DNA of 64,000 bases from a virus. The stretch spans positions 1 to 64,000 of IMG/VR virus record IMGVR_UViG_3300010885_030180, one strand, 5' to 3'. A program made the position numbers and the translations under genes. The notes under the pieces were generated by a model. That model saw only the letters and a program-made list of their open reading frames with translations, did not search any database and was not told where the DNA came from. Of the stretch, positions 1-64,000 are shown piece by piece (within the stretch, counting starts at the first letter, position 1; each line of letters starts with the position of its first letter).

Positions 1-160
1 CTCCGGTGGTGCTGGTGGACTTGTTGGTGCTGTTGGTACAGACGGCACCACATATGATTTTGCCGGTGGCCCCGGTGGGGGTGCCGGATTTGCAGTAGTA
101 GGTCAAGGTAATATAGTTGGTGGTGTCTTGGGCGGCGATGTTCGTGGCGCAAGAGGTTAA
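1..160 (+). CDS. glycine-rich structural protein, C-terminal end (partial)
   Basis: The reading frame is open from the left edge and stops with TAA at 158-160. The visible 52 residues are mostly Gly with Ala, Val and Asp and end in GGDVRGARG. This composition resembles the glycine-rich C-terminal domains of phage tail-fibre proteins, such as the one encoded at 61794-62987 in this window. The start lies outside the window, so length and N-terminal domain are unknown. The next gene begins 16 bases after the stop. Confidence 0.75.
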   Translation, partial: SGGAGGLVGAVGTDGTTYDFAGGPGGGAGFAVVGQGNIVGGVLGGDVRGARG

Positions 161-176
161 CATTTAGGAATTAAGT

Positions 177-530
177 ATGGATTATAAAATTACGGCTGTC
201 AACACAGCAATTGGACAATTAACTATTATGTTTGTGGATTCAGCAGGTGCAGAAGTGGCCACATACGCTGTTGATGTACCCATTGTAGATGGATTGTTTG
301 TCACAGGAATTGATTTAGAACGAGAAATACAACAACGAGCACCTGTATGGTTATTAGAACGTACACAGTCGATCAGCACAGTAAGTAACCTAGCACATCT
401 TGAGAGTTTAGTTGATCCAAATCATGTAGTTAGTATTCCATTGGTTAAACAAGTGTGGGAAAAAGTTGACCTTACAACTGAAACTACAAATATCATTTCA
501 ACAGAAACCATTAATATAAATCTATTATAA
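177..530 (+). CDS. hypothetical protein, probable virion-associated
   Basis: A 117-residue soluble acidic protein with no signal peptide, membrane segment or motif I recognise. It starts with ATG 16 bases after the glycine-rich gene and is followed one base after its stop by the next gene, so it belongs to the same plus-strand operon. Residues 1-50 alternate polar and hydrophobic residues as in a beta-rich domain, and the C-terminus is Thr/Asn/Ile rich. The position beside fibre genes suggests a structural or assembly role, but this is inferred from context only. Confidence 0.7.
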   Translation: MDYKITAVNTAIGQLTIMFVDSAGAEVATYAVDVPIVDGLFVTGIDLEREIQQRAPVWLLERTQSISTVSNLAHLESLVDPNHVVSIPLVKQVWEKVDLTTETTNIISTETININLL

Positions 531-531
531 T

Positions 532-1077
532 ATGTCACGCACATGCAAAGCACCCAGTGCATTTCCCTTATTGCATTTGGTAGTATCCGAAACGGTATAT
601 AGCCCTGCAGGAACACAACACGAAGTTGAATTAGCGCAGCCGTATGGTCCAGATTCTATCCCAATCAGAAGTATGTTAACACGGGGTAGTGTTCAATTTG
701 AATTTCCTGGAACTGATTTACCTAGCGGTAATGCTGATGCTCCTGGACCTCCAGGAGCATCAGTCACACCATTTGTTCCCGCCCTATTAGGTAAGACACG
801 AATAAAAACTACTACATTAACAGATAACGTAGAGGTACAATGTATAACACCATGGCCTGGGTATAAGTTATCACATGAAGAAGTTAACCTAGAGCAGGGT
901 ACAGTAACAGTCATTAACAAAGGTGTTATGGTGTTTATATTTGGAGACAATTACTCAATAAACAATAAAAGATATAGTTCTTTTGAGATGTTTGCTGTAC
1001 AATATAATGATGTTACAATCGATGCATTATCTCCCTGTTATATTGTTATATTCAGTTCTATGCTTAAAGAGGTATAA
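532..1077 (+). CDS. hypothetical protein, possibly cupin-like
   Basis: A 181-residue protein. A short Gly/Pro segment (ADAPGPPGAS, residues about 67-76) separates an N-terminal polar region from a C-terminal half with a beta-strand pattern. The region from about 110 (WPGYKLSHEEVNLEQGTV) to the end resembles the beta-barrel rhythm of cupin or AraC-ligand folds, but a full metal-binding set is not visible. It begins one base after the upstream stop and its own stop abuts the next small ORF. The function is unknown and the cupin idea is weak. Confidence 0.65.
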   Translation: MSRTCKAPSAFPLLHLVVSETVYSPAGTQHEVELAQPYGPDSIPIRSMLTRGSVQFEFPGTDLPSGNADAPGPPGASVTPFVPALLGKTRIKTTTLTDNVEVQCITPWPGYKLSHEEVNLEQGTVTVINKGVMVFIFGDNYSINNKRYSSFEMFAVQYNDVTIDALSPCYIVIFSSMLKEV

Positions 1078-1188
1078 ATGTTATTAACCCTATGGAGTAT
1101 TTGGCAGTTGGTCAAATTCTATTTTGGTTTAAGATTTTACCGTTGGATCAAAACCAAATGGTTATTATATAGAGGAAAGAAAATATGA
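1078..1188 (+). CDS. 36-residue cationic hydrophobic peptide
   Basis: A small ORF starts at the base after the upstream stop and ends in a TGA that overlaps the ATG of the next gene (ATGA, 1185-1188). The product begins MLLTLWSIWQLVKFYFGLRF and continues with a Lys/Arg/Trp-rich tail ending YRGKKI. Residues 1-20 could form one amphipathic or transmembrane helix. The tight joining on both sides suggests a translated gene rather than a spacer. I recognise no family. It could instead act as a coupling leader for the downstream metal-dependent protein. Confidence 0.5.
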   Translation: MLLTLWSIWQLVKFYFGLRFYRWIKTKWLLYRGKKI

Positions 1189-2114
1189 AATTTGAGTACA
1201 AGTCAGTACCTTTAAAACAAAATTGGGATCAAGTATTACCGCGCTATTGGTTTGATAATAGTCCATTAAAAACTCATTTCATGAATGGGTTTAGTTTGCT
1301 AATTCCAAGTGGAGAAAGCACTGTTATTCATACGCTCAAAGTAACGCAACCACAACTTAAAGATCCTAAACTAAGAGAGCAGGTCAGTGAAATGATTGCA
1401 CAAGAGAGTTGGCATTCATTTAGCCATAAAAAATATAATGACTGGTTAACCAAAATTGGGTTACCTGCACCTGAATTAGCATCGGAGTTTTTCCATCACT
1501 TGCTCACAGGTAAAAAGAAACGTGATCTGGATGTTGGACAAGCATTCTGGATACCTGTTCTTGTTGGTGGTGAACACAATGCAGTCTGCATTATGGAATA
1601 CTTACTAGAACGTCCAGCTATGTTGGCCACAATGCATCCGCATTTTAGACAAGCATGGGTATGGCATTGCATTGAAGAGATTGAGCACAAAGGGTCGTCG
1701 TTGGACATGTGGTACGATACCAAAGAATTATATAATCGTAAGAAATATAAACTTAAATTTGTTAGTGTACTAGCTGCAACCAAACTAAATTACTTCCTTA
1801 TGAAGAATATGTTTGTATTGCTTAAACATGATAATGAGTTGTGGAAATGGCGCACACTTAAAGATGGGCTTAGTTTCTTACTAGGGCGTGATGGAATTAT
1901 TACCAAGACCTTTGTACCTTTCTTTAAAATTATATTACCAAAGTGGCATCCGTGGGAGCATGATACACGATATCTAATTGAGCATTATAACAAAGTTGCA
2001 TTATCAACACCAATGAGTGCTGAAGAACTTGCACAAATTGATGTAGAGTTTCACGGATGTGTATCTGACATTGAAAATCTTATTAGAGAAAACAACAAGA
2101 TTAACGTAATATAA
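1185..2114 (+). CDS. predicted metal-dependent hydrolase, PF10118/COG3687 type
   Basis: A 309-residue protein with the layout of the PF10118 family, a ferritin-like helical fold thought to bind a di-metal centre. Visible candidate ligands are E44 (PSGES), E74 and H77 (QESWH), H81, E130-H131 (GGEHNA), and H161, E164/E165 and E167-H168 (WHCIEEIEH), in the family order. The length fits the usual 270-310 residues. The true reaction in this family is poorly established. It overlaps the small peptide gene upstream (ATGA) and the oxygenase gene downstream (TAATG), so all three are probably co-translated. Confidence 0.82.
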   Translation: MKFEYKSVPLKQNWDQVLPRYWFDNSPLKTHFMNGFSLLIPSGESTVIHTLKVTQPQLKDPKLREQVSEMIAQESWHSFSHKKYNDWLTKIGLPAPELASEFFHHLLTGKKKRDLDVGQAFWIPVLVGGEHNAVCIMEYLLERPAMLATMHPHFRQAWVWHCIEEIEHKGSSLDMWYDTKELYNRKKYKLKFVSVLAATKLNYFLMKNMFVLLKHDNELWKWRTLKDGLSFLLGRDGIITKTFVPFFKIILPKWHPWEHDTRYLIEHYNKVALSTPMSAEELAQIDVEFHGCVSDIENLIRENNKINVI

Positions 2115-2662
2115 TGTTCAAGTTGATCAAGAGTATATTCAAACCTAAATCTGTTTCTGATGATATATTCACCTGGAAATATATTGATGTGGATAATGAT
2201 CTAGTAGAAGAAATTCGAAATATATATCTAAAGAATCTAAAAGAAAATTTGAGTCATTACCGATTTTTTCAAGTGTTGCCTATTTGTATACCCGATGTTA
2301 TGGGGAAAGAGGTGATTGGCGCCGGGTTAGTATATTCTACAGGAAATCATAAATCAAGGTATGCTCATAAAGATCCAATAGTTGACAACGCATCAACACT
2401 TGCTTTGAATATTCCATTTATAAATTGCCAAGATAGCAAAACCACACTGTATAAAAGTTGTACCGCGCCTCTGTATAATTTTTATGGAAATAGGATTGCC
2501 GAGCTTGCAAATTTATCTACTTGCAATATGATTACTAGTTATACGTTAGATCGTCCTATCTTGCTTAATACACAAGTTTTACATGCTGTAGATAATTTTA
2601 GCCCAGAACCTAGACTAGCAATTAGTTTGCGGTTCTCTAAGGATCCGGTTGAATGGCTTTAA
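2114..2662 (+). CDS. 2OG-Fe(II) oxygenase-like protein
   Basis: A 182-residue protein with a compact 2-oxoglutarate/Fe(II) dioxygenase pattern: H85-K-D87 as the HxD pair, H157 (VLHAVDN) as the distal ligand and R167 (PRLAISLRF) as the likely 2OG carboxylate anchor, with beta strands between them. The first 25 residues are basic. The substrate is unknown; this size and motif spacing resembles small aspartyl/asparaginyl hydroxylase-like proteins of phages. Its ATG overlaps the upstream stop by one base. It converges with the minus-strand gene that ends at 2659, overlapping by four bases. Confidence 0.65.
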   Translation: MFKLIKSIFKPKSVSDDIFTWKYIDVDNDLVEEIRNIYLKNLKENLSHYRFFQVLPICIPDVMGKEVIGAGLVYSTGNHKSRYAHKDPIVDNASTLALNIPFINCQDSKTTLYKSCTAPLYNFYGNRIAELANLSTCNMITSYTLDRPILLNTQVLHAVDNFSPEPRLAISLRFSKDPVEWL

Positions 2663-3039
2663 TAACTTTTCTCTTCTACTATATCACTACCGCATAGTGT
2701 ATTGATTTCACGTTTGATACGTGCCCGTTCATCGTTCTTCAAATAGACATTACGGGCCGCTTCTATAAAAATTAGATCAAAGTTGTCTGTGGATTCACAA
2801 GCTCGTTTGTAGTTCTCTATATCCCACAGTTGGTTGTTGATATCTTTTAGTTGCAAGAACAGGTCTGCAATATTCTCAAAGTGATCAGCTGTCAATGTAT
2901 CTAGTAGTTCAGTTAGCTGTGCCAATTCTTTGTTAATATTCTTCAATTTGTCTTCGCTGAATATACGTTCCTGTTTGATTAATAGTATAGTGATCTTATC
3001 AACAAGTTCGCCAACACTGATTGGGGCCATTATGATCAT
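2659..3039 (-). CDS. DUF6165-like protein
   Basis: A 126-residue, largely helical protein with the N-terminal signature PISVGELVDKITILLIKQER that I associate with DUF6165. The middle (about 30-85) is rich in Leu, Asn and charged residues and is probably coiled. No catalytic motif is visible. The annotated ATG overlaps the end of the upstream glycosyltransferase gene by four bases; ATG at codon 4 (3030) is an equally good start. The coupling suggests a job in the same glycan pathway, but this is inference. Confidence 0.7.
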   Translation of the reverse strand: MIIMAPISVGELVDKITILLIKQERIFSEDKLKNINKELAQLTELLDTLTADHFENIADLFLQLKDINNQLWDIENYKRACESTDNFDLIFIEAARNVYLKNDERARIKREINTLCGSDIVEEKSY

Positions 3040-3795
3040 CCTGGTACTCCTAATGTTCTAGCAGCAGGGTTTAGATTAGGATTCTCCAACCAGGTCCAAT
3101 AGTTACCTTGTACAGGAGTTAATCCAATATGGTGAATAGGTATAAAGTAACGATCCTCCCCAATGTTTAATTGATCCACTAGATTGGCCATACAGCTATC
3201 GGTCATAATAATACTTTGTGCGCCTTCAATAATCTTAAGCCAATCAAAAATATAACCATCCGGAGTAATATCAATAATATCCCAACCCTCTGGAACCATA
3301 CTGCTATCCCATTGTGTTCGACCACCACTGGCATCCAAGTGTGTTACCACATACATAGGGTTCTTAACTTTAGCATTGTACAATGCTTGTTCACGAGCAG
3401 GGTTTCGAGTAATACATTCGGATAGATTCCATTTTTCTTTAAATGGAACACCTGCATGTAGATATTTGTATTGATCAAACTTTGTATGTTGGAAGAATAC
3501 TTCCTTATGGAAGTCTTGTCCGGTTAATGCTTGATATAAAGGCAGTATCTCATCGCACTTAAAGTTCTTAAGACGTTGCAAGGGTATATCAAGAAAGAAT
3601 GGGCCAGGATCGGGTACTACTGGAATCCATTTTACCCAAGGTGCGGCTGAATTCATCTGTTCAACCCATGCATCTACAATGGGCCAATAAACTTCCCATC
3701 CTTCGTTGTGGTAGTGTCGTGCAATGGGCAAGGCAATAATAATATCACCCCAACCCCCTTGACTGGATAATTCCAAGTCTTTGTTTTTTAATCAT
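3036..3795 (-). CDS. GT9-like glycosyltransferase with +1 frameshift near the N-terminus
   Basis: The protein resembles ADP-heptose:LPS heptosyltransferase-like GT-B enzymes (GT9 type). The main frame carries GDIIIALPIARHYHNEG, an acceptor domain, and a C-terminal region with EGAQSIIMTDSCMANL typical of the nucleotide-sugar site. In that frame the only start is TTG at 3776 and the first beta strand is missing. An ATG at 3793-3795 opens a short frame, MIKKQRLGIIQSRGLG, which ends in TGA at 3745-3747. Skipping one base at that stop joins the two frames into RLGIIQSRGLGDIII, the expected beta-strand plus G-x-GD loop. This is either a programmed +1 shift or a one-base error or mutation in a G-rich stretch. 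The gene overlaps the DUF6165-like gene by four bases. Confidence 0.7.
3745..3759 (-). promoter_or_regulatory. candidate prfB-like +1 frameshift site
   Basis: Read on the minus strand the codons are AGG GGG TTG GGG TGA, followed by T. The E. coli release factor 2 gene uses AGG GGG UAU CUU UGA C, in which the SD-like AGGGGG sits three bases before the slip codon and UGA stalls the ribosome. The spacing here is identical, with GGG as the slip codon able to re-pair with GGU after +1 slippage. Shifting here restores the conserved glycosyltransferase N-terminus. An assembly error is the alternative. Confidence 0.45.
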
Positions 3796-3807
3796 ATATT
3801 CTTTCTG

Positions 3808-3815
3808 TATAAATA
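3808..3815 (+). promoter_or_regulatory. T4-type late promoter motif
   Basis: An exact TATAAATA lies 61 bases before the ATG of the GIY-YIG gene. This matches the T4 late promoter element. A hairpin (3821-3850) and an AGGAG ribosome-binding site (3864-3868) lie between it and the start codon, so this transcript would have a conventional leader. Confidence 0.5.
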
Positions 3816-3820
3816 AAAGT

Positions 3821-3850
3821 GTAGTTCGCGGAATTGGCGTTCCCAACTAC
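3821..3850 (+). other. inverted repeat in the leader of the GIY-YIG gene
   Basis: GTAGTT...GGAA pairs with TTCC...AACTAC around the loop TTGGCG, with a small asymmetric bulge. It is not followed by a T run, so it is not a clear terminator. It sits between the late promoter motif and the ribosome-binding site and could stabilise or regulate the nuclease mRNA. Confidence 0.4.
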
Positions 3851-3876
3851 TCTAATACTTAATAGGAGTACCAGCA

Positions 3877-4179
3877 ATGTATTTAAACACAATCCCAGCC
3901 TATGTCTACAAAATTAGACATATAACCACAAAGCAATATTATTTTGGATTTCGTAAGGCTCATATTAAATCTAATAGAACTCCAGAACAAGATTTCCTTA
4001 TATATTATTATAGTAGTTCTGATATCATAAAGTCAATGATTAAAGAATACGGCATTGATCAATTTGAATGTTCTATCATTTATCGAGATATCAATACAGA
4101 AGAAGCTTTCTGGTATGAACAAGATTTAATTAAAGAAAATAAATTGGATCCTTTAATGCTCAAAAGACTTCAGAAATAG
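3877..4179 (+). CDS. small GIY-YIG family endonuclease
   Basis: A 100-residue protein consisting of little more than a GIY-YIG nuclease core. YVYKI (9-13) and YYFG (21-24) correspond to the GIY and YIG strands, R26 to the catalytic Arg, and E81 (FWYEQDLI) to the metal-binding Glu. No separate DNA-binding domain follows. The start is set by AGGAG eight bases upstream. The gene lies between two glycosyltransferase genes on the opposite strand and overlaps the end of one (4170), which is typical of a homing or mobile nuclease gene placed between host-phage genes. Confidence 0.7.
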   Translation: MYLNTIPAYVYKIRHITTKQYYFGFRKAHIKSNRTPEQDFLIYYYSSSDIIKSMIKEYGIDQFECSIIYRDINTEEAFWYEQDLIKENKLDPLMLKRLQK

Positions 4180-4940
4180 TCTCCATTAGGGTGATCAGGA
4201 AAGTAGCATTCGTTGCGTTCCATTGGAAGGTCGTCTCTCACTTCACATGCCCAAACAACTCCTAGTCCAATGGCCAGGCTAAGTGCTACACTCTGATTGC
4301 CTACAAATTGTTCAGCACCGGCAATTACCTGTGCTAGTTCTAGTAAGTTACTAGTTGGATGATAGGAAATATCCCAACCGGTTGCTTGTTTAAATGCAGT
4401 ATATTCTTCAGGTAACCCTACAAATACGGATTCTGCTTCTAGACCTTGTTCTTGCCATTGTGCCCACATGGGGCTCAATGTGTTAGGTAACCATCGTGCT
4501 GTACGATTAATCACAATAGTTTTATCAGGTATCTGTACAGTATTAGGTACAGTAAGCCAAGATGTGTTTCGCAATGCAGTTTTTTCTTCTGCGGTGCGTA
4601 TGCCAAATGTATCAGCATAGATATCAACATAATTTCCTGGATGCCCTACAAATGCTGTACGGAAACGATCTAAATTGTGTGTAATCTCGTCACGGGCTAC
4701 ATCCAATGCTGCAAATTTAGTAATGTACTCTTGTGCTAGGAAGAATGGTTGCATGAACTCCAAATCCGTTTGTGTCATACGTCCTCGATGGAATGGATTA
4801 GGGTCACCGCCGTAATAGTGTTTTGTGAGCCAATCCACTTGATTAAGATGGAGATAGAATTCACCACCACCAAAGTGTTTCATTATGGGTAAAGCGTAGA
4901 TGATATCGCCTAGTGTGCCGGAATGTTTAAATTTTTTCAT
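4170..4940 (-). CDS. GT9-like glycosyltransferase
   Basis: A 256-residue protein with an N-terminal HSGTLGDIIYALPIMKHF segment, the beta-strand and G-x-GD loop of GT9/heptosyltransferase-like enzymes, and a C-terminal LAQVIAGAEQFVGNQSVALS segment like the donor-binding domain of GT-B folds. At about 260 residues it is shorter than cellular heptosyltransferases (about 320-350), as is its relative at 3036-3795. The donor and acceptor sugars are unknown. It is probably cytosolic and acts on a lipid-linked or protein-linked glycan, or on virion fibres. It is divergent from the structural gene at 5016. Confidence 0.7.
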   Translation of the reverse strand: MKKFKHSGTLGDIIYALPIMKHFGGGEFYLHLNQVDWLTKHYYGGDPNPFHRGRMTQTDLEFMQPFFLAQEYITKFAALDVARDEITHNLDRFRTAFVGHPGNYVDIYADTFGIRTAEEKTALRNTSWLTVPNTVQIPDKTIVINRTARWLPNTLSPMWAQWQEQGLEAESVFVGLPEEYTAFKQATGWDISYHPTSNLLELAQVIAGAEQFVGNQSVALSLAIGLGVVWACEVRDDLPMERNECYFPDHPNGDYF

Positions 4941-5000
4941 AGTATGAGTTTATTATAGCAGTATTTAATAAACTAATCAACAATTAGAAAAAGTATTGGG

Positions 5001-5008
5001 CTAAATAG
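5001..5008 (+). promoter_or_regulatory. late-promoter-like motif close to start codon
   Basis: CTAAATAG contains the TAAATA core of T4 late promoters and ends eight bases before the ATG at 5016, with no Shine-Dalgarno sequence between. If used as in T4, transcription would start within a few bases of the start codon. Confidence 0.4.
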
Positions 5009-5015
5009 TGTTACT

Positions 5016-5807
5016 ATGAGTTTACCTACCTACACCGGCAACATTATCAATCATAATGACTTCAATGAAATACAAAGTACGTTAGAAAATATCTTAGGAG
5101 TAGGTCAAGATGGTTATGGAATTCCATCTCTCAAATCAAATCCAGTAAATTACAACAGTAAGATAACAGCATTCCAGTGGAATGATTTACTGTATGATGT
5201 TAATGCACTTCATGAACACATTACTGGTGCATTTACCAGTACACAATCTGTTGTAACTGGAACAACTGTAGTAAATCATAGTATAGTAAGTGATATATAT
5301 CATGTTACACAGAGTTTGATACCAAATAGATATACTGCCCATCCTAGCCAATTTTTAATTTCGGATGGAGGTATTTCTACAATATTTTACAACAATGGTG
5401 ACAGTTTACGCACATTGCCCTGGGGTATTGAAAGTAATGTTATAAGACACAAGGTAGTAACACAATTTCCTAGTGCAATAGCAGCAAGATATTATTTCAA
5501 TCTTGGATGTTATTTAACCTACACGCCATATTACGAAGGTACTGGATTAAATGATCTTGATACTGAATGGGCCAACTTTATTGATTATCTTCGAGCGCCA
5601 GACCTGACATATATCTACGATCGAGACAAGTTTGTAACATATGATTCAATTACTACCAACTGGACCAGTGGTACATTACATGTAAGTATACAAGCTGATA
5701 GAGCAATAGATTTCAAATCTGTTGAATTTACCATTACATATCAAAATGATGCAAGTCCTAATTTGCTAATAAGTCCAGCAGTGGGCACATACACTATAAC
5801 TTTATAA
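5016..5807 (+). CDS. virion structural protein (hypothetical)
   Basis: A 263-residue protein, Asn/Thr/Tyr-rich and predicted beta-rich. It opens with MSLPTYTGNIINHNDFNEIQ and carries a helical segment with the sequence ITAFQWNDLLYDVNALHEHI near residue 50, a pattern I have seen in tail or neck proteins of marine T4-like phages. There is no catalytic motif or signal peptide. It leads a three-gene plus-strand operon and ends one base before the next gene. The structural role is inferred from composition and neighbours. Confidence 0.65.
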   Translation: MSLPTYTGNIINHNDFNEIQSTLENILGVGQDGYGIPSLKSNPVNYNSKITAFQWNDLLYDVNALHEHITGAFTSTQSVVTGTTVVNHSIVSDIYHVTQSLIPNRYTAHPSQFLISDGGISTIFYNNGDSLRTLPWGIESNVIRHKVVTQFPSAIAARYYFNLGCYLTYTPYYEGTGLNDLDTEWANFIDYLRAPDLTYIYDRDKFVTYDSITTNWTSGTLHVSIQADRAIDFKSVEFTITYQNDASPNLLISPAVGTYTITL

Positions 5808-5808
5808 T

Positions 5809-6981
5809 ATGGCTACTCTTGCAACTCCTATAACTTTTACATTAGAAAACAAAACTGTAGATCAGATTTCTATAAAAAATATCACCTATGTTGATAATGC
5901 TAATATAACACATCATTCTGACTACAGTAATTTTGATTTTGGCGGCACAGATAATACTGGTAATACCAGCTCAGAACAATTTGTTAAACGATATGTAACC
6001 GGTGATTATTTACAAAGATCATACGTATCAGATACTAGACCTATAACAGTATATTATAGCACACATACCGGCAATACATTAACTATAAAAGATTCGACTA
6101 CAGCAGGTTTATATGCGGGTTGGACAGCTGATACATTAGGAGGAGACAATGCATTTGATGGGTTAACTATTGTTAGTATAGGTGGGCCAACAACTATATT
6201 ATTAAGTGGTCCTCCGTCAGTTGCTATTCCTAACCAAGGTGAGTCTATTAAATTTTCCTTTGCTACTAACAAACTAGTAATTAATAGCACCACCGGGATC
6301 AGTGCAGGTTGGGAGATTAGAGATAATGGATATAGCACACCTGGCAATGTTATTAGTGTAGAAGATAGCCAAACACTAGTAGTTGATACACTACCTACTA
6401 ATCCATCAACTAATCCTGCCAATAAATTTTTGTTTACTGCGGCAACTAACTATCTAACACTTAATAATACAAACAATATTGAAGCAGGATTTACAGCATT
6501 GAGCAGTGACAATGCGTATGACAACTCTCAATATGTATTATTAGTGGTTGATAGTACTACTGTACAAATGAGTAATCAACCTAACAGTGCTCCATCAATC
6601 AACAGTCCGGCAAACCAAATAACATTTACTAGTACTCGACCTATAGTTACAATCGATGCAGGTCAATCTACAAGTTTTGTTGTAAACTATACTAATAATA
6701 ACAGTACCCCGGCAGTTAATTATCCTTCGTTACTAACAATTAATGCAAAAAATCTTGGTAATAATTCCAACATTGTAGGAAATGTTAATAATTATGTAAG
6801 TATAAACTTACCGCCCCCTCCTCCACCAACTTACATTCCAACTGGCAACGGTAATGGTGGCCAGCGTGGTGGCGCTCCTGGAGTACCGGGGACGCCGTCC
6901 CCAGCTGTCGGTTGCCCAAGTGCAAGTGCAAGTTCCGCCTCAGCATCCTGTAGTGCATCTGGTGTAGGCGTTGGAGATTAA
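5809..6981 (+). CDS. virion structural protein with proline- and Ser/Ala-rich C-terminus
   Basis: A 390-residue Asn/Thr/Ser-rich, beta-rich protein. Residues about 60-280 hold three related segments that end in LSxxx-type turns with ADTLGGDNAFDG, SAGWEIRDNGYS and EAGFTALSSDNAYD, suggesting internal repeats. A hexaproline stretch (about 333-338) leads into a flexible tail of Gly, Ala, Ser and Cys. It lies between two other structural genes with 1-2 base gaps. It probably forms a fibre or decoration protein, but no exact family is recognised. Confidence 0.6.
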   Translation: MATLATPITFTLENKTVDQISIKNITYVDNANITHHSDYSNFDFGGTDNTGNTSSEQFVKRYVTGDYLQRSYVSDTRPITVYYSTHTGNTLTIKDSTTAGLYAGWTADTLGGDNAFDGLTIVSIGGPTTILLSGPPSVAIPNQGESIKFSFATNKLVINSTTGISAGWEIRDNGYSTPGNVISVEDSQTLVVDTLPTNPSTNPANKFLFTAATNYLTLNNTNNIEAGFTALSSDNAYDNSQYVLLVVDSTTVQMSNQPNSAPSINSPANQITFTSTRPIVTIDAGQSTSFVVNYTNNNSTPAVNYPSLLTINAKNLGNNSNIVGNVNNYVSINLPPPPPPTYIPTGNGNGGQRGGAPGVPGTPSPAVGCPSASASSASASCSASGVGVGD

Positions 6982-6983
6982 AA

Positions 6984-8426
6984 ATGGCAACTTCATATGA
7001 TGTAAATTTAAAAATAGGCAGCGCAATTGGATTTAATGTAGTTGGGCGCGGACTTATACAGGGATTAACTCCTATACAAACTACCACATTGACACTAGAT
7101 GGTGATGTGTTTACTCCATCTGGATATAATGCTGGTACTAGAACATTGAGTGTTCAACCATTGGTTGACTTTATATCATCTCCTGGAACAACTAGTACTA
7201 GACAACTAGTACAGATGACCAATAATGGTAATGCAATACTAACGGTTACTGACATATTATATTCATTAAATGAAGGCATAACTCCTCGGTTCTATTTCTA
7301 TCCAGGTGTAACTGTATTAAATTCATCTGTCATAACAATACTTCCAAATAGTACAGCAAATTTTCAGTTAGCGTATATTGCTACTGAAGCTGCCGAATAT
7401 AATAATTACCTTATATTTGTATCAAATAATGATAGTGGGTATTACAAACTTCCTACACGTCAACTAGTAGTTGACACACTTGATTTTTATATTTCTCCTA
7501 CTGGAGTAAGCACCGCCACAACCATCGTAGGATATAATAACGTGTTTACTTATAATATAGTTCCTGTTCTTAATTCTGTTGAACGACCCGATTTAGTAAT
7601 TCCAATTATTAATCCAACTATTACTGGAAGCCCAGCTTGGAGTATTTTAAATACAGGTACTAACAGCATATCAGTTCTCTTCAATGCTAATCATGTTAAT
7701 AATGTTAATGGAACTTATGTATCAACATTAACAGTAGTTTCAAATTCACTATCTCGTCAGGTAACAAATACTGCTACTATAACTGTAGATTATAATAAAA
7801 ACAAACACCTTTGCGTATGGTTAAGTCCAGCAAGTCACGACAACAGTATTATTGGTGCAAGTTACGATTTAATAGATAATGCTAGATACTTGACCATTGG
7901 AGTAGGTATGGGAGGTGAAGATTCCTCTGTGTACAGCCAAGGTGGAAATGCTAATCTCAGTATGGACAACATTGGTCCTGGTGCCAACGCAGATAATTAT
8001 CCATATTGGTCTAAGGTATATCGTATTCCGTTTAGTGGAACTGCTACTACGTATTACAGTAACGATTATGTGGATAAGACTACAACTGCTACAGATTACA
8101 GCAGTTACTTTGGCGAGTTTGATTCAGCAGGATCTATGTTTGTAGTTGAGGACGACGGATACGGAAGTATCAAAGTAGAATTAAATAATTTGATTGAATA
8201 TAATACTTCTACTGTTACTACCAGTACCTGGACTACTCTAAACAACTTAACTAGAGCATTCCATTATTATTCTAATGTAGATATTGATGGTAGAATATCC
8301 ACAGCACCGGAATATTCAAGCCCGTTAGTATTTGATACTAACACTACTCAATTGTTTACTGGGTTTGATTACAACACTAGAGATCGAATAGCCACAACTG
8401 CTACATCAATTGTAGCCATTCCTTAA
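6984..8426 (+). CDS. virion structural protein (hypothetical)
   Basis: A 480-residue protein with alternating short hydrophobic strands and Asn/Thr/Ser loops. The first 270 residues look like two or three Ig-type sandwiches (for example TSTRQLVQMTNNGNAILTVT and NTATITVDYNK). The remaining part has the more globular motif LSPASHDNSIIGASYDL and several Tyr-rich segments. It ends the operon started at 5016. It is likely a surface-exposed virion component; no enzymatic motif is visible. Confidence 0.6.
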   Translation: MATSYDVNLKIGSAIGFNVVGRGLIQGLTPIQTTTLTLDGDVFTPSGYNAGTRTLSVQPLVDFISSPGTTSTRQLVQMTNNGNAILTVTDILYSLNEGITPRFYFYPGVTVLNSSVITILPNSTANFQLAYIATEAAEYNNYLIFVSNNDSGYYKLPTRQLVVDTLDFYISPTGVSTATTIVGYNNVFTYNIVPVLNSVERPDLVIPIINPTITGSPAWSILNTGTNSISVLFNANHVNNVNGTYVSTLTVVSNSLSRQVTNTATITVDYNKNKHLCVWLSPASHDNSIIGASYDLIDNARYLTIGVGMGGEDSSVYSQGGNANLSMDNIGPGANADNYPYWSKVYRIPFSGTATTYYSNDYVDKTTTATDYSSYFGEFDSAGSMFVVEDDGYGSIKVELNNLIEYNTSTVTTSTWTTLNNLTRAFHYYSNVDIDGRISTAPEYSSPLVFDTNTTQLFTGFDYNTRDRIATTATSIVAIP

Positions 8427-8453
8427 TAGATCAGAAATTAAATTTAGTATTAT

Positions 8454-8472
8454 ATACTACGATAAGTAGTAT
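8454..8472 (+). other. 7-bp inverted repeat before the start of the 8475 gene
   Basis: ATACTAC-GATAA-GTAGTAT forms a 7-bp perfect stem with a 5-base loop. It ends three bases before the ATG at 8475. No T run follows, so it is not a clear terminator; it could be a weak terminator for the structural operon or a hairpin that affects initiation of the next gene. Confidence 0.4.
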
Positions 8473-8474
8473 GT

Positions 8475-9710
8475 ATGTCAAATTTAATTATTCAAATACA
8501 TCCAGAAGATGTAAAATCAGTAAAGTGGTCTGGTCACTATCAGTCATATGATGTTGCATTACATGCGTTAAATCAAGGCCGATATGAGAAGTTTTTAGTA
8601 GTGAACCCAGTAATAGATGAACTCTACAAAGCAATAGATAATCCAGTTTATTATATTGACGAAGATCTTCCAAATACTGATAAGTGCATATTTTGGACTT
8701 ACAAAAACAATTGGGTTGCTAAACTGTTCACTAAAAACTGGATCCCGGCAGATGAATACTTGGTAGTTCCATTATCTCCTCCTGAATCAAAATGGAGTAA
8801 GAATAGAGAATTTGGACCTATGATTACTTTTAATAACGATCCTACTTTAAAATTTAAAGTTGAAGCATCAGATTCATCGTATCTATTAACTTGGTATCTT
8901 GATCCTAAATTTAATACAACAAAAGATAAAGTATGGGCAATTAAACATCGACCTGTAAATCGACGTATTACAGGAGTTAAGGACATGGGATACCTAACAC
9001 CTATATTTCCTAAACATCTTGATGTGATATTCATTAGTTATAACGAATCTAATGCTGAAGATAATTGGAAACGTGTATTAGAGAAAGCACCATGGGCCAA
9101 ACGTATCAATGGTGTAGAAGGTATATTCAACGCACACAAGGCAGCATCTGTGTTGGCAAAAACAGATATGTTTTATGTTGTTGATGGCGATGCATGGTTA
9201 TTGGATGAGTGGAATTTTAATTTTCAACCTGGTATATTTGATAGATTGTTTACTCATATATGGCAAGCAAGTAATCCTATTAACGGATTAAAATACGGTT
9301 ACGGTGGTGTTAAATTGTTCTCTAAGCATGTAATGGACACGGCTGAAAGTTGGACAACACTAGATATGGCCACTACTGTTACTCCTGACATTAAACTAAT
9401 TGATCAAGTTAGTAACATTACAGCATTTAATACAGATGAATTCTCAACCTGGAGAAGTGCGTTTAGAGAATGTGCTAAACTGTGCTATAATATACAACTT
9501 AATCCATCAGATACTGAGACGCAAGATCGACTTGATAAATGGAAGACCATAAATGATCAACCGTTTTCTCAATATGCTGTTGATGCTGCTAGTGAAGCAG
9601 AACAATGGGTAGATACTAACAAAGATAATATTGATATACTACTAAACATCAATGACAGAAACTGGTTACAACAAGAATTTAATAAAATATACAATGACAA
9701 TAGAAATTAA
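8475..9710 (+). CDS. GT-A-like glycosyltransferase-like protein
   Basis: A 411-residue protein. The central part has a Rossmann-like strand, LDVIFISYNE (182-191), followed by a helix and VVDGDAW (235-241), in which D237-G-D239 matches the DxD metal and nucleotide-sugar motif of GT-A enzymes. YGYGGVKLFSK (about 272-282) resembles the acceptor loop region. The N-terminal 170 residues are unrecognised. The donor sugar and acceptor are unknown. It leads the plus-strand cassette that continues with radical SAM genes; its 3' end overlaps the next gene by 17 bases if the next start is 9694. Confidence 0.6.
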   Translation: MSNLIIQIHPEDVKSVKWSGHYQSYDVALHALNQGRYEKFLVVNPVIDELYKAIDNPVYYIDEDLPNTDKCIFWTYKNNWVAKLFTKNWIPADEYLVVPLSPPESKWSKNREFGPMITFNNDPTLKFKVEASDSSYLLTWYLDPKFNTTKDKVWAIKHRPVNRRITGVKDMGYLTPIFPKHLDVIFISYNESNAEDNWKRVLEKAPWAKRINGVEGIFNAHKAASVLAKTDMFYVVDGDAWLLDEWNFNFQPGIFDRLFTHIWQASNPINGLKYGYGGVKLFSKHVMDTAESWTTLDMATTVTPDIKLIDQVSNITAFNTDEFSTWRSAFRECAKLCYNIQLNPSDTETQDRLDKWKTINDQPFSQYAVDAASEAEQWVDTNKDNIDILLNINDRNWLQQEFNKIYNDNRN

Positions 9711-10971
9711 AGATATAACTGAATTTAAAAAAACTGTATGTGCAGTTCCATGGATGCATATTGCAGTAGAACCCAACGGCGATGCAATTCCGTGCTGCCT
9801 AACCAGTACACACAATTATATTGCTGGCAACTTAAACACACAATCCATTGAAGAAATATGGAATAGTGATAACATGAAATCATTACGCAAGGATATGATC
9901 AACGGTATTGAACCAAAGATATGTAACAAATGTTTTGATAGAGAAAAAGTCACCGGGGATAGTGGCAGGTATCATCACAATCGTAGATTCTCTCAAGTAC
10001 TTAACAATATACCTTATATTACAGAACCCAATGGAACTTGTAATACAATGGACCTTAAATATTGGGATTTTAGATTCAGTAATCTATGCAATTTTAAATG
10101 TCGTAGTTGTGGTCCTCGTTACAGTTCAACATGGGTACCTGATGCTACAAAACTCAATTGGATATCAGGACAAGAGAAAGTTTGGAATGTAGAAAGCGTA
10201 AACAATACAGATAAATTTGATTTCTTAAAAGAACAAATTGAAAATGTTGAAGAGATCTATTTTGCAGGTGGTGAACCTCTAATGATGTCCGAACATTGGA
10301 AAATTTTAGATATGTTACTTGAACGCAATAAAACGCACGTTAAATTATCATACAACACCAACGCTAGTATATTAACATATGGTGGCAAGAATGTATTAGA
10401 TTATTGGCGACAGTGGGATCACGGAAAACTTGAAGTATGGCCTAGCATTGATGAAATTGGCCCCCGTGCTGAATTAATTCGTAGTGGTACTGTATGGAAA
10501 AAAGTTGAAGAAAATTTAAAAGCAATGGCTTCATTAGATAATATTAATCTGCGTCCTGGGTTAACTATTGGAGCATGGAATGTATTCCGGCTTCCAGAGA
10601 TTATTAATCACTTAAATGATATTGGAGTAATCAAAGCTGATAGTAGAAATCGTACCGAATACAATAATACCAATTTTTTTATTAACCTATTGGTGGATCC
10701 TCACCATTACCATGTACGTATTTTGCCAGATGAATTTAAAAAAGAAACCGTTGCTAAGTTAAATGAATTCATTGCTGGTTATAACAAAAAATATAATTCA
10801 GATATAGGAATAAATCTAACTCACATACTTCATGAACTTACCACACCGTTTGATAGAAAATCTGCAAAACGATTTTTAGAAATTACCAGACAATTAGATC
10901 AAGTTAGAAATGAAAATACATATGAAGTTATCCCGGAGATGGAATGTGTAAGGAAAGCAATTGGTGAGTAA
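9694..10971 (+). CDS. radical SAM protein with N-terminal SPASM/twitch-like module
   Basis: A 425-residue protein. An N-terminal cysteine module (C16, C34-C35, C77, C80) has the spacing of SPASM or twitch auxiliary-cluster domains (PWMHIAVEPNGDAIPCC). The radical SAM core follows: C132, C136 and C139 in LCNFKCRSC for the 4Fe-4S cluster, and FAGGEPLM for SAM binding. The usual order is core first and SPASM last. The peptide or other substrate is unknown. A longer frame from ATG 9652 exists, but the ATG at 9694 begins the conserved sequence and gives a shorter overlap with the upstream gene. Confidence 0.85.
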   Translation: MTIEIKDITEFKKTVCAVPWMHIAVEPNGDAIPCCLTSTHNYIAGNLNTQSIEEIWNSDNMKSLRKDMINGIEPKICNKCFDREKVTGDSGRYHHNRRFSQVLNNIPYITEPNGTCNTMDLKYWDFRFSNLCNFKCRSCGPRYSSTWVPDATKLNWISGQEKVWNVESVNNTDKFDFLKEQIENVEEIYFAGGEPLMMSEHWKILDMLLERNKTHVKLSYNTNASILTYGGKNVLDYWRQWDHGKLEVWPSIDEIGPRAELIRSGTVWKKVEENLKAMASLDNINLRPGLTIGAWNVFRLPEIINHLNDIGVIKADSRNRTEYNNTNFFINLLVDPHHYHVRILPDEFKKETVAKLNEFIAGYNKKYNSDIGINLTHILHELTTPFDRKSAKRFLEITRQLDQVRNENTYEVIPEMECVRKAIGE

Positions 10972-11884
10972 TTCAAACTTATTGTTTCCTTGGATGGAAC
11001 AAACTGACATTTATGTAGATCAGATGCACAATTTATTTACTCAAATGCTAATTGGTATAGACATGTATTGTGGGGGTATTAACAATAAAATTGTTTTAGA
11101 AGTAGGAAGTGCATTCCATTTGTCCATGGGTGGTGTTTTACTAGCATTTGCTTCACAATCGGGAGCAAGTCGTGTATTTGGAATTGATTTAACATCACCA
11201 ACTATGTTAGATAATGATAAAAATAAAAAATTATTTTGGGAATCAGTTATTAATAAATTTAAAGTCCCTCTAAACAAGCACAATGATAAAATAACTGAAT
11301 TCCAAATGAACGTAGAAGAAATGTCATTTCCTAGCAATAGTATCGATTTAATATTTTCAAATGCAACATTTGAGCATATCAAAGACGTAAAAAAATCCCT
11401 TGATGAGTGTTATAGAGTACTTAAACCTGGTGGATGTTTATATATTCACTGGAATCCTTTTACATCTTTAGAAATGGGAGCACATGATATTGGTATTCCG
11501 TATTATTATCAATGGCCTCATCTTAGGTTATCATTTGAAGATCATCTAACTAAATTAGAAGAAGTCTTTAATAATCAGTCTTTGCTTGATTCTGCCAGCA
11601 TTCCAGGACACACAATTACCAAAGACCGTGCTGATAAAATACGATTAAATATTGATCAGTTTATGCGTGATACATTAAGTGATTTAAACAAAATTAGAGT
11701 TAGTGAGTTAATATCTCTTGTTAAAAATCTTAAATTTGATATATTATACGAAGAATATAGTACCTATTCTAATGTTGAAAAATTTTATACTGATCAAATT
11801 CAAAAAGAATTAAATTTTTATTCTAAAGACGAATTATTATTACATACACATAAAATAGCATTAAGGAAGATAATCGATGAATGA
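10961..11884 (+). CDS. class I SAM-dependent methyltransferase
   Basis: A 307-residue protein with methyltransferase motif I at about residues 44-60 (IVLEVGSAFHLSMGG), an acidic post-I position in RVFGIDLTSP, and motifs IV-VI around FSNATFEHIKDV and YRVLKPGGCLYIHW. This is the Methyltransf_11 type. The last 100 residues are a helical extension. The likely start is TTG 10961 or GTG 10964, both overlapping the upstream stop. It lies inside a run of radical SAM genes with overlaps on both sides, so it probably acts on the same substrate or pathway. Confidence 0.82.
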   Translation: MVSNSNLLFPWMEQTDIYVDQMHNLFTQMLIGIDMYCGGINNKIVLEVGSAFHLSMGGVLLAFASQSGASRVFGIDLTSPTMLDNDKNKKLFWESVINKFKVPLNKHNDKITEFQMNVEEMSFPSNSIDLIFSNATFEHIKDVKKSLDECYRVLKPGGCLYIHWNPFTSLEMGAHDIGIPYYYQWPHLRLSFEDHLTKLEEVFNNQSLLDSASIPGHTITKDRADKIRLNIDQFMRDTLSDLNKIRVSELISLVKNLKFDILYEEYSTYSNVEKFYTDQIQKELNFYSKDELLLHTHKIALRKIIDE

Positions 11885-13220
11885 TTTAATTAATATCAAT
11901 AAACTGAGAGATGAAATAGTCAACAGTGAGACATTTTGTTTTTACCCATTCCTTGAACTAAGTACTAACCCTTCAGGACATATTAAACCATGTTGTAATT
12001 ATAGAAGCACTATGAATGATGCTGATGGAAAAGTTATTAGTATATTAAATGGTTCAACATTTGATACAGCATGGAATAGTGATCCTATGGTTAATTTACG
12101 TAGGACGTTGACCACTGGAGAAATTCCCGAGCAATGCAATCGGTGCATACGAGACGGTGTTACTAGTTTAAGACATCGATCAGTTGATGAATATAAAAAT
12201 AACGGTGAAGTGTTAGAGCTTGTAAAGGCTACGATTGAGAATGATTACGTTGCAGATCATAATTTAAAAATATTGGAATTAAAACCTAGTACTCTTTGCA
12301 ACTTAAAATGTGTTGTCTGCAATAGTTATGATAGCTCTCAGATATCTAAAGAAATTAAAGCCCTAGCTGAAAAACATGGTGGAATAGAAATTGAAGCAGG
12401 CCGTGTTATACGATTGCGTCCTGATACTACTGGAATTATTGAAAAAAATAAAGCCTTTGAAAATATAGAAGATCCTGAGTGGTCTGACAATGAGGAAGTT
12501 TGGAAAAACTTTGAACGATTAGTTCCTTATTTGGAAATTATTAGTTTCGCCGGCGGTGAGCCTACGTTGATGCCGTTTGTTATAAAAGCATTGCAATATT
12601 GTGTAGATACAGGTTATTCTAAAAACATTCATGTATTTGTTTCAAGTAATTTTACCAATCTTAATAAAGAATTTTTTGAGTTAATGCCTAGCTACAAGAA
12701 ATTTGAATTGATTGCCAGCATTGACGGTTTTGAAAAAGTACAAGAGTATGCAAGATTTCCAAGCAAATGGAACATGGTATCTAAAAATTATATATTGGCA
12801 AAAGAGTACATGAAATTTGATAATGTAAAGATACTAATGAATATTACTGTCAACATTTTAAATATCATTAATCTTACCGATCTATTATACTGGATAGAAG
12901 ATAGAGCAAAAGAGTATCCGTACTTTAAACAATGGCCATATAATCTTAACTTGATAATACATCCTTATGAGCAGCAAATACATTTAATTACTGATCAAAA
13001 TAAACTGTTAGCAACATCAAGGCTTGAAGAATATTTAAAGAATAGTTCTATATTGAAAGAATTTCCAGGACTTGATTCAAAGATACATTTGTTAATATCG
13101 GAACTGAAGCGACCTAGAGATCCAATTTTGTTTGAAAAATTTAAACAATACTTGTCCATACTTGAAGAGCATAGGAAAAATAGTGTACGTGACTCTATTC
13201 CTGAGTTGGATTTAGAGTAA
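11877..13220 (+). CDS. radical SAM protein with N-terminal SPASM/twitch-like module
   Basis: A 447-residue protein with the same permuted layout as the gene at 9694: an N-terminal cysteine module at C21, C39-C40, C87 and C90 (FYPFLELSTNPSGHIKPCC), then the radical SAM motif C141/C145/C148 (LCNLKCVVC) and FAGGEPTLM. An inserted charged segment lies between the cluster motif and GGEP. The start overlaps the methyltransferase gene by eight bases, and the stop shares a base with the next gene. The substrate is unknown. Confidence 0.85.
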   Translation: MNDLININKLRDEIVNSETFCFYPFLELSTNPSGHIKPCCNYRSTMNDADGKVISILNGSTFDTAWNSDPMVNLRRTLTTGEIPEQCNRCIRDGVTSLRHRSVDEYKNNGEVLELVKATIENDYVADHNLKILELKPSTLCNLKCVVCNSYDSSQISKEIKALAEKHGGIEIEAGRVIRLRPDTTGIIEKNKAFENIEDPEWSDNEEVWKNFERLVPYLEIISFAGGEPTLMPFVIKALQYCVDTGYSKNIHVFVSSNFTNLNKEFFELMPSYKKFELIASIDGFEKVQEYARFPSKWNMVSKNYILAKEYMKFDNVKILMNITVNILNIINLTDLLYWIEDRAKEYPYFKQWPYNLNLIIHPYEQQIHLITDQNKLLATSRLEEYLKNSSILKEFPGLDSKIHLLISELKRPRDPILFEKFKQYLSILEEHRKNSVRDSIPELDLE

Positions 13221-14464
13221 TGTCTAACACATATTGCCCGTTGCCGTGGAATCACTTTTCCGCCGATGCTAATGGTACCATGCGTATGTGTTGTAATTCT
13301 ACAGCAGATGGAAGATTAAAAAATAACAACAATAATTTGATACAATTAAACAGTATTGAAAATGTTGTTGACTTCTATAACATTGATCATTTAAAAAGTA
13401 TTCGTAAAAGTATGATTGATAGTAAACGCATTAAAGAGTGTGATTACTGTTATGCAATTGAGGATAACGGCGGAACTAGTGTACGACAATGGTTTGCCAA
13501 ACAATGGCCGATGGAATCAGTTATAGAGAACACTAATCTATCTACCGGGGAAGTTAATAGTGTTGAAATTAATTATCTTGATTTAAGTTGGTCAAACAAA
13601 TGTAATTTGCAATGTAAAATGTGTACTCCAAATGCCAGCGATCAACTTATAAAAGAATTTAAATTTATAGATAACGAACAATGGTCTAATGCTATGGAGT
13701 TTAAAGACAGATGGAATTATAATAACATTAAACCTATACTAGATAAAACTATTACAGAAAATCTAAGTCAAATACTTGTTACCGGCGGCGAGCCATTAAT
13801 AAACAATGATTTCTATAATTTTTGTCAAATGCTTATTAGTACAGGAGTATCTAAACAGATTGAAATGTCTATACATACCAACTTAACGGTGACTCCACAA
13901 AAATGGTTTGATATATGGCAGCATTTTAAAAGTATGAGCATTAAAATTAGTATAGATGCTGTTGAAGAAGTTTACGAATATATTAGATATCCAGGTAAAT
14001 GGCATATAATAAAACAGAATATTAAAGACACTTTGGAATTTTCTAAAAATAATAATAATATTGGAATTGAATTTCATACAGTTTTATCAATTTTTAATAC
14101 AGAAAAATTTACAGACTTATTAGATTACCTTGCATCATTGGAAGGATATGCAGTATTAAAAGTTCCGCACATTAATTATATACATATCCCAGATTACGCA
14201 TCACCATCTAATTTGCCGACTGACTATAAGATAATAATTTATAAAAACATTATGGAATGGATTAAGATCAATATACCTAAATTTCTCAATGATGCAAGAT
14301 GTATGGAAAAAATCTCTACATTATATTCGGTTGCAAATATTCTATTACATTCACAAACAACTGATGAAGAAAAACATAAGAGTTATGTAATGATTAAGAA
14401 AATGGATGTGTATAGGAAACATGATACCTTAAAATTTCTACCGTGGATGGCAGATGCAAAATAA
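13220..14464 (+). CDS. radical SAM protein with N-terminal SPASM/twitch-like module
   Basis: A 414-residue protein with N-terminal C6, C24-C25, C74 and C77 (CPLPWNHFSADANGTMRMCC), then C128/C132/C135 (KCNLQCKMC) and VTGGEPLIN. The module order matches the neighbours at 9694 and 11877. The sequence is divergent enough from them to suggest separate substrates rather than recent duplicates. The ATG overlaps the upstream stop by one base and the gene runs 11 bases into the next one, so translation is coupled along the array. Confidence 0.85.
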   Translation: MSNTYCPLPWNHFSADANGTMRMCCNSTADGRLKNNNNNLIQLNSIENVVDFYNIDHLKSIRKSMIDSKRIKECDYCYAIEDNGGTSVRQWFAKQWPMESVIENTNLSTGEVNSVEINYLDLSWSNKCNLQCKMCTPNASDQLIKEFKFIDNEQWSNAMEFKDRWNYNNIKPILDKTITENLSQILVTGGEPLINNDFYNFCQMLISTGVSKQIEMSIHTNLTVTPQKWFDIWQHFKSMSIKISIDAVEEVYEYIRYPGKWHIIKQNIKDTLEFSKNNNNIGIEFHTVLSIFNTEKFTDLLDYLASLEGYAVLKVPHINYIHIPDYASPSNLPTDYKIIIYKNIMEWIKINIPKFLNDARCMEKISTLYSVANILLHSQTTDEEKHKSYVMIKKMDVYRKHDTLKFLPWMADAK

Positions 14465-15704
14465 ATTCAAAGATGTTTACGGAATGCCTGATCCGTCATG
14501 TGTGTATAAATTTGCATGGAGTACGATAAGGCTATCTCAACAGACTACTAATAGTTGTTATAGAGTACAACTGGAACCTATATCAGTTGATAACTTTGAT
14601 AACTTTCACAATACTCCTATAAAATTAAGTACACGGCAAGAGATGCTAGATGGCAATTGGCCGGGTAAAGGGTGTGAGTACTGTAGAGCTATTGAAAAAG
14701 TAGGCGGTATTAGTGACCGGATGCAGGCAAATTCTAATACTAAACCGCCACCTGAACTGTTAAAAAATAATCGTGCAACTAATGTTAACCCCACAATAGT
14801 TGAAGTGTATTTCAATAACTTATGCAACATGTCATGCATATATTGTAATGCAACTAATAGTACTACATGGGAAAACGAAAATCGTAAATTTAAGTTAGTA
14901 TCACAGGATGAACTTGATAGTTACGATAAACATAAACAAGAATATCCTGCTATTTTAGAAAAATATTGGCAATGGTTAGAGAAGAATGCATTATCATTGA
15001 ACGAATATTATATTCTAGGAGGAGAACCATTCTTTCAACCGGAATTTGAAAAAAATATAGAATTTTTTGAGAATCACCCTTGTCCTAACTTAGTAGTAAG
15101 TGTTTTTTCAAATCTTAAAGTAAAGAGTGAAAAATTTAAAAACATTTTAAACAAAGTACAAAGTTTAATTGACAATAAACATATCAAACGTTTTAGATTG
15201 TTATCCAGTATTGATTCATGGGGTCTTCAAGAAGAGTATGTTAGATACGGATTGGATCTTACCCAATGGGAAGAAAATTTTGAAATATTAGTAGAGCAGT
15301 ATCCTGATATAGAGCTTGTTGTAAAATCAACTCTATGCAATTTAAATATAAAAGCAACTGTAGACTTAATTAAAAAAATCAATGAATACAATACTTACAG
15401 AGTTAAAAACAATAACACCTTGATTGAAATTTCATGTACGCTGTTAAAAGATCCTAAGCACTTGCAAATTGATATTTTTCCTGATAAGTTTTTTGATAAC
15501 GACTTTGAACAAATAATTAAATTTGCTCCAACCAACTTTTTAAAAGAACAAATAAAAGGTTTTCAAACAATGATTAATGAGCATCCATATCAGCCGGCGT
15601 TAGTAGATCAACTTAAATTAGAATTAGATGCAATAGATAAACGTAGAAATTTAAATTGGAAATTAACATTTCCTTGGTTACAAGAATTTACAAATAATGT
15701 TTAA
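14454..15704 (+). CDS. radical SAM protein with degenerate N-terminal cysteine module
   Basis: A 416-residue protein, the last of the plus-strand array. The core motif is C124/C128/C131 (LCNMSCIYC) with ILGGEPFFQ. The N-terminal module keeps C16, C74 and C77, but the paired CC is reduced to a single C35 (NSCYRVQL), so its auxiliary cluster may be incomplete or differently ligated. The gene overlaps the upstream gene by 11 bases and converges with the minus-strand methyltransferase gene over four bases. The substrate is unknown. Confidence 0.83.
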   Translation: MQNKFKDVYGMPDPSCVYKFAWSTIRLSQQTTNSCYRVQLEPISVDNFDNFHNTPIKLSTRQEMLDGNWPGKGCEYCRAIEKVGGISDRMQANSNTKPPPELLKNNRATNVNPTIVEVYFNNLCNMSCIYCNATNSTTWENENRKFKLVSQDELDSYDKHKQEYPAILEKYWQWLEKNALSLNEYYILGGEPFFQPEFEKNIEFFENHPCPNLVVSVFSNLKVKSEKFKNILNKVQSLIDNKHIKRFRLLSSIDSWGLQEEYVRYGLDLTQWEENFEILVEQYPDIELVVKSTLCNLNIKATVDLIKKINEYNTYRVKNNNTLIEISCTLLKDPKHLQIDIFPDKFFDNDFEQIIKFAPTNFLKEQIKGFQTMINEHPYQPALVDQLKLELDAIDKRRNLNWKLTFPWLQEFTNNV

Positions 15705-16345
15705 CGATGTATTTTACCTATAAGCATGTATCTAGTGCCACGGCTATCATCTATTTCTTCCTCAACTAATACTTCAGAATTTTCCGGTAATTGATTTTTA
15801 AATTCTTCTAGTGAGTGTACACAATTAACATGACCTTCAATCCAATCCATATTGTTTGATTGGAATGCAAAATATGCATCGGCGTTTAATTCTGCCCAAA
15901 ACGGCCATTCTTTCATAGGCGGCATGTGCTCGCACGATGTATTGATAAACAATTTAGCATCTCGATGTCTTTCTTGATCTTCAGAAAATACATCACCCGT
16001 TGTAAAAAATACATTTTTGTAATTTAAAAACAATCCATATTTTGCAACCTTAATGGCCATCTCATCTAAATCGATGCCAGTTATTTTTTTCACTTTGTTT
16101 GATAATGCAGGTATAAGTATGCTTCCAAACCAACACCCAAATATAACTACCTCAGAGTCACTGTCTAAAATATCTAGCCGATCTATTCTATCTAGTAATT
16201 TTATCTTTGAAGCAAATTGATTATTACTGAAAGAATCAATAATATCTGCTCCTACATTGGGTCCTACCTCTTTGCTATTTTTTATTGCTCTTATTACTCG
16301 TTTAAATAAATCTAAATCTATAATATTATTTTTTAAATCAATCAT
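15701..16345 (-). CDS. SAM-dependent methyltransferase-like protein
   Basis: A 214-residue protein with a class I methyltransferase Rossmann pattern: SEVVIFGCWFGSILIPAL as motif I, KKITGIDLDEMAIKVAKYG as the post-I acidic strand, and a later LFINTSCEHMPPM region where motif IV is expected. The cysteine in the glycine loop is unusual. It is the last gene of the minus-strand operon, overlapping the carbamoyltransferase gene by eight bases, so it may add a methyl group to the same product. Confidence 0.75.
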   Translation of the reverse strand: MIDLKNNIIDLDLFKRVIRAIKNSKEVGPNVGADIIDSFSNNQFASKIKLLDRIDRLDILDSDSEVVIFGCWFGSILIPALSNKVKKITGIDLDEMAIKVAKYGLFLNYKNVFFTTGDVFSEDQERHRDAKLFINTSCEHMPPMKEWPFWAELNADAYFAFQSNNMDWIEGHVNCVHSLEEFKNQLPENSEVLVEEEIDDSRGTRYMLIGKIHR

Positions 16346-17858
16346 GTTTCTTCCTGATAATATAATCGTTAATCACTAGTATGTCTAGTCCGCATTTTTT
16401 AAATGTCTTTACAGCATCTTCTGGAGTCTCTACAATAGGTTCCTGGCAATTGAAACTAGTATTCAGAAGCATGGGAATTCCAGTAAGTTTATAAAACTCA
16501 CTTATTAAATTGTAGTAACGTTCGTTAAACTCTTTGTTGACAGTTTGTATTCTTGCAGTACCATCTACGTGTGTCACACCCGGAATCTTATCTGAAATCA
16601 CAGGCACGATACGTGACATATACGGACTAGTTTGATTTGTATCAAAGTACTCTTGATAATGTTCTTCAAGCACACTTGGAGCGAACGGTCTGAAGTCTTC
16701 TCGCAATTTAATCTTTGAGTTGATGATATTCTTAATGTTCGGGTTTCGTGGATCAGCTAGGATACTTCTATTACCTAATGCCCTGTTACCACTTTCGCTT
16801 TTACCTTGATACCATCCAACTATTTTACCATTGGCAATAGTATGTGCAACTTCTGTATAAACAGTATCCATTGATACTTGTTTGTGTTCTAATCCGTTAA
16901 AGATAGAAGCATTTACTACATGTTCTTTTCCTGAATATACACTAGGTATATGAATATTTTTATTTAAAACATAATCGGCATGCATATAAGCACCCAGTGA
17001 TTGACCTTCGTCGCCAGCTGCCGGCGGCACATGGACATTTACGTAATGCTTAGTTAGTTCTTCGTTCATATATCCGTTATACGCAACCCCACCAGCAACA
17101 CAAATATTATCCGAAGTCTTAAGAGGACATACAAATTGTTTAATTAGACTAATTGTAACATGCTGTAAAGTGAATGCTATATCTTCTTTCGGAACATATT
17201 TTAAAAGCTCTTCTGCACTATCGGGTAATCGGTGATTAGGATTTTGCAAATACTGCTCAATCATTAAATGTATTTCGTTATTATATTTTCCAAAACCTAC
17301 TAATCCCATTGTCTTGCCAGCACCTAGATATCCAAAGCCGATGTCTTGAGATAATCTGTTCCACAGTCCACCAATTGCTATCTTGTCAGACAAGTTAGTA
17401 ATCTTACCATGCTTATCAACAAATATACAATTGAATTGCCATCCTCTGCCGTCAATTGCTAATATATCAGATTCAGCAAAGCCCGAACTTAGAAAAGCGT
17501 ATGTAGCATGACTCTGATGATGATCTATATAGTAATAGCTACTAGTATGTAATCTATCCCATAGGTTAGTCGGATTGAATGATAAGAACTCTGTATTTGG
17601 TAAAGTCCCTTGCAGCAGATCTAATACAAACTCCTGTCCTAGATTAGAAACAGTAAAGACAAATACGTTATCCTTACTGGCGTTTTCGTAGTTGGGCAAA
17701 AAATTTTCAAAGAAGAACTCTCTACTATATTTAGGATCGTGTGAGTTCTCTCGATTGAGATTATGCTTTCTTCTAGTGTATCTTTCTACCTGATTATGAA
17801 ATTCACCATCGTAAGTATTGTGATCATGAATGTTTACTGCCACTGCAAAAATTTTCAT
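16338..17858 (-). CDS. carbamoyltransferase, NodU/CmcH family
   Basis: A 506-residue protein with the two-domain plan of O-carbamoyltransferases such as NodU, CmcH and TobZ. The N-terminal Kae1-like domain has YYIDHHQSHATYAFLSSGF (metal-binding His residues), DILAIDGRGW and GYLGAGKTMGLVGFG. The C-terminal YrdC-like domain has GWYQGKSESGNRALGNRSIL and LREDFRPFAPSVLEEH. The family moves a carbamoyl group from carbamoyl phosphate, through an adenylate, to a sugar or antibiotic hydroxyl. It overlaps the radical SAM gene upstream by four bases. The acceptor is unknown. Confidence 0.9.
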   Translation of the reverse strand: MKIFAVAVNIHDHNTYDGEFHNQVERYTRRKHNLNRENSHDPKYSREFFFENFLPNYENASKDNVFVFTVSNLGQEFVLDLLQGTLPNTEFLSFNPTNLWDRLHTSSYYYIDHHQSHATYAFLSSGFAESDILAIDGRGWQFNCIFVDKHGKITNLSDKIAIGGLWNRLSQDIGFGYLGAGKTMGLVGFGKYNNEIHLMIEQYLQNPNHRLPDSAEELLKYVPKEDIAFTLQHVTISLIKQFVCPLKTSDNICVAGGVAYNGYMNEELTKHYVNVHVPPAAGDEGQSLGAYMHADYVLNKNIHIPSVYSGKEHVVNASIFNGLEHKQVSMDTVYTEVAHTIANGKIVGWYQGKSESGNRALGNRSILADPRNPNIKNIINSKIKLREDFRPFAPSVLEEHYQEYFDTNQTSPYMSRIVPVISDKIPGVTHVDGTARIQTVNKEFNERYYNLISEFYKLTGIPMLLNTSFNCQEPIVETPEDAVKTFKKCGLDILVINDYIIRKKHD

Positions 17859-18682
17859 CGTGAATATTTTTCTTCTTCAATAATTTCGAGTATTTCTATT
17901 CTTCTAAATTCTGGTCTAGGAGGAATAATATCGTAGCAGGTTTCACAATATTTTTCAAATTCAAATAACTTAAAATTCATCATCTTATCTATATTTTCTT
18001 TTGTAACATCAAATTGTCTTGAGCCATTGATAACTTTTCTACTGCAATGACGTATCTTTTGTATTTCAAAATCAAACACAGGAACTAGCGGAAACTTTGC
18101 ACAGATCCTTCTCTCTATTTCAGGCGCTTTTTCTTTAAACTCAAATGTAGGAGATCTAGAATTGTATTCTTTGAACTCAGTATTCTTATGTTCTAGTATT
18201 GATAAATCATATTTCTCTTTGTACTTAAAATAGTTAGGAGTCTGTATAATTAGATTATAGTTGTTTTTATCATTTTCCGCAAGGAAATCAAAGTTACCTA
18301 GCTTTTCAATCCTATCTTCGTAGAAGTCGAGCACTAAATGTTCAATATATATTATATCTGGATCCTCTAATACCCATGGATAGAATTTTCTTACTAAAGA
18401 GTTTGATAACACTTGTACAATAAGATTTGGATGTTTTTTAATCTCATCAATTACTTCTTTGAGATTTTTGATAAGACCGGGCTCTCCGCCTAACAAGCAT
18501 ATCCTAGTTTTGTAAGGACTTAAATATTCTAAGGTTCTTCTTAAAAAATCCATGTCTACAGTTAAGTACCGCATTTCGAGAGTCCATGCTGTGCAGTAAT
18601 GACAATTCTTATTACATGACTTTGTCAAATAAAAATCAACTGTTAAATAGTTTGAATTTTTTAAATTTTCTAAAGTTATCAT
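17855..18682 (-). CDS. radical SAM protein
   Basis: A 275-residue protein. C23/C27/C30 (SCNKNCHYC) binds the SAM cluster and CLLGGEPGLI is the GGEP motif. A pair of cysteines near the C-terminus (YCETCYD), with C194 and C213 further upstream, could hold a twitch-type auxiliary cluster. It starts nine bases after the stand-alone SPASM gene and overlaps the carbamoyltransferase gene by four bases. The operon context suggests that its product is a precursor for carbamoylation, but this is inference. Confidence 0.83.
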   Translation of the reverse strand: MITLENLKNSNYLTVDFYLTKSCNKNCHYCTAWTLEMRYLTVDMDFLRRTLEYLSPYKTRICLLGGEPGLIKNLKEVIDEIKKHPNLIVQVLSNSLVRKFYPWVLEDPDIIYIEHLVLDFYEDRIEKLGNFDFLAENDKNNYNLIIQTPNYFKYKEKYDLSILEHKNTEFKEYNSRSPTFEFKEKAPEIERRICAKFPLVPVFDFEIQKIRHCSRKVINGSRQFDVTKENIDKMMNFKLFEFEKYCETCYDIIPPRPEFRRIEILEIIEEEKYSR

Positions 18683-18691
18683 ATATTTTTA

Positions 18692-19045
18692 TTAAACATA
18701 ATTTTTTACGCCGTCTATTGTACCATCATCTAAATTAATCCATATATCTTTTCGAATTATATTATTTTTGTCTTCTCTCACGCGGCATACCTCTATACAG
18801 GCAGGAGCTCCTTTATGATTTCTTAAGTTCTCTTCAAAATCTATCCATTCTTTTTTAGATAAAATTTCATCTATTGTTTCGTAATCTTCAATCTTACTTA
18901 CGGCTAACAGCTTCTTAAATTCAATATCTTCCAACGTTGAAGGATGGTCGCAATAACAACACGGCAATAGATAACCAGTATTTGTTATTGCCATCATATG
19001 CGTTCCTCTAAAACAAATTGGATCTAATTTTATTTCTTTTGTCAT
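18692..19045 (-). CDS. stand-alone SPASM-like cysteine protein
   Basis: A 117-residue protein with no radical SAM core. C12 (DPICFRGTH), C29-C30 and C32 (GYLLPCCYC), and C82/C86 (PACIEVC) reproduce the SPASM-type spacing seen fused in other enzymes here. Its ATG overlaps the stop of the radical SAM core gene (19042-19045), so the pair is translationally coupled and probably forms one two-chain enzyme. A matching protein is encoded at 22963-23286. A Fe-S auxiliary subunit is inferred. Confidence 0.7.
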   Translation of the reverse strand: MTKEIKLDPICFRGTHMMAITNTGYLLPCCYCDHPSTLEDIEFKKLLAVSKIEDYETIDEILSKKEWIDFEENLRNHKGAPACIEVCRVREDKNNIIRKDIWINLDDGTIDGVKNYV

Positions 19046-19683
19046 TTTAAAAATGTTACCATTTTATATTCTGGTTTAGTTGGCATTAACCAATCATCAT
19101 TGCCATCCCATCTAGAACTTTGCACAAGATAAAGATTAACACCAGCATTTTTTGCCAATGCAATTGCAGAATCAATACTATTTTCATTATAGCTGAAAAT
19201 GATGTATTGCCATACTGGTTTAATAATTAAATATTTTTTTGATTCCACCATGATATCAAATAGTTTTAATCCGTCCTGATTAATTCTGTAAGTTTTACTT
19301 TCTTCTGGAAGACCGTCAATAGAAAAACGCCATGTTGCATTTGGGTTGGCTTTAAATGCTTTTATATACCACTCTTTAGATTTTGCCGATGAGGCGTTTT
19401 GCACCCATGTTGGACTGTTAGATTCATAGCAAATTTTTAAAAGTTCTATAAACGATCGATGATGCACTGGATCAGAATACGTACCCTCAAAATTAATGCC
19501 ACCTCTAAAAAATTTAATTAGTTTTTTAAAATTTTCTATACTAATGTCACTACCGTGTATTGGCAATCCTTTATTTTTAAAGTGAACTTGCCTCATACAA
19601 CGAGGACATTCCAGCGGGCATCGATTAGACAAATCTATGTTAACTCCTCGCATCCCGCTAAAAAAACTATTGTTATTTTCCAT
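19042..19683 (-). CDS. radical SAM core protein without fused SPASM domain
   Basis: A 213-residue protein with C22/C26/C29 (RCPLECPRC) at the N-terminus. In place of GGEP it has NFEGTYSDPVHH. At about 210 residues it is a minimal partial-barrel core. It is a clear paralogue of the protein at 22281-22970: both have CPLxCPxC, SDPV, a W-x-F-x-x-D-G-x motif and an aligned R-x-x-W ending. Its partner SPASM protein follows with an ATGA overlap. The substrate is unknown. Confidence 0.8.
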   Translation of the reverse strand: MENNNSFFSGMRGVNIDLSNRCPLECPRCMRQVHFKNKGLPIHGSDISIENFKKLIKFFRGGINFEGTYSDPVHHRSFIELLKICYESNSPTWVQNASSAKSKEWYIKAFKANPNATWRFSIDGLPEESKTYRINQDGLKLFDIMVESKKYLIIKPVWQYIIFSYNENSIDSAIALAKNAGVNLYLVQSSRWDGNDDWLMPTKPEYKMVTFLK

Positions 19684-19695
19684 TTATTAATGCCG

Positions 19696-20376
19696 TTACC
19701 GTACAAAGTTAACAATTCTTTCATAATTTGGTCTAAGATCGTGCGGACGTGGTCTTGTAGTATATTCCAGTCCCTTACCCACCGTCATGGTCATAATAGG
19801 TTTTCTAGTTATAAACGGAAGTTCTGTCAATTTTGATAGATCTTTAGGAAAACATCCAATAACTGATACATCAAGACTGTTTTCCAAACACATTCCACCA
19901 AACGCATCAGCAAATAATCCCACTTCAAATGCACTTGTTGGAGTTAGGTAATCTAATGTAGATTCATCAAGTGCTTCAAATTTGTGTCCTCTTGAAACTT
20001 GCCATTGTATCATTTCAGTAGGCTGTGTTTCTAATCTCATTGTAAAAATTAGCAAATAAGAACAACTAAGCATATTACTGTAAGCTGGCAAATAGGTGCT
20101 ATACCTTTCCGCAATAATATTGTTAATATCAATATTGTCACCGTGGGCCTCATTACCAAGACACGCTAGATAGGCCGCTTCTTTATATTTTTGATTATCC
20201 GGTCCTTGTCCTATTACATGAACAGTAAATGCCATGAAATTATTTTTAGATGGTGTAACTTCCCATGTTTTACGTAATAAAGAATCAATTAACGATTCTG
20301 GTATATCAACTGTACTGTCATATTTTAGTACAAATCTTCTATTTTTTAAAGTATCATATATCATAATTTTCTCCAA
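19696..20376 (-). CDS. nitroreductase-family flavoprotein
   Basis: A 226-residue protein with the FMN-binding start of the nitroreductase fold (DTLKNRRFVLKYDS, then TPSKNNFMAFTVHVIG), a central helical region, and a C-terminal FGGMCLENSLDVSVIGCFP segment that matches the second FMN loop of the family. It likely catalyses an NAD(P)H-dependent reduction or a flavin-dependent oxidation of a pathway intermediate. The start overlaps the aminotransferase gene by 23 bases; ATG at 20364 is an alternative. Confidence 0.78.
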   Translation of the reverse strand: MEKIMIYDTLKNRRFVLKYDSTVDIPESLIDSLLRKTWEVTPSKNNFMAFTVHVIGQGPDNQKYKEAAYLACLGNEAHGDNIDINNIIAERYSTYLPAYSNMLSCSYLLIFTMRLETQPTEMIQWQVSRGHKFEALDESTLDYLTPTSAFEVGLFADAFGGMCLENSLDVSVIGCFPKDLSKLTELPFITRKPIMTMTVGKGLEYTTRPRPHDLRPNYERIVNFVR

Positions 20377-21433
20377 TTATATTAATAACAGTACTTATCT
20401 CTTTAGAAGTTAGCCAAGCATGTATAGGCAACGATAGAATTGTATCAGCAACTATCTTAGAGTTAACACAATTATCTTTTCTGTGTACAATAGCATTATA
20501 CATTGAGTTTTCCGACAACGGAAGTTCGTAATGTATAGAGGCACGCAACATCATTTTTAGGCAGTTTCTAGTATCGTTGTCTGCAACTCGTATTGTATAC
20601 TTGTGGAAGTTGTGATTCATTTCTTGTGAAGCTGATTGAACATACACTGGTAAATCTTTAAATGCGTTGTTGTATTGACCGGCAATTTTTTGACGCTTTG
20701 CTTGTGTTTTTTCCATATTTTGCAACCGCAGATTAATAATTTCTGCATTGAGCACATACATTCTAGAATTGTAACCAAGTAGTTCAAAGTCGGTGCCTTT
20801 GCCATGTCGTCTTATCTTTTTAAACAGCGTTGCCTGTTCTGGGTTGTCGGTTAAAAATACACCACCACCATTAATACCAGCAATGACTTTGTTACTGTTA
20901 AAACTATAAACACTACAATCACCAATAGTACCTGCTTTTATTCCATTAAGGCTTGAGCCAATACTCTGTGCTGCATCTTCAATGAACACAATTCCTTTTT
21001 CTTGACAAAACTTTTGTATTGCAGAGGTATCTGTCATATTTCCAAATAGATGAACATAAACAATAGCTTTGGTCTTTTCGCTATACATACGTTTAATACT
21101 ATCTAAGCTCATGTGATAGGAGTCTAAATTAATATCACAAAACACTGGAGTCGCCCCTGCGAGGCTAATACATGCCGCAGACGAAATCCACGAAAAGTCT
21201 GTTACTAGTACTTCGTCTCCAGTTCCGATTCCATAAGTTAACAATGCAAAATGTAAAGCATCAGTTGCATTTGCTACTGAGACCGCATATTTTCTTCCAA
21301 CTCGTTTTGCAAAATTACGCTCAAATTCATCATTATTTTCGTAATTAAGTTGCGACATAAATTGATCAAATAACGTTAGGTATGCTTCTTTATTTTCGTG
21401 ATACTCTCTATCCCATCCATCATATGATATCAT
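20354..21433 (-). CDS. DegT/DnrJ/EryC1-family PLP aminotransferase
   Basis: A 359-residue protein with the complete family pattern: ANATDALHFAL (54-64) for phosphate binding, EDAAQSIGSS (152-161) with D153 for the PLP ring, and SFNSNKVIAGINGGGV with K182 as the Schiff-base lysine. Members usually aminate a nucleotide-linked keto-sugar. It overlaps the neighbours on both sides (four bases with the 21430-22284 gene, 23 with the nitroreductase). Together with the carbamoyltransferase it points to an amino-sugar or similar small product. Confidence 0.9.
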   Translation of the reverse strand: MISYDGWDREYHENKEAYLTLFDQFMSQLNYENNDEFERNFAKRVGRKYAVSVANATDALHFALLTYGIGTGDEVLVTDFSWISSAACISLAGATPVFCDINLDSYHMSLDSIKRMYSEKTKAIVYVHLFGNMTDTSAIQKFCQEKGIVFIEDAAQSIGSSLNGIKAGTIGDCSVYSFNSNKVIAGINGGGVFLTDNPEQATLFKKIRRHGKGTDFELLGYNSRMYVLNAEIINLRLQNMEKTQAKRQKIAGQYNNAFKDLPVYVQSASQEMNHNFHKYTIRVADNDTRNCLKMMLRASIHYELPLSENSMYNAIVHRKDNCVNSKIVADTILSLPIHAWLTSKEISTVINIIGENYDI

Positions 21434-22284
21434 TTAAGTTTCTCCATTGCATTTAATATTGGCGATATATTTGGTTCTTTAATTGAACGTTTCCAGTATA
21501 CACTACCGCCGTCGTGTATTTTTGTATCTCTAAGATAAATTATTTCTTTGTTAAAATATCTACACTCTTGAAAAATTCTCGGAGCAGGATCAAATGTCTC
21601 TTTGGTATATACATACGTTTCAAAAATACCCATTAGATTTTCTACAGGTGCAAATACATTGTTATTGTTTATGTTAACATAGTTTTCGTTATAGGTCAAT
21701 ATACCGTGATTGGGATAATCGTGGATAACTTTTTCTATTGATGCATAATATTTGTCGTTTGTTCCTAAAAATAAATGTTTAAACTGTATACTATCCGTAT
21801 GTGGTTTGTAAATGCTAAAGTTGATAGTTTTTTCAAAATGTTCGCCTACTCCATTTGTATACACTTCAGTATCACATAAATCCACAATTTGCGTTGGGGC
21901 ATAAAACTCAACAGCCGACGGATATGTTGTAAGATGATTCTCAGAGTAAGTTGCAATAACTTTACCTCCAAATAAACGGCACAACGAATCTTGTTGTTCT
22001 TGACTATAATATTTAAAATCTTGCCATGACAATGTTATCATGCTTCTTCCCATAACCAACGTAACGTCCTTGTTATCTGGTAATATGTTATTAAATTCTA
22101 TATGTTGGCAATGGATATATTTTTTCAAAATCGCATTGATATAGTCTTCTTGTGAAAATTTTCTATGACAAATGATAACAACTTTGGAATCTATACCTAA
22201 TGAATTTAGATATGAGCAGTATTCGTAACTATAATAAAGTAAGCCATCAACTGGCTTACTTGTGACCACAATGTTAATCGTCAT
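21430..22284 (-). CDS. possible GT-B glycosyltransferase-like protein
   Basis: A 284-residue protein. The N-terminus has a Rossmann-like pattern (TINIVVTSKPVDGLLYYSYE) with an SLGIDSKVVIICH strand. Near the C-terminus TFDPAPRIFQECRYFNKEI resembles the nucleotide-sugar loop of GT4-type enzymes, with E in the usual place. The overall length is short and the similarity is weak. It overlaps the genes on both sides by four bases. If it is a glycosyltransferase, it could attach the amino sugar suggested by the next gene. Confidence 0.45.
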   Translation of the reverse strand: MTINIVVTSKPVDGLLYYSYEYCSYLNSLGIDSKVVIICHRKFSQEDYINAILKKYIHCQHIEFNNILPDNKDVTLVMGRSMITLSWQDFKYYSQEQQDSLCRLFGGKVIATYSENHLTTYPSAVEFYAPTQIVDLCDTEVYTNGVGEHFEKTINFSIYKPHTDSIQFKHLFLGTNDKYYASIEKVIHDYPNHGILTYNENYVNINNNNVFAPVENLMGIFETYVYTKETFDPAPRIFQECRYFNKEIIYLRDTKIHDGGSVYWKRSIKEPNISPILNAMEKLK

Positions 22285-22970
22285 TTATCTTCAACTGTAA
22301 TAATTTCTTTGTTTTTTTCCGGTTGCCATTCGGTAGGAACTTTTACATTCCCGCCAGTTCTGTTACTTTTAATAAAGTTTAACATTATGCCGTGTTTATT
22401 AGCAAACTCTTTTGCTTCTTCTATCTGATGTAGATTGTGCTCAAACACAATGTAATGCCATTCAATTTTTAATCCTAGTGATCTTCCTAACACCATAGCA
22501 TCAAACAGTAGCGCACTATTTTGACCAACTCGATATATCATACTAATATCTTTCATACCGTCTAGCCCAAATGCCCATGTGACGTTTGTATGAGACAACT
22601 CAAACGCTTTCCTATACCATTCTATATTCTTCTGACTTGCAGCAGTCATAATTCTAACATTCTTATTCGGATAAGTTTTAGAGAATGCTAAAAAAGCAAA
22701 CAAGTCTGGCCAAAATACTGGATCAGAAAGTTGTCCACAAAGCATAACCCCAGACTCAAAGAATATTAACAGTTTTTCTGCATCTCTTAACGGAAGATCA
22801 AATCCGTTATCAATTCTTATTTTAATTTCTTTATACTTATTAGAATCTTTAGGAGCCTGAAGTTTAGCTCTAGTGCATTGTGGACATTGAAGTGGGCATC
22901 GTGTTGATGTTTCAATGTTAGGCATTCCGTACAACTGTTGTGCTTTAACAAATTCTAAATGATCATTCAT
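22281..22970 (-). CDS. radical SAM core protein without fused SPASM domain
   Basis: A 229-residue paralogue of the 19042-19683 protein, with C25/C29/C32 (RCPLQCPQC), MLCGQLSDPVFW instead of GGEP, and WAFGLDGMKD. No auxiliary cysteines are present apart from scattered ones. It overlaps the upstream stand-alone SPASM gene by eight bases. Unlike the other pair, the SPASM gene comes first here. The two genes probably encode one enzyme in two chains. Confidence 0.8.
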   Translation of the reverse strand: MNDHLEFVKAQQLYGMPNIETSTRCPLQCPQCTRAKLQAPKDSNKYKEIKIRIDNGFDLPLRDAEKLLIFFESGVMLCGQLSDPVFWPDLFAFLAFSKTYPNKNVRIMTAASQKNIEWYRKAFELSHTNVTWAFGLDGMKDISMIYRVGQNSALLFDAMVLGRSLGLKIEWHYIVFEHNLHQIEEAKEFANKHGIMLNFIKSNRTGGNVKVPTEWQPEKNKEIITVEDK

Positions 22971-23286
22971 TATTCACACCGCACTTTTCGCGACAGCACC
23001 TTGGAGCATTCTCTGGAAAATGCATTATAATATCAACAAAGTTTTTCCATGTAGTTGAAGATATAATATCAACTACTGAGTTGTTATTTAAGAGTGCGAG
23101 ACTCTCGCTGTAGAAACCCGACTCTACAAAGTCTTTTCTAGTCGATGGAGCATCACACCAACAACAAGGCAGTAAATATCCATCTGCTGTATATGCTATA
23201 CCTTGTTTTACTTGATTAGTACGTACTTGTTTGCCTGTTTCATCATAATAATGTGGCATGCATTCGGGTTTAATGTAAATTAACAT
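22963..23286 (-). CDS. stand-alone SPASM-like cysteine protein
   Basis: A 107-residue protein with C9 (KPECMPHYY), C41-C42 and C44 (GYLLPCCWCDAPS) and C97/C98/C102 (RCCREKCG), closely matching the 18692-19045 protein. It is the first gene of the long minus-strand operon. An ATAAATA motif on the minus strand (23297-23303) lies ten bases before its ATG and may be the operon promoter. The protein is likely an Fe-S auxiliary subunit for the next gene's radical SAM core. Confidence 0.7.
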   Translation of the reverse strand: MLIYIKPECMPHYYDETGKQVRTNQVKQGIAYTADGYLLPCCWCDAPSTRKDFVESGFYSESLALLNNNSVVDIISSTTWKNFVDIIMHFPENAPRCCREKCGVNNE

Positions 23287-23296
23287 ATATTATTAA

Positions 23297-23327
23297 TATT
23301 TATTGTGAGCAACTATAGACATAAATA
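23297..23327. promoter_or_regulatory. divergent late-promoter-like motifs
   Basis: The 72-base gap between the divergent genes contains ATAAATA on the minus strand (23303-23297, ten bases before the minus-strand ATG) and ATAAATA on the plus strand (23321-23327, 31 bases before the plus-strand ATG). Both fit the core of the T4 late promoter, so this gap probably drives transcription both ways. The AT-rich background makes chance matches possible. Confidence 0.4.
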
Positions 23328-23358
23328 TTATTAGTGCAATATTAAATTGCCATACAAA

Positions 23359-23940
23359 ATGAAAAATGAGTACTACCATAATCTTGGACACATCGATTTA
23401 GGAAACCTTGATCGTGTACATGGTTTTTTGGATCAATTCTTTCTAAACAAGCATAAATTAGAAAGCAGTTCAACTTATACTGAGATACATACTGATACAC
23501 AATTAGATGCAGGTGATGAATTAATATGCATGAAATATGGAACTCGCAATTTATTTTATACTGTTAAAGGCCCGGTATTATCCAATCTGTTTGATGATTG
23601 GAAATACATACAAAGTTGGGTAGAATCTAAAGTAGGACATACTGTTAATAAGTTTCCATTATTTTCATGTTGTAATAATCACATATTCAGACATTATGAT
23701 TTAAAACGTGGCGGTTCCGTTAATATGGGCGTAATGAATGTTGAAGACTCAGTTACTTGTTTTTGGAATAATAATAAGTTAATTGATTATGCCCAGTATA
23801 AAGTTGGAGAAGCAATACTTGCAAATGTAAGACACGAACATAGTGTTATTATAAATGACTCTCCTAGTAAATGGAATAATCGTGCAATCCTAATGTGGAC
23901 TACTGAACAAGAATATAATGATATCATTAACTCAAATTGA
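23359..23940 (+). CDS. putative 2OG-Fe(II) oxygenase or cupin-like protein
   Basis: A 193-residue protein if it starts at ATG 23359 (an upstream in-frame TTG at 23347 is less likely). H112-Y-D114 in FRHYDLKRGG, H159/H161 in VRHEHSV and R175 in NNRAILMW fit a 2-oxoglutarate oxygenase core of about 90 residues, although the pattern is weaker than in the genes at 27286 and 29293. The N-terminal half is unrecognised. It overlaps the next gene by 23 bases. Confidence 0.45.
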   Translation: MKNEYYHNLGHIDLGNLDRVHGFLDQFFLNKHKLESSSTYTEIHTDTQLDAGDELICMKYGTRNLFYTVKGPVLSNLFDDWKYIQSWVESKVGHTVNKFPLFSCCNNHIFRHYDLKRGGSVNMGVMNVEDSVTCFWNNNKLIDYAQYKVGEAILANVRHEHSVIINDSPSKWNNRAILMWTTEQEYNDIINSN

Positions 23941-24586
23941 AACTAACTTTTTGCTGTTTGGGTCTAGCAGTATATTCCACAATGATGGTCTAAGCATATA
24001 TCAGTTAGGTGGCAAATATTTAGATCGTCATAAAATAACATTTATTAAAGAAGACTTTGAACAAGTAACGTTAACTAAAATAGAAGATAGAATTATAGAT
24101 GCTTCAGATGAATTACGTGCAAAGATAACTATGTTATTAGAAGATGCGGTGAATACTGTTGAGAAGTATGTTGTTTCTATTGGTAGGCAAGGGGTGTTGA
24201 TTAGTCATAATAATTTAGGTGCAGATATGAATCCGCATATACATCGGCAGGCATACGCAACTGAATCATTACCGTGCATTACCGTGCATTATAATTTGTC
24301 AGGTAACTTCCCTGCAATTTTTAGAACTTATCCAAGCATAACAACACAAGAAGCAATCGAGTACGATTTGTGTCGTAGAGATACTATTGTAGAATGGTGC
24401 AACAACAAACCATATATCGATAATACACTAGTTCATTCTAAAAATATTATACTTTTTGATAGCGGACTAATTCCGCATTGTGTTAAACATACAACTGATA
24501 TTAATGTCTATTTTATATTTGATCATGCACAATTAATTAATCCAGAATTATATCAATCCCCGTTTGCTGTTATTCATCATGAATAA
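23918..24586 (+). CDS. putative metal-dependent oxygenase or cupin-like protein
   Basis: A 222-residue protein. H107 and H109 (NPHIHRQ) and H187 (LIPHCVKH) are spaced like the metal ligands of cupin and 2OG-type folds, but the usual Asp of HxD is replaced by His and the expected 2OG Arg is not obvious. The N-terminal 90 residues are unrecognised. It overlaps the gene before it by 23 bases and converges with the radical SAM gene that ends at 24548, overlapping by 39 bases. Confidence 0.4.
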   Translation: MISLTQIETNFLLFGSSSIFHNDGLSIYQLGGKYLDRHKITFIKEDFEQVTLTKIEDRIIDASDELRAKITMLLEDAVNTVEKYVVSIGRQGVLISHNNLGADMNPHIHRQAYATESLPCITVHYNLSGNFPAIFRTYPSITTQEAIEYDLCRRDTIVEWCNNKPYIDNTLVHSKNIILFDSGLIPHCVKHTTDINVYFIFDHAQLINPELYQSPFAVIHHE

Positions 24587-26080
24587 GTTATAATATTGCT
24601 GTATGGCGTGATCTTTTGCTTTATTAGTACTATATCCTATACTTTTTTGAAATTCATCTAGCTCTCGGTATGTAGTATGTTTAAATATAATTTCAAATTT
24701 TTCAGCAGCTGATAAATCTAAATGTAGATTATTAGGTAAATGCATATATGCAGCACTCTTAATGGTACCTTTTTTATTTTTAGGAAGAGCAGCAAGTAAT
24801 TTTTCAGCCTGTTTGATACATGATTGAAAGTTCCCGTATGCACATAATTCATTACTCCAATTTGTAAGACTACCCTCCTCAAACGAAAACCCATACAGCT
24901 CTGGGTTGGTAGTATAATTACTTTGCCAGACATTTTTGTCAATTAACTTGTTCTGAACATAAAGTGGATCAAACTCAATACTGTGTAATGGGCAGTCTGC
25001 ACTACTAAAAAAATCAGCGACCATCTGTATATTTTTTTCTGTATCATACGGTAGCCCTATAATATAACTACCCGTCATGCGAACTTGATCACCCCATATC
25101 TCTCTGCATTTATGCAATGTGTTGACTACTTTCTCAAATGGCAATCCTTTTCCTATTTCTTTTAAACTAAATGGATTACTGGATTCAAGTCCAAATAATA
25201 CGCTACGTACTCCTATTTCTTTACATATAGAAATCATCTCGGTATTATTATAAAACAAATCTAACCGTGCATTAATACCAAAATTAAACTGTACATCAGT
25301 CTTCAGTAACTCATCTCGAAATTCAATAAGATATTCATTGTTATCATTAAACGTATCACTATTCAGGATAAAATTAGTACTGCCAAATTGATTATAACAA
25401 TACATTAATTCATCTACTATCAGCTTAGGTTTTTTAATAAACGTACCTTTCTTTTTACCATTTAATGGGTACGCACAGAACCCACATTTAAACATACATC
25501 CTCGCTGCATTTCAATGGTAAAGCATTCACCTTTAAGAAAACTATCGCCTACGTCATATCGAGTTTCGTATTCGTAATATGTGTTAGAACTAATAGTGTC
25601 GGTATTATTTTTAAGTACATTAGGGGATATATCAGTTAACAATGATACGATAATATCGTCGGCATATCCGTATACATAATGATTAATATATGAATGTAAA
25701 TGCTTATTCTTTTCAAATTCGTTTGTCTTGTGCCCACCTACTACAATTTTTGCATTAGAGTTAAGTTTAACCTGATTAATGATATTCATCCATTCTTCAT
25801 ATGGATAAGGTAATGAATCCATAGTTACCAAACTATCACTATGAACACTAGTATTAAAATTTGAAAAGAAAGTAGAACTAATACAAAACAATTTTGTTTG
25901 TTTAGAAACTACTAATTCCACCATTGTCTTAATTTGATGTGCTGTCAACGACCCCACTCCGTCGATGACCCTTACTGAATATCCTGCTTGCCTAAGGACA
26001 TGTGCTAATCTATACGCACCTTGCGCTCTGTTAAAACTATTTGGGTGACATACACCTGTTAAAAATACTGCATCATACAT
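24548..26080 (-). CDS. radical SAM protein with B12-binding-type N-terminal domain
   Basis: A 510-residue protein from ATG 26080. Residues 1-150 form a Rossmann-like domain like the B12-binding part of class B radical SAM enzymes (AQGAYRLAHVLRQAGYSVRV, then IVVGGHK), but I do not see the DxHxxG cobalamin motif. The radical SAM cluster is C195/C199/C202 (GCMFKCGFC), followed by GVRSVLFGLESSNP and GSYIIGLPYDTE. A longer start at 26101 adds seven residues, but a TATAAATA motif overlaps that extension, so I prefer 26080. The reaction is unknown. Confidence 0.82.
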   Translation of the reverse strand: MYDAVFLTGVCHPNSFNRAQGAYRLAHVLRQAGYSVRVIDGVGSLTAHQIKTMVELVVSKQTKLFCISSTFFSNFNTSVHSDSLVTMDSLPYPYEEWMNIINQVKLNSNAKIVVGGHKTNEFEKNKHLHSYINHYVYGYADDIIVSLLTDISPNVLKNNTDTISSNTYYEYETRYDVGDSFLKGECFTIEMQRGCMFKCGFCAYPLNGKKKGTFIKKPKLIVDELMYCYNQFGSTNFILNSDTFNDNNEYLIEFRDELLKTDVQFNFGINARLDLFYNNTEMISICKEIGVRSVLFGLESSNPFSLKEIGKGLPFEKVVNTLHKCREIWGDQVRMTGSYIIGLPYDTEKNIQMVADFFSSADCPLHSIEFDPLYVQNKLIDKNVWQSNYTTNPELYGFSFEEGSLTNWSNELCAYGNFQSCIKQAEKLLAALPKNKKGTIKSAAYMHLPNNLHLDLSAAEKFEIIFKHTTYRELDEFQKSIGYSTNKAKDHAIQQYYNLFMMNNSKRGLI

Positions 26081-26085
26081 ATTGA

Positions 26086-26093
26086 TATTTATA
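26086..26093 (-). promoter_or_regulatory. T4-type late promoter motif at start codon
   Basis: An exact TATAAATA on the minus strand ends five bases before the ATG at 26080. With T4 late promoter geometry, where transcription starts about six bases after the motif, the mRNA would begin at or next to the start codon. Confidence 0.45.
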
Positions 26094-26111
26094 TAGTGCA
26101 TACTACACCCG

Positions 26112-26119
26112 CATAAATA
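26112..26119 (+). promoter_or_regulatory. late-promoter-like motif at start codon
   Basis: CATAAATA ends five bases before the ATG at 26125, with no room for a Shine-Dalgarno sequence between. It is back to back with the minus-strand motif at 26086-26093, giving a compact divergent promoter pair. Confidence 0.4.
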
Positions 26120-26124
26120 ATTGC

Positions 26125-26709
26125 ATGGTTAATCAAGATTATCTTAAATTTTTTGCAATTGGTGATATATACGAACTAAAACATTCTATAGACATTCCGA
26201 GCGTTATTGAATATTGTAAAAATGTAGAATTTAAAGATCGTGACAAAGGAATACATTCATTAAGTTTAACGTCAATTGACGGTACTATGGAAACTACAGT
26301 AGACGGCGGCCTTAGATATATCGACGGATTAAAAGATGACGGTATTAGAGTACCAACAATTCATTATCATAATTTAAAACAGCACATTTCTTTGTTAAAA
26401 GATTTTGAGTCTGTAATTTGTAGAACAAGAATTTTTAAGGCATTACCAAGAGGAGTATGGGACCCTCACCGTGATGGCTCTAGTACAATTCGTATCATTG
26501 TTCCATTATTAAACAGCAATTGGAAAAATTTTAGATTGATGTATGAAGATCGTGTATTAAATCTGCAAGAAGGTAAAGCGTATGTAGTTAATACTCTTAA
26601 AGATCATGCGGCTGTTGCATTTTCTAATGAGATGTATATTATGGTCATGACTATACTACCCAGTGATGAATCTGCAAATATATTAACTAAGTTACTAGAA
26701 ATTAAATGA
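26125..26709 (+). CDS. aspartyl/asparaginyl hydroxylase-like 2OG oxygenase
   Basis: A 194-residue protein with H115-R-D117 (WDPHRDGSS), R123 (IRIIVPL) and H161 (KDHAAVAF). The HxD-x5-R arrangement is that of aspartyl/asparaginyl beta-hydroxylases (PF05118), in which an Arg just after the HxD strand binds 2OG. The N-terminal 90 residues are less conserved. The substrate may be a protein side chain or a small molecule. It leads a plus-strand operon and overlaps the next gene by four bases. Confidence 0.68.
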   Translation: MVNQDYLKFFAIGDIYELKHSIDIPSVIEYCKNVEFKDRDKGIHSLSLTSIDGTMETTVDGGLRYIDGLKDDGIRVPTIHYHNLKQHISLLKDFESVICRTRIFKALPRGVWDPHRDGSSTIRIIVPLLNSNWKNFRLMYEDRVLNLQEGKAYVVNTLKDHAAVAFSNEMYIMVMTILPSDESANILTKLLEIK

Positions 26710-27323
26710 TGAAAATTATAGTCACTGGTCTTCCTCGAACCAGAACTAGTATTATTTCTAAAAAGATTGGACAACAATTTAATTTAGAGAGTCCTAGTAA
26801 TAAGTGGAGTGAAACCCATAAGTATAATGAATCTCGCGATAATTGGTTAACTCGCGATAATTGTATTTTTAAATTATGGGGAATACACAGTGACGATTAT
26901 ATTAATACATTAGAACAGTATCCGGGTAATATAATAGTGTCTTACACTACCGATTTACCTATGTTTGTTGCAAAGTTAGCACGGTCGTGTATAACAAATG
27001 AATGGGGAATAATTATCCGAGATAAAGATACTATATCATTTAAGGATAATATAAAACAATTTGAAGAATTAATTCCGATAGTTAATACATTTAAAGACTC
27101 GCTAGATAAACTATTGTCTAGTGAAAAAATATTATTAAAATCGGCTTTTGTTAATAGTGACAAAGTTGGAATTCATATTCAATCTACATTTGATGCATCA
27201 GTAGCAGAATACCTACGAGGTCTTGTTTGCGATTATACACCGCCGATTATTACAGATTACATTAACGAAGATCCAGCAGAATTTTATGAATACATATATA
27301 ACACATTTGGACGTACATTTTAA
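26706..27323 (+). CDS. P-loop sulfotransferase-like protein
   Basis: A 205-residue protein that starts with MKIIVTGLPRTRTSIISKKI, the 5'-phosphosulfate-binding loop pattern of sulfotransferases (GxPRTRTS in place of a strict Walker A). A conserved second strand near IIVSYTTDLPMF and helices follow. The length is short for a sulfotransferase (about 250-300). PAPS supply could come from the APS kinase-like gene at 31206, but no sulfurylase is seen. The overlaps on both sides tie it to the oxygenase operon. A different P-loop kinase function is possible. Confidence 0.5.
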   Translation: MMKIIVTGLPRTRTSIISKKIGQQFNLESPSNKWSETHKYNESRDNWLTRDNCIFKLWGIHSDDYINTLEQYPGNIIVSYTTDLPMFVAKLARSCITNEWGIIIRDKDTISFKDNIKQFEELIPIVNTFKDSLDKLLSSEKILLKSAFVNSDKVGIHIQSTFDASVAEYLRGLVCDYTPPIITDYINEDPAEFYEYIYNTFGRTF

Positions 27324-27909
27324 TATAGATGATTTAAATTATATAAAGACAACAATTTTAGAATTCCACAATTCTAATAGAAATAATTTTTTATCTAAAT
27401 ATAATACTGGTAATACATTACATAAGCCATCATTAGGGTATTATGTTCCGTTATTTAAATCAACACATACTGATCGTGATGTAACATCGTGGGTAGAATT
27501 TAATTCAATACCAGATGACACAGTACAAATTGATACTATTAAAATGAATATATCGGATAATCTGCATCAAAATCTATATATAATTAATCCAAAATCTTCT
27601 TTTAATAATATTTTCTATGACAAGTTAACTCGTATACTAGATAGTATTCCTGTAGATTTTCAAAAAGAATCCACTACGGCATCTGTACAAGAGTTTGGTT
27701 ACAGTATGAAATTTCATACAGATGCTGGCGTAAAATCAAGAATACATATTAATTTAAATAAAGATAGTTTAGATTATTTTTATACATCAGATGGTTGTTA
27801 CAGAATGGAATATGCAAAATGCTATCTATTTGAAGCAAGTAAAACAAGGCACGGGTTTATGTCGTTTCAGACAGAGCCGCGTGTACATTTAATAATGGAT
27901 ATAATATGA
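27286..27909 (+). CDS. aspartyl/asparaginyl hydroxylase-like 2OG oxygenase
   Basis: A 207-residue protein from ATG 27286; an upstream start at 27223 would add 21 unlikely residues inside the preceding gene. H144-T-D146 (KFHTDAGV), R152 (SRIHINL), H189 (TRHGFMSF) and R199 (PRVHLIMD) give a complete 2OG oxygenase set with the PF05118-like Arg. The N-terminal half is unrecognised. It overlaps its neighbours by 38 bases upstream and four bases downstream. The substrate is unknown. Confidence 0.68.
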   Translation: MNTYITHLDVHFNIDDLNYIKTTILEFHNSNRNNFLSKYNTGNTLHKPSLGYYVPLFKSTHTDRDVTSWVEFNSIPDDTVQIDTIKMNISDNLHQNLYIINPKSSFNNIFYDKLTRILDSIPVDFQKESTTASVQEFGYSMKFHTDAGVKSRIHINLNKDSLDYFYTSDGCYRMEYAKCYLFEASKTRHGFMSFQTEPRVHLIMDII

Positions 27910-28751
27910 TAACATTAGGAAAAGAAAAAGCGGTATATTCATTATTACTGCCCGAAGTAAAAGCAATATTAGAAAACGATAACGTTTCTAATTTTTATGT
28001 ACATACAGCAGATAAAGATCGTTTAGACAAATTTCGACAGGACACTGTTACTAATTTTAGAGAATGGGTAAAAGATATTGTTGACCTGGGCGAATTTACC
28101 CATGCATATCCTATTAACGGAGTCACCGGTGCAATCGAACAGTGGTTGTTAAGTAATCCAGGAAATGTTCAGCAACTACCTGGAGAATATGGATGGCTAC
28201 AAATACAGAGACCGTGGGTCAACGATAATCGTCCTGTTAATACGGCATACGTCAGTAATCCATTTAGTGCAACAGGATGTTTTCATCAACGCTACGTAGA
28301 CATAAAATTACCCACATTATTAGACTGTGCATTTGTTGGCAGTACGATGAAACATCGAATAGAATTATCTTCCAGTATTAGTGCAGTAGCATTTAGTTTC
28401 AGTAAAGGGTTTAGTGTTAATTTATTTCGAACAGGATTTCTATTCAGCAAAGAACCTATTCCTGCATTTGAAGTGTGGTTGGGGTATAATTATTATAATT
28501 ATTTAAGTATGCATGTTGCACGTACAATTATAGATAATTTTCCAGTTGATTATATATACAATAAATTTCGTGCAACACAATTAGAGATATGCGAAGAAAA
28601 TAATTTAATTCCTAGTGATTGTGTTTTTTTAGCAACTTCCACTGATAGCAAATACAATCATTATAAAAGAGGCGATGGCACTAATAGACTTTGTTTATCT
28701 AGAGAATATGAAAAAAGAGGTATTGGTACGTTTAGTGCATCAATATTATGA
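27906..28751 (+). CDS. divergent fold-type I PLP aminotransferase-like protein
   Basis: A 281-residue protein. The signature blocks of class I/II aminotransferases appear in order: NGVTGAIEQW (71-80) for the cofactor-phosphate region, SNPFSATG (117-124) for the NPxxPTG loop, LLDCAFVG with D140 for the pyridine nitrogen, and SFSKGFSVNLFRTG with K167 as the PLP lysine and R175 after it. The protein is about 100 residues shorter than usual, mainly at the N-terminus and in the small domain, so activity is uncertain. The ATG overlaps the upstream gene by four bases. Confidence 0.6.
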   Translation: MITLGKEKAVYSLLLPEVKAILENDNVSNFYVHTADKDRLDKFRQDTVTNFREWVKDIVDLGEFTHAYPINGVTGAIEQWLLSNPGNVQQLPGEYGWLQIQRPWVNDNRPVNTAYVSNPFSATGCFHQRYVDIKLPTLLDCAFVGSTMKHRIELSSSISAVAFSFSKGFSVNLFRTGFLFSKEPIPAFEVWLGYNYYNYLSMHVARTIIDNFPVDYIYNKFRATQLEICEENNLIPSDCVFLATSTDSKYNHYKRGDGTNRLCLSREYEKRGIGTFSASIL

Positions 28752-28763
28752 TCAAACAGTATA

Positions 28764-29327
28764 TTAATTCTCATGATGCTCAACCATATTGCCCTTAGGA
28801 TTCCAATTAAATGTTGTATCAAGTTTTTTAGAATATACGTATTGAGTAGTTTTTCCTGTAATGAATCTCAACCTTGGCTGAAATTCAAAACTTTTATACA
28901 ATGGATCATTAAAAAATTCTTGCTTGTTAGGCATTATTCTCTTATGTTGATACATGGCATTTAATGCACGATTAGTAATATCATGAGTCCAATAGATTAA
29001 CTTATAATTATTTTCAAACGCCCACTCTACCTGTAATGGCAACATTCTAAATCCTGCGTTGCAATGCCTATGTTTTTTTAGTATATGGTATCTACATATT
29101 CTTGCAACATTGTTTTCTTCGGTATACTTGATTGATGATTCAATTACAGATATTGATGCTAGTTCATCATTGATGAATAACATAAAAGTTTGCCCAACAA
29201 TATTATCTGGATTGTAAATTTTAGATTGCAACGAATCATTACCTTCGTTAAAGGTTTGTATTCTAAAATCTTCTATTAGTTGTCTATCAGATTTATTGTA
29301 TGTACGGATTGATATCTTCTGTTCCAT
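28764..29327 (-). CDS. GNAT-like acetyltransferase
   Basis: A 187-residue protein with a GNAT-type layout: beta strands around LASISVIESSIKY, a VARICRYHILKKHRHCNAGF segment where the acetyl-CoA pyrophosphate loop lies, and a helix plus strand ending in NYKLIYWTHDITNRALNAMY, typical of the fourth motif. The loop is not a perfect RxxGxG/A, so the donor could differ. It is the last gene of the minus-strand operon 31994-28764 and overlaps the upstream oxygenase gene by 35 bases. Confidence 0.62.
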   Translation of the reverse strand: MEQKISIRTYNKSDRQLIEDFRIQTFNEGNDSLQSKIYNPDNIVGQTFMLFINDELASISVIESSIKYTEENNVARICRYHILKKHRHCNAGFRMLPLQVEWAFENNYKLIYWTHDITNRALNAMYQHKRIMPNKQEFFNDPLYKSFEFQPRLRFITGKTTQYVYSKKLDTTFNWNPKGNMVEHHEN

Positions 29328-29979
29328 CTAGACTAAACATTAATGCAATACGATCTTCTGTTCCACTATTTTGAACACTATGTAACACACCTGTATTCAA
29401 AAAATATGGACACCCTGAATCAAGTTTGAGTTCTTCATATTCTGCTTTACGCCAGAACTTATTAATAACTCCTGGATTGGTTCTAATTGGTATAATGATT
29501 CTTACTGCATATGAAGGATCATAATCTATATGAGGATTTAATTCTTTTCCTGGTTTCAGCTTAGTTAATCTAACTCTAATAGCCGGAGATTTAAAAGAAT
29601 TCACAACTTCTTCAAAATAAGAACCGGTATATAGTTCAGTAGGCAGGTTGTAATTACGCTCATCTAATTCAGGCGCTACATTATCTCTACGTAGCCTAGC
29701 ACGAGCAGAATTAGCTTCGTATACTGATTCACACGCTTCTAAAGTAATAGGAGCATCATTACTTATATCACCATTGAATACTGTAAGATTGATCTGTTCA
29801 AAATGATCATACACACTTGCTACTAATTTGTGATTATTGGCGCATAGATACTTATTAGCTTCCATGACACCTTGAAAATGATCAATAACTTTTTCAAGAT
29901 TCTTATCTAGCTTTTCAATATCAAACTTATGGGGTAGTTTGATATAATTTGGTAATTTATATTTCAGTTTTATTGTCAT
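29293..29979 (-). CDS. aspartyl/asparaginyl hydroxylase-like 2OG oxygenase
   Basis: A 228-residue protein with the clearest 2OG set in the window: H150-I-D152 (NPHIDYD), R160 (AVRIIIPI), H200 (TGVLHSVQN) and R210 (EDRIALMF). The position of R160 after HxD is the PF05118 arrangement. The N-terminal 110 residues are helical and could bind a partner or substrate. It overlaps the GNAT-like gene (35 bases) and the kinase-like gene (23 bases). It may hydroxylate a protein residue or a free amino acid; nothing shows which. Confidence 0.78.
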   Translation of the reverse strand: MTIKLKYKLPNYIKLPHKFDIEKLDKNLEKVIDHFQGVMEANKYLCANNHKLVASVYDHFEQINLTVFNGDISNDAPITLEACESVYEANSARARLRRDNVAPELDERNYNLPTELYTGSYFEEVVNSFKSPAIRVRLTKLKPGKELNPHIDYDPSYAVRIIIPIRTNPGVINKFWRKAEYEELKLDSGCPYFLNTGVLHSVQNSGTEDRIALMFSLDGTEDINPYIQ

Positions 29980-30508
29980 GATACATCTCAGTTAAAATGG
30001 TTGTTAATGAAGGATCTATTTTAGAAAGCCATATATTATAACTTTTAAATTCTTTTTCTTGACCTAACGGTCGATATTGTGCATGTTTGTAATCAAATGC
30101 AATTAATTGCGATCCATTGTATGATAAATTTGATAATGATCCATTGCATTTGTTCATATCAAATTTACCAAAGCATTTATACATTTCTATAATATCCATG
30201 ACACTTGGTCTTTTGCCAGTTAATAACAATGATGGTTCATAATATTTTTGTATGATCTGTTGTTTAGACTCTATTACATCTACTAATTCTGGAACATACG
30301 GAGTATTTTTTAATACTGTTAACCAATGTATTTCATTATAAAATGCTTCTGTAATTTGTTCCGATGTTTGTTCATATGGATTGATTTGTCCTGACACTGT
30401 GGGCAAGACGCCATCATATGTGCGCCTGATCAATCCAGCAGCTTCATCTAACTCAACATGTACTAAAGTGTAATTAAATGCATTATTTTTAAATGGAACA
30501 AAATTCAT
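29957..30508 (-). CDS. degenerate kinase-fold-like protein
   Basis: A 183-residue protein I cannot assign to a family. The order of motifs recalls a protein-kinase or aminoglycoside-kinase fold: a Glu in the FYNEIHWLTVLKN helix with PYVPELVDVI after it, MYKCFGKFDMNKCNGSLSNL in the place of the catalytic loop, and LIAFDYKHAQYRP in the place of DFG. A Gly-rich loop and a catalytic Asp are not clear, so it could be a pseudokinase. It overlaps the desaturase and oxygenase genes on either side. Confidence 0.4.
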   Translation of the reverse strand: MNFVPFKNNAFNYTLVHVELDEAAGLIRRTYDGVLPTVSGQINPYEQTSEQITEAFYNEIHWLTVLKNTPYVPELVDVIESKQQIIQKYYEPSLLLTGKRPSVMDIIEMYKCFGKFDMNKCNGSLSNLSYNGSQLIAFDYKHAQYRPLGQEKEFKSYNIWLSKIDPSLTTILTEMYHDNKTEI

Positions 30509-31206
30509 TTTTTAAATAATCCTATAAAGAATCCACCTATATCCCATTTACCAAACTTCCATAAACTAGGATTATTATGATGGTTTAAATGATAACCTTC
30601 TCCCCATACAAGAAGTATTAGAGGTAAATCATTATGTACCGTCTCGTTCCTGTGAGATAAGGAAACTATAGACGACCCTGTGTTCCAGAGAATAGCTGCC
30701 GGGACTAACCAAGCATATATAACTGAAAATGGACTGCACATAAAAAGTATAGCAGCGTAGACTAAATTAATTTCAAAATAAAATTTATGTTGAAACAAGA
30801 AAAACTTATCTTTGAGCAATCTAGCAGCAAATTTTAATTTCACTGTAGAGAACATACTCAAATAATGTGCTCTAAACCAACCTTTATAAATAGGACTGTG
30901 CGGATCATCCTTGGTATCAGAATATGCATGATGCTGCCTGTGAACCGACACCCAACTGATTGCAGAGCCAGTTAGTCCTATTGTAGCAAATAATGTAAAC
31001 AAATATTTTAATGATTTATTTACTTCCCATGAGTTATGAGATAGTAATCGGTGATAAGTCATCGTCATACCAAAACATCCTGATAAAAAATAAACAAATA
31101 TAGATATCCCCCATTGCCACCAAGTAGCATACAATATCATAGGTATAATAGACAAGTGTGCTATTATTTGAAATGATAGTAGAGTATACGGTGTCTTAGG
31201 GATCAT
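30505..31206 (-). CDS. membrane fatty acid desaturase
   Basis: A 233-residue protein with the three His boxes of acyl-CoA/acyl-lipid desaturases: HRLLSH (52-57), HRQHH (89-93) and HLNHH (206-210), which bind the di-iron centre. Hydrophobic segments around 10-45, 65-85 and 135-170 are likely membrane spans. Family members introduce a double bond, usually delta-9, into membrane acyl chains. The ATG at 31206 overlaps the upstream stop as TAATG; ATG 31218 is an alternative start. It is about 50-80 residues shorter than most bacterial homologues but complete in motifs. Confidence 0.85.
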   Translation of the reverse strand: MIPKTPYTLLSFQIIAHLSIIPMILYATWWQWGISIFVYFLSGCFGMTMTYHRLLSHNSWEVNKSLKYLFTLFATIGLTGSAISWVSVHRQHHAYSDTKDDPHSPIYKGWFRAHYLSMFSTVKLKFAARLLKDKFFLFQHKFYFEINLVYAAILFMCSPFSVIYAWLVPAAILWNTGSSIVSLSHRNETVHNDLPLILLVWGEGYHLNHHNNPSLWKFGKWDIGGFFIGLFKK

Positions 31207-31994
31207 TAGTATTTCCAATCTTTTCTAATTTGTGTTGCACTGATATTTATAATAGCTTCATCAAACGATTCTTGTTCAATCTTGTAACCAACATCACGCC
31301 CATAGGTAATATTTACAATGTTAGGCACTGTTTGAATTTCATATTGCCCTTGAAATAGTGGATCTAAGTCTCTGCGTATGTATTTTTTTACTTGTTCAAT
31401 AGCAAATGGATTTGAATCATTCCAACCCTGGCAATCACGTATCTGTATTATTACCTGTCCTGTTTTAGCAATAGCTCGTTCAAATAATGCACGATGCCCA
31501 TCATGCCATGGTTGCCAACGACCTAGCATCTGTACTGTTTCTTTCTTCCAGTCAAACACAGGGCGGCGTTGATTAAGTTTTAAATGAAAGCCAATAAATT
31601 CACTCCATTTTTCAGCATCTTGTTCGTTAACACGAAAATCATATAATTCAGGTTCAGTAAACATTTTGTTGGTGTCAGCATAACGACCTTCACGAATGGT
31701 GTCTACCCATATAGTCCAATCTGCGTTGTAGTTGTTACGCATTTCAACTAATGGTGCTACAAAATCTGCAATAACAAACTCACTTTCTGTCTTAGTAGAC
31801 AATTCATACATACGCTTGCTTTGACGGATGCGACCTTCTTGACTAAAGTCCCAATCATTATATTCTTTACGCACCTCGTCGGCATTAAGCCAAGTTACTG
31901 TTTTAAAGTTATTAAGCAAAAACTCTGCCAGTTTTGCTGCTAATGTTGTTTTACCTGCCCCGGGTAACCCCATAATTAATATTCGTGTTGCCAT
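31206..31994 (-). CDS. APS kinase-like / nucleotidyltransferase fusion protein
   Basis: A 262-residue protein with two parts. Residues 1-140 resemble adenylylsulfate kinase: Walker A GLPGAGKTT (9-17), WLNADEVRKEYNDWDFS with the post-A region, and GRIRQSKRMYEL. Residues 155-262 form a cytidylyltransferase/NMNAT-like domain: GRWQPWHDGH with H164-D-G-H167, and ISATQIRK (251-258), the ISxTxIR motif. Known bacterial PAPS enzymes fuse APS kinase with sulfurylase, which also has an HxGH-type site, but this second domain is much smaller. It heads a minus-strand operon with a late-promoter motif eight bases before the ATG. Confidence 0.78.
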   Translation of the reverse strand: MATRILIMGLPGAGKTTLAAKLAEFLLNNFKTVTWLNADEVRKEYNDWDFSQEGRIRQSKRMYELSTKTESEFVIADFVAPLVEMRNNYNADWTIWVDTIREGRYADTNKMFTEPELYDFRVNEQDAEKWSEFIGFHLKLNQRRPVFDWKKETVQMLGRWQPWHDGHRALFERAIAKTGQVIIQIRDCQGWNDSNPFAIEQVKKYIRRDLDPLFQGQYEIQTVPNIVNITYGRDVGYKIEQESFDEAIINISATQIRKDWKY

Positions 31995-32002
31995 GATAAA
32001 AC

Positions 32003-32010
32003 TATTTATA
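32003..32010 (-). promoter_or_regulatory. T4-type late promoter motif at start codon
   Basis: An exact TATAAATA on the minus strand ends eight bases before the ATG at 31994. It probably drives the 31994-28764 operon with a very short leader. Confidence 0.45.
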
Positions 32011-32024
32011 GGAACACATAACTG

Positions 32025-32032
32025 TTAAATAA
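32025..32032 (+). promoter_or_regulatory. late-promoter-like motif at start codon
   Basis: TTAAATAA contains TAAATA (32026-32031) and the core ends five bases before the ATG at 32037. There is no Shine-Dalgarno sequence. The match is weaker than the full TATAAATA on the opposite strand 15 bases away. Confidence 0.35.
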
Positions 32033-32036
32033 CAAT

Positions 32037-32366
32037 ATGATTACTATAACCTCCACAGCAATGTACAAGATCAAAGACATTATCGCTGAAGAAAATAACC
32101 CAAAAATTAAACTTAGAACCTTTGTCCAAGGTGGCGGGTGCTCAGGAATGAGTTACGGCTTTACATTAGATGAAGAACGAAACGAAGACGACTTTGTAAT
32201 TGAAAACACAGATGGATTAATACTAATTGATAGTATGAGTATGCAATATCTTCGTGGTTCTACTATTGATTATAGAGATGATATTATGGGTAGCAGCTTT
32301 GTAGTTAGCAATCCAAATGCTGAGACTAGTTGTGGATGTGGCAGTAGTTTTAGTGTTTCGGAATAG
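32037..32366 (+). CDS. A-type iron-sulfur cluster carrier (IscA/ErpA/HesB family)
   Basis: A 109-residue protein with the three invariant cysteines of A-type carriers: C35 ([11 protein letters not shown]) and C99/C101 (SCGCGSSF). The length and beta-rich plan are typical. The family delivers 2Fe-2S or 4Fe-4S clusters to apo-enzymes. The many radical SAM enzymes encoded upstream are obvious possible clients, which may explain why the phage carries it, though this is inference. ErpA and IscA cannot be told apart safely here. Confidence 0.9.
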
Positions 32367-32380
32367 TTGGTAAATGCAGG

Positions 32381-32409
32381 TTGACAGAGTTGGTAAAATG
32401 CAGTATAAT
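32381..32409 (+). promoter_or_regulatory. sigma70-type promoter for DNA ligase
   Basis: TTGACA (32381-32386) and TATAAT (32404-32409) are both perfect consensus hexamers with an optimal 17-base spacer. Transcription would start near 32416, about 27 bases before the ligase ATG. It differs from the TATAAATA motifs elsewhere in the window and suggests that host RNA polymerase transcribes the ligase and the genes after it early in infection. Confidence 0.75.
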
Positions 32410-32442
32410 TAACGCATACAAAAACTTTTGCGGAACTAATAT

Positions 32443-33756
32443 ATGAGCAATTGCGACAGCATTATCCGAATTCTAGAAGATCATCCAGGACGTTTGGAAA
32501 AAGAAGGAATCTTAGATTCTGAGGCCAAATTTGATAACACAGAGCTGTTTGAAGGTCTGCGTATGTGCTACGATCCTCTTGTTACATTTGGTGTTAAAAA
32601 AGTACCTACACACAGTGGTCCGGATGGACAAGGACTCCCCTGGGTTGCATTTAAAGAACTGGCACACCTGTTGTCTACACGACAACTGACAGGACATGAT
32701 GCCCGTGATGCAATTGAATTGGCATTAGCAGCTAGTACACAACGACAATGGAACGATTGGTATCGTCGTATCCTTATCAAAGATATGCGAGCAGGATTTA
32801 CCGAAGGCACAGTAAATCGAGTTTGTAAGAAAGCCTATCCACAATTCACTATTCCAGTATTTGAATGCATGTTAGCACATGATGGTGCTAAACATGAGAA
32901 AAAGATTGTAGGTAAAAAACTTTTAGAACCCAAGTTGGACGGTGTCCGTGTTATTACTGTAGTCAATGCAGAAAATAAGACTGCGGTCATGTACAGCCGT
33001 AATGGTACATTGCTAGAAAACTTTAGCCATATCACAAAAGCCATCGAAGCCAAGATTGAACTGTTTGATCGCAGTTGTATCATTGATGGCGAAATGGTCA
33101 GTTCCAGCTTCCAAGCCTTAATGAAACAAGTACATCGTAAAAGCGATGTTGATAGCAACGACGCACGCCTGATGGTGTTTGATATGCTGCCACTAAGTGA
33201 ATTCCAACGTGGTGAAAGCAGCCTGGGTCAGCGCCGTCGCAGCAATGCTCTCCGTGCAATGAAATCTGTATTTGATCAAGTTGGATATTTAGACATCATT
33301 CCACAAAAGGAAGTAGATCTGGATAGTTATGTTGGTGAGTTGGAATTCAAAGAATACAACAAAGAAGCTATTGAAGCTGGGTTTGAAGGCATTATGATCA
33401 AAAGCGTTGATGCTCCATATGAGTGCAAACGTAGTGTCAGTTGGCTCAAGATGAAACCGTTTATTGAAGTATCATTGGAGATTACAGATGTTGAAGAAGG
33501 TACTGGAAAGAACGTGGGACGACTTGGAGCTCTTGTTTGCTCCGGTAATGACGACGGTAGAGATATACGAGTCAATGTTGGTGGTGGGTTTAGCGATGCT
33601 GATCGAATTGAGTTTTGGGATAATCGTGCTAACTTGCCTGGTCAAATTGTTGAAGTGAGAGCAGATGCTATTACACAAAATCAAGACGGCACTTATAGCC
33701 TGCGCTTTCCGCGTTTTCTACAATTTCGTGGCTTTGCAGCAGGCGAAAAGATTTAA
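32443..33756 (+). CDS. ATP-dependent DNA ligase
   Basis: A 437-residue protein. K164 in EPKLDGVR is the KxDG nucleotidyl lysine (motif I). Motif III is DRSCIIDGEMV and motif IV FEGIMIKS, and SWLKMKPF is motif V. Residues 1-150 are a helical DNA-binding domain as in T4 gp30, and the C-terminal 110 residues form the OB domain. The length is close to T4 ligase (487). It seals nicks in phage DNA. It is transcribed from the strong sigma70-type promoter just upstream and is followed after one base by the next gene. Confidence 0.92.
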   Translation: MSNCDSIIRILEDHPGRLEKEGILDSEAKFDNTELFEGLRMCYDPLVTFGVKKVPTHSGPDGQGLPWVAFKELAHLLSTRQLTGHDARDAIELALAASTQRQWNDWYRRILIKDMRAGFTEGTVNRVCKKAYPQFTIPVFECMLAHDGAKHEKKIVGKKLLEPKLDGVRVITVVNAENKTAVMYSRNGTLLENFSHITKAIEAKIELFDRSCIIDGEMVSSSFQALMKQVHRKSDVDSNDARLMVFDMLPLSEFQRGESSLGQRRRSNALRAMKSVFDQVGYLDIIPQKEVDLDSYVGELEFKEYNKEAIEAGFEGIMIKSVDAPYECKRSVSWLKMKPFIEVSLEITDVEEGTGKNVGRLGALVCSGNDDGRDIRVNVGGGFSDADRIEFWDNRANLPGQIVEVRADAITQNQDGTYSLRFPRFLQFRGFAAGEKI

Positions 33757-33757
33757 T

Positions 33758-34000
33758 ATGGAAAAAGCAGCATTAAAAGATTTGCTATATGGCGGTATAA
33801 CAGAATTAATGAATAATAAAGATTTTTATTATCAAAGCTCTGTTGGACCTGACTACAGTTACTGGACTAAACAAGGTATAGAAGTTGTATTAGAATACAT
33901 TAAGTTTATGTCTGGTCATATGCAGGTAGCAGAAAAAAACAATTTAGATAAACGTGCCAAAGATATGGTAATCAAAGGTTTAAAAGGAGAAACAGTTTAA
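33758..34000 (+). CDS. conserved hypothetical phage protein
   Basis: An 80-residue, mostly helical protein ([20 protein letters not shown]...). An in-frame longer frame begins at 33665 inside the ligase gene, but ATG 33758, one base after the ligase stop, is the sensible start. The middle has Tyr-rich [13 protein letters not shown], and the C-terminus is basic. No function is recognised. It sits between the ligase and IF-1 genes and is probably co-transcribed with them. Confidence 0.72.
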
Positions 34001-34001
34001 A

Positions 34002-34217
34002 ATGAAAGAAGATTTAATCACTTCTGACGGAGTGGTAGAAGAAGTATTACCCAACGCAATGTTTAGGGTAAAAATGGCTCAAGGGCCAGTAGTATTAGGA
34101 CACATCTCAGGTAAGATGCGTCAACACAAAATACAAATCTTAGCAGGTGATCGTGTTAAGATTGAGATGAGCCCTTACGATCTTACAAAGTGCCGGATTA
34201 CCTATAGAGAACGGTAA
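34002..34217 (+). CDS. infA: translation initiation factor IF-1
   Basis: A 71-residue protein that matches bacterial IF-1 (72 residues in E. coli) along its whole length: an [20 protein letters not shown]-fold strand, [21 protein letters not shown], and the C-terminal [17 protein letters not shown]-1 binds the 30S A site and works with IF-2 and IF-3 in start-site selection. AAAGGAG lies about 11 bases before the ATG. The gene follows one base after the upstream gene and its end overlaps the convergent gene at 34198. Phage-encoded IF-1 is unusual. Confidence 0.92.
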
Positions 34218-35127
34218 TGGATTCTCTTATTTCTGTCTTGGTCACAATATTAAATTCGCTTAAACTGCTGATTATTTCAAAGTCTGTCATATTTAAAAAT
34301 CCACTATCATTGCGATTTATACTAGCTACTGGAATTAATCCTAAGGATAATTTCTTATCATAAAATAATCCTAAACTTTCAAAAAATTCTTTTCTTTTGT
34401 CATATTGCATTTTAACCCACTGCATTGTTCTATTAAATTCATCTTCTCCCATTGTGGGAGAAAATTGAATTTGTAAATCAGCACTATAATATTGCAATGG
34501 TCGGATATTACTATCCCCTATATGCTCATCTTGGTCTCGCAATACATCTAGTATTGGTTTACCAAGTTCACAATAATTAATGTAAACTGTACCAAACACA
34601 GATTTCAGTGTAAAATGATCATAATCCTCATCAATTAACTCGTATCGATTTCTCTCACCGAACACAACAACTAATTTAGAGTCAGGATGAATTTTATTCA
34701 TAGCAATATTTTTAACATAACTTTCAAATTCGTGTATCATTATGTTAAATCTTAGAATTGCTTTCTGTACTTCCTGTGGAGAATTTTTGTAAAACTCAGT
34801 TGGATTGTCAACTGTTCCTATTAAGTCTTCAAATAATTTATGTAGAATGTTTAATAAACTCTGATTTACTTGCTCTATATTGAAAAAGAATGGAACAACA
34901 GTTGGAGCATATTCATCTACTATTTTAAGCTGTTTATTCAACTCGGTTACATAATAGTTACTGTCTTTTTTGCTATTTGGCCAATTTACAAATCGATCAT
35001 TATTGCATATTGAGTAATTTTTACTTACCTCAATTGTCCATTTTTTTGCAATGTTAGTATTAAATATATCAAAGTATAAATCTTTGTGATTTAACTTGTT
35101 AGCTAGTGTTAATATAAATTGTGACAT
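34198..35127 (-). CDS. hypothetical protein
   Basis: A 309-residue protein from ATG 35127 ([20 protein letters not shown]). The longer frame from 35193 would run through the terminator hairpin at 35146-35170, so it is rejected. The protein is rich in Asn, Asp, Phe and Tyr with mixed helices and strands. Segments such as [16 protein letters not shown] and [19 protein letters not shown] are striking but not recognised. No function can be assigned. Its stop overlaps the IF-1 gene by 20 bases in a convergent arrangement. Confidence 0.68.
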
Positions 35128-35145
35128 GTAGTTCAAATGATTATA

Positions 35146-35170
35146 AGAAAGCCCCGTAAGGGGCTTTTCT
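35146..35170 (-). terminator. intrinsic terminator hairpin
   Basis: AGAAAGCCCC-GTAA-GGGGCTTTTCT forms a strong GC-rich stem with a GTAA/TTAC tetraloop and pyrimidine-rich flanks on both strands. It begins right after the stop of the HNH gene (35172) and probably ends that minus-strand transcript. The gene at 34198-35127 would then need its own promoter in the 20 bases after the hairpin, or rely on read-through. Confidence 0.75.
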
Positions 35171-35171
35171 T

Positions 35172-35681
35172 TTATTCCAAGTACGCTGCCCAACTTGGGT
35201 GACGTAGATCAAACTTCATCTTCTTCCGCTTGTCTACCAATTGGAAGTATGTAGGCTTCATTGGCTTGACCTTAGGAACAATCTTCTTGTCGTTACCCTT
35301 GTTGGCATTACACCGAGCACAAGCACAGCAAGTGTTTTCAAAAGTAGTTCTACCTCCCAAGCTAACTGGTAATACGTGATCCAATGTAGCAGTTCTACCT
35401 GTTACAGAATCACCGCAGTATTGGCAAGCATACATATCCCGTAGGAATACATTCTGCTTAGAGAAACGCACACCAGTCTTCTTCTTTTGGTATTCCTTAA
35501 GAATCATAACAGCAGGCACAGGAGTTTCCCATGTTGCGCTGTGAACAATCCAGTCGTCGTACCATTCTAGAACCGTGGCTTTATCCGACACCATTTTCTG
35601 GATCGCTTCTTCCCATGAGATAACACTCAGTGGGATTACGGAGATAGGTGATGCGTCGGCATTAAGTAACAGGCAGTTCAT
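35172..35681 (-). CDS. HNH endonuclease
   Basis: A 169-residue protein with an HNH core at about 85-135: a first zinc pair CQYC, LDHVLPVSLGGRTTFENTCCACARCNANKGN with the catalytic DH pair, the central N, and the second pair CARC. The N-terminal 75 residues (NADASPISVIPLSVISWEEA) match the DNA-binding or recognition part common in McrA/phage HNH proteins. It could be a homing, packaging-associated or host-DNA nuclease. A TATAAATA motif lies seven bases before the ATG. Confidence 0.88.
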   Translation of the reverse strand: MNCLLLNADASPISVIPLSVISWEEAIQKMVSDKATVLEWYDDWIVHSATWETPVPAVMILKEYQKKKTGVRFSKQNVFLRDMYACQYCGDSVTGRTATLDHVLPVSLGGRTTFENTCCACARCNANKGNDKKIVPKVKPMKPTYFQLVDKRKKMKFDLRHPSWAAYLE

Positions 35682-35688
35682 GATAGTG

Positions 35689-35696
35689 TATTTATA
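35689..35696 (-). promoter_or_regulatory. T4-type late promoter motif at start codon
   Basis: An exact TATAAATA on the minus strand ends seven bases before the HNH gene's ATG, leaving little or no room for a ribosome-binding site in the mRNA. Confidence 0.45.
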
Positions 35697-35775
35697 CGGT
35701 TAAACTAACACATATTATAACATGATTTGGTAAAAAAAGCAACCTAAATATATAATTCCATAATATCAATAAACA

Positions 35776-35783
35776 AATAAATA
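35776..35783 (+). promoter_or_regulatory. late-promoter-like motif at start codon
   Basis: AATAAATA ends five bases before the ATG at 35789. It is the only promoter-like element seen ahead of the large plus-strand structural region. Confidence 0.4.
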
Positions 35784-35788
35784 CCTAC

Positions 35789-36103
35789 ATGAAATACGAA
35801 AACTACCTATTTAAAATGCTTGAAAATCAGTCCAATCGAATGGGATCTACAAACGATCCTGCGGATCATGTATCCATGGACATTCCATTGTTAATTAGAT
35901 TGTTTGAATTGGTGAGAGAAGATGTAAAAACGGATGTAGACCTACATTTTGTTGTGGAAAAAATTATAGCATTAAAGAACAAAGGTACGTTGTCCATGGA
36001 TGATTATACAGAAATTGCCAGTGGAAACAGAAGCGGAGATTCAGGACAAGAACCTAAGATGGATCCGGAGTTAGAATCAATTAGAAAATTAGCAGGAATT
36101 TAA
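35789..36103 (+). CDS. conserved hypothetical phage protein
   Basis: A 104-residue acidic helical protein (SMDIPLLIRLFELVREDVKT, then LHFVVEKIIALKNKGTLSMDDY). I associate this pattern with small conserved proteins of marine T4-like phages next to structural genes, but the function is unknown. It opens the plus-strand structural operon and is followed one base after its stop by a fibre gene. Confidence 0.72.
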   Translation: MKYENYLFKMLENQSNRMGSTNDPADHVSMDIPLLIRLFELVREDVKTDVDLHFVVEKIIALKNKGTLSMDDYTEIASGNRSGDSGQEPKMDPELESIRKLAGI

Positions 36104-36104
36104 C

Positions 36105-37325
36105 ATGACTTTTCAATATATCAATACCGGATCAGGTGCCAACGCAGGCGACGGTGACAGCATTCGAGCAGCATTCACCAAGGTTAATAATAATTTTGAA
36201 CAGCTTGAAATGGGCTATGCAGGTAGCGGAGGATTTGGCCCTGGATATACTGGTAGTCGCGGTTATATTGGATATGCAGGTAGCTCAGGCGCATATGCCG
36301 GAGTTGGTTATACCGGCAGCTTTGGTAATATAGGATATACTGGTAGCAGAGGAGTTGGTTATACTGGCAGTACTGGTACTATAGGATATACTGGTAGTAT
36401 AGGAGTTGGTTATACTGGATCAACAGGTACAGCAGCAACCATTGCCGTTGGTGCAGTTACAATTAGTACCTCCACCGCAAGTGTTACCAATGTTGGTACT
36501 GTATATAATGGGATATTTGATTTTGTTTTACAAAGAGGCGACTTAGGCTATACTGGCTCAATTGGTAATACAGGAACCGGGTATACTGGATCTACTGGAA
36601 CAACTGGGACAGCAGCAACTATTGCCGTTGGTACAGTCACAATTAGTACTTCTACTGCAAGTGTTACTAACGTTGGTACTGTATATAATGGGATATTTGA
36701 TTTTGTTTTACAAAGAGGTACTTTAGGATATACTGGCTCATCAGGACTTGCAACAACATCAACACTAATTAATGATACTGCTACACTTACATTGAGTACA
36801 AGTGGTAGTTTAACATTTACAGATAATACTGTTCAGACTACAGCATTTACTGGAACCATTGCTTATAGTAACATAACTAATGTTCCAGTACTTTCTACAT
36901 CAACCTTAATTAATGGTTCCTACACTGCAATTCTTGGAACAACTGGTAAATTAACAGCAATTGCTGCGGATGGTACCACAACAAGTGTCTCTTCAAACCT
37001 TGGTTATGTTGGAATACCACAAAATACAATATCAACTAGCTATACTCTAACATTAGCTGATCAAGGAAAACAAGTTTATATAAACTCTCCTGGACAAACA
37101 ATTACAATTCCTGCTAATACTAGTTCATCGTTTCCAATAGGTGCATCAATGGCAATTATTGCCGGACCAAATGCCACCTCAGTTAATATTGCTATTAATA
37201 GTGATACCATGTATGTAGGTGGTGATGGATCAACAGGCACTAGAACATTAGATGCATTTGGTATGGCCACTGTAGTTAAAGTATCAAATACCGAATGGTT
37301 TATTAGCGGCGCCGGATTAGCATAA
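36105..37325 (+). CDS. collagen-like tail-fibre protein
   Basis: A 406-residue protein in four parts. Residues 1-38 hold GSGANAGDGDSIRAAFTKVN, an N-terminal motif of phage fibre proteins that likely attaches to the virion. Residues about 40-110 and 145-165 are GYTGSx collagen-like repeats. Two near-identical spacers with TIAVGAVTISTSTASVTNVG (about 113-145 and 170-205) occur between them. The C-terminal 100 residues form a beta domain (LTLADQGKQVYINSPGQTI) related to modules in the 3193-residue fibre. It probably forms a trimeric fibre. Confidence 0.78.
   Translation: MTFQYINTGSGANAGDGDSIRAAFTKVNNNFEQLEMGYAGSGGFGPGYTGSRGYIGYAGSSGAYAGVGYTGSFGNIGYTGSRGVGYTGSTGTIGYTGSIGVGYTGSTGTAATIAVGAVTISTSTASVTNVGTVYNGIFDFVLQRGDLGYTGSIGNTGTGYTGSTGTTGTAATIAVGTVTISTSTASVTNVGTVYNGIFDFVLQRGTLGYTGSSGLATTSTLINDTATLTLSTSGSLTFTDNTVQTTAFTGTIAYSNITNVPVLSTSTLINGSYTAILGTTGKLTAIAADGTTTSVSSNLGYVGIPQNTISTSYTLTLADQGKQVYINSPGQTITIPANTSSSFPIGASMAIIAGPNATSVNIAINSDTMYVGGDGSTGTRTLDAFGMATVVKVSNTEWFISGAGLA
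36236..36421 (+). repeat. collagen-like GYTGSx coding repeat
   Basis: Imperfect tandem copies of an 18-base unit coding Gly-Tyr-Thr-Gly-Ser-x. A second short block lies at about 36545-36600, and the two blocks are separated by duplicated 33-residue spacers. Confidence 0.8.
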
Positions 37326-37326
37326 T

Positions 37327-38052
37327 ATGTCTGGAATAATGTTGCACTATATGTCCACGGCGATGTCCCGCAGTACATTACCGCTTGGATTGGTATTAAA
37401 TCTTGATGCAGGTAACATTGCAAGTTATCCAGGAACAGGAACAACCTGGTATGATTTATCTAAAAAACATCATAATGCTACATTGGTCGGACCTGCATTT
37501 ATTGATAACTCATTTGATTTTAACGGATCAACTGATTATGTAGATGTTGGTTCTGTTACTGAGATAGGTGCTTCTTCAACAGCACTAACTGTAGAAGTAT
37601 GGTTTAAACCTGATGTAACTACCAGTAAATCAATAATACAAAATGGTAGCGACTACTTTAGAAATACCTATTATCTATGGCAACATAGTCCAACTGAATT
37701 AGTATTTGCAGTATATGGCGGAAGTAATTATGATGCAGTAACATTTACAGATGGTACTGACTTTCAAGTAGGTACTTGGTATCATCTAGTTGGAGTTTGG
37801 GAATCAGGTAAAAGAGTAAAATTATATAGAAATGCAGATGCTAGTGCTAATATGTCCTGGACACTAGGTACACAACAAAGTATAATACAGAATTCTGTAG
37901 TCAACGGGGATACTAACACTATTATTGGAAAGCGAGTAAACGATTACTTCTTTAATGGCAATATACCTGTGGTGAGATTATACAATAGAGCACTAACAGC
38001 AATTCAGGTACAACAAAATTTTGATCTCGACCGAGTAAGGTTTGGACTATAA
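37327..38052 (+). CDS. LamG/concanavalin-like adhesin protein
   Basis: A 241-residue protein made mainly of a LamG-type (Laminin_G_3) domain: FDFNGSTDYVDVGSVTEIG, TALTVEVWFKPDVTT, WYHLVGVWESGKRVKLYRN and the closing IPVVRLYNRALTAIQVQQNF. Such domains bind glycans in fibre and adhesin proteins. The first 50 residues (LGLVLNLDAGNIASYPGTGTTW) are a common phage lead-in to this fold. It follows the fibre gene after one base and probably forms a tip or decoration protein. Confidence 0.82.
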   Translation: MSGIMLHYMSTAMSRSTLPLGLVLNLDAGNIASYPGTGTTWYDLSKKHHNATLVGPAFIDNSFDFNGSTDYVDVGSVTEIGASSTALTVEVWFKPDVTTSKSIIQNGSDYFRNTYYLWQHSPTELVFAVYGGSNYDAVTFTDGTDFQVGTWYHLVGVWESGKRVKLYRNADASANMSWTLGTQQSIIQNSVVNGDTNTIIGKRVNDYFFNGNIPVVRLYNRALTAIQVQQNFDLDRVRFGL

Positions 38053-38112
38053 GTTGTTCTAACTAAATAACAATGTGCAGGGACAATACAGGCCCGCCAA
38101 AAAGGAAATTTT

Positions 38113-38406
38113 ATGTTAACAAAACAAACCGGCCCTTCTCAAGTAGTTGTTGCATCTACTGTTACTACTACAACAGCAACCGTAACCCTTACTACATTTG
38201 ATGGATCTATTCCTCGAAAAGTTCGTGTAGCGGTCTCAAATGCACCAATACTAATCGACATTAGTACTCTTACTAATGAATGCAAAATAATGGTACCAGT
38301 ATTAGGTATTGAACATTTTACATTAGTTAATACTACTACTGTTTCTTATAGTGCAGTAATTGGGCAGACTGCAAATTCCATAATCTCATTTACACCGGTT
38401 GCATAA
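38113..38406 (+). CDS. hypothetical virion-type protein
   Basis: A 97-residue Thr/Val/Ile-rich beta protein with no membrane segment. AAGGAA lies seven bases before the ATG, and a CTAAATAA motif 42 bases upstream may be a promoter. The composition resembles that of the 112-residue protein at 51881-52219, suggesting a small fibre-associated subunit. Its stop overlaps the next ATG by one base. Confidence 0.62.
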   Translation: MLTKQTGPSQVVVASTVTTTTATVTLTTFDGSIPRKVRVAVSNAPILIDISTLTNECKIMVPVLGIEHFTLVNTTTVSYSAVIGQTANSIISFTPVA

Positions 38407-38651
38407 TGCGAGCAAGAGAATTTACCATTAACATTCCCATTAATATTAAAATTAATGGCGACGGCGAACCTGAGATTGATATGGGTCAAGATGCTCCTAT
38501 AGATCCAAGCGAGCCAAAACAAGATCCTGTAATGGTTCCTCCACTACAGCAGCAAATAGAACTACAAAAAGCAGATGTTGGCAAGATTAGCCCAATCATT
38601 AAAGATCTTACACAAGACGAAGTAGATCCAGAAACTAAGCAGTTGCCTTAA
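38406..38651 (+). CDS. hypothetical acidic protein
   Basis: An 81-residue protein with a short strand-like start (MRAREFTINIPINIKING) and an acidic, Pro/Gln-rich, probably disordered remainder. No function is recognised. Translation is probably coupled to the upstream gene through the one-base overlap. Confidence 0.6.
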   Translation: MRAREFTINIPINIKINGDGEPEIDMGQDAPIDPSEPKQDPVMVPPLQQQIELQKADVGKISPIIKDLTQDEVDPETKQLP

Positions 38652-38676
38652 CTGCATCTAAGGGAGTAAGACCCAG

Positions 38677-40107
38677 ATGCCTATTAAAAAGATAGAAGCA
38701 GGTCGGGTAATTACCCAGACAATAGATACCTTCATTGGACAAGAAGGTACAATCTTCTATGACGAATTCACATGTGAACTAAGATTATCCGACGGTATAA
38801 ATCCTGGCGGTATTGCTATTGGTGGTAATGGTGGTAGTTATATACTACACACCGCAACTATAACTAGACTTGGCGGCGTTAAGATTGGAGTTGGCATTAG
38901 CGTAAGTGCAGATGGTACAATATCTACAACATTACAAGATGTTACTAACAGTGGTTCCACAACTACTAATGCAATATCAATTGCCAATACTACTAATTCA
39001 ACTTCATCTACTACTGGTGCATTAGTAGTAGCTGGTGGGGTTGGTATTGGTGGCGATATTTACTTTGCTGGCAATCTTTATCAGAATGGTACATTGTTTA
39101 CTGGTGGAGGAGGTGGATCAACTTTATCTGTTGCTACAAATACTGGTTTAACTATTACTAATACAGTAATTGCTACTGTATATAATTCATTAATAAGTGA
39201 CGATGTACAAAGTGTATCAGTAGGCGGTGCTGCAAGTGCTCTTGCTTCTACTTGGAAAAGTAAGAACATTGTAGAAGTACTAGATACTATATTGTTCCCA
39301 GACGTTCTACCAACATACACTATTCCTACATTAACCGTGACAGGACCACAAAGTGGAACTAAGGAAATTGGATCTACTGTAGCACAGGCATTAACATTGA
39401 TCGGCGCTGAAGGCGATGCAAGCACATTTACTGCATTAACTTTGAGTAGAAATGGTAGTCAACTATCTACAATATCTAATCCAACAGTTTACAACTTTAC
39501 AACTATTGCTGATCAGTTTGGTTATACAAATCCTAACAATCCTAGTTACTCATATGCATTAACATATACTGATAACTTTGTTGTTGTAAGTGGAAATACA
39601 GTTTGGAGTGGTACAGGTACTTATTCAGCAGGTAGTGCTAAGAAGAACAACAAAAATGTTACTGATACTCGTACTGCACAGGTAAGAAACACAAATGCTC
39701 CTCAGTCAGCATCATCTATTAGTAGCAATAGTTTAACAGTTACAGGTATATATCCGTACTTCTGGGGCAAGTCAAATACATTGCCGACCACAGCAAGTAT
39801 CGCAGCAGCAATATTAGCAGGATCAACTAACAAGGTATTGTTAGATGCTAGCGGAACTGTTTCAGTTACTTTTGCGGCAGCAGGACAATATGTATGGATG
39901 GCACATGCAGCATCTTATACTTCTAAAACAAAATGGTTCAACACACAGTTAAATCAAGGTAACATAGGTGCAGGTAATTTTATTCTATCTCCAGTTACAC
40001 AATCAGTTTCATCACCTGATAGTTTTTGGTCAGGTGTGTCATTTAAAGTATATATTAGCAGTGGTGCTACTAATACAGATGGTATAATACAGTTTACTAA
40101 TACTTAA
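38677..40107 (+). CDS. tail-fibre or structural protein
   Basis: A 476-residue protein. The N-terminal 60 residues (DTFIGQEGTIFYDEFTCELR) resemble the attachment domain that starts many marine phage fibres. Residues about 105-150 carry the TTNSTSSTTGALVVAGGVGI module that is repeated many times in the 3193-residue fibre. The C-terminal 300 residues form a separate beta-rich domain with KSKNIVEVLDTILFP and an AAGQYVWMAHAAS motif. AAGGGAG about 12 bases before the ATG is the ribosome-binding site. Confidence 0.7.
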   Translation: MPIKKIEAGRVITQTIDTFIGQEGTIFYDEFTCELRLSDGINPGGIAIGGNGGSYILHTATITRLGGVKIGVGISVSADGTISTTLQDVTNSGSTTTNAISIANTTNSTSSTTGALVVAGGVGIGGDIYFAGNLYQNGTLFTGGGGGSTLSVATNTGLTITNTVIATVYNSLISDDVQSVSVGGAASALASTWKSKNIVEVLDTILFPDVLPTYTIPTLTVTGPQSGTKEIGSTVAQALTLIGAEGDASTFTALTLSRNGSQLSTISNPTVYNFTTIADQFGYTNPNNPSYSYALTYTDNFVVVSGNTVWSGTGTYSAGSAKKNNKNVTDTRTAQVRNTNAPQSASSISSNSLTVTGIYPYFWGKSNTLPTTASIAAAILAGSTNKVLLDASGTVSVTFAAAGQYVWMAHAASYTSKTKWFNTQLNQGNIGAGNFILSPVTQSVSSPDSFWSGVSFKVYISSGATNTDGIIQFTNT

Positions 40108-40113
40108 AAAAAT

Positions 40114-42156
40114 ATGTCAATATTATTAAATGACAATTTAAATATTTCAGCTGCTAAGGCAGTTGATAGTCGGTACGGTCCCTATGCAAGTACCGCAGTT
40201 GCATTGGCTATAATTCCTGCATTCCAACGATATCAAGGTCTTGTTATTGGTGTTGTCCTATCCAATATACTAACAGAATATTGGTTTAAGGATGGAATAT
40301 TAGATACTGATCTAATAGAAAAATATACAACTGGGTATACTGGTAGTAGTGGTTATTTAGGTAGTAAGGGAAATCCCGGTACATCAGTAAAAATTGTAGG
40401 TAGTGTTGTAACAGCAGGTAGTTTACCAGCTGGATATACTGGTGATATTGGTGATGGATACATTACACAAGACCTTGGACATTTATGGGTGTGGACTGGG
40501 AGCGCCTGGGTTGATGCAGGCGAGATTAAAGGTCCAACAGGTGGTACAGGATTTACAGGTAGTATTGGTTATACTGGCAGTACAGGATATACAGGTAGTG
40601 CAGGATATAACGGATCAATAGGTTATACGGGTAGTGTTGGTTATACTGGTAGTTACGGTTATACTGGTAGCAATGGCTATACCGGCTCAATTGGATATAC
40701 TGGTAGCAATGGCTATACTGGATCAGTTGGGGATATAGGATATGCCGGTAGTAAAGGTGATGCGGGCTATACTGGTAGCGAAGGTTATACTGGTAGTATA
40801 GGAGTGGGTTACACTGGCTCTGTTGGTCAGTTAGGTTACACCGGTTCTCTTGGTATAGGCTATGCAGGGTCAATTGGCTATACAGGTAGTGTTGGCCGCG
40901 ATGGATATACAGGTAGTATTGGTAGTTTAGGTTACAGTGGTAGTAAAGGCGAGTTAGGATACTCTGGATCAACTGGCTATACAGGTAGCGTTGGCCGCGA
41001 CGGCTACTCGGGTAGTATAGGTGAAATTGGTTTCACTGGTAGTATTGGTGATTTAGGATATACTGGATCACTTGGATATGCCGGCAGTACAGGTAATTCG
41101 GGTTATACTGGTAGTATTGGAGTGGGATATGCGGGTAGTAAAGGAACTGACGGCACATCAGTTACTATCTTAGGTACTTACTATGATCTGACTGCATTGG
41201 CAGCAGCACATCCAACCGGCGCATTAGGTGATGGTTATATATTATCATATAACGGTCATTTGGCAATATGGAATGGTGCTGCCTGGGCCGATGTAGGAAA
41301 TATAACAGGCCCACAGGGAGCTGATGGGTTTGTTGGAAGTGTCGGATACTCTGGAAGTATAGGTTACAGTGGTAGCAAAGGTGATTTAGGTTACAGTGGT
41401 AGCATTGGTGGATTAGGATACACTGGTAGTATTGGTGGATTAGGTTATACTGGAAGTTTAGGATATTCAGGTAGTGTTGGCCAAGATGGATACACTGGTA
41501 GCATCGGTGGATTAGGATACACTGGTAGTATTGGTGGATTAGGTTATACTGGTAGCAACGGATACACAGGTAGTGTTGGCCGTGACGGCTACTCAGGTAG
41601 CATTGGTGGATTAGGATACACTGGTAGCAAAGGAGACTTAGGTTATACTGGTAGCAACGGATACACAGGTAGTGTTGGACGTGATGGATATACTGGTAGT
41701 GTTGGTGGATTAGGATACACTGGTAGTAAAGGAGATTTAGGATATTCTGGATCCACTGGATATTCTGGCAGTAATGGATACACTGGTAGTATTGGCGTAG
41801 GCTATGTAGGTAGTAAAGGTACCGATGGTGTAATTGGATACGACGGTAGCATAGGTTATGCAGGTAGTCGAGGACCTGGTGCTAATCAAGATTTAAACAC
41901 TACCAGCAGTGTTATATTTGCAAACTTAACAATTGGACCAACTGGAGTAATTACTTTTGCTAACGGGGCAACACAAAGCGGCCGTGCTCCTAGAATGATA
42001 ATTGATGACGACTTTATTAATGCTCCGGATTATGATATATTTTTTGCTACATTACTACCCGGTGATTTTTACTGGAGCGTATATGCTGGAACTATTATGA
42101 TTTTAGTAGATTACGGTGGATATTACGACTGGCAGGATTTAACTGTCTACGCTTAA
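40114..42156 (+). CDS. large collagen-like fibre protein
   Basis: A 680-residue protein. Residues 1-70 (NISAAKAVDSRYGPYASTAV) form an attachment domain seen in phage fibres. Two globular modules with GDGYI and GHLWVW or GHLAIW motifs (about 90-145 and 345-395) are embedded in dozens of GYTGSx collagen-like units, spanning about 75-590. The C-terminal 90 residues form a compact domain (ADLTIG-type beta strands, FYWSVYAGTIMILVDYGGY). The Gly-X-Y arrays have no proline. It is likely a trimeric tail fibre. Confidence 0.8.
   Translation: MSILLNDNLNISAAKAVDSRYGPYASTAVALAIIPAFQRYQGLVIGVVLSNILTEYWFKDGILDTDLIEKYTTGYTGSSGYLGSKGNPGTSVKIVGSVVTAGSLPAGYTGDIGDGYITQDLGHLWVWTGSAWVDAGEIKGPTGGTGFTGSIGYTGSTGYTGSAGYNGSIGYTGSVGYTGSYGYTGSNGYTGSIGYTGSNGYTGSVGDIGYAGSKGDAGYTGSEGYTGSIGVGYTGSVGQLGYTGSLGIGYAGSIGYTGSVGRDGYTGSIGSLGYSGSKGELGYSGSTGYTGSVGRDGYSGSIGEIGFTGSIGDLGYTGSLGYAGSTGNSGYTGSIGVGYAGSKGTDGTSVTILGTYYDLTALAAAHPTGALGDGYILSYNGHLAIWNGAAWADVGNITGPQGADGFVGSVGYSGSIGYSGSKGDLGYSGSIGGLGYTGSIGGLGYTGSLGYSGSVGQDGYTGSIGGLGYTGSIGGLGYTGSNGYTGSVGRDGYSGSIGGLGYTGSKGDLGYTGSNGYTGSVGRDGYTGSVGGLGYTGSKGDLGYSGSTGYSGSNGYTGSIGVGYVGSKGTDGVIGYDGSIGYAGSRGPGANQDLNTTSSVIFANLTIGPTGVITFANGATQSGRAPRMIIDDDFINAPDYDIFFATLLPGDFYWSVYAGTIMILVDYGGYYDWQDLTVYA
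40330..41880 (+). repeat. long collagen-like GYTGSx coding repeat array
   Basis: An extensive tandem array of 18-base units coding G-Y-T-G-S-x and variants (GYSGSx, GYAGSx, DGYTGS), interrupted at about 40378-40530 and 41152-41320 by globular modules. A higher-order repeat with GRDGYxGSIGGLGYTGS is visible at 41500-41760. Such an array is prone to unequal recombination. Confidence 0.85.
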
Positions 42157-42158
42157 TC

Positions 42159-42166
42159 AATAAATA
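42159..42166 (+). promoter_or_regulatory. late-promoter-like motif at start codon
   Basis: AATAAATA ends seven bases before the ATG of the 2173-residue adhesin gene, with no Shine-Dalgarno sequence between. Confidence 0.4.
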
Positions 42167-42173
42167 TTAAGTT

Positions 42174-45100
42174 ATGGCAATTTTCTTTTATCCCTATCCC
42201 ACTACTCAACCTAATACAGTCTTATCTCAATTTGTATTAAATGACATATGGGTAAGCCAAAACGGCGCACCTGTACAGCTAACATACAATGCAATTACTA
42301 AAAAGAATGCCTGGACAAAGTATACAACACCACCAGCAGTAGGAGGAATTAGTGCGTCGATTAATGGCGGTCCACCAGTAATTGCATCAACATTAGTCAG
42401 TAATACATCTTTAACTAAAGACCAAAGTACTTCATTTGTACCAGTAACTGCTTACGGTGGTGCAGCCGTTGCATCGTCTTATACTGTCACTGGCGCTACG
42501 GTAACTGGATTAACAGCAACAATTAGTCCTGCATTACCTGCAGGTTTAACATTGAGTACTACTCTAACCGTTAAGTCGGTAACAGGTGCAGATAGCGTTC
42601 CAAGATTGTATAATTCAGTAGATGTTACAATTTCAGGTACACCCACTGTAGCAATTGCCGGTACTACTTTTATAGTTACATTTACTGATGCAGGTGGTCA
42701 AACTTCCGGAGCATCGTTTAATTTAACTGTAACTGGCCCAGTTATTCCAACTTTGGTAGCTACCCAGTCTGTAGCATCTACTTCATTAACAAAAAATGTA
42801 GCGGCCGCAGCATTTACTCCAGTTACTGGTTCAGGTGGACAAAATCCTTTAAGTTATGGAGTAAGCCCAAGTTTACCAGCAGGGTTAAGTTTTAATTCTA
42901 CTAATGGACAAATAACCGGTACTCCAACAGTTGCACTTTCTGCAACTACATTTACTGTAACGGTTACTGATAGCCTAGGGCAAACAGCCAGTAACACATT
43001 TAGTTTAACAGTAGTAAATCCACCAGCATTGGTATTATCTCAATCAGTTACCACTAAAGATTTAACACAAAATGTAGCGATAACAGCATTTATTCCAGTA
43101 AGTGCAACAGGCGGATATGGAACACTTACTTATAGTATAAGTCCAACATTACCTGCAGGATTAAGTTTTAGTATTGTTACTGGACAGATTAGCGGAACAC
43201 CTACTGTATCTAGTGCTGCTAACAATTACACGGTAACTATTACTGATACACTTGCACAATCAGTTAATGCAACATTTTCGTTAAGTGTTACTCCTGCGCA
43301 AGTAATAACAGTACAGGCTGTACCAAATACAACACTAACACAAAAGATTGTTGCAACAGAATTTACTCCTGTTACGGGCAGTGGCGGCACCGGCACACTA
43401 ACTTATGCAGTTAGTCCATCATTACCAACTGGATTGAGTTTCAATAGTTCAAACGGTTTAATATCTGGTACTCCAACTGTAACTTCTGGCCTTACTGTTT
43501 ATACAGTAACCGTAACTGATTCACAGACACAAACCAGCAGTAAGACATTTAGTTTAACAGTTAACGCACCACCTGCATTAAGTACTACTCAAGCAATTGC
43601 TACAAAATCGTTGTCGCAAAATGCAGTAGCAACACCATTTATACCTGTAACTGCAACGGGTGGTGTTCCTTCATTGGTATTTGCAATTAGCCCAGCACTA
43701 CCAGCAGGATTAACATTTAGTAGCACTACTGGACAAGTTTCTGGAACACCAAGTGTTGCCACTATTGCTACTACCTATACTGTTACTGTTACTGATGCGG
43801 TAGCTCAAACTAGTAGTAAGACATTTCTTTTAAATGTAGATGCGGTATCTTTAACTACTACACTGGTAGTTCCTACTACTGTATTATTGCAAAATGATCT
43901 AGCAGCATCATTTACTCCTGTAACAGGCAGCGGCGGTATTGGTACATTAAATTATGCTGTCAGTCCTGCACTACCAACTGGATTGACATTTAACACTAAT
44001 AATGGTTTAATAAGTGGTACACCTACTGTTATTTTAGCAACTACTAATTTCACAGTAACCGTTACCGATAGCAATAATATACCACAGAGTAGCAGCAAGA
44101 CATTTAGTCTAACTGTTAATCCAAAAGCAGTAGTTACTGTACAGGCCGTTCCTAGCACAGTAATAACTCAAAATATTAGTATTACTCCGTTTATTCCTGT
44201 AACAGCTAGTGGAGGTACCGGCACATTAACTTATGCGGTTAGTCCTGCATTACCAACTGGATTGAGTTTTAATACTGTCAATGGACAGATTAGTGGAAAC
44301 TCCGGTTCTGTACTAAGTCAAACTACATATACCGTTACAGTTACAGATTCTAATACTGTACCTCAAAGCAGTAGTAAAACATTTACATTAACTGTTAATG
44401 CATTACCTGCACTTACTACTACATTGGTACAGGCTACAGCAACTTTAACTCAGAATACAGCAGTAACAGCATTTATTCCAGTAACAGGTACAGGTGGGTA
44501 TGGAACGCTTGCTTATAGTATAAGTCCTGCATTACCGAGCGGATTAAGTTTTAATACTTCAAATGGTCAAGTAACTGGAACTCCATCGGTTCTTAGTGGA
44601 ACCACTAATTATATAGTAACGGTCACTGACGGTGCATCACAATCTAGTAACAAGACATTTAGTTTAACAGTCAATGCTGGACCTATTGTTACAACAGTAT
44701 TGGTAGCCGCTCAAACAATCACTCAGTATATACTGGCTACTACATTTAAACCAGTTAATGGTACAGGCGGATATGGAACATTATTATATAGTGTTAGTCC
44801 AACATTACCAAGTGGATTAAATTTAAATAGTTCAACTGGTTTTATTACTGGTACTCCTACAGTTGTACAAGGTGCAACTACCTATACTATAACAGTTACT
44901 GATTCAGTACCACAGACCAGTAGTAAGACATTTACATTAACTGTAGAAGCACCTCCGGCAATATCTACAGTTTTAGCAGTCCCAACTAGTGCATTAACGA
45001 TTGGTGTTGCAGCAAGTGCATTTACTCCGGTAACTGCTACTGGCGGATATGGCACATTGTCATATGCTATTGGTACTAGCTTACCGGGTGGATTAATATT

Positions 45101-48100
45101 TAATACTTCAACCGGAGTAGTAAGTGGTACTCCTACAGTAATATCAAGTAGTAATCCTTATACCGTTACAGTTACTGACACGCTATCACAACTTAGCAGC
45201 AAAACATTTAGTTTATCGGTAAGTTATCCTTTATTGAGTACTACTCAGGTAATTGCTACTAAAACTATTACACAGAATATCGATACAGCATCATTTACAC
45301 CGGTTACATATACTGGTGGTTATGGGGCTGTTGCATATTCCATTGCTCCTGCTTTACCAAGTGGACTGGCAATTAATACATCCACTGGATTGATCAGTGG
45401 AATAGCAATTACATCTAGTACTGTTGCCCTTTATACAGTTACCGCTACTGATGCCGCGGCGCAAACTAGTAGTAAGGGATTTAGTTTAACTGTATTACCT
45501 GAACCACCACCTCCAGCGGTAGTTGCTACACTATCAACATCAAGCTATTCGTTTGTTAAAAATGTAGCCGTTACTACATTTACTCCTGTAGTAGGTAGTG
45601 GTGGTAAGGGTACTCTTTCGTATTCTATTGATATTGGATTACCTAGCGGATTAACTTTCATTCCAACTACAGGACAGATATTAGGAACACCAACTGGTAC
45701 AAGTAACACTACTACATACTCAGTAACAGTTACTGATTCAATATCACAGACTGCTAGTAAGTCGTTTAGTATCTATGTGGCGCCACCACCACCTCCACCT
45801 GCATTAGTTGTAACAGCCACAATTGTTACAAAAACATTAATAAAGAATGTAGCAGCAACAGCATTTATTCCAGTAACTGCCACCGGAGGAGTTGGAGCAT
45901 ATACATTTAATGTTAGTCCAAGTTTACCAACAGGATTAACTTTCTTAAGTTCCAATGGACAGATTATTGGTACTCCAAGTAGCACCAGTTCTACAGCTAC
46001 TTATAGTATAACTGTTGCAGATACAGTACCACAATATAATACAGCAACATTCTTATTAAATGTAATTAATCCGCCTGCGTTAGCCACCACCGCTACTGCG
46101 GCTACTTTCTCATTGCAGAAAGATGTTACAATTTCTGCATTTTATCCTGTAACTGCAACAGGCGGTTATGGAACACTTACTTATAGTATAAGTCCAACAT
46201 TACCAAGTGGATTGAGTTTTAATTCTACAAATGGTCAGGTAACTGGTACTCCAACAATATATAATGCTAGTACCAGTTATACAATAACAGTAACTGATCA
46301 AGCAGCACAATCAAGCAGCACAGCAGTTTCAATAAGTGTGATACCTGCGTCATTGGTTACAACATTAGCAGTAACATCTAGCACATTTGTTAATGGAGTT
46401 ACTATTACAGCGGTTACTCCAGTAACTGCAACAGGTGGATATACTCCGTACACATATGAAATAAGTTCACCGTTGCCTACCGGATTGGCATTTAGTACAA
46501 GTACAGGGCAAATAACAGGTAAACCTACCGCATCAATATCTGCCACACCATTTACTATAACAGTTAAAGATTTTGGAGTTACTCAAGCTAGCAGCAAGGT
46601 TTATACATTAACAGTTAATAATCCACCTGCATTAGTTACTGTACAGGATGTTCCTACAGTTAGTTTAACTAGATATGTTGATGTTGCAAATGTATCACCT
46701 GTGAGTGCTAGTGGTGGTTACGGAACTATTTCTTTTGCAATTACTCCTACATTGCCTAGTGGATTAAGTTTCAATGCATCAAATGGTAAGATCACCGGAA
46801 CTCCTACACAATTAGATAATCGTGTATATACTATAACTGCCGCGGATTCTTTAGGGCAAACTAGCAGCAAGACATTTACATTATCAGTTGTACCTGTTCC
46901 AATTGTTACAACATTAGCAGTAGCCAGTAAAAATCTACAGGTACTTGAGTTAGCTACTCCTTTTACTCCTGTTACTGCAACAGATGGGTCAGGTACATTA
47001 ACCTGGGCAATAGATAAACTATTACCAAGTGGACTTACAATCAGTACATCTACTGGTTTAATTAGCGGAACTCCTTCTGTAATAAGTTCATTAACAAACT
47101 ATGCGGTTACTGTTTCAGATGCAAGTACCTCTAGTAGCAAAACATTTAGTTTATTAATTGACTTTTTACCATTAACCGTTGAACAATTAATTACAGTTAA
47201 TACATTAACACAAAATGTAGCAGCGGTTGCATTTAAACCAGTTAATGCTATTGGTGGTGTTGGTACTTTAGTATATTCAACTGTACCTAGTTTGCAGGCC
47301 GGCCTTAGTATCAATACCAGCACCGGTTATATCAGTGGTACTCCTACTATTGTAACTGCTGGTACTGTGTATTCAGTAGTTGCAACGGATACTATAAGCA
47401 ATGTCAATAGTAGTACATTTACTTTAGTTGTTAATGCACCGCCTGCATTAACTACTACCGTAACTACTAGTTCTATCTCACTTACAGTTAATAACGGTGT
47501 TGTTCCTAATATTAGACCAATATTAGGTACAGGTGGATATGGATCACTACGTTATAGTCTTAATAATTCTCCTATCTTTCCTCAAGGATTAACATTTAAT
47601 ACAAGTACTGGATATATCAGTGGTACTCCAACATTATTAGGGTCTGTACAAACATATACAGTTACCGTAAGAGACGATCTATCTCAAGTTAGTACACAGA
47701 CATTTAATTTACAAGTAATTCCACTTCCGATTACTATTACAGTACCTTATCCTACAGCAGCATTAACACAGTATACTCAAGTTACACCATTTGTTCCTGT
47801 AGTAGGCACACTTGGTTATGGTGCATTGACCTATAGTATAAATCCACCATTATCAACGGGATTAAATTTTGATATCAATACTGGAGAAGTTAGCGGCACA
47901 CCTACCAGTACAGTCGGTGATGCTGTACATTATGTAACTGTTACTGACCAAGCTGGACAAAATAATACTGGAACAACTACTATTGTTATTAGTGATAATC
48001 CACCTCCTACATTATTGGCAGTATTACAATCTTCTTATATTGCGTTAACATTGGGTGAATTATCTGAGACAATACCAGTAACTGGTAGTAGCGGTTATGG

Positions 48101-48695
48101 CACATATAGTTATTCAATAAGTCCTAGTCAGTTGCCAGCTGGACTAACATTTAATACAGTTAACGGATTAATTAGTGGAACGCCTACAGCAGTATTCACA
48201 AGTACAAGTTTTACTATTACTGTAACTGACGGTGTTCCACAAACAGCAATACAATCTTTTAATTTAGCAGTAATAGAGGCTATAGTAACACAGGGCAAGG
48301 GATATACAGGTAGTCGTGGATATACAGGTTCAATAGGCGTAGGATACACTGGCAGTAAAGGCAATATTGGCTATATAGGTAGTTTTGGCTACACGGGCTC
48401 AATTGGTTATACCGGTAGTGCTGGTCAAAATGGTTATACCGGATCAGCAAGTACCGCAAGTGGATATACCGGTTCAATTGGCGCAGGGTACACTGGTTCG
48501 GTTGGCAACACAGGTACTGGATATACTGGATCTATTGGAATAGGATATACTGGTAGTCGAGGTTATGTAGGTAGCAAAGGTGAAAAAGGCGACCCGGGAA
48601 CAGGTGGTGGCGGCGGCTATTTTGGTAACTTTGACGGAGGTCAACCTGACTCTAATTATGGTGGAATCACTAGTATCGATGCTGGTGGGGTCTAG
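42174..48695 (+). CDS. giant adhesin with about 21 Ig-like (He_PIG) repeats
   Basis: A 2173-residue protein. After an N-terminal 75-residue domain (FFYPYPTTQPNTVLSQF), about 21 tandem modules of 80-90 residues follow. Each has the pattern FxPVTxxGGxGTLxYxISPxLPxGL, then GxISGTPTV and YTVTVTD plus SSKTFxLTV, which is the putative Ig/cadherin-like He_PIG fold (PF05345). From about 48298 a C-terminal collagen-like segment of GYTGSx units follows, and a Gly-rich end. No signal peptide is present. Probably a long host-binding fibre whose length depends on repeat number. Confidence 0.85.
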   Translation: MAIFFYPYPTTQPNTVLSQFVLNDIWVSQNGAPVQLTYNAITKKNAWTKYTTPPAVGGISASINGGPPVIASTLVSNTSLTKDQSTSFVPVTAYGGAAVASSYTVTGATVTGLTATISPALPAGLTLSTTLTVKSVTGADSVPRLYNSVDVTISGTPTVAIAGTTFIVTFTDAGGQTSGASFNLTVTGPVIPTLVATQSVASTSLTKNVAAAAFTPVTGSGGQNPLSYGVSPSLPAGLSFNSTNGQITGTPTVALSATTFTVTVTDSLGQTASNTFSLTVVNPPALVLSQSVTTKDLTQNVAITAFIPVSATGGYGTLTYSISPTLPAGLSFSIVTGQISGTPTVSSAANNYTVTITDTLAQSVNATFSLSVTPAQVITVQAVPNTTLTQKIVATEFTPVTGSGGTGTLTYAVSPSLPTGLSFNSSNGLISGTPTVTSGLTVYTVTVTDSQTQTSSKTFSLTVNAPPALSTTQAIATKSLSQNAVATPFIPVTATGGVPSLVFAISPALPAGLTFSSTTGQVSGTPSVATIATTYTVTVTDAVAQTSSKTFLLNVDAVSLTTTLVVPTTVLLQNDLAASFTPVTGSGGIGTLNYAVSPALPTGLTFNTNNGLISGTPTVILATTNFTVTVTDSNNIPQSSSKTFSLTVNPKAVVTVQAVPSTVITQNISITPFIPVTASGGTGTLTYAVSPALPTGLSFNTVNGQISGNSGSVLSQTTYTVTVTDSNTVPQSSSKTFTLTVNALPALTTTLVQATATLTQNTAVTAFIPVTGTGGYGTLAYSISPALPSGLSFNTSNGQVTGTPSVLSGTTNYIVTVTDGASQSSNKTFSLTVNAGPIVTTVLVAAQTITQYILATTFKPVNGTGGYGTLLYSVSPTLPSGLNLNSSTGFITGTPTVVQGATTYTITVTDSVPQTSSKTFTLTVEAPPAISTVLAVPTSALTIGVAASAFTPVTATGGYGTLSYAIGTSLPGGLIFNTSTGVVSGTPTVISSSNPYTVTVTDTLSQLSSKTFSLSVSYPLLSTTQVIATKTITQNIDTASFTPVTYTGGYGAVAYSIAPALPSGLAINTSTGLISGIAITSSTVALYTVTATDAAAQTSSKGFSLTVLPEPPPPAVVATLSTSSYSFVKNVAVTTFTPVVGSGGKGTLSYSIDIGLPSGLTFIPTTGQILGTPTGTSNTTTYSVTVTDSISQTASKSFSIYVAPPPPPPALVVTATIVTKTLIKNVAATAFIPVTATGGVGAYTFNVSPSLPTGLTFLSSNGQIIGTPSSTSSTATYSITVADTVPQYNTATFLLNVINPPALATTATAATFSLQKDVTISAFYPVTATGGYGTLTYSISPTLPSGLSFNSTNGQVTGTPTIYNASTSYTITVTDQAAQSSSTAVSISVIPASLVTTLAVTSSTFVNGVTITAVTPVTATGGYTPYTYEISSPLPTGLAFSTSTGQITGKPTASISATPFTITVKDFGVTQASSKVYTLTVNNPPALVTVQDVPTVSLTRYVDVANVSPVSASGGYGTISFAITPTLPSGLSFNASNGKITGTPTQLDNRVYTITAADSLGQTSSKTFTLSVVPVPIVTTLAVASKNLQVLELATPFTPVTATDGSGTLTWAIDKLLPSGLTISTSTGLISGTPSVISSLTNYAVTVSDASTSSSKTFSLLIDFLPLTVEQLITVNTLTQNVAAVAFKPVNAIGGVGTLVYSTVPSLQAGLSINTSTGYISGTPTIVTAGTVYSVVATDTISNVNSSTFTLVVNAPPALTTTVTTSSISLTVNNGVVPNIRPILGTGGYGSLRYSLNNSPIFPQGLTFNTSTGYISGTPTLLGSVQTYTVTVRDDLSQVSTQTFNLQVIPLPITITVPYPTAALTQYTQVTPFVPVVGTLGYGALTYSINPPLSTGLNFDINTGEVSGTPTSTVGDAVHYVTVTDQAGQNNTGTTTIVISDNPPPTLLAVLQSSYIALTLGELSETIPVTGSSGYGTYSYSISPSQLPAGLTFNTVNGLISGTPTAVFTSTSFTITVTDGVPQTAIQSFNLAVIEAIVTQGKGYTGSRGYTGSIGVGYTGSKGNIGYIGSFGYTGSIGYTGSAGQNGYTGSASTASGYTGSIGAGYTGSVGNTGTGYTGSIGIGYTGSRGYVGSKGEKGDPGTGGGGGYFGNFDGGQPDSNYGGITSIDAGGV
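42760..48270 (+). repeat. tandem Ig-like module coding repeats
   Basis: About 21 consecutive coding repeats of roughly 255-270 bases that share strong DNA identity only in short blocks (around GTPTV and SSKTFSLTV). One copy at about 44280-44320 has a degenerate GTPT motif (GNSGSV) and one near 45395 has GIAI, showing that individual modules have diverged. Confidence 0.8.
48298..48600 (+). repeat. collagen-like GYTGSx coding repeat
   Basis: The 3' end of the adhesin gene codes for 15-20 Gly-X-Y hexapeptide units with Tyr-Thr and Ser at the non-Gly positions, interrupted by the ASTASGYTGS linker that also occurs in the 3193-residue fibre. Confidence 0.8.
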
Positions 48696-48696
48696 G

Positions 48697-48703
48697 ATAA
48701 ATA
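48697..48703 (+). promoter_or_regulatory. late-promoter-like motif
   Basis: ATAAATA lies 26 bases before the ATG at 48730, in the context GATAAATATC. An AAAAGG ribosome-binding site follows, so this gene would have a normal leader. Confidence 0.4.
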
Positions 48704-48729
48704 TCGTACAGCAGATATAAAAGGTAAAA

Positions 48730-51700
48730 ATGGCAATTCAAATCCAATTTAGAAGAGGAACCGCGGGAGAATGGACCGGAGTTAATCCTACTCTGGCTCT
48801 TGCAGAAATGGGTATTGAAACAGATACTAACTTGTTTAAAATTGGTAATGGTACATCTACATGGATTCAATTAGACTACGGCGGTATACAAGGTCCACAA
48901 GGGCCTGCGGGTAGTACAGGTACAGCAGGCGCAACAGTAGTAGATAATGTTTTATATGTTAGTGAAAGTGGTAATGACAGCAATGATGGCCGTTCTCTAA
49001 CTTACTCTAAACGCACAATTAAATCTGCGGTATCAGTTGCATCAACTGGTACTACTGTTTTTGTTAAGAGCGGAGATTATACTGAAAATACACCAATTAC
49101 TGTTCCTGACTTTGTTTCTCTAGTAGGTGATAATCTTCGTACAGTAACCGTAAGACCTACAACTTCAACAAACAATATATTTTATGTAAACAACGGAACA
49201 TACATAAGTAACATGACATTTAAGGGTCATGAGTATCCTTCAGCTGCAATATCATTTAATCCAGATGGGTCTGCAGGTGTAATATCTACAAGTCCATACG
49301 TACAAAATTGTACAAGTATGACAACAGATGCTACTGGCATGCGTGTAGACGGAAATTTAGCACTTGGTACAAAAAGTATGGTCGTGGATGCATATACTCA
49401 ATATAACCAAGGTGGTATTGGTATCCACATGTTAAATGGCGGTTATACACAATTAGTTTCTGTGTTTACTATCTGTTGTGATAAAGGATTCTATGCTGAA
49501 TCAGGTGGATTTTGCTCTATAACTAACAGTAATAGTAGTTTTGGTAACTATGCATTGTATGCCGATGGTGTTAGTTCTACATTATATACAGGTAAGGTAA
49601 ATGGGGCCAAATCTGGTAAAGTATTTGTTATTGATAATTTAACCACTAAACCTAGTGTAGGAGATGCTATAAGTTTTGGTGATGGGAACTATTATACAAT
49701 TAGTACATCAAGTGCATTTAAAACAGGTAGTACTGATATTGTTTATCCCACACTTATTCAAGAAGATGCTGCATTAAGAAATGCTAGACAAAATATATTA
49801 GATGACAAGGCTAAATTACAAACATTAGTAATTGATCATGTAAGGAATACATTCCCTTTATTTGATTTTAATCAATTTAAATGCAGCAGAGATGTTGGTA
49901 ATATTATTGATGGAATTTGCTATGACATGGTGTTACATACTAACTATCAAACTGTAAAAGCAGGTACAAGTTATTATAGAGCAGCAAGTTCTACAGTAGT
50001 AACTGAACAACTAGTAGAAACTGTTAATGCTGTTAATTTTTTAAAGATTAGAGTATTAGCATTACTAACACCTGCTACAACCGCATACACTAGAGTATCC
50101 GACTTGTTTGATATATTAATAAACATTATGCAAAATGGATTAGGTGCAGCACCTAGCTATACATATAATCCACCTACCGGTGCTAGCGCCAATACTGTTA
50201 ATGCCGGTTTAATATTGCAGGCTAATAAATCATTCATTGCTGAAGAAACTGTTGCTTATGTTAGTGGATTTACTTATGATTCAGTAAAATGTCAAAGAGA
50301 TGCTGGTCTTATTGTTGATGCAATAGCATTTGATTTGTTATATGATGGTACTAGCCAAAGTGTATTTGCAGGATTGCAATACTGGAACAAAACTGGATAT
50401 GTCGGTGATGTTGCCAATGAAATAACTACTACTACTTCTGCAATTGCTCATGTAAGAGACTTAGCAATTAGCATTGCTAATGCAGCCGGAGGTAGTGTGC
50501 CAGCAGCAACTGTTTCTGATAATTTTAATTTAATTTTGTATGTTCTAAATACAGGTACTAACGGTATTACTGATTTAATTGTTTCTAATTTTCCAGCAAG
50601 TTCTAATAGTGATACTGTTGCAGCATATAATGCTCTGTTAGCTAATAAATCAGTTATACAAGATAATACCATTGCGTGGATTAATAGTACATATCCTGGA
50701 TATAGTTATGATCAAACTATCTGCCGTAGAGATATAGGCTATATGATTGACAGTGTGGCATTTGATCTGTTACATTTTGGTAATAAACAAAGCATAATGA
50801 GTGGAGTATACTATTATGGTTTTAGTAGTACCTCCACTTCAATTGCTACTGAAATTCCACAAACTACTGCTGCTTACGAATTTATTAAATCTATATCAGC
50901 AGACATTGTAACAGGTAAATTAATCACAGGTACATATCAAACTTCAATAAGTCAAACCATAAGTGCTAGTACTGCAACCAGTGTAGAAATTGGATTGATT
51001 AACAGTAAGATATCTACAATAACTAATATTATTAATAATGGTCCAAGTGTAGCTCCTGCTCGTGTACCAATCGGGCTTGTAGCAAATACATCTACTACAA
51101 TACTTAATGCGTTTAACTTATTAAGAGACAACAGAAATTTTATTACTGCTGAAACTGTGGCGTATATTAATACCAGTTATGTAGGAGTTGTATATAGTAC
51201 CGCAACCTGTAAACGAGATGTTGGCTATATTATAGATGCAGTTACTTACGATGTGTTGTACGGTGGCAATAGTCAAACTGCTTATGCTGCTAATGCATAT
51301 TATGATGGTGCTGTATATCAAATATCAAATACTGAAAAGTTAGCCACTATTGCTGCATATTCGTTTATTAAAACTATCATAGATGATTGTATAGTTGATA
51401 ATCCTATAACTCCATTACAAAGTGCAGTAGCACAAAATACAAGTATTACCGCGGCTTCTGCAACTGAATCTGCTACTGCACAAAGTTTAATGAATATAGT
51501 TGCTAACATAGTAGAGAATGCATATTCAAGTACTGTTACATTAGAACAATCAATTACTTCAACTATTAATGATAATACTCCTGTAACTTTCCACAAATAT
51601 AGTCAAATAACAAGTTCCGCACATTCATTTGAATGGATTGGTGCAGGCACTAATATCAATTCTGCATTGCCATATTTAGGTGGAGAGCCGATTAGTGCCA

Positions 51701-51879
51701 ATCAAGCAGTGGCTGTTAATAACGGTAAAGTATACTTTACTGGAACAGACCAGAAAGGCGATTTCCGAATTGGTAATGACTTGGTAATAAATAACAGCGT
51801 AGGAACAATTTCCGGAAGAACATTCAATCGTAGTTTGTTCGCAGTTATGACGCCATACATACTGGCAATAGGATCGTAA
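48730..51879 (+). CDS. fibre protein with Mtd-like N-terminus and beta-helix region
   Basis: A 1049-residue protein. Residues 1-60 (QIQFRRGTAGEWTGVNPTLALAEMG) match the N-terminal domain of the major tropism determinant and other phage fibres. A GxxG collagen-like stretch follows. Residues 75-300 look like a pectate-lyase-type beta-helix (YVSESGNDSNDGRSLTYSKR, GDYTENTPITVPD). From about 375 to 900 four repeats follow of C-x-RD-x-G-x-IID-x-I-x-D-x-L. The C-terminus resembles other fibre ends (NKVYFTGTDQKGDFRIG-like). Probably a baseplate or side-fibre subunit. Confidence 0.78.
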   Translation: MAIQIQFRRGTAGEWTGVNPTLALAEMGIETDTNLFKIGNGTSTWIQLDYGGIQGPQGPAGSTGTAGATVVDNVLYVSESGNDSNDGRSLTYSKRTIKSAVSVASTGTTVFVKSGDYTENTPITVPDFVSLVGDNLRTVTVRPTTSTNNIFYVNNGTYISNMTFKGHEYPSAAISFNPDGSAGVISTSPYVQNCTSMTTDATGMRVDGNLALGTKSMVVDAYTQYNQGGIGIHMLNGGYTQLVSVFTICCDKGFYAESGGFCSITNSNSSFGNYALYADGVSSTLYTGKVNGAKSGKVFVIDNLTTKPSVGDAISFGDGNYYTISTSSAFKTGSTDIVYPTLIQEDAALRNARQNILDDKAKLQTLVIDHVRNTFPLFDFNQFKCSRDVGNIIDGICYDMVLHTNYQTVKAGTSYYRAASSTVVTEQLVETVNAVNFLKIRVLALLTPATTAYTRVSDLFDILINIMQNGLGAAPSYTYNPPTGASANTVNAGLILQANKSFIAEETVAYVSGFTYDSVKCQRDAGLIVDAIAFDLLYDGTSQSVFAGLQYWNKTGYVGDVANEITTTTSAIAHVRDLAISIANAAGGSVPAATVSDNFNLILYVLNTGTNGITDLIVSNFPASSNSDTVAAYNALLANKSVIQDNTIAWINSTYPGYSYDQTICRRDIGYMIDSVAFDLLHFGNKQSIMSGVYYYGFSSTSTSIATEIPQTTAAYEFIKSISADIVTGKLITGTYQTSISQTISASTATSVEIGLINSKISTITNIINNGPSVAPARVPIGLVANTSTTILNAFNLLRDNRNFITAETVAYINTSYVGVVYSTATCKRDVGYIIDAVTYDVLYGGNSQTAYAANAYYDGAVYQISNTEKLATIAAYSFIKTIIDDCIVDNPITPLQSAVAQNTSITAASATESATAQSLMNIVANIVENAYSSTVTLEQSITSTINDNTPVTFHKYSQITSSAHSFEWIGAGTNINSALPYLGGEPISANQAVAVNNGKVYFTGTDQKGDFRIGNDLVINNSVGTISGRTFNRSLFAVMTPYILAIGS
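49855..51340 (+). repeat. four C-RD-G coding repeats
   Basis: Four diverged repeats of about 410-490 bases, each coding C-[SQRK]-RD-[VAI]-G followed by IID-x-[IV]-x-[YF]-D-x-[VL]-[LV] and a YY or YW motif. Copies begin near 49879, 50287, 50716 and 51208. Confidence 0.7.
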
Positions 51880-51880
51880 A

Positions 51881-52219
51881 ATGGCATCAACATTACCCTT
51901 AAATTCGTTTAAAACCAAAGCATTTGAATTAACTACTGGTACACAGTTAATCTATCTCACCCCCGATGCTATAACAACTATTGTATTAGGTGCACAGGCC
52001 ACTAATATCAGTAACGCACCAGTTACTGTAAAATTCACATTGGTTAAAAACGATACAACTTTTGTTATGTTGAAAGATTTTGAGATTCCAGTTAATGATG
52101 CTTGCGAAGTTACTACCGGTAAATTAGTAATTGAAGCAGGTGCCTCTGTTACTGCAAGTGCTGGCGCAAATAACAGTGTTAACCTAGTGTTAAGTATATT
52201 GGAAACCAGCAATGAGTAA
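51881..52219 (+). CDS. small virion-type protein
   Basis: A 112-residue Thr/Val/Ala-rich beta protein. FELTTGTQLIYLTPDAITTI and KDFEIPVNDACEVTTGKLVI look like an alternating sandwich. It lies between two fibre genes (one base after the first, overlapping the next by eight bases). Probably a fibre chaperone, cap or joint; no family is recognised. Confidence 0.62.
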   Translation: MASTLPLNSFKTKAFELTTGTQLIYLTPDAITTIVLGAQATNISNAPVTVKFTLVKNDTTFVMLKDFEIPVNDACEVTTGKLVIEAGASVTASAGANNSVNLVLSILETSNE

Positions 52220-55200
52220 GAGTAGACTGTTTAGTGGCAAGATAAAGAAAAAAACTGGCACAGCCCTTGACGGGTCACGCTATGAATATCTTGATGTAAG
52301 CCAAGCAGAACCAGACCTTGGTATACCGTTATCAAACAATGCGGTATTAATAGCTAACACCAGCGGCCAACGATTTTGGTCAAACACATTAACTGATATT
52401 ACTTTAGCTGGTACTGTTATTAGCAGTGGAACAGTTACTGGTGATTTGTTACCAAGTATTACTAATACATTTAATTTAGGCCGTGCTGATCTAAGATTTA
52501 AAACTCTATTTGTTAGTAGTGCTACATTGGATATCGGTGGTGTTACTATTTCTAGTACTGGTGCTGATTCCTTAAACATATCAAAATTAATAGTGTCTAC
52601 TTCAACTAACAGTACAAGTACTGTAAGTGGTGCATTACAAGTTGTTGGTGGTGTTGGCATTGGATTAGATTTAGTTGTTGGCGGCTCAATTACTTCCAAC
52701 TCATTAACTATTGGAACAGTTTCAAATAATCAGGGTACTTTAAACATTCAAAGTACTGTTGATTCAACATCCACTAATTCAGGTGCGTTACAAGTTGTTG
52801 GTGGTGTTGGCATTGGTGGTAATTTGTATGTTGGTGGCGATATCGTTGCTCAGAAATTAACTATACAACTTACCACAGTAACGACTACATTTATTGTTAC
52901 AGATGATGTAATTAGTACCTATAATACGACTCAATCTACTAGCACTGACTCTGGTGCATTAATTATTGCCGGTGGCGCAGGGTTTGGTAGAGATGTATAT
53001 GTAGGCGGATTAATTTATAGTTCAGGTAGTCAAGTATTAACCTATAATAGTACACAGACACTATTAGTAGCAAGTGCTCTTTATGCAACCACAAGTGGAT
53101 ATGCATTGGCATTTGATACTGGTACAGTTGTAACTACTGCAATTAATGCAATTAATGCAACTACTGCATCATTTGCAACCACAAGTGGATATGCATTGGC
53201 ATTTGATACTGGTACAGTTGTAACTACTGCAATTAATGCAACTACTGCATCATTTGCAACCACAAGTGGATATGCATTGGCATTTGATACTGGTACAGTT
53301 GTAACTACTGCGGTTAATGCAACCACTGCTACTAGTTTGGGTCCTGATATTATTAGAATTTCTAATACTACAAATTCTACCTCAACTGATAGTGGCGCAT
53401 TACAAATTGAAGGTGGTGTCGGTATTGGTAAGAATTTAAATGTCGGTAACTTATTGACATTTAATCCAGTAATTTGGAATTATGTAGCAACTACGTTTAC
53501 ATCTATTCCTGTAACCTATGGACAAACAAGTTTAACATTTACTGTACAACCGGATAATACCATTACCAATATGAGTGTGGCCGCAGGTGCCGGTGGATAT
53601 GGTCCAACTAGTGTTAATTTGACTATTCCTGGAACAACTTTCCCCGGTGGAACAAGTCCTGCTAATGACATTGTTTTTAATGTAGAAACGTTTGTATCTG
53701 CAGGCCCAGTGTACTCAACAGCAGTAAATAGTGCTGTAAGTTATGTAAGCGGAACCCTGCCTCAACGATATGATAATATTTATAGTACAGGTAACGTGGG
53801 TATTGGGGCTGGAACCCAGCATTGGGTATTTGGCACAGATGGTAAATTAACTGCGCCTGGTAAGATAGAAGTTCAATCAAATGTAAATTCAAATTCAATA
53901 GCTACCGGTGCGTTTACAGTTGTTGGCGGCGCCGGCATTGGATTAGATTTATATGTTGGTAATAATTTATATGTAGCAAATACTGCGTATCTTAATAATG
54001 CAGAAATATTAACTACATCAAGTGGTTTTTCTAGTGAATCTGGTATTTCTATTATTAACCAACGACTAGTTGTTAATACAAGTACAAACTCCACATCAAC
54101 TACTACTGGTGCAATTGTTACGCCAGGCGGTGTTGGTATTGGTCAGGATATGTGGGTTGGTGGAAAAATTTATGCCGGCGATTTCATCTACAGTAATGGC
54201 CAACAAGTTATTACTACTTCAACTATTAATACATTTGCCAATCAAACTGTAATCACAGCTGGTACTGATACTGCAATTAGTACAAGTACTGGCAATGTAA
54301 CAATTTGGAATACTAGTACATTTCAAACTGTAACCGATCGTGGTCATACTACTACTAATGCTATATCAATTACTAGTACAGCTTCTAGTACCTCATCAAC
54401 TACCGGTGCATTAACTATTACCGGTGGTGTTGGGGTTGGTGAAAATTTGTATGTTAATGGGTTAATTTATAGTTCAAGTAGTCAGGTATTAACTTATAAT
54501 AGTACACAGACATTATTAGTAGCAAGTGCGCTTTATGCAACTACAAGTGGATATGCATTAGCATTCAATACCAATACTGTTGTAACCACAGCAGTTAACG
54601 CTACTACAGCATCATATGCATTAGCATTTGATACTGGTACAGTTGTAACTACAGCAGTTAATGCTACTACAGCATCTAGTTTAGGCACCGGTGTAATTTA
54701 TATTGTTAATAGTAGTACTTCTACATCAACTAATACTGGTGCATTAGTTGTTACTGGAGGGGCTGGTGTAGGCGGAGATTTATGGGCAGGCGGAAGTATC
54801 TATGCTGCTGCATTTCTTTATAGTAATGGTCAGCAAGTTATTACTACTTCAACTATTAATACATTTGCCAATCAAACTGTAATCACAGCTGGTACTGATA
54901 CTGCAATTAGTACAAGTACCGGTAATATTACTATTTGGAATACTAGTACATTACAAACTGTTACTGATAGAGGTGCTACAACTACCAATGCTATATCAAT
55001 TACTAATGCAACCGCCAGTGACTCAACTATTACTGGAGCATTAATAGTTGCAGGTGGTGTTGGTATTGGTGGAGATATATATGTTGGCGGTGCATTATAT
55101 CAAAATGGCCAACAAGTTATTACAACTTCTACTATTAATGATTATGCAAACCAAACAGTTATAACTGCTGGTACTGATACTGCAATTAGTACAAGTACTG

Positions 55201-58200
55201 GCAATATTACTATTTGGAATACTAGTACGTTACAAACGGTTACTGGTAGAGGTCATACTACTACTAATCAAATTAGAATTGATAATACTCTCACTAGCAC
55301 AAGTTCATTTGCATCTAATGCATTATATGTGGCAGGCGGAATTGGCGGTAACAGTGGATTTAATATCAATGGTGATGGATACTTGCACGGTGATTTAATT
55401 GTTTTTGGTACTATCACCGGAACCAACGTAACATTAACAACCTTAGTAGCTAACAGTGGCACCTTCTATGGTGATACTTCGGGATCAGGCGCATTATATG
55501 CTGGTATTATAGGAGCAACGCCATTTTCACAGACCATGGCACAATTTACCGGTGATCTTAATGATTACATGGAAATTAATGTACAAAATATTAATGCAGG
55601 CGCCATTGCTAGTACCGATATTGTTGCAAGCGCAGACAATGTCACTGAAACGGGCGCATTCATTGATATGGGTATTACCAGCAGCGGATGGGACGGATCT
55701 GCTACATTAAGTTTTGGTAATGCACTTGGTCCTAATGATGGCTATTTGTTAGTAGGAAATAGTAATCTTCCTACATCGGGTCACTTGGTAATAGGTACTA
55801 TGGCTCTGGATACTAGTGTTAAGATCATAGTAGCAGGTACAAATTCAAATTATATCACTGCTATCTTTAATACTGCAACCACTGAATCAATCTCAACTAC
55901 TACAGGTGCATTAGTAGTACGTGGTGGATTGGGCGTTGGTGGCTCTATATATGCAGCATCTACCAGTTACATAAACAACTCTAAGATCCTTGTTGCTGGC
56001 GATTTAGAAACAGTAACGCACACTGCTACTTACATTACTAACAATCCCGGATCTGTAGCAGTTGCTGGAACTAGCACCATCTACGGTACTTACGACTTTG
56101 GCGCAGTAAGTGATGTTTGGACTTTTAACGATTACAACACTGGTACTAATTTTGGATACTACAGTATTCACGATGCAGCAACACAACCTGCGTTTATTGT
56201 CTACATTGGATTTAGTGGTATCACTGATTTCAATCGTATTGTATTAAACATTAATTACACACAAAATTCAGGCCATACACAAGAGATTGATTTATACAAC
56301 TATGTACAGAACCAGTGGGATACGTTTACTACCTATTCTGGGTCAACTGGTTGGTTTGAATTCATTCTTGGTACTGTCGATCCTGCACCTTATATTTCCA
56401 GCGGTACTGTTACTGCTCGTATATATCATGTGTCATTCGGTAATACAGCACATAGAACATGGATTGATTATGTTGCCCTTGAAAAATCTATACAAGGCGG
56501 TCAAGGTCCACGCGGTGCCACCGGCGCTACTGGAGCAACTGGTGCTCAAGGATTAACTACAAGTACAACAAGTACATTTATATTTTCTAATACATTAGCT
56601 AGTACATCAACTGTGGCAAGCAATGCTGTTTATATAGAAGGTGGATTGGGTATTGGTAAATCTTTATTAGTAACTGGAGAAGCAATATTTCAAAATAATG
56701 TAACATTTGCTGGTACTACTACTTTTGTATTATCTACTAACACAGTTTATACAGATAACATTATTGAATTGCATTATCCAAATACTCCCGGAAATGTATG
56801 GGCTGTAAATGACGGTAAGGATATCGGATTAAGATTCCACTATTACGATGGTGCAGACAAAAATGCCGGATTAGTATTAGCCAATGATACCAAATATTTA
56901 GAATGGTATTCTAGCGGAACAGAAGATGGCACAAGTACATTTGCAGGCAGTGCGTATGGTACCTTTAAAACTGGCAGTATTGTATTAACTAATACTACAG
57001 TTTCTATTAGTACCTCAACCGGTGCATTACAAGTCGCAGGTGGTGTTGGTATTGGTGGTAGTTTATACATTGGTGGTGCATTATATCAAAATGGTCAGCA
57101 AGTTATTACAACTGCTACAATTAACAACTTTGCAAATCAAACAACAATAACTGCCGGTACTGATACTGCAATTAGTACCAGTACTGGCAACATTACTATT
57201 TGGAATACCAGTACATTACAAACCGTCACTGATAGAGGTAATACTACTACTAATGCAATTAGTATTACTAATGCAACTGCAAGTGGCTCAACTATTACCG
57301 GCGCATTAACAGTTGCAGGTGGTATTGGTGTAGGTGGCGATTTATACATTGGTGGTGCATTATATCAAAGCGGTCAGCAAGTTATTACAACTGCTACCAT
57401 TAATCAATATGCAAATCAAACAAGTATTATTGCTGGTACAGACACAGCAGTAAGTACCAGCACTGGTAATATTATAATTTGGAATACTAGCACTTTACAA
57501 ACAGTTACTAGTAGAGGCGCTACAACTACCAATGCAATATCAATCACTAATGCAACTGCAAGTGGTTCAACTATTACCGGAGCATTAACTGTTACTGGCG
57601 GTGTTGGGATTGGTGGCAATTTATATGTTGGTGGTGCATTATATCAAAGCGGGCAAGCAATATTATCCACTGCTACCATTAATCAATTTGCTAATCAAAC
57701 CAGTATTATTGCTGGTACTGATACAGCAGTAAGTACCAGTACTGGTGCTATTACAATTTGGAATACCAGTACATTACAAACGGTTACTGGTAGAGGTGCT
57801 ACAACCAATAATGCAATTAGTATTACTAATACCACAAGTTCTATTAGTACCACAACTGGTGCATTAATTGTAACTGGCGGGGTTGGTATTGGCGGTAGTT
57901 TAAATGTTGGAGATGCCAGTGTTGTTAACGTAAACAGCACCAGCACAGCCTTACGTATCACCCAGCTTGGCGCAGGTAATGCGCTGGTAGTTGAGGATGA
58001 GGCTAATCCTGATGCATCACCATTTGTAATTGCTAGTAATGGTACCGTGATTATTGGTCACACTGCACGGGTCACACAAGTTAATGTCCTCGAAGTACAT
58101 AGCAGCGCCGCCATTAACAGTTCACCTGCTATGGGGGTTTACAGTTGGGGAACACTTGCCACTGGCGGTGGTCTGAATTTGTACAAATCTCGCTCAGGTA

Positions 58201-61200
58201 CTGTAGGAACGTACTCGACTGCAACAAATGGATCCCAATCCAGTATTCGTTTCCAATTTGATGACGGTGCAGCTTTTCAACAAGCTGCTTCGATCATTGG
58301 CTCAGTAGAAGGAACGCCTGCACTTAACAGTACGCCTGGTCGCTTAACCTTTGGTACCACACCGGATGCTTCTACCACGCCAGTTGAGCGTATGCGTATT
58401 GACAGCGTAGGTCAGACTAAATTTAGCACTGTCATTACTGCAACCTCAACAACTACTGGCGCATTGGTAGTAACAGGTGGCGTTGGGATTGGTGGCAATT
58501 TATATGTTGGCGGAGCATTTACTGCAACATCAATTAGCATTGGTGGTATCAATGTGGGGTATGGATATACTGGTAGTTTAGGTTATACTGGATCAATAGG
58601 TTATACTGGCTCAATAGGCTACACTGGTTCAGCAAGTACCGCTACTGGTTATACTGGTAGTATTGGTTATACTGGCTCAATAGGATATACTGGTTCGGCA
58701 AGCACAGTCTCTGGGTATACTGGTAGTATTGGTATAGGTTATACTGGATCAGCAAGTACTGCAACTGGTTATACTGGTAGTATTGGCTATACTGGAAGTA
58801 AAGGTACTGACGGAACCAGTGTTACTATTAAAGGGTCGACTTCAACTTCAGCAGCGTTACCAGGATATCCAACTTCGTATATTGGTACAGCAGGTGATGG
58901 ATATATAACAACAGATACTGGGCACTTATGGGTATGGAGTGGTAGTGCATGGAATGATGTTGGCAATATTACAGGTCCATCTGGTGGACTTGGTTATACT
59001 GGGTCAAGAGGATATACTGGTTCGGCAAGTACTGCAAGTGGATATACTGGTAGTATTGGTGTAGGATACACTGGCTCTGCAAGTACCGTAACAGGCTATA
59101 CCGGCAGTATTGGTTATACTGGTAGTATTGGTTATACTGGATCAGCAAGTACTGCAAGTGGATATACTGGAAGCCAAGGAACAGGTGGTGGGGCAGGATA
59201 TACCGGATCAGCAAGTACCGTAACAGGATATACTGGATCAGTGGGGTATACTGGTAGCATTGGTAGTACCGGAACAACTGGATATACTGGTAGTATAGGC
59301 AATACTGGTACTATAGGATATACTGGCAGCATTGGTACTATTGGATATACTGGTAGTATAGGCAATACTGGTACCATTGGATATACTGGCAGTATAGGTT
59401 ATACTGGTAGTTTGGGTTATACTGGTTCAGCAAGTACTGCTTCTGGGTATACTGGTAGCACTGGTACTATAGGATATACTGGTAGTTTAGGATATACTGG
59501 TAGTGCAGGTGTGTCTGGTACCTTTAGCGCCGTTCAGGTATTTAATACACAAAGTGGTACAACTTATACATTGGTATTGGCAGACGCAGGTGATTTGGTT
59601 AAATTAACTAATGTTTCAGGCGTTACAGTTACTATTCCATTAGAAAGTTCTGTTAACTTTGCCATTGGGCAGCGTGTAGATATAGAACAAGCAAGTGCAG
59701 GCAATGTCGCAATAGTAGGGGCAAGTGGAGTTACATTAAACTCAACTGATTATCCGGTACTAAGTACACAATATAGTGTGGGTACATTGATCAAAACTGG
59801 ATCAAATGAATGGCTGTTTGTTACACCACAGGGCGGATTAGGTTACACAGGAAGTACAGGCGTTGGCTATACGGGCAGTTTAGGTTACACTGGATCAGCA
59901 AGTACCGCTAGTGGCTACACTGGATCAGCAAGTACTGCAAGCGGCTATACCGGTAGTTTAGGATATGTTGGAAGTGTTGGTAACTTTAGTTCTGTACAAA
60001 CATCTAACACACAAACTGGTACCACTTATACATTGGCATTAACTGATGCTGGGCAGTTGATAAAATTAACTAATGCTTCAAATGTTACAGTTACTATTCC
60101 ATTAGAAAGTTCAGTTAATTTTGCTATAGGACATAGATTAGATATAGAACAGGCTAGTACAGGTATTGTTGCAGTAGTAGGGGCAAGTGGAGTTACATTA
60201 AACTCAACTGATTATCCAGTACTAAGTACACAATATAGTGTGGGTACATTGATCAAAACTGGATCAAATGAATGGCTGTTTGTTACACCACAGGGTGGCA
60301 CAGGATATACTGGTAGTACGGGCGCCGGTTATACTGGATCTGCATCAACAGGATCATCATTTACAGGTGGAGTGATTACAGGTATTACTACTGTTACAAA
60401 CACAACAAATGCAAGTTCAACTAATTCAGGTGCATTACAAGTTGTCGGTGGTGTTGGCATTGGTGGCAGTTTGTTTGTTGGTGGTGTTATAACTGCAACT
60501 AACTTCTTTGCAGGTACATTAAGAATTGATGCTGGTAGCACAATGACTAATTTAGTTGTTACTGGTACTGCTACATCAACTAGTACTACGACCGGCGCTG
60601 TTATTATATCTGGTGGATTAGGAGTTGGACTTGGTATAGTTGCCGGCGGAACTGTTACTGCCACAAACTTTATATTAAACGGATATCAAGTTAGTACTGC
60701 TACAGGTAGCGCAACTTTTACCGGTGGATCTGTAGCAAATACTACTACATTTGTAAGTACAGTCACTATTACTTCAACTGCAATTTCAACATCAACTACA
60801 ACTGGCGCTTTACAAGTTGTAGGTGGCGTTGGTATTGGTGGTAACATTAACTTTGGCGGTAGTTTATATCAAAATGGTGTATTGTTTACCGGAGGTGGCG
60901 GAGTCGGCAGCTTTAATTCAGTACAAACTTTTAACACACAAACTGGTACTAGCTATACATTGGTATTAACTGATGCTGGTACTTTAGTTAATATGAATAA
61001 TGCTGTTGGTGCTACTGTTACAGTACCGCCAGAAAGCTCAGTTAACTTCAGTATTGGACAGCGTGTTGATATAGCACAAAATGGTGCTGGACCAGTGGTA
61101 ATATCAGCAGGTGTGGGTGTTACATTACATACCACTGATCTTCCATTATTGAATAATCAATACAGTATTGGTACATTGATCAAAGTAGGTTCCAATGAAT

Positions 61201-61793
61201 GGACATTTGCCGGTCCAAGTACTGGCGTTATTGGGTATACTGGTTCAGTTGGTGCAGGTTACACTGGTTCAATTGGTAGCACTGGTACAATAGGTTACAC
61301 AGGTTCTGCAAGCACCGCAAGTGGATATACTGGTTCTGCAAGCACCGCAAGTGGATATGCTGGTAGTGCTGGTGGATTTACTTCAGTTCAGGTGTTTAAT
61401 ACACAAACCGGTACTGCTTATACACTAGTATTAGCTGATTCTGGTTACTTGGTTAATATAAACAATGCTGTGGGTACTACTGTTACTATACCACCGGAAA
61501 GTTCAGTTAACTTTGCCGTTGGCCAGCGTGTTGATATAAGTCAGAACGGACTAGGGCCTGTGGTAATATCAGCAGGTGTGGGTGTTACATTACATACCAC
61601 TGATCTTCCATTATTGAATAATCAATATAGCATGGGTACACTACTTAAGGTGGGCTCAAATGAATGGACATTTGCTGGACCCAGTGCAAGTGTTGTAGGT
61701 TATACTGGCAGTGCAGGCGCTAACGGTGTTATCGGAACTAATGGTACTAACTATGTAGATACATTAAATACATTTTTATTAATGGGTGCATAA
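52212..61793 (+). CDS. giant modular tail-fibre protein (3193 residues)
   Basis: An uninterrupted frame of 9.6 kb. The N-terminus carries SRLFSGKIKKKTGTALDGSR and LSNNAVLIANTSGQRFWSN. Next come many copies of the ISITN...TGALxVxGGVGIGGDLYVGG module and its GTDTAISTSTGNITIWNTST linker (about 100-1900). A jelly-roll-like domain (YGTYDFGAVSDVWTFNDYN) lies near 1280-1430, a different segment lies at 57925-58445, then long GYTGSx collagen-like arrays, and four copies of a 105-residue beta module (VTVTIPLESSVNFAIGQRVDI) near the end. Probably the main long fibre or its proximal half. Confidence 0.8.
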   Translation: MSKSRLFSGKIKKKTGTALDGSRYEYLDVSQAEPDLGIPLSNNAVLIANTSGQRFWSNTLTDITLAGTVISSGTVTGDLLPSITNTFNLGRADLRFKTLFVSSATLDIGGVTISSTGADSLNISKLIVSTSTNSTSTVSGALQVVGGVGIGLDLVVGGSITSNSLTIGTVSNNQGTLNIQSTVDSTSTNSGALQVVGGVGIGGNLYVGGDIVAQKLTIQLTTVTTTFIVTDDVISTYNTTQSTSTDSGALIIAGGAGFGRDVYVGGLIYSSGSQVLTYNSTQTLLVASALYATTSGYALAFDTGTVVTTAINAINATTASFATTSGYALAFDTGTVVTTAINATTASFATTSGYALAFDTGTVVTTAVNATTATSLGPDIIRISNTTNSTSTDSGALQIEGGVGIGKNLNVGNLLTFNPVIWNYVATTFTSIPVTYGQTSLTFTVQPDNTITNMSVAAGAGGYGPTSVNLTIPGTTFPGGTSPANDIVFNVETFVSAGPVYSTAVNSAVSYVSGTLPQRYDNIYSTGNVGIGAGTQHWVFGTDGKLTAPGKIEVQSNVNSNSIATGAFTVVGGAGIGLDLYVGNNLYVANTAYLNNAEILTTSSGFSSESGISIINQRLVVNTSTNSTSTTTGAIVTPGGVGIGQDMWVGGKIYAGDFIYSNGQQVITTSTINTFANQTVITAGTDTAISTSTGNVTIWNTSTFQTVTDRGHTTTNAISITSTASSTSSTTGALTITGGVGVGENLYVNGLIYSSSSQVLTYNSTQTLLVASALYATTSGYALAFNTNTVVTTAVNATTASYALAFDTGTVVTTAVNATTASSLGTGVIYIVNSSTSTSTNTGALVVTGGAGVGGDLWAGGSIYAAAFLYSNGQQVITTSTINTFANQTVITAGTDTAISTSTGNITIWNTSTLQTVTDRGATTTNAISITNATASDSTITGALIVAGGVGIGGDIYVGGALYQNGQQVITTSTINDYANQTVITAGTDTAISTSTGNITIWNTSTLQTVTGRGHTTTNQIRIDNTLTSTSSFASNALYVAGGIGGNSGFNINGDGYLHGDLIVFGTITGTNVTLTTLVANSGTFYGDTSGSGALYAGIIGATPFSQTMAQFTGDLNDYMEINVQNINAGAIASTDIVASADNVTETGAFIDMGITSSGWDGSATLSFGNALGPNDGYLLVGNSNLPTSGHLVIGTMALDTSVKIIVAGTNSNYITAIFNTATTESISTTTGALVVRGGLGVGGSIYAASTSYINNSKILVAGDLETVTHTATYITNNPGSVAVAGTSTIYGTYDFGAVSDVWTFNDYNTGTNFGYYSIHDAATQPAFIVYIGFSGITDFNRIVLNINYTQNSGHTQEIDLYNYVQNQWDTFTTYSGSTGWFEFILGTVDPAPYISSGTVTARIYHVSFGNTAHRTWIDYVALEKSIQGGQGPRGATGATGATGAQGLTTSTTSTFIFSNTLASTSTVASNAVYIEGGLGIGKSLLVTGEAIFQNNVTFAGTTTFVLSTNTVYTDNIIELHYPNTPGNVWAVNDGKDIGLRFHYYDGADKNAGLVLANDTKYLEWYSSGTEDGTSTFAGSAYGTFKTGSIVLTNTTVSISTSTGALQVAGGVGIGGSLYIGGALYQNGQQVITTATINNFANQTTITAGTDTAISTSTGNITIWNTSTLQTVTDRGNTTTNAISITNATASGSTITGALTVAGGIGVGGDLYIGGALYQSGQQVITTATINQYANQTSIIAGTDTAVSTSTGNIIIWNTSTLQTVTSRGATTTNAISITNATASGSTITGALTVTGGVGIGGNLYVGGALYQSGQAILSTATINQFANQTSIIAGTDTAVSTSTGAITIWNTSTLQTVTGRGATTNNAISITNTTSSISTTTGALIVTGGVGIGGSLNVGDASVVNVNSTSTALRITQLGAGNALVVEDEANPDASPFVIASNGTVIIGHTARVTQVNVLEVHSSAAINSSPAMGVYSWGTLATGGGLNLYKSRSGTVGTYSTATNGSQSSIRFQFDDGAAFQQAASIIGSVEGTPALNSTPGRLTFGTTPDASTTPVERMRIDSVGQTKFSTVITATSTTTGALVVTGGVGIGGNLYVGGAFTATSISIGGINVGYGYTGSLGYTGSIGYTGSIGYTGSASTATGYTGSIGYTGSIGYTGSASTVSGYTGSIGIGYTGSASTATGYTGSIGYTGSKGTDGTSVTIKGSTSTSAALPGYPTSYIGTAGDGYITTDTGHLWVWSGSAWNDVGNITGPSGGLGYTGSRGYTGSASTASGYTGSIGVGYTGSASTVTGYTGSIGYTGSIGYTGSASTASGYTGSQGTGGGAGYTGSASTVTGYTGSVGYTGSIGSTGTTGYTGSIGNTGTIGYTGSIGTIGYTGSIGNTGTIGYTGSIGYTGSLGYTGSASTASGYTGSTGTIGYTGSLGYTGSAGVSGTFSAVQVFNTQSGTTYTLVLADAGDLVKLTNVSGVTVTIPLESSVNFAIGQRVDIEQASAGNVAIVGASGVTLNSTDYPVLSTQYSVGTLIKTGSNEWLFVTPQGGLGYTGSTGVGYTGSLGYTGSASTASGYTGSASTASGYTGSLGYVGSVGNFSSVQTSNTQTGTTYTLALTDAGQLIKLTNASNVTVTIPLESSVNFAIGHRLDIEQASTGIVAVVGASGVTLNSTDYPVLSTQYSVGTLIKTGSNEWLFVTPQGGTGYTGSTGAGYTGSASTGSSFTGGVITGITTVTNTTNASSTNSGALQVVGGVGIGGSLFVGGVITATNFFAGTLRIDAGSTMTNLVVTGTATSTSTTTGAVIISGGLGVGLGIVAGGTVTATNFILNGYQVSTATGSATFTGGSVANTTTFVSTVTITSTAISTSTTTGALQVVGGVGIGGNINFGGSLYQNGVLFTGGGGVGSFNSVQTFNTQTGTSYTLVLTDAGTLVNMNNAVGATVTVPPESSVNFSIGQRVDIAQNGAGPVVISAGVGVTLHTTDLPLLNNQYSIGTLIKVGSNEWTFAGPSTGVIGYTGSVGAGYTGSIGSTGTIGYTGSASTASGYTGSASTASGYAGSAGGFTSVQVFNTQTGTAYTLVLADSGYLVNINNAVGTTVTIPPESSVNFAVGQRVDISQNGLGPVVISAGVGVTLHTTDLPLLNNQYSMGTLLKVGSNEWTFAGPSASVVGYTGSAGANGVIGTNGTNYVDTLNTFLLMGA
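53085..53336 (+). repeat. 81-base tandem repeat in fibre gene
   Basis: Three near-perfect copies of a unit coding ATTSGYALAFDTGTVVTTAI start at 53085, 53175 and 53256. The second and third are 81 bases apart; the first carries a 9-base ATTAATGCA duplication. The high identity suggests recent expansion. Confidence 0.85.
54810..57880 (+). repeat. dispersed GALYQNGQQVITT/TAGTDTAIST module repeats
   Basis: About six copies of a roughly 290-base module coding GGALYQ[NS]GQQVITT, ANQT-x-I-x-AGTDTA, WNTSTLQTV, RG-x-TTTNAI and TGAL-x-V-x-GG. Long stretches are nearly identical between copies, mostly differing at third codon positions. Confidence 0.8.
58557..59515 (+). repeat. collagen-like GYTGSx coding repeat array
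   Basis: Dense 15- and 18-base units coding GYTGS and GYTGSx, with the ASTASGYTGS linker repeated, and a globular GDGYI/GHLWVW module at about 58810-58975. Further short blocks occur at 59838-59970, 60300-60345 and 61228-61370. Confidence 0.85.
59517..61690 (+). repeat. four copies of a 105-residue fibre module
   Basis: Copies at about 59517-59835, 59980-60297, 60903-61215 and 61370-61690. The 119 bases at 59715-59833 and 60177-60295 differ at one position, and the 68 bases at 61095-61162 and 61560-61627 are identical, so the four form two recent pairs. Confidence 0.85.
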
Positions 61794-62987
61794 GTGGGAG
61801 TTTTATCAACATCATACAGGGTTTTAGGCAGAGTTGCACTGTCAACTGCTACAACGACTGCTACTTTATATACAGTACCTGCTAATGCAAGTGCGGTAGT
61901 ATCAACATTATCAATATGTAATCAAACAGCCAGTGTAGGAACATATAGTATTGCAGTTAGTCCAGGTGGCGCCACAATAGTTCCTAAACATTATATTGCA
62001 TATAATGCTAGTATTGCTGCACAGGAAACTATTGCATTAACTATAGGCATAACATTGGCTACTACTGATGTAGTATATGTCTCTGCTAGTAATACTTTGA
62101 CAAGTTTCAACCTATTTGGTTCTGAAATAACTACAACTGTAACCGTTCCAAGCACTATTGAATATCTAATAGTAGCCGCAGGTGGTGGCGGAGGCGGTAA
62201 TGGCTCAGGAGGTGGCGGTGCAGGCGGCGTACTATATAATGGTGCTACTGCAATAACATCAAGTACTGTATACACTATCACTGTTGGTTCAGGCGGGACT
62301 ACTAATGGAGATGGAACCCCGGGTAGTACCGGTACTATTAGTTCAATAGTCGGCGGCGCATTAAATATTTTTGCACGTGGTGGTGGTGGTGGCTTTAGCC
62401 GTTCCGGTGGCACTAGTCCTGGATTTGTTTTTGGGGGATCAGGTGGTGGTGGTAGTGATGCAGGTGGTACTACTGAAACTATACCTGGAGCAGGTATTGT
62501 TGGTCAAGGTAATAATGGCGGATATGGGTCACTTAATGGTGGTGGCGGCGGTGGCGGTGGCGCCGGTACAACTGGATTTTCATCCAATGGTGCTGGACAA
62601 CCAGGTGCCGGCGGCAATGGAGCATCAATATACTCAGACCTATTAGCATCAGCAAGTGCCGGTGTTCTTACCACAGGTACATATTATATTGCAGGTGGTG
62701 GCGCTGGCGCACGATGTGGTGGACTTGGAAGTCAACAGGCTGTAGGTGGATTGGGGGGTGGCGGCAACTCAAACGCTTCACCAAATGGAACTACTAATAC
62801 CGGCGGTGGCGGAGGTGGTGGTGGCTATTATGCTGCTGGTGGGCAAGGAGGTTCGGGTATTGTAATTATTCGATATCCTGATATAGGTAATACAGCAGCA
62901 ACTATTACTACAGGTAGTCCTACATATGCGGTATCAGGCGGATATAAGGTATACAAATTTACCGGTTCTGGATCAATCACTTTCTAA
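61794..62987 (+). CDS. glycine-rich fibre or tip protein
   Basis: A 397-residue protein starting at GTG directly after the stop of the long fibre gene. Residues 1-115 (YRVLGRVALSTATTTATLYT) form a beta domain that is duplicated in the next gene. From about 125 a Gly-rich domain (many GGGGG runs) follows, and the C-terminus has the GSGIVIIRYPDIGN motif typical of phage glycine-rich adhesin domains. Probably an adhesin tip protein. No RBS is evident at the GTG, and translation is likely coupled to the upstream stop. Confidence 0.75.
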   Translation: MGVLSTSYRVLGRVALSTATTTATLYTVPANASAVVSTLSICNQTASVGTYSIAVSPGGATIVPKHYIAYNASIAAQETIALTIGITLATTDVVYVSASNTLTSFNLFGSEITTTVTVPSTIEYLIVAAGGGGGGNGSGGGGAGGVLYNGATAITSSTVYTITVGSGGTTNGDGTPGSTGTISSIVGGALNIFARGGGGGFSRSGGTSPGFVFGGSGGGGSDAGGTTETIPGAGIVGQGNNGGYGSLNGGGGGGGGAGTTGFSSNGAGQPGAGGNGASIYSDLLASASAGVLTTGTYYIAGGGAGARCGGLGSQQAVGGLGGGGNSNASPNGTTNTGGGGGGGGYYAAGGQGGSGIVIIRYPDIGNTAATITTGSPTYAVSGGYKVYKFTGSGSITF

Positions 62988-62996
62988 TTTTAAAAT

Positions 62997-64000
62997 ATGT
63001 CATACTATTACTACAAAGTGTTAGGTCAAGCAAACCCTGCTGCCTCCACATTAACCACATTATACACAGTACCTGCTAGTACGAATGCAATAATATCCAC
63101 TATAACTGTATGTAATCAAGCCGCAAGTACAGCAACTTATAGTATTGCCGTGCGCCCATTTGGTGCAACTATTGATCCTAAACATTACATTAATTATAAT
63201 GCTGCTATTCCTGCATCAGACACTATTGGTGTAACAATGGGACTAACTTTAGCGCAAACTGATGTAATATCAGTGAGTTCTAGTAATAGTTCTACTAGTT
63301 TTAATGTATTTGGCACACATATTACTGAAACAGTTCCTGTGGCTGATCAGACTACTGCAACTTCAGTTCAATATTTGGTAGTCGGCGGTGGCGGTGGCGG
63401 CGGTTTTTTATTAGGTGGAGGTGGTGGTGCCGGTGGAGTTGTAGTATCATCAGCCTATACTGTTACCCCTGGATCAGTAATCACTGTAACTGTAGGTGCA
63501 GGTGGTACCGCCGGAACTGGTGGAGCGGGAGGCACTGGCGTTAATTCATCAATCGTTGGACCTACTGAATATTCGCTATCATTAAATGGTACTAGTCAAT
63601 ATCTAACCGTTCCTAGTAATGCCGCATTAGCATTCGGAACTGGAGACTTTACAGTAGAATGCTGGCTTTATGTAAATGTAGCACCTTCTGGTTCGCCAGA
63701 AATTTTTACTGCGGGAGATTTTCATCTTAACTTTAGAACCGGGTCAACTATTGCAATAACTAACAATTCTACAGTATTATCAAATACGGCTGCAATATCA
63801 ACTGGTGCATGGACTCATATTGCAGCCGTTCGTAGTTCTGGTAATATGACAATATATATAAATGGTGTTGCTAATACCGTTGCAACTAATGCATACAGTT
63901 TTGTACAAGGTACTGGTCAAATTGGATCAGGAAATGGGGCATCGGGCCCTTTCATGAATGTATATATGTCCAACCTACGAGTATTGAAAGGAACAGCACT
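62997..64000 (+). CDS. fibre or tip protein, paralogue of the preceding gene (3' partial)
   Basis: The frame from ATG 62997 stays open to the right edge (334 complete codons). Residues 1-115 (YKVLGQANPAASTLTTLYTV) are clearly related to the start of the 61794 product. A short Gly-rich segment at about 127-150 (GGGGGGGFLLGGGGGA) is followed by a LamG/concanavalin-like domain from about residue 192 (SLSLNGTSQYLTVPSNAALA, GDFTVECWLYVN). The two adjacent genes thus share an attachment domain but carry different tips. Confidence 0.72.
   Translation, partial: MSYYYYKVLGQANPAASTLTTLYTVPASTNAIISTITVCNQAASTATYSIAVRPFGATIDPKHYINYNAAIPASDTIGVTMGLTLAQTDVISVSSSNSSTSFNVFGTHITETVPVADQTTATSVQYLVVGGGGGGGFLLGGGGGAGGVVVSSAYTVTPGSVITVTVGAGGTAGTGGAGGTGVNSSIVGPTEYSLSLNGTSQYLTVPSNAALAFGTGDFTVECWLYVNVAPSGSPEIFTAGDFHLNFRTGSTIAITNNSTVLSNTAAISTGAWTHIAAVRSSGNMTIYINGVANTVATNAYSFVQGTGQIGSGNGASGPFMNVYMSNLRVLKGTA

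Follow-up and report, generated by a model that had tools for sequence, protein, structure and literature searches.

The closest described counterpart of the genes examined here is the host recognition cluster (HRC) of pelagimyophages, including that of the cultured Pelagibacter phage Mosig EXVC030M (genes 82–94), which lies between the tail-fibre and the VrlC/baseplate genes, in a region whose radical SAM cassettes vary among relatives (PMC7029224). Such cassettes were recorded in the pelagimyophage "host recognition cluster" in 2020 without a function; the glycosyltransferases of the cluster were proposed to modify the O-chain, its radical SAM and carbamoyltransferase genes were given no proposed function, and freshwater fonsimyophages were described as being without radical SAM genes (PMC7029224). 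The T4-like cyanophages P-SSM2 and S-SSM7 possess a Nol-like carbamoyltransferase and LPS-type gene clusters (PMC3037559), and a phage-encoded carbamoyltransferase of the same superfamily, acting on 5-hydroxymethylcytosine, came from MetaGPA (eLife 2021). A comparable combination of enzymes is known from the butirosin and spectinomycin pathways, with a twitch-fold radical SAM enzyme (BtrN or SpeY) and a BtrR/S-type DegT aminotransferase, and from the tobramycin pathway, with the O-carbamoyltransferase TobZ.

Here we examined a 64-kb window, that is, the whole stretch of DNA under analysis, which is part of an IMG/VR virus record of 103,605 bp. Between positions 15701 and 23286, the minus strand of the window carries ten ORFs, labelled A to J in transcription order, with a coding share of 99.7%; seven of the nine junctions overlap (by 4, 4, 4, 4, 8, 8 and 23 nt), and the remaining two leave gaps of 12 and 9 nt. 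A ten-gene minus-strand operon of this extent had been proposed in an earlier reading made from the letters and their ORFs (hereafter the sequence-only reading), and both the operon and the family labels of its genes were confirmed, the methyltransferase label being weak, with matches below cut-offs. The arrangement is far beyond chance, since the order of the core genes repeats in scans anchored on different genes.

On the other hand, the statement of the sequence-only reading that no phage system with this set had been described has to be withdrawn, as the same cluster is present in Mosig and radical SAM cassettes had been noted in 2020 (PMC7029224). The Mosig core spans genes 83–90, between the tail-fibre and VrlC genes, with C (gene 83), F/G (84–85), D (87), H (88), I (89) and J (90) in equal order and orientation; the window phage differs in having two split radical SAM/SPASM pairs and a block of full-length radical SAM genes. 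The phage-borne biosynthetic system is real and conserved, its genomic setting was already known, and its function was never assigned. As in a pelagimyophage-type HRC, to judge by gene content, glycan enzymes are found in a variable region, with tail-fibre genes from about 36 kb, and long tail-fibre-like genes extend over 36–80 kb of the record. The ribonucleotide reductase of the record is most closely related to its counterparts in Xanthomonas phage X1 and in Stenotrophomonas phages, and from this affinity the window phage probably belongs to a lineage other than the pelagimyophages. The virus infects aquatic bacteria, and dozens of further viruses from aquatic sources share its operon core in the same gene order.

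Five of the ten genes, encoding a GT-B glycosyltransferase (C), a DegT aminotransferase (D), a twitch radical SAM enzyme (H), a NodU-type carbamoyltransferase (I) and a methyltransferase (J), form the conserved core. Scans of IMG/VR returned 242, 274 and 254 matching stretches with I, C and H as anchors, respectively, and the co-occurrence fractions given here were drawn from the best 80 matches of each scan. Among these best matches, C-D-H-I-J was the commonest core string, in 29 of the 50 non-redundant I-anchored loci and in 29 of the 37 that had 9 kb or more of upstream sequence or a complete core; the C-anchored loci contained D in 54/58, H in 50/58 and I in 52/58, and the H-anchored loci contained I in 66/67. 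In the majority of exceptions to the core order, the contig end was reached or the core lay partly on the opposite strand. The distances of the core proteins co-vary (r 0.39–0.84, each pair above the maximum of 300 permutations), and dN/dS values, rough as dS is near saturation, range from 0.04 to 0.34 with the lowest in H, I, C and D. The core is under purifying selection, and its catalytic residues are intact. The biosynthetic cluster anticipated by the sequence-only reading is thereby upheld, its core being neither lost nor scrambled in relatives; as a ten-gene unit, it stands for the five core genes, while the other five (two radical SAM/SPASM pairs and the nitroreductase) proved exchangeable.

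No match to C (21430..22284, minus strand; 284 aa) was found by sequence search, including the PDB. Its AlphaFold2 model (pLDDT 94.7) showed the two Rossmann domains of a GT-B fold, with PimA as the top Foldseek match (E 3.8e-5) and T4 alpha-glucosyltransferase among the further matches; viral glycosyltransferases were matched as well. The acidic D232-x7-E240, invariant in the homologue columns, may be equivalent to the catalytic D/E-x7-E motif of GT-B enzymes. The next core gene, D (20354..21433, minus strand), belongs to the DegT/DnrJ/EryC1 PLP sugar aminotransferases (PF01041, 6.8e-85, over the Pfam cut-off) and matched many solved sugar aminotransferases. Its predicted PLP lysine K182, which aligns with SFYPTK of 7b0d, was invariant in 40 of 40 homologues, as the sequence-only reading required.

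H (17855..18682, minus strand; 275 aa) is a radical SAM protein with a C-terminal 4-Cys twitch domain and the only one within the ten-gene operon with a Radical_SAM Pfam match over cut-off (PF04055, 3.9e-9). The CxxxCxxC motif (C23/27/30) and the twitch cysteines C194, C213, C246 and C249 were invariant in 40 sequences, a set that fits a fully ligated twitch as in BtrN (PMC9012708, PMC6231123). In the H model (pLDDT 87.8), the top folds were the aminocyclitol dehydrogenases SpeY (3.6e-4) and BtrN (4e-4). The fold matches were modest overall (TM about 0.4–0.5): dehydrogenases of the SpeY/BtrN type ranked 1–3 and 5 at TM of about 0.4–0.45, with SuiB, EpeE, DesII and AbmM behind, and the peptide-modifying SuiB and EpeE scored almost as high. 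For twitch/SPASM enzymes, a warning against inferring function from similarity has been given (PMC6231123).

I (16338..17858, minus strand; 506 aa) matched PF16861 (5e-68) and PF02543 (4e-16), both over cut-off, and has a Kae1-like metal site (HxxxH, D, D) and a YrdC-like C-terminal domain, as expected for the NodU/TobZ type; its closest solved relatives in the PDB are GdmN, NovN and TobZ. The motifs DHHQSHA, AIDG, GDEGQ and RPFAPSVL are kept in 46 homologues, so that the metal-site residues, the other point on which the sequence-only reading depended, are likewise intact. Judged by profiles and motifs, D as a DegT aminotransferase and I as a NodU/TobZ carbamoyltransferase are unambiguous. Non-sugar substrates also occur for both DegT enzymes and NodU-type carbamoyltransferases.

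One such substrate would be DNA, with I making 5-carbamoyloxymethylcytosine or a relative of it in the phage genome. A phage carbamoyltransferase of the same family makes 5-carbamoyloxymethylcytosine (eLife 2021 e70021, PMC8670742), and the T4 alpha-glucosyltransferase match of C would suit such a role. However, at the three positions by which the cytosine-modifying enzymes stand apart (TobZ W408, G421 and R423), I has W, G and R, kept in 46 homologues (aligned by spacing). In the published 5hmC enzyme, these positions are occupied by I, C and T, so its specificity residues are missing from I. Nor was the linkage to thymidylate synthase found: a gene of the thymidylate-synthase/dCMP-hydroxymethylase family was missing in 23 of 25 records, many of them fragments and that of Mosig complete. 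Moreover, carbamoyltransferases beside glycosyltransferases came from unmodified contigs in that study (eLife 2021 e70021). The W/G/R residues and the missing thymidylate-synthase family genes both disfavour I as a 5hmC carbamoyltransferase, and we consider DNA hypermodification highly improbable.

J (15701..16345, minus strand; 214 aa) would be a class I-like SAM methyltransferase. Its matches to PrmA, MTS and Methyltransf profiles are below the curated cut-offs, a G.W.Gs...iD.D pattern is conserved in its homologues, and it is the weakest assignment of the ten genes.

The remaining five genes are exchangeable cassettes outside the core. A (22963..23286, minus strand; 107 aa) is a stand-alone SPASM-type Fe-S protein (PF13186, E 0.0055, below cut-off) whose C/PCCW/C...C pattern is kept in 23 homologues, and its partner B (22281..22970, minus strand; 229 aa) is a short radical SAM core without a SPASM domain of its own (PHROG 21308 "radical SAM", 1e-4), with CxxxCxxC kept in 21 homologues. 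The second pair consists of F (19042..19683, minus strand; 213 aa), another short radical SAM core (PHROG 21308, 1.6e-13) with CxxxCxxC kept in homologues, and the SPASM-type G (18692..19045, minus strand; 117 aa; PF13186, 9.9e-6, over cut-off). A Pfam search gave no match for B or F. Among the loci listed, at least 29 adjacent A-B pairs, every one overlapping, and at least 15 adjacent F-G pairs were found, and the SPASM protein and its radical SAM partner never formed a single ORF. The constant pairing of a stand-alone SPASM protein with a truncated radical SAM core is a separate enzymology question. Between the pairs lies E (19696..20376, minus strand), a variable nitroreductase-fold flavoprotein by its family profile against PDB nitroreductases (best 1.4e-7), starting at TTG or at an ATG four codons downstream; relatives have 0–3 nitroreductase copies, including a second family that matches PF00881.

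L052 and L066/L067 contain all ten families, arranged as C-A-B-D-E-F-G-H-I-J. Relatives differ in the interval between C and H, which may contain A/B pairs, F/G pairs, full-length radical SAM genes and 1–3 nitroreductases, as well as QueC-like, GDSL-like and APH-like kinase genes; GT-like proteins (assigned by eye) are also among the accessory families of relatives. In some relatives D and H are absent jointly (L060/L061 and L062; L109, L159 and L163 in the C-anchored scan, some being the same contigs), which fits a pair of ketone-maker and aminotransferase. The C family is also found fused to an A-type SPASM domain (L162), to a full radical SAM protein (L161), and to a radical SAM protein with a hydroxylase-like tail (L167), the hydroxylase having been assigned by eye as Pfam gave none. 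These fusions tie the accessory enzymes to the glycosyltransferase.

Downstream of the operon, a convergent block on the plus strand (9652..15704) contains four full-length SPASM/twitch radical SAM genes (starting at 9652, 11877, 13220 and 14454) and a methyltransferase (10961), as identified by Pfam and PHROG. It probably belongs to the same system; relatives of these radical SAM genes sit within the core cluster of other phages, and the fusions in L161, L162 and L167, those of L161 and L167 involving this radical SAM type, tie the four genes to the glycosyltransferase by extension. On the other side, two unassigned plus-strand genes (23347–24586) and a minus-strand gene of a B12-type radical SAM protein (24548–26101; PF04055, 1.3e-15) are likely to be associated with the operon. 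Radical SAM enzymes are packed here more densely than is usual for a virus. Further modification genes follow at 26125..31994, where Pfam detected Asp/Arg-hydroxylase-like genes (27223, 29293), a GNAT gene (28764), a fatty-acid desaturase-like gene (30505) and an APS-kinase/nucleotidyltransferase-like gene (31206). The hydroxylase-like neighbours may hint at protein or lipid A targets, which counts against the glycan-tailoring reading given below.

Perhaps a polypeptide is modified rather than a sugar, either the huge tail fibres next door or a RiPP-like peptide. The radical SAM/SPASM pairs, the Asp/Arg hydroxylases and the nitroreductases would then introduce post-translational modifications, with the glycosyltransferase, DegT, carbamoyltransferase and methyltransferase enzymes decorating the same chain. 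SPASM enzymes commonly target peptides, SuiB and EpeE are among the fold matches of H, giant tail genes adjoin the cluster, and the glycosyltransferase–radical SAM–hydroxylase-like triple fusion of L167 would also be at home there. Yet the closest solved relatives of D, H and I act in sugar, aminocyclitol and antibiotic tailoring, and an operon that is 99.7% coding leaves no space for a precursor peptide, so a classical RiPP cluster was rejected; the search for a precursor gene, confined to the operon, found no free ORF. Modification of a polypeptide is, in our view, unlikely.

The core looks confined to phages. Among 50,697 phage records, C was found in Mosig only, and H over most of its length again in Mosig only; the cyanophages have no C, just a partial H (28% coverage) and a carbamoyltransferase only about 30–37% identical to I. 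No bacterial home of the H family was found in the GTDB genomes, which yielded two MAG contigs only: one (L090) has flanking genes that resemble the Mosig VrlC region and the other (L091) has phage-cluster genes only. As both are phage-like by their neighbours, a cellular origin of the H family was discarded.

We read the operon as a pathway for glycan tailoring that the phage carries in its host-recognition region, with a probability of roughly 55%. Starting from a sugar supplied by the host, H would oxidise one hydroxyl to a ketone, which D would aminate; I would then place a carbamoyl group from carbamoyl phosphate and ATP on a hydroxyl, J would add a methyl group, and C would attach the finished sugar to an acceptor at a surface, which may be the tail fibres of the phage itself or the LPS of the host. 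The A/B and F/G pairs, E, the neighbouring full-length radical SAM enzymes and the hydroxylases would serve as interchangeable cassettes, through which the product would differ from phage to phage. Oxidation, amination, carbamoylation, methylation and transfer would be the simplest sequence of steps in which each of the five core enzymes has a part, its sugar logic being taken from the folds; we likewise infer the substrates, the step order, the choice of acceptor and the benefit, whether host recognition, evasion of defence or exclusion of rival phages. Of the carbamoylated, methylated amino-sugar or peptide product suggested by the sequence-only reading, a carbamoylated amino sugar seems the best reading.

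The sugar is probably of host origin, since neither a sugar nucleotidylyltransferase (PF00483) nor a DOI/DHQ synthase (PF01761) was present in any of 10 records searched, including the complete Mosig; complete synthesis of a nucleotide sugar or aminocyclitol by the phage was rejected for want of these enzymes. An SDR epimerase/NDP-sugar dehydratase (PF01370) was detected in 3 of the 10, the window contig not among them. The same absences bear on a diffusible aminoglycoside-like small molecule acting against rival phages or cells. Its enzyme logic would resemble aminocyclitol antibiotic tailoring, with a SpeY/BtrN-type radical SAM enzyme, a DegT aminotransferase and a TobZ-type carbamoyltransferase, but the phage operon has no DOI synthase or sugar nucleotidylyltransferase, no exporter or resistance gene was noticed, and the operon sits among tail genes, which makes such a product quite improbable. 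Set beside the aminocyclitol pathways, the operon also differs in the weak sequence similarity of H and in its additional GT-B enzyme, and we assign it to no aminoglycoside or RiPP pathway.

Within the glycan-tailoring reading, and with unchanged sugar chemistry, the acceptor could be the host surface (LPS or lipid A) and not the virion, the purpose being superinfection exclusion. The fatty-acid desaturase-like gene in the neighbourhood and PF05118, whose members include lipid A hydroxylases, would point the same way. A host-surface role was put forward for the glycosyltransferases that pelagimyophages have in this region (PMC7029224), but the clusters adjoin tail genes, and we regard the host surface as a possible but doubtful acceptor. 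Equally tentative is the full picture of a widespread, natural-product-like and phage-only pathway, in which a five-enzyme core makes a carbamoylated amino sugar. Swappable cassettes, among them radical SAM enzymes in two parts with the SPASM domain as a protein of its own, would diversify this sugar combinatorially and so give each phage a chemically distinct surface, on the tail fibre or the host envelope. If true, abundant aquatic phages would possess a route to an unusual sugar that is exclusive to phages. The operon also offers a way to test concretely which product the large, as yet unexplained "host recognition" islands of T4-like phages from aquatic habitats give rise to. As Mosig and Pelagibacter ubique HTCC1062 are a cultured phage–host pair with the core, the product can be sought directly.

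A late-promoter candidate, NATAAATA, precedes the operon and some tail genes; on the contig it was found 10 times in sense and 4 times in antisense orientation at 36 gene starts, and across 31 relatives the counts were 10 sense and 9 antisense.

Eight radical SAM genes were identified within 16.5 kb of the window (9652-26101), an unusual density for a virus. This set comprises the short cores B and F and the twitch type H of the ten-gene operon A-J, four full-length SPASM/twitch types, and one gene at 24548-26101. GC content is 31-33% in the modification region (window 8001-32000), whereas it reaches 36-42% in the tail-gene region, and this difference is consistent with separate acquisition. 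Late-promoter-like NATAAATA octamers were located immediately 5′ of the operon and of neighbouring genes (window 23287-23346, 32003-32010 and 35689-35696); no enrichment of the octamer was detected across relatives.

The GT-B glycosyltransferase C and the carbamoyltransferase I are also found in C-A-B or C-A clusters (L060/L061 and L062), A being a stand-alone SPASM-type gene. Since both the DegT gene D and H are missing from these clusters and a QueC-like PP-loop gene is present, a separate substrate branch is suggested. Carbamoyltransferases with 71-72% identity to I occur in a different neighbourhood in L022, L023, L024 and L026, where they adjoin a B12-type radical SAM gene and the core C-D-H-I-J is absent. 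Family C was further detected fused to a radical SAM domain (L161:883-3108), to a SPASM domain (L162:5327-6538), and to radical SAM plus a hydroxylase-like domain assigned by eye (L167:8100-11018), the last probably matching BFVD entry A0A1B1IX00 (974 aa).

Tail-fibre-like giant proteins (2173, 3193, 1947 and 1650 aa) adjoin the modification genes (window 42174-61793 and L087:4774-15580). The region is flanked by GT9-like glycosyltransferases, recognized by eye, and a 1352-aa protein containing glycosyltransferase and methyltransferase stretches (window 3036-4940 and L087:15628-19686). A phage-borne predicted metal-dependent hydrolase (PF10118, E 1.1e-52) lies at window 1185-2114.
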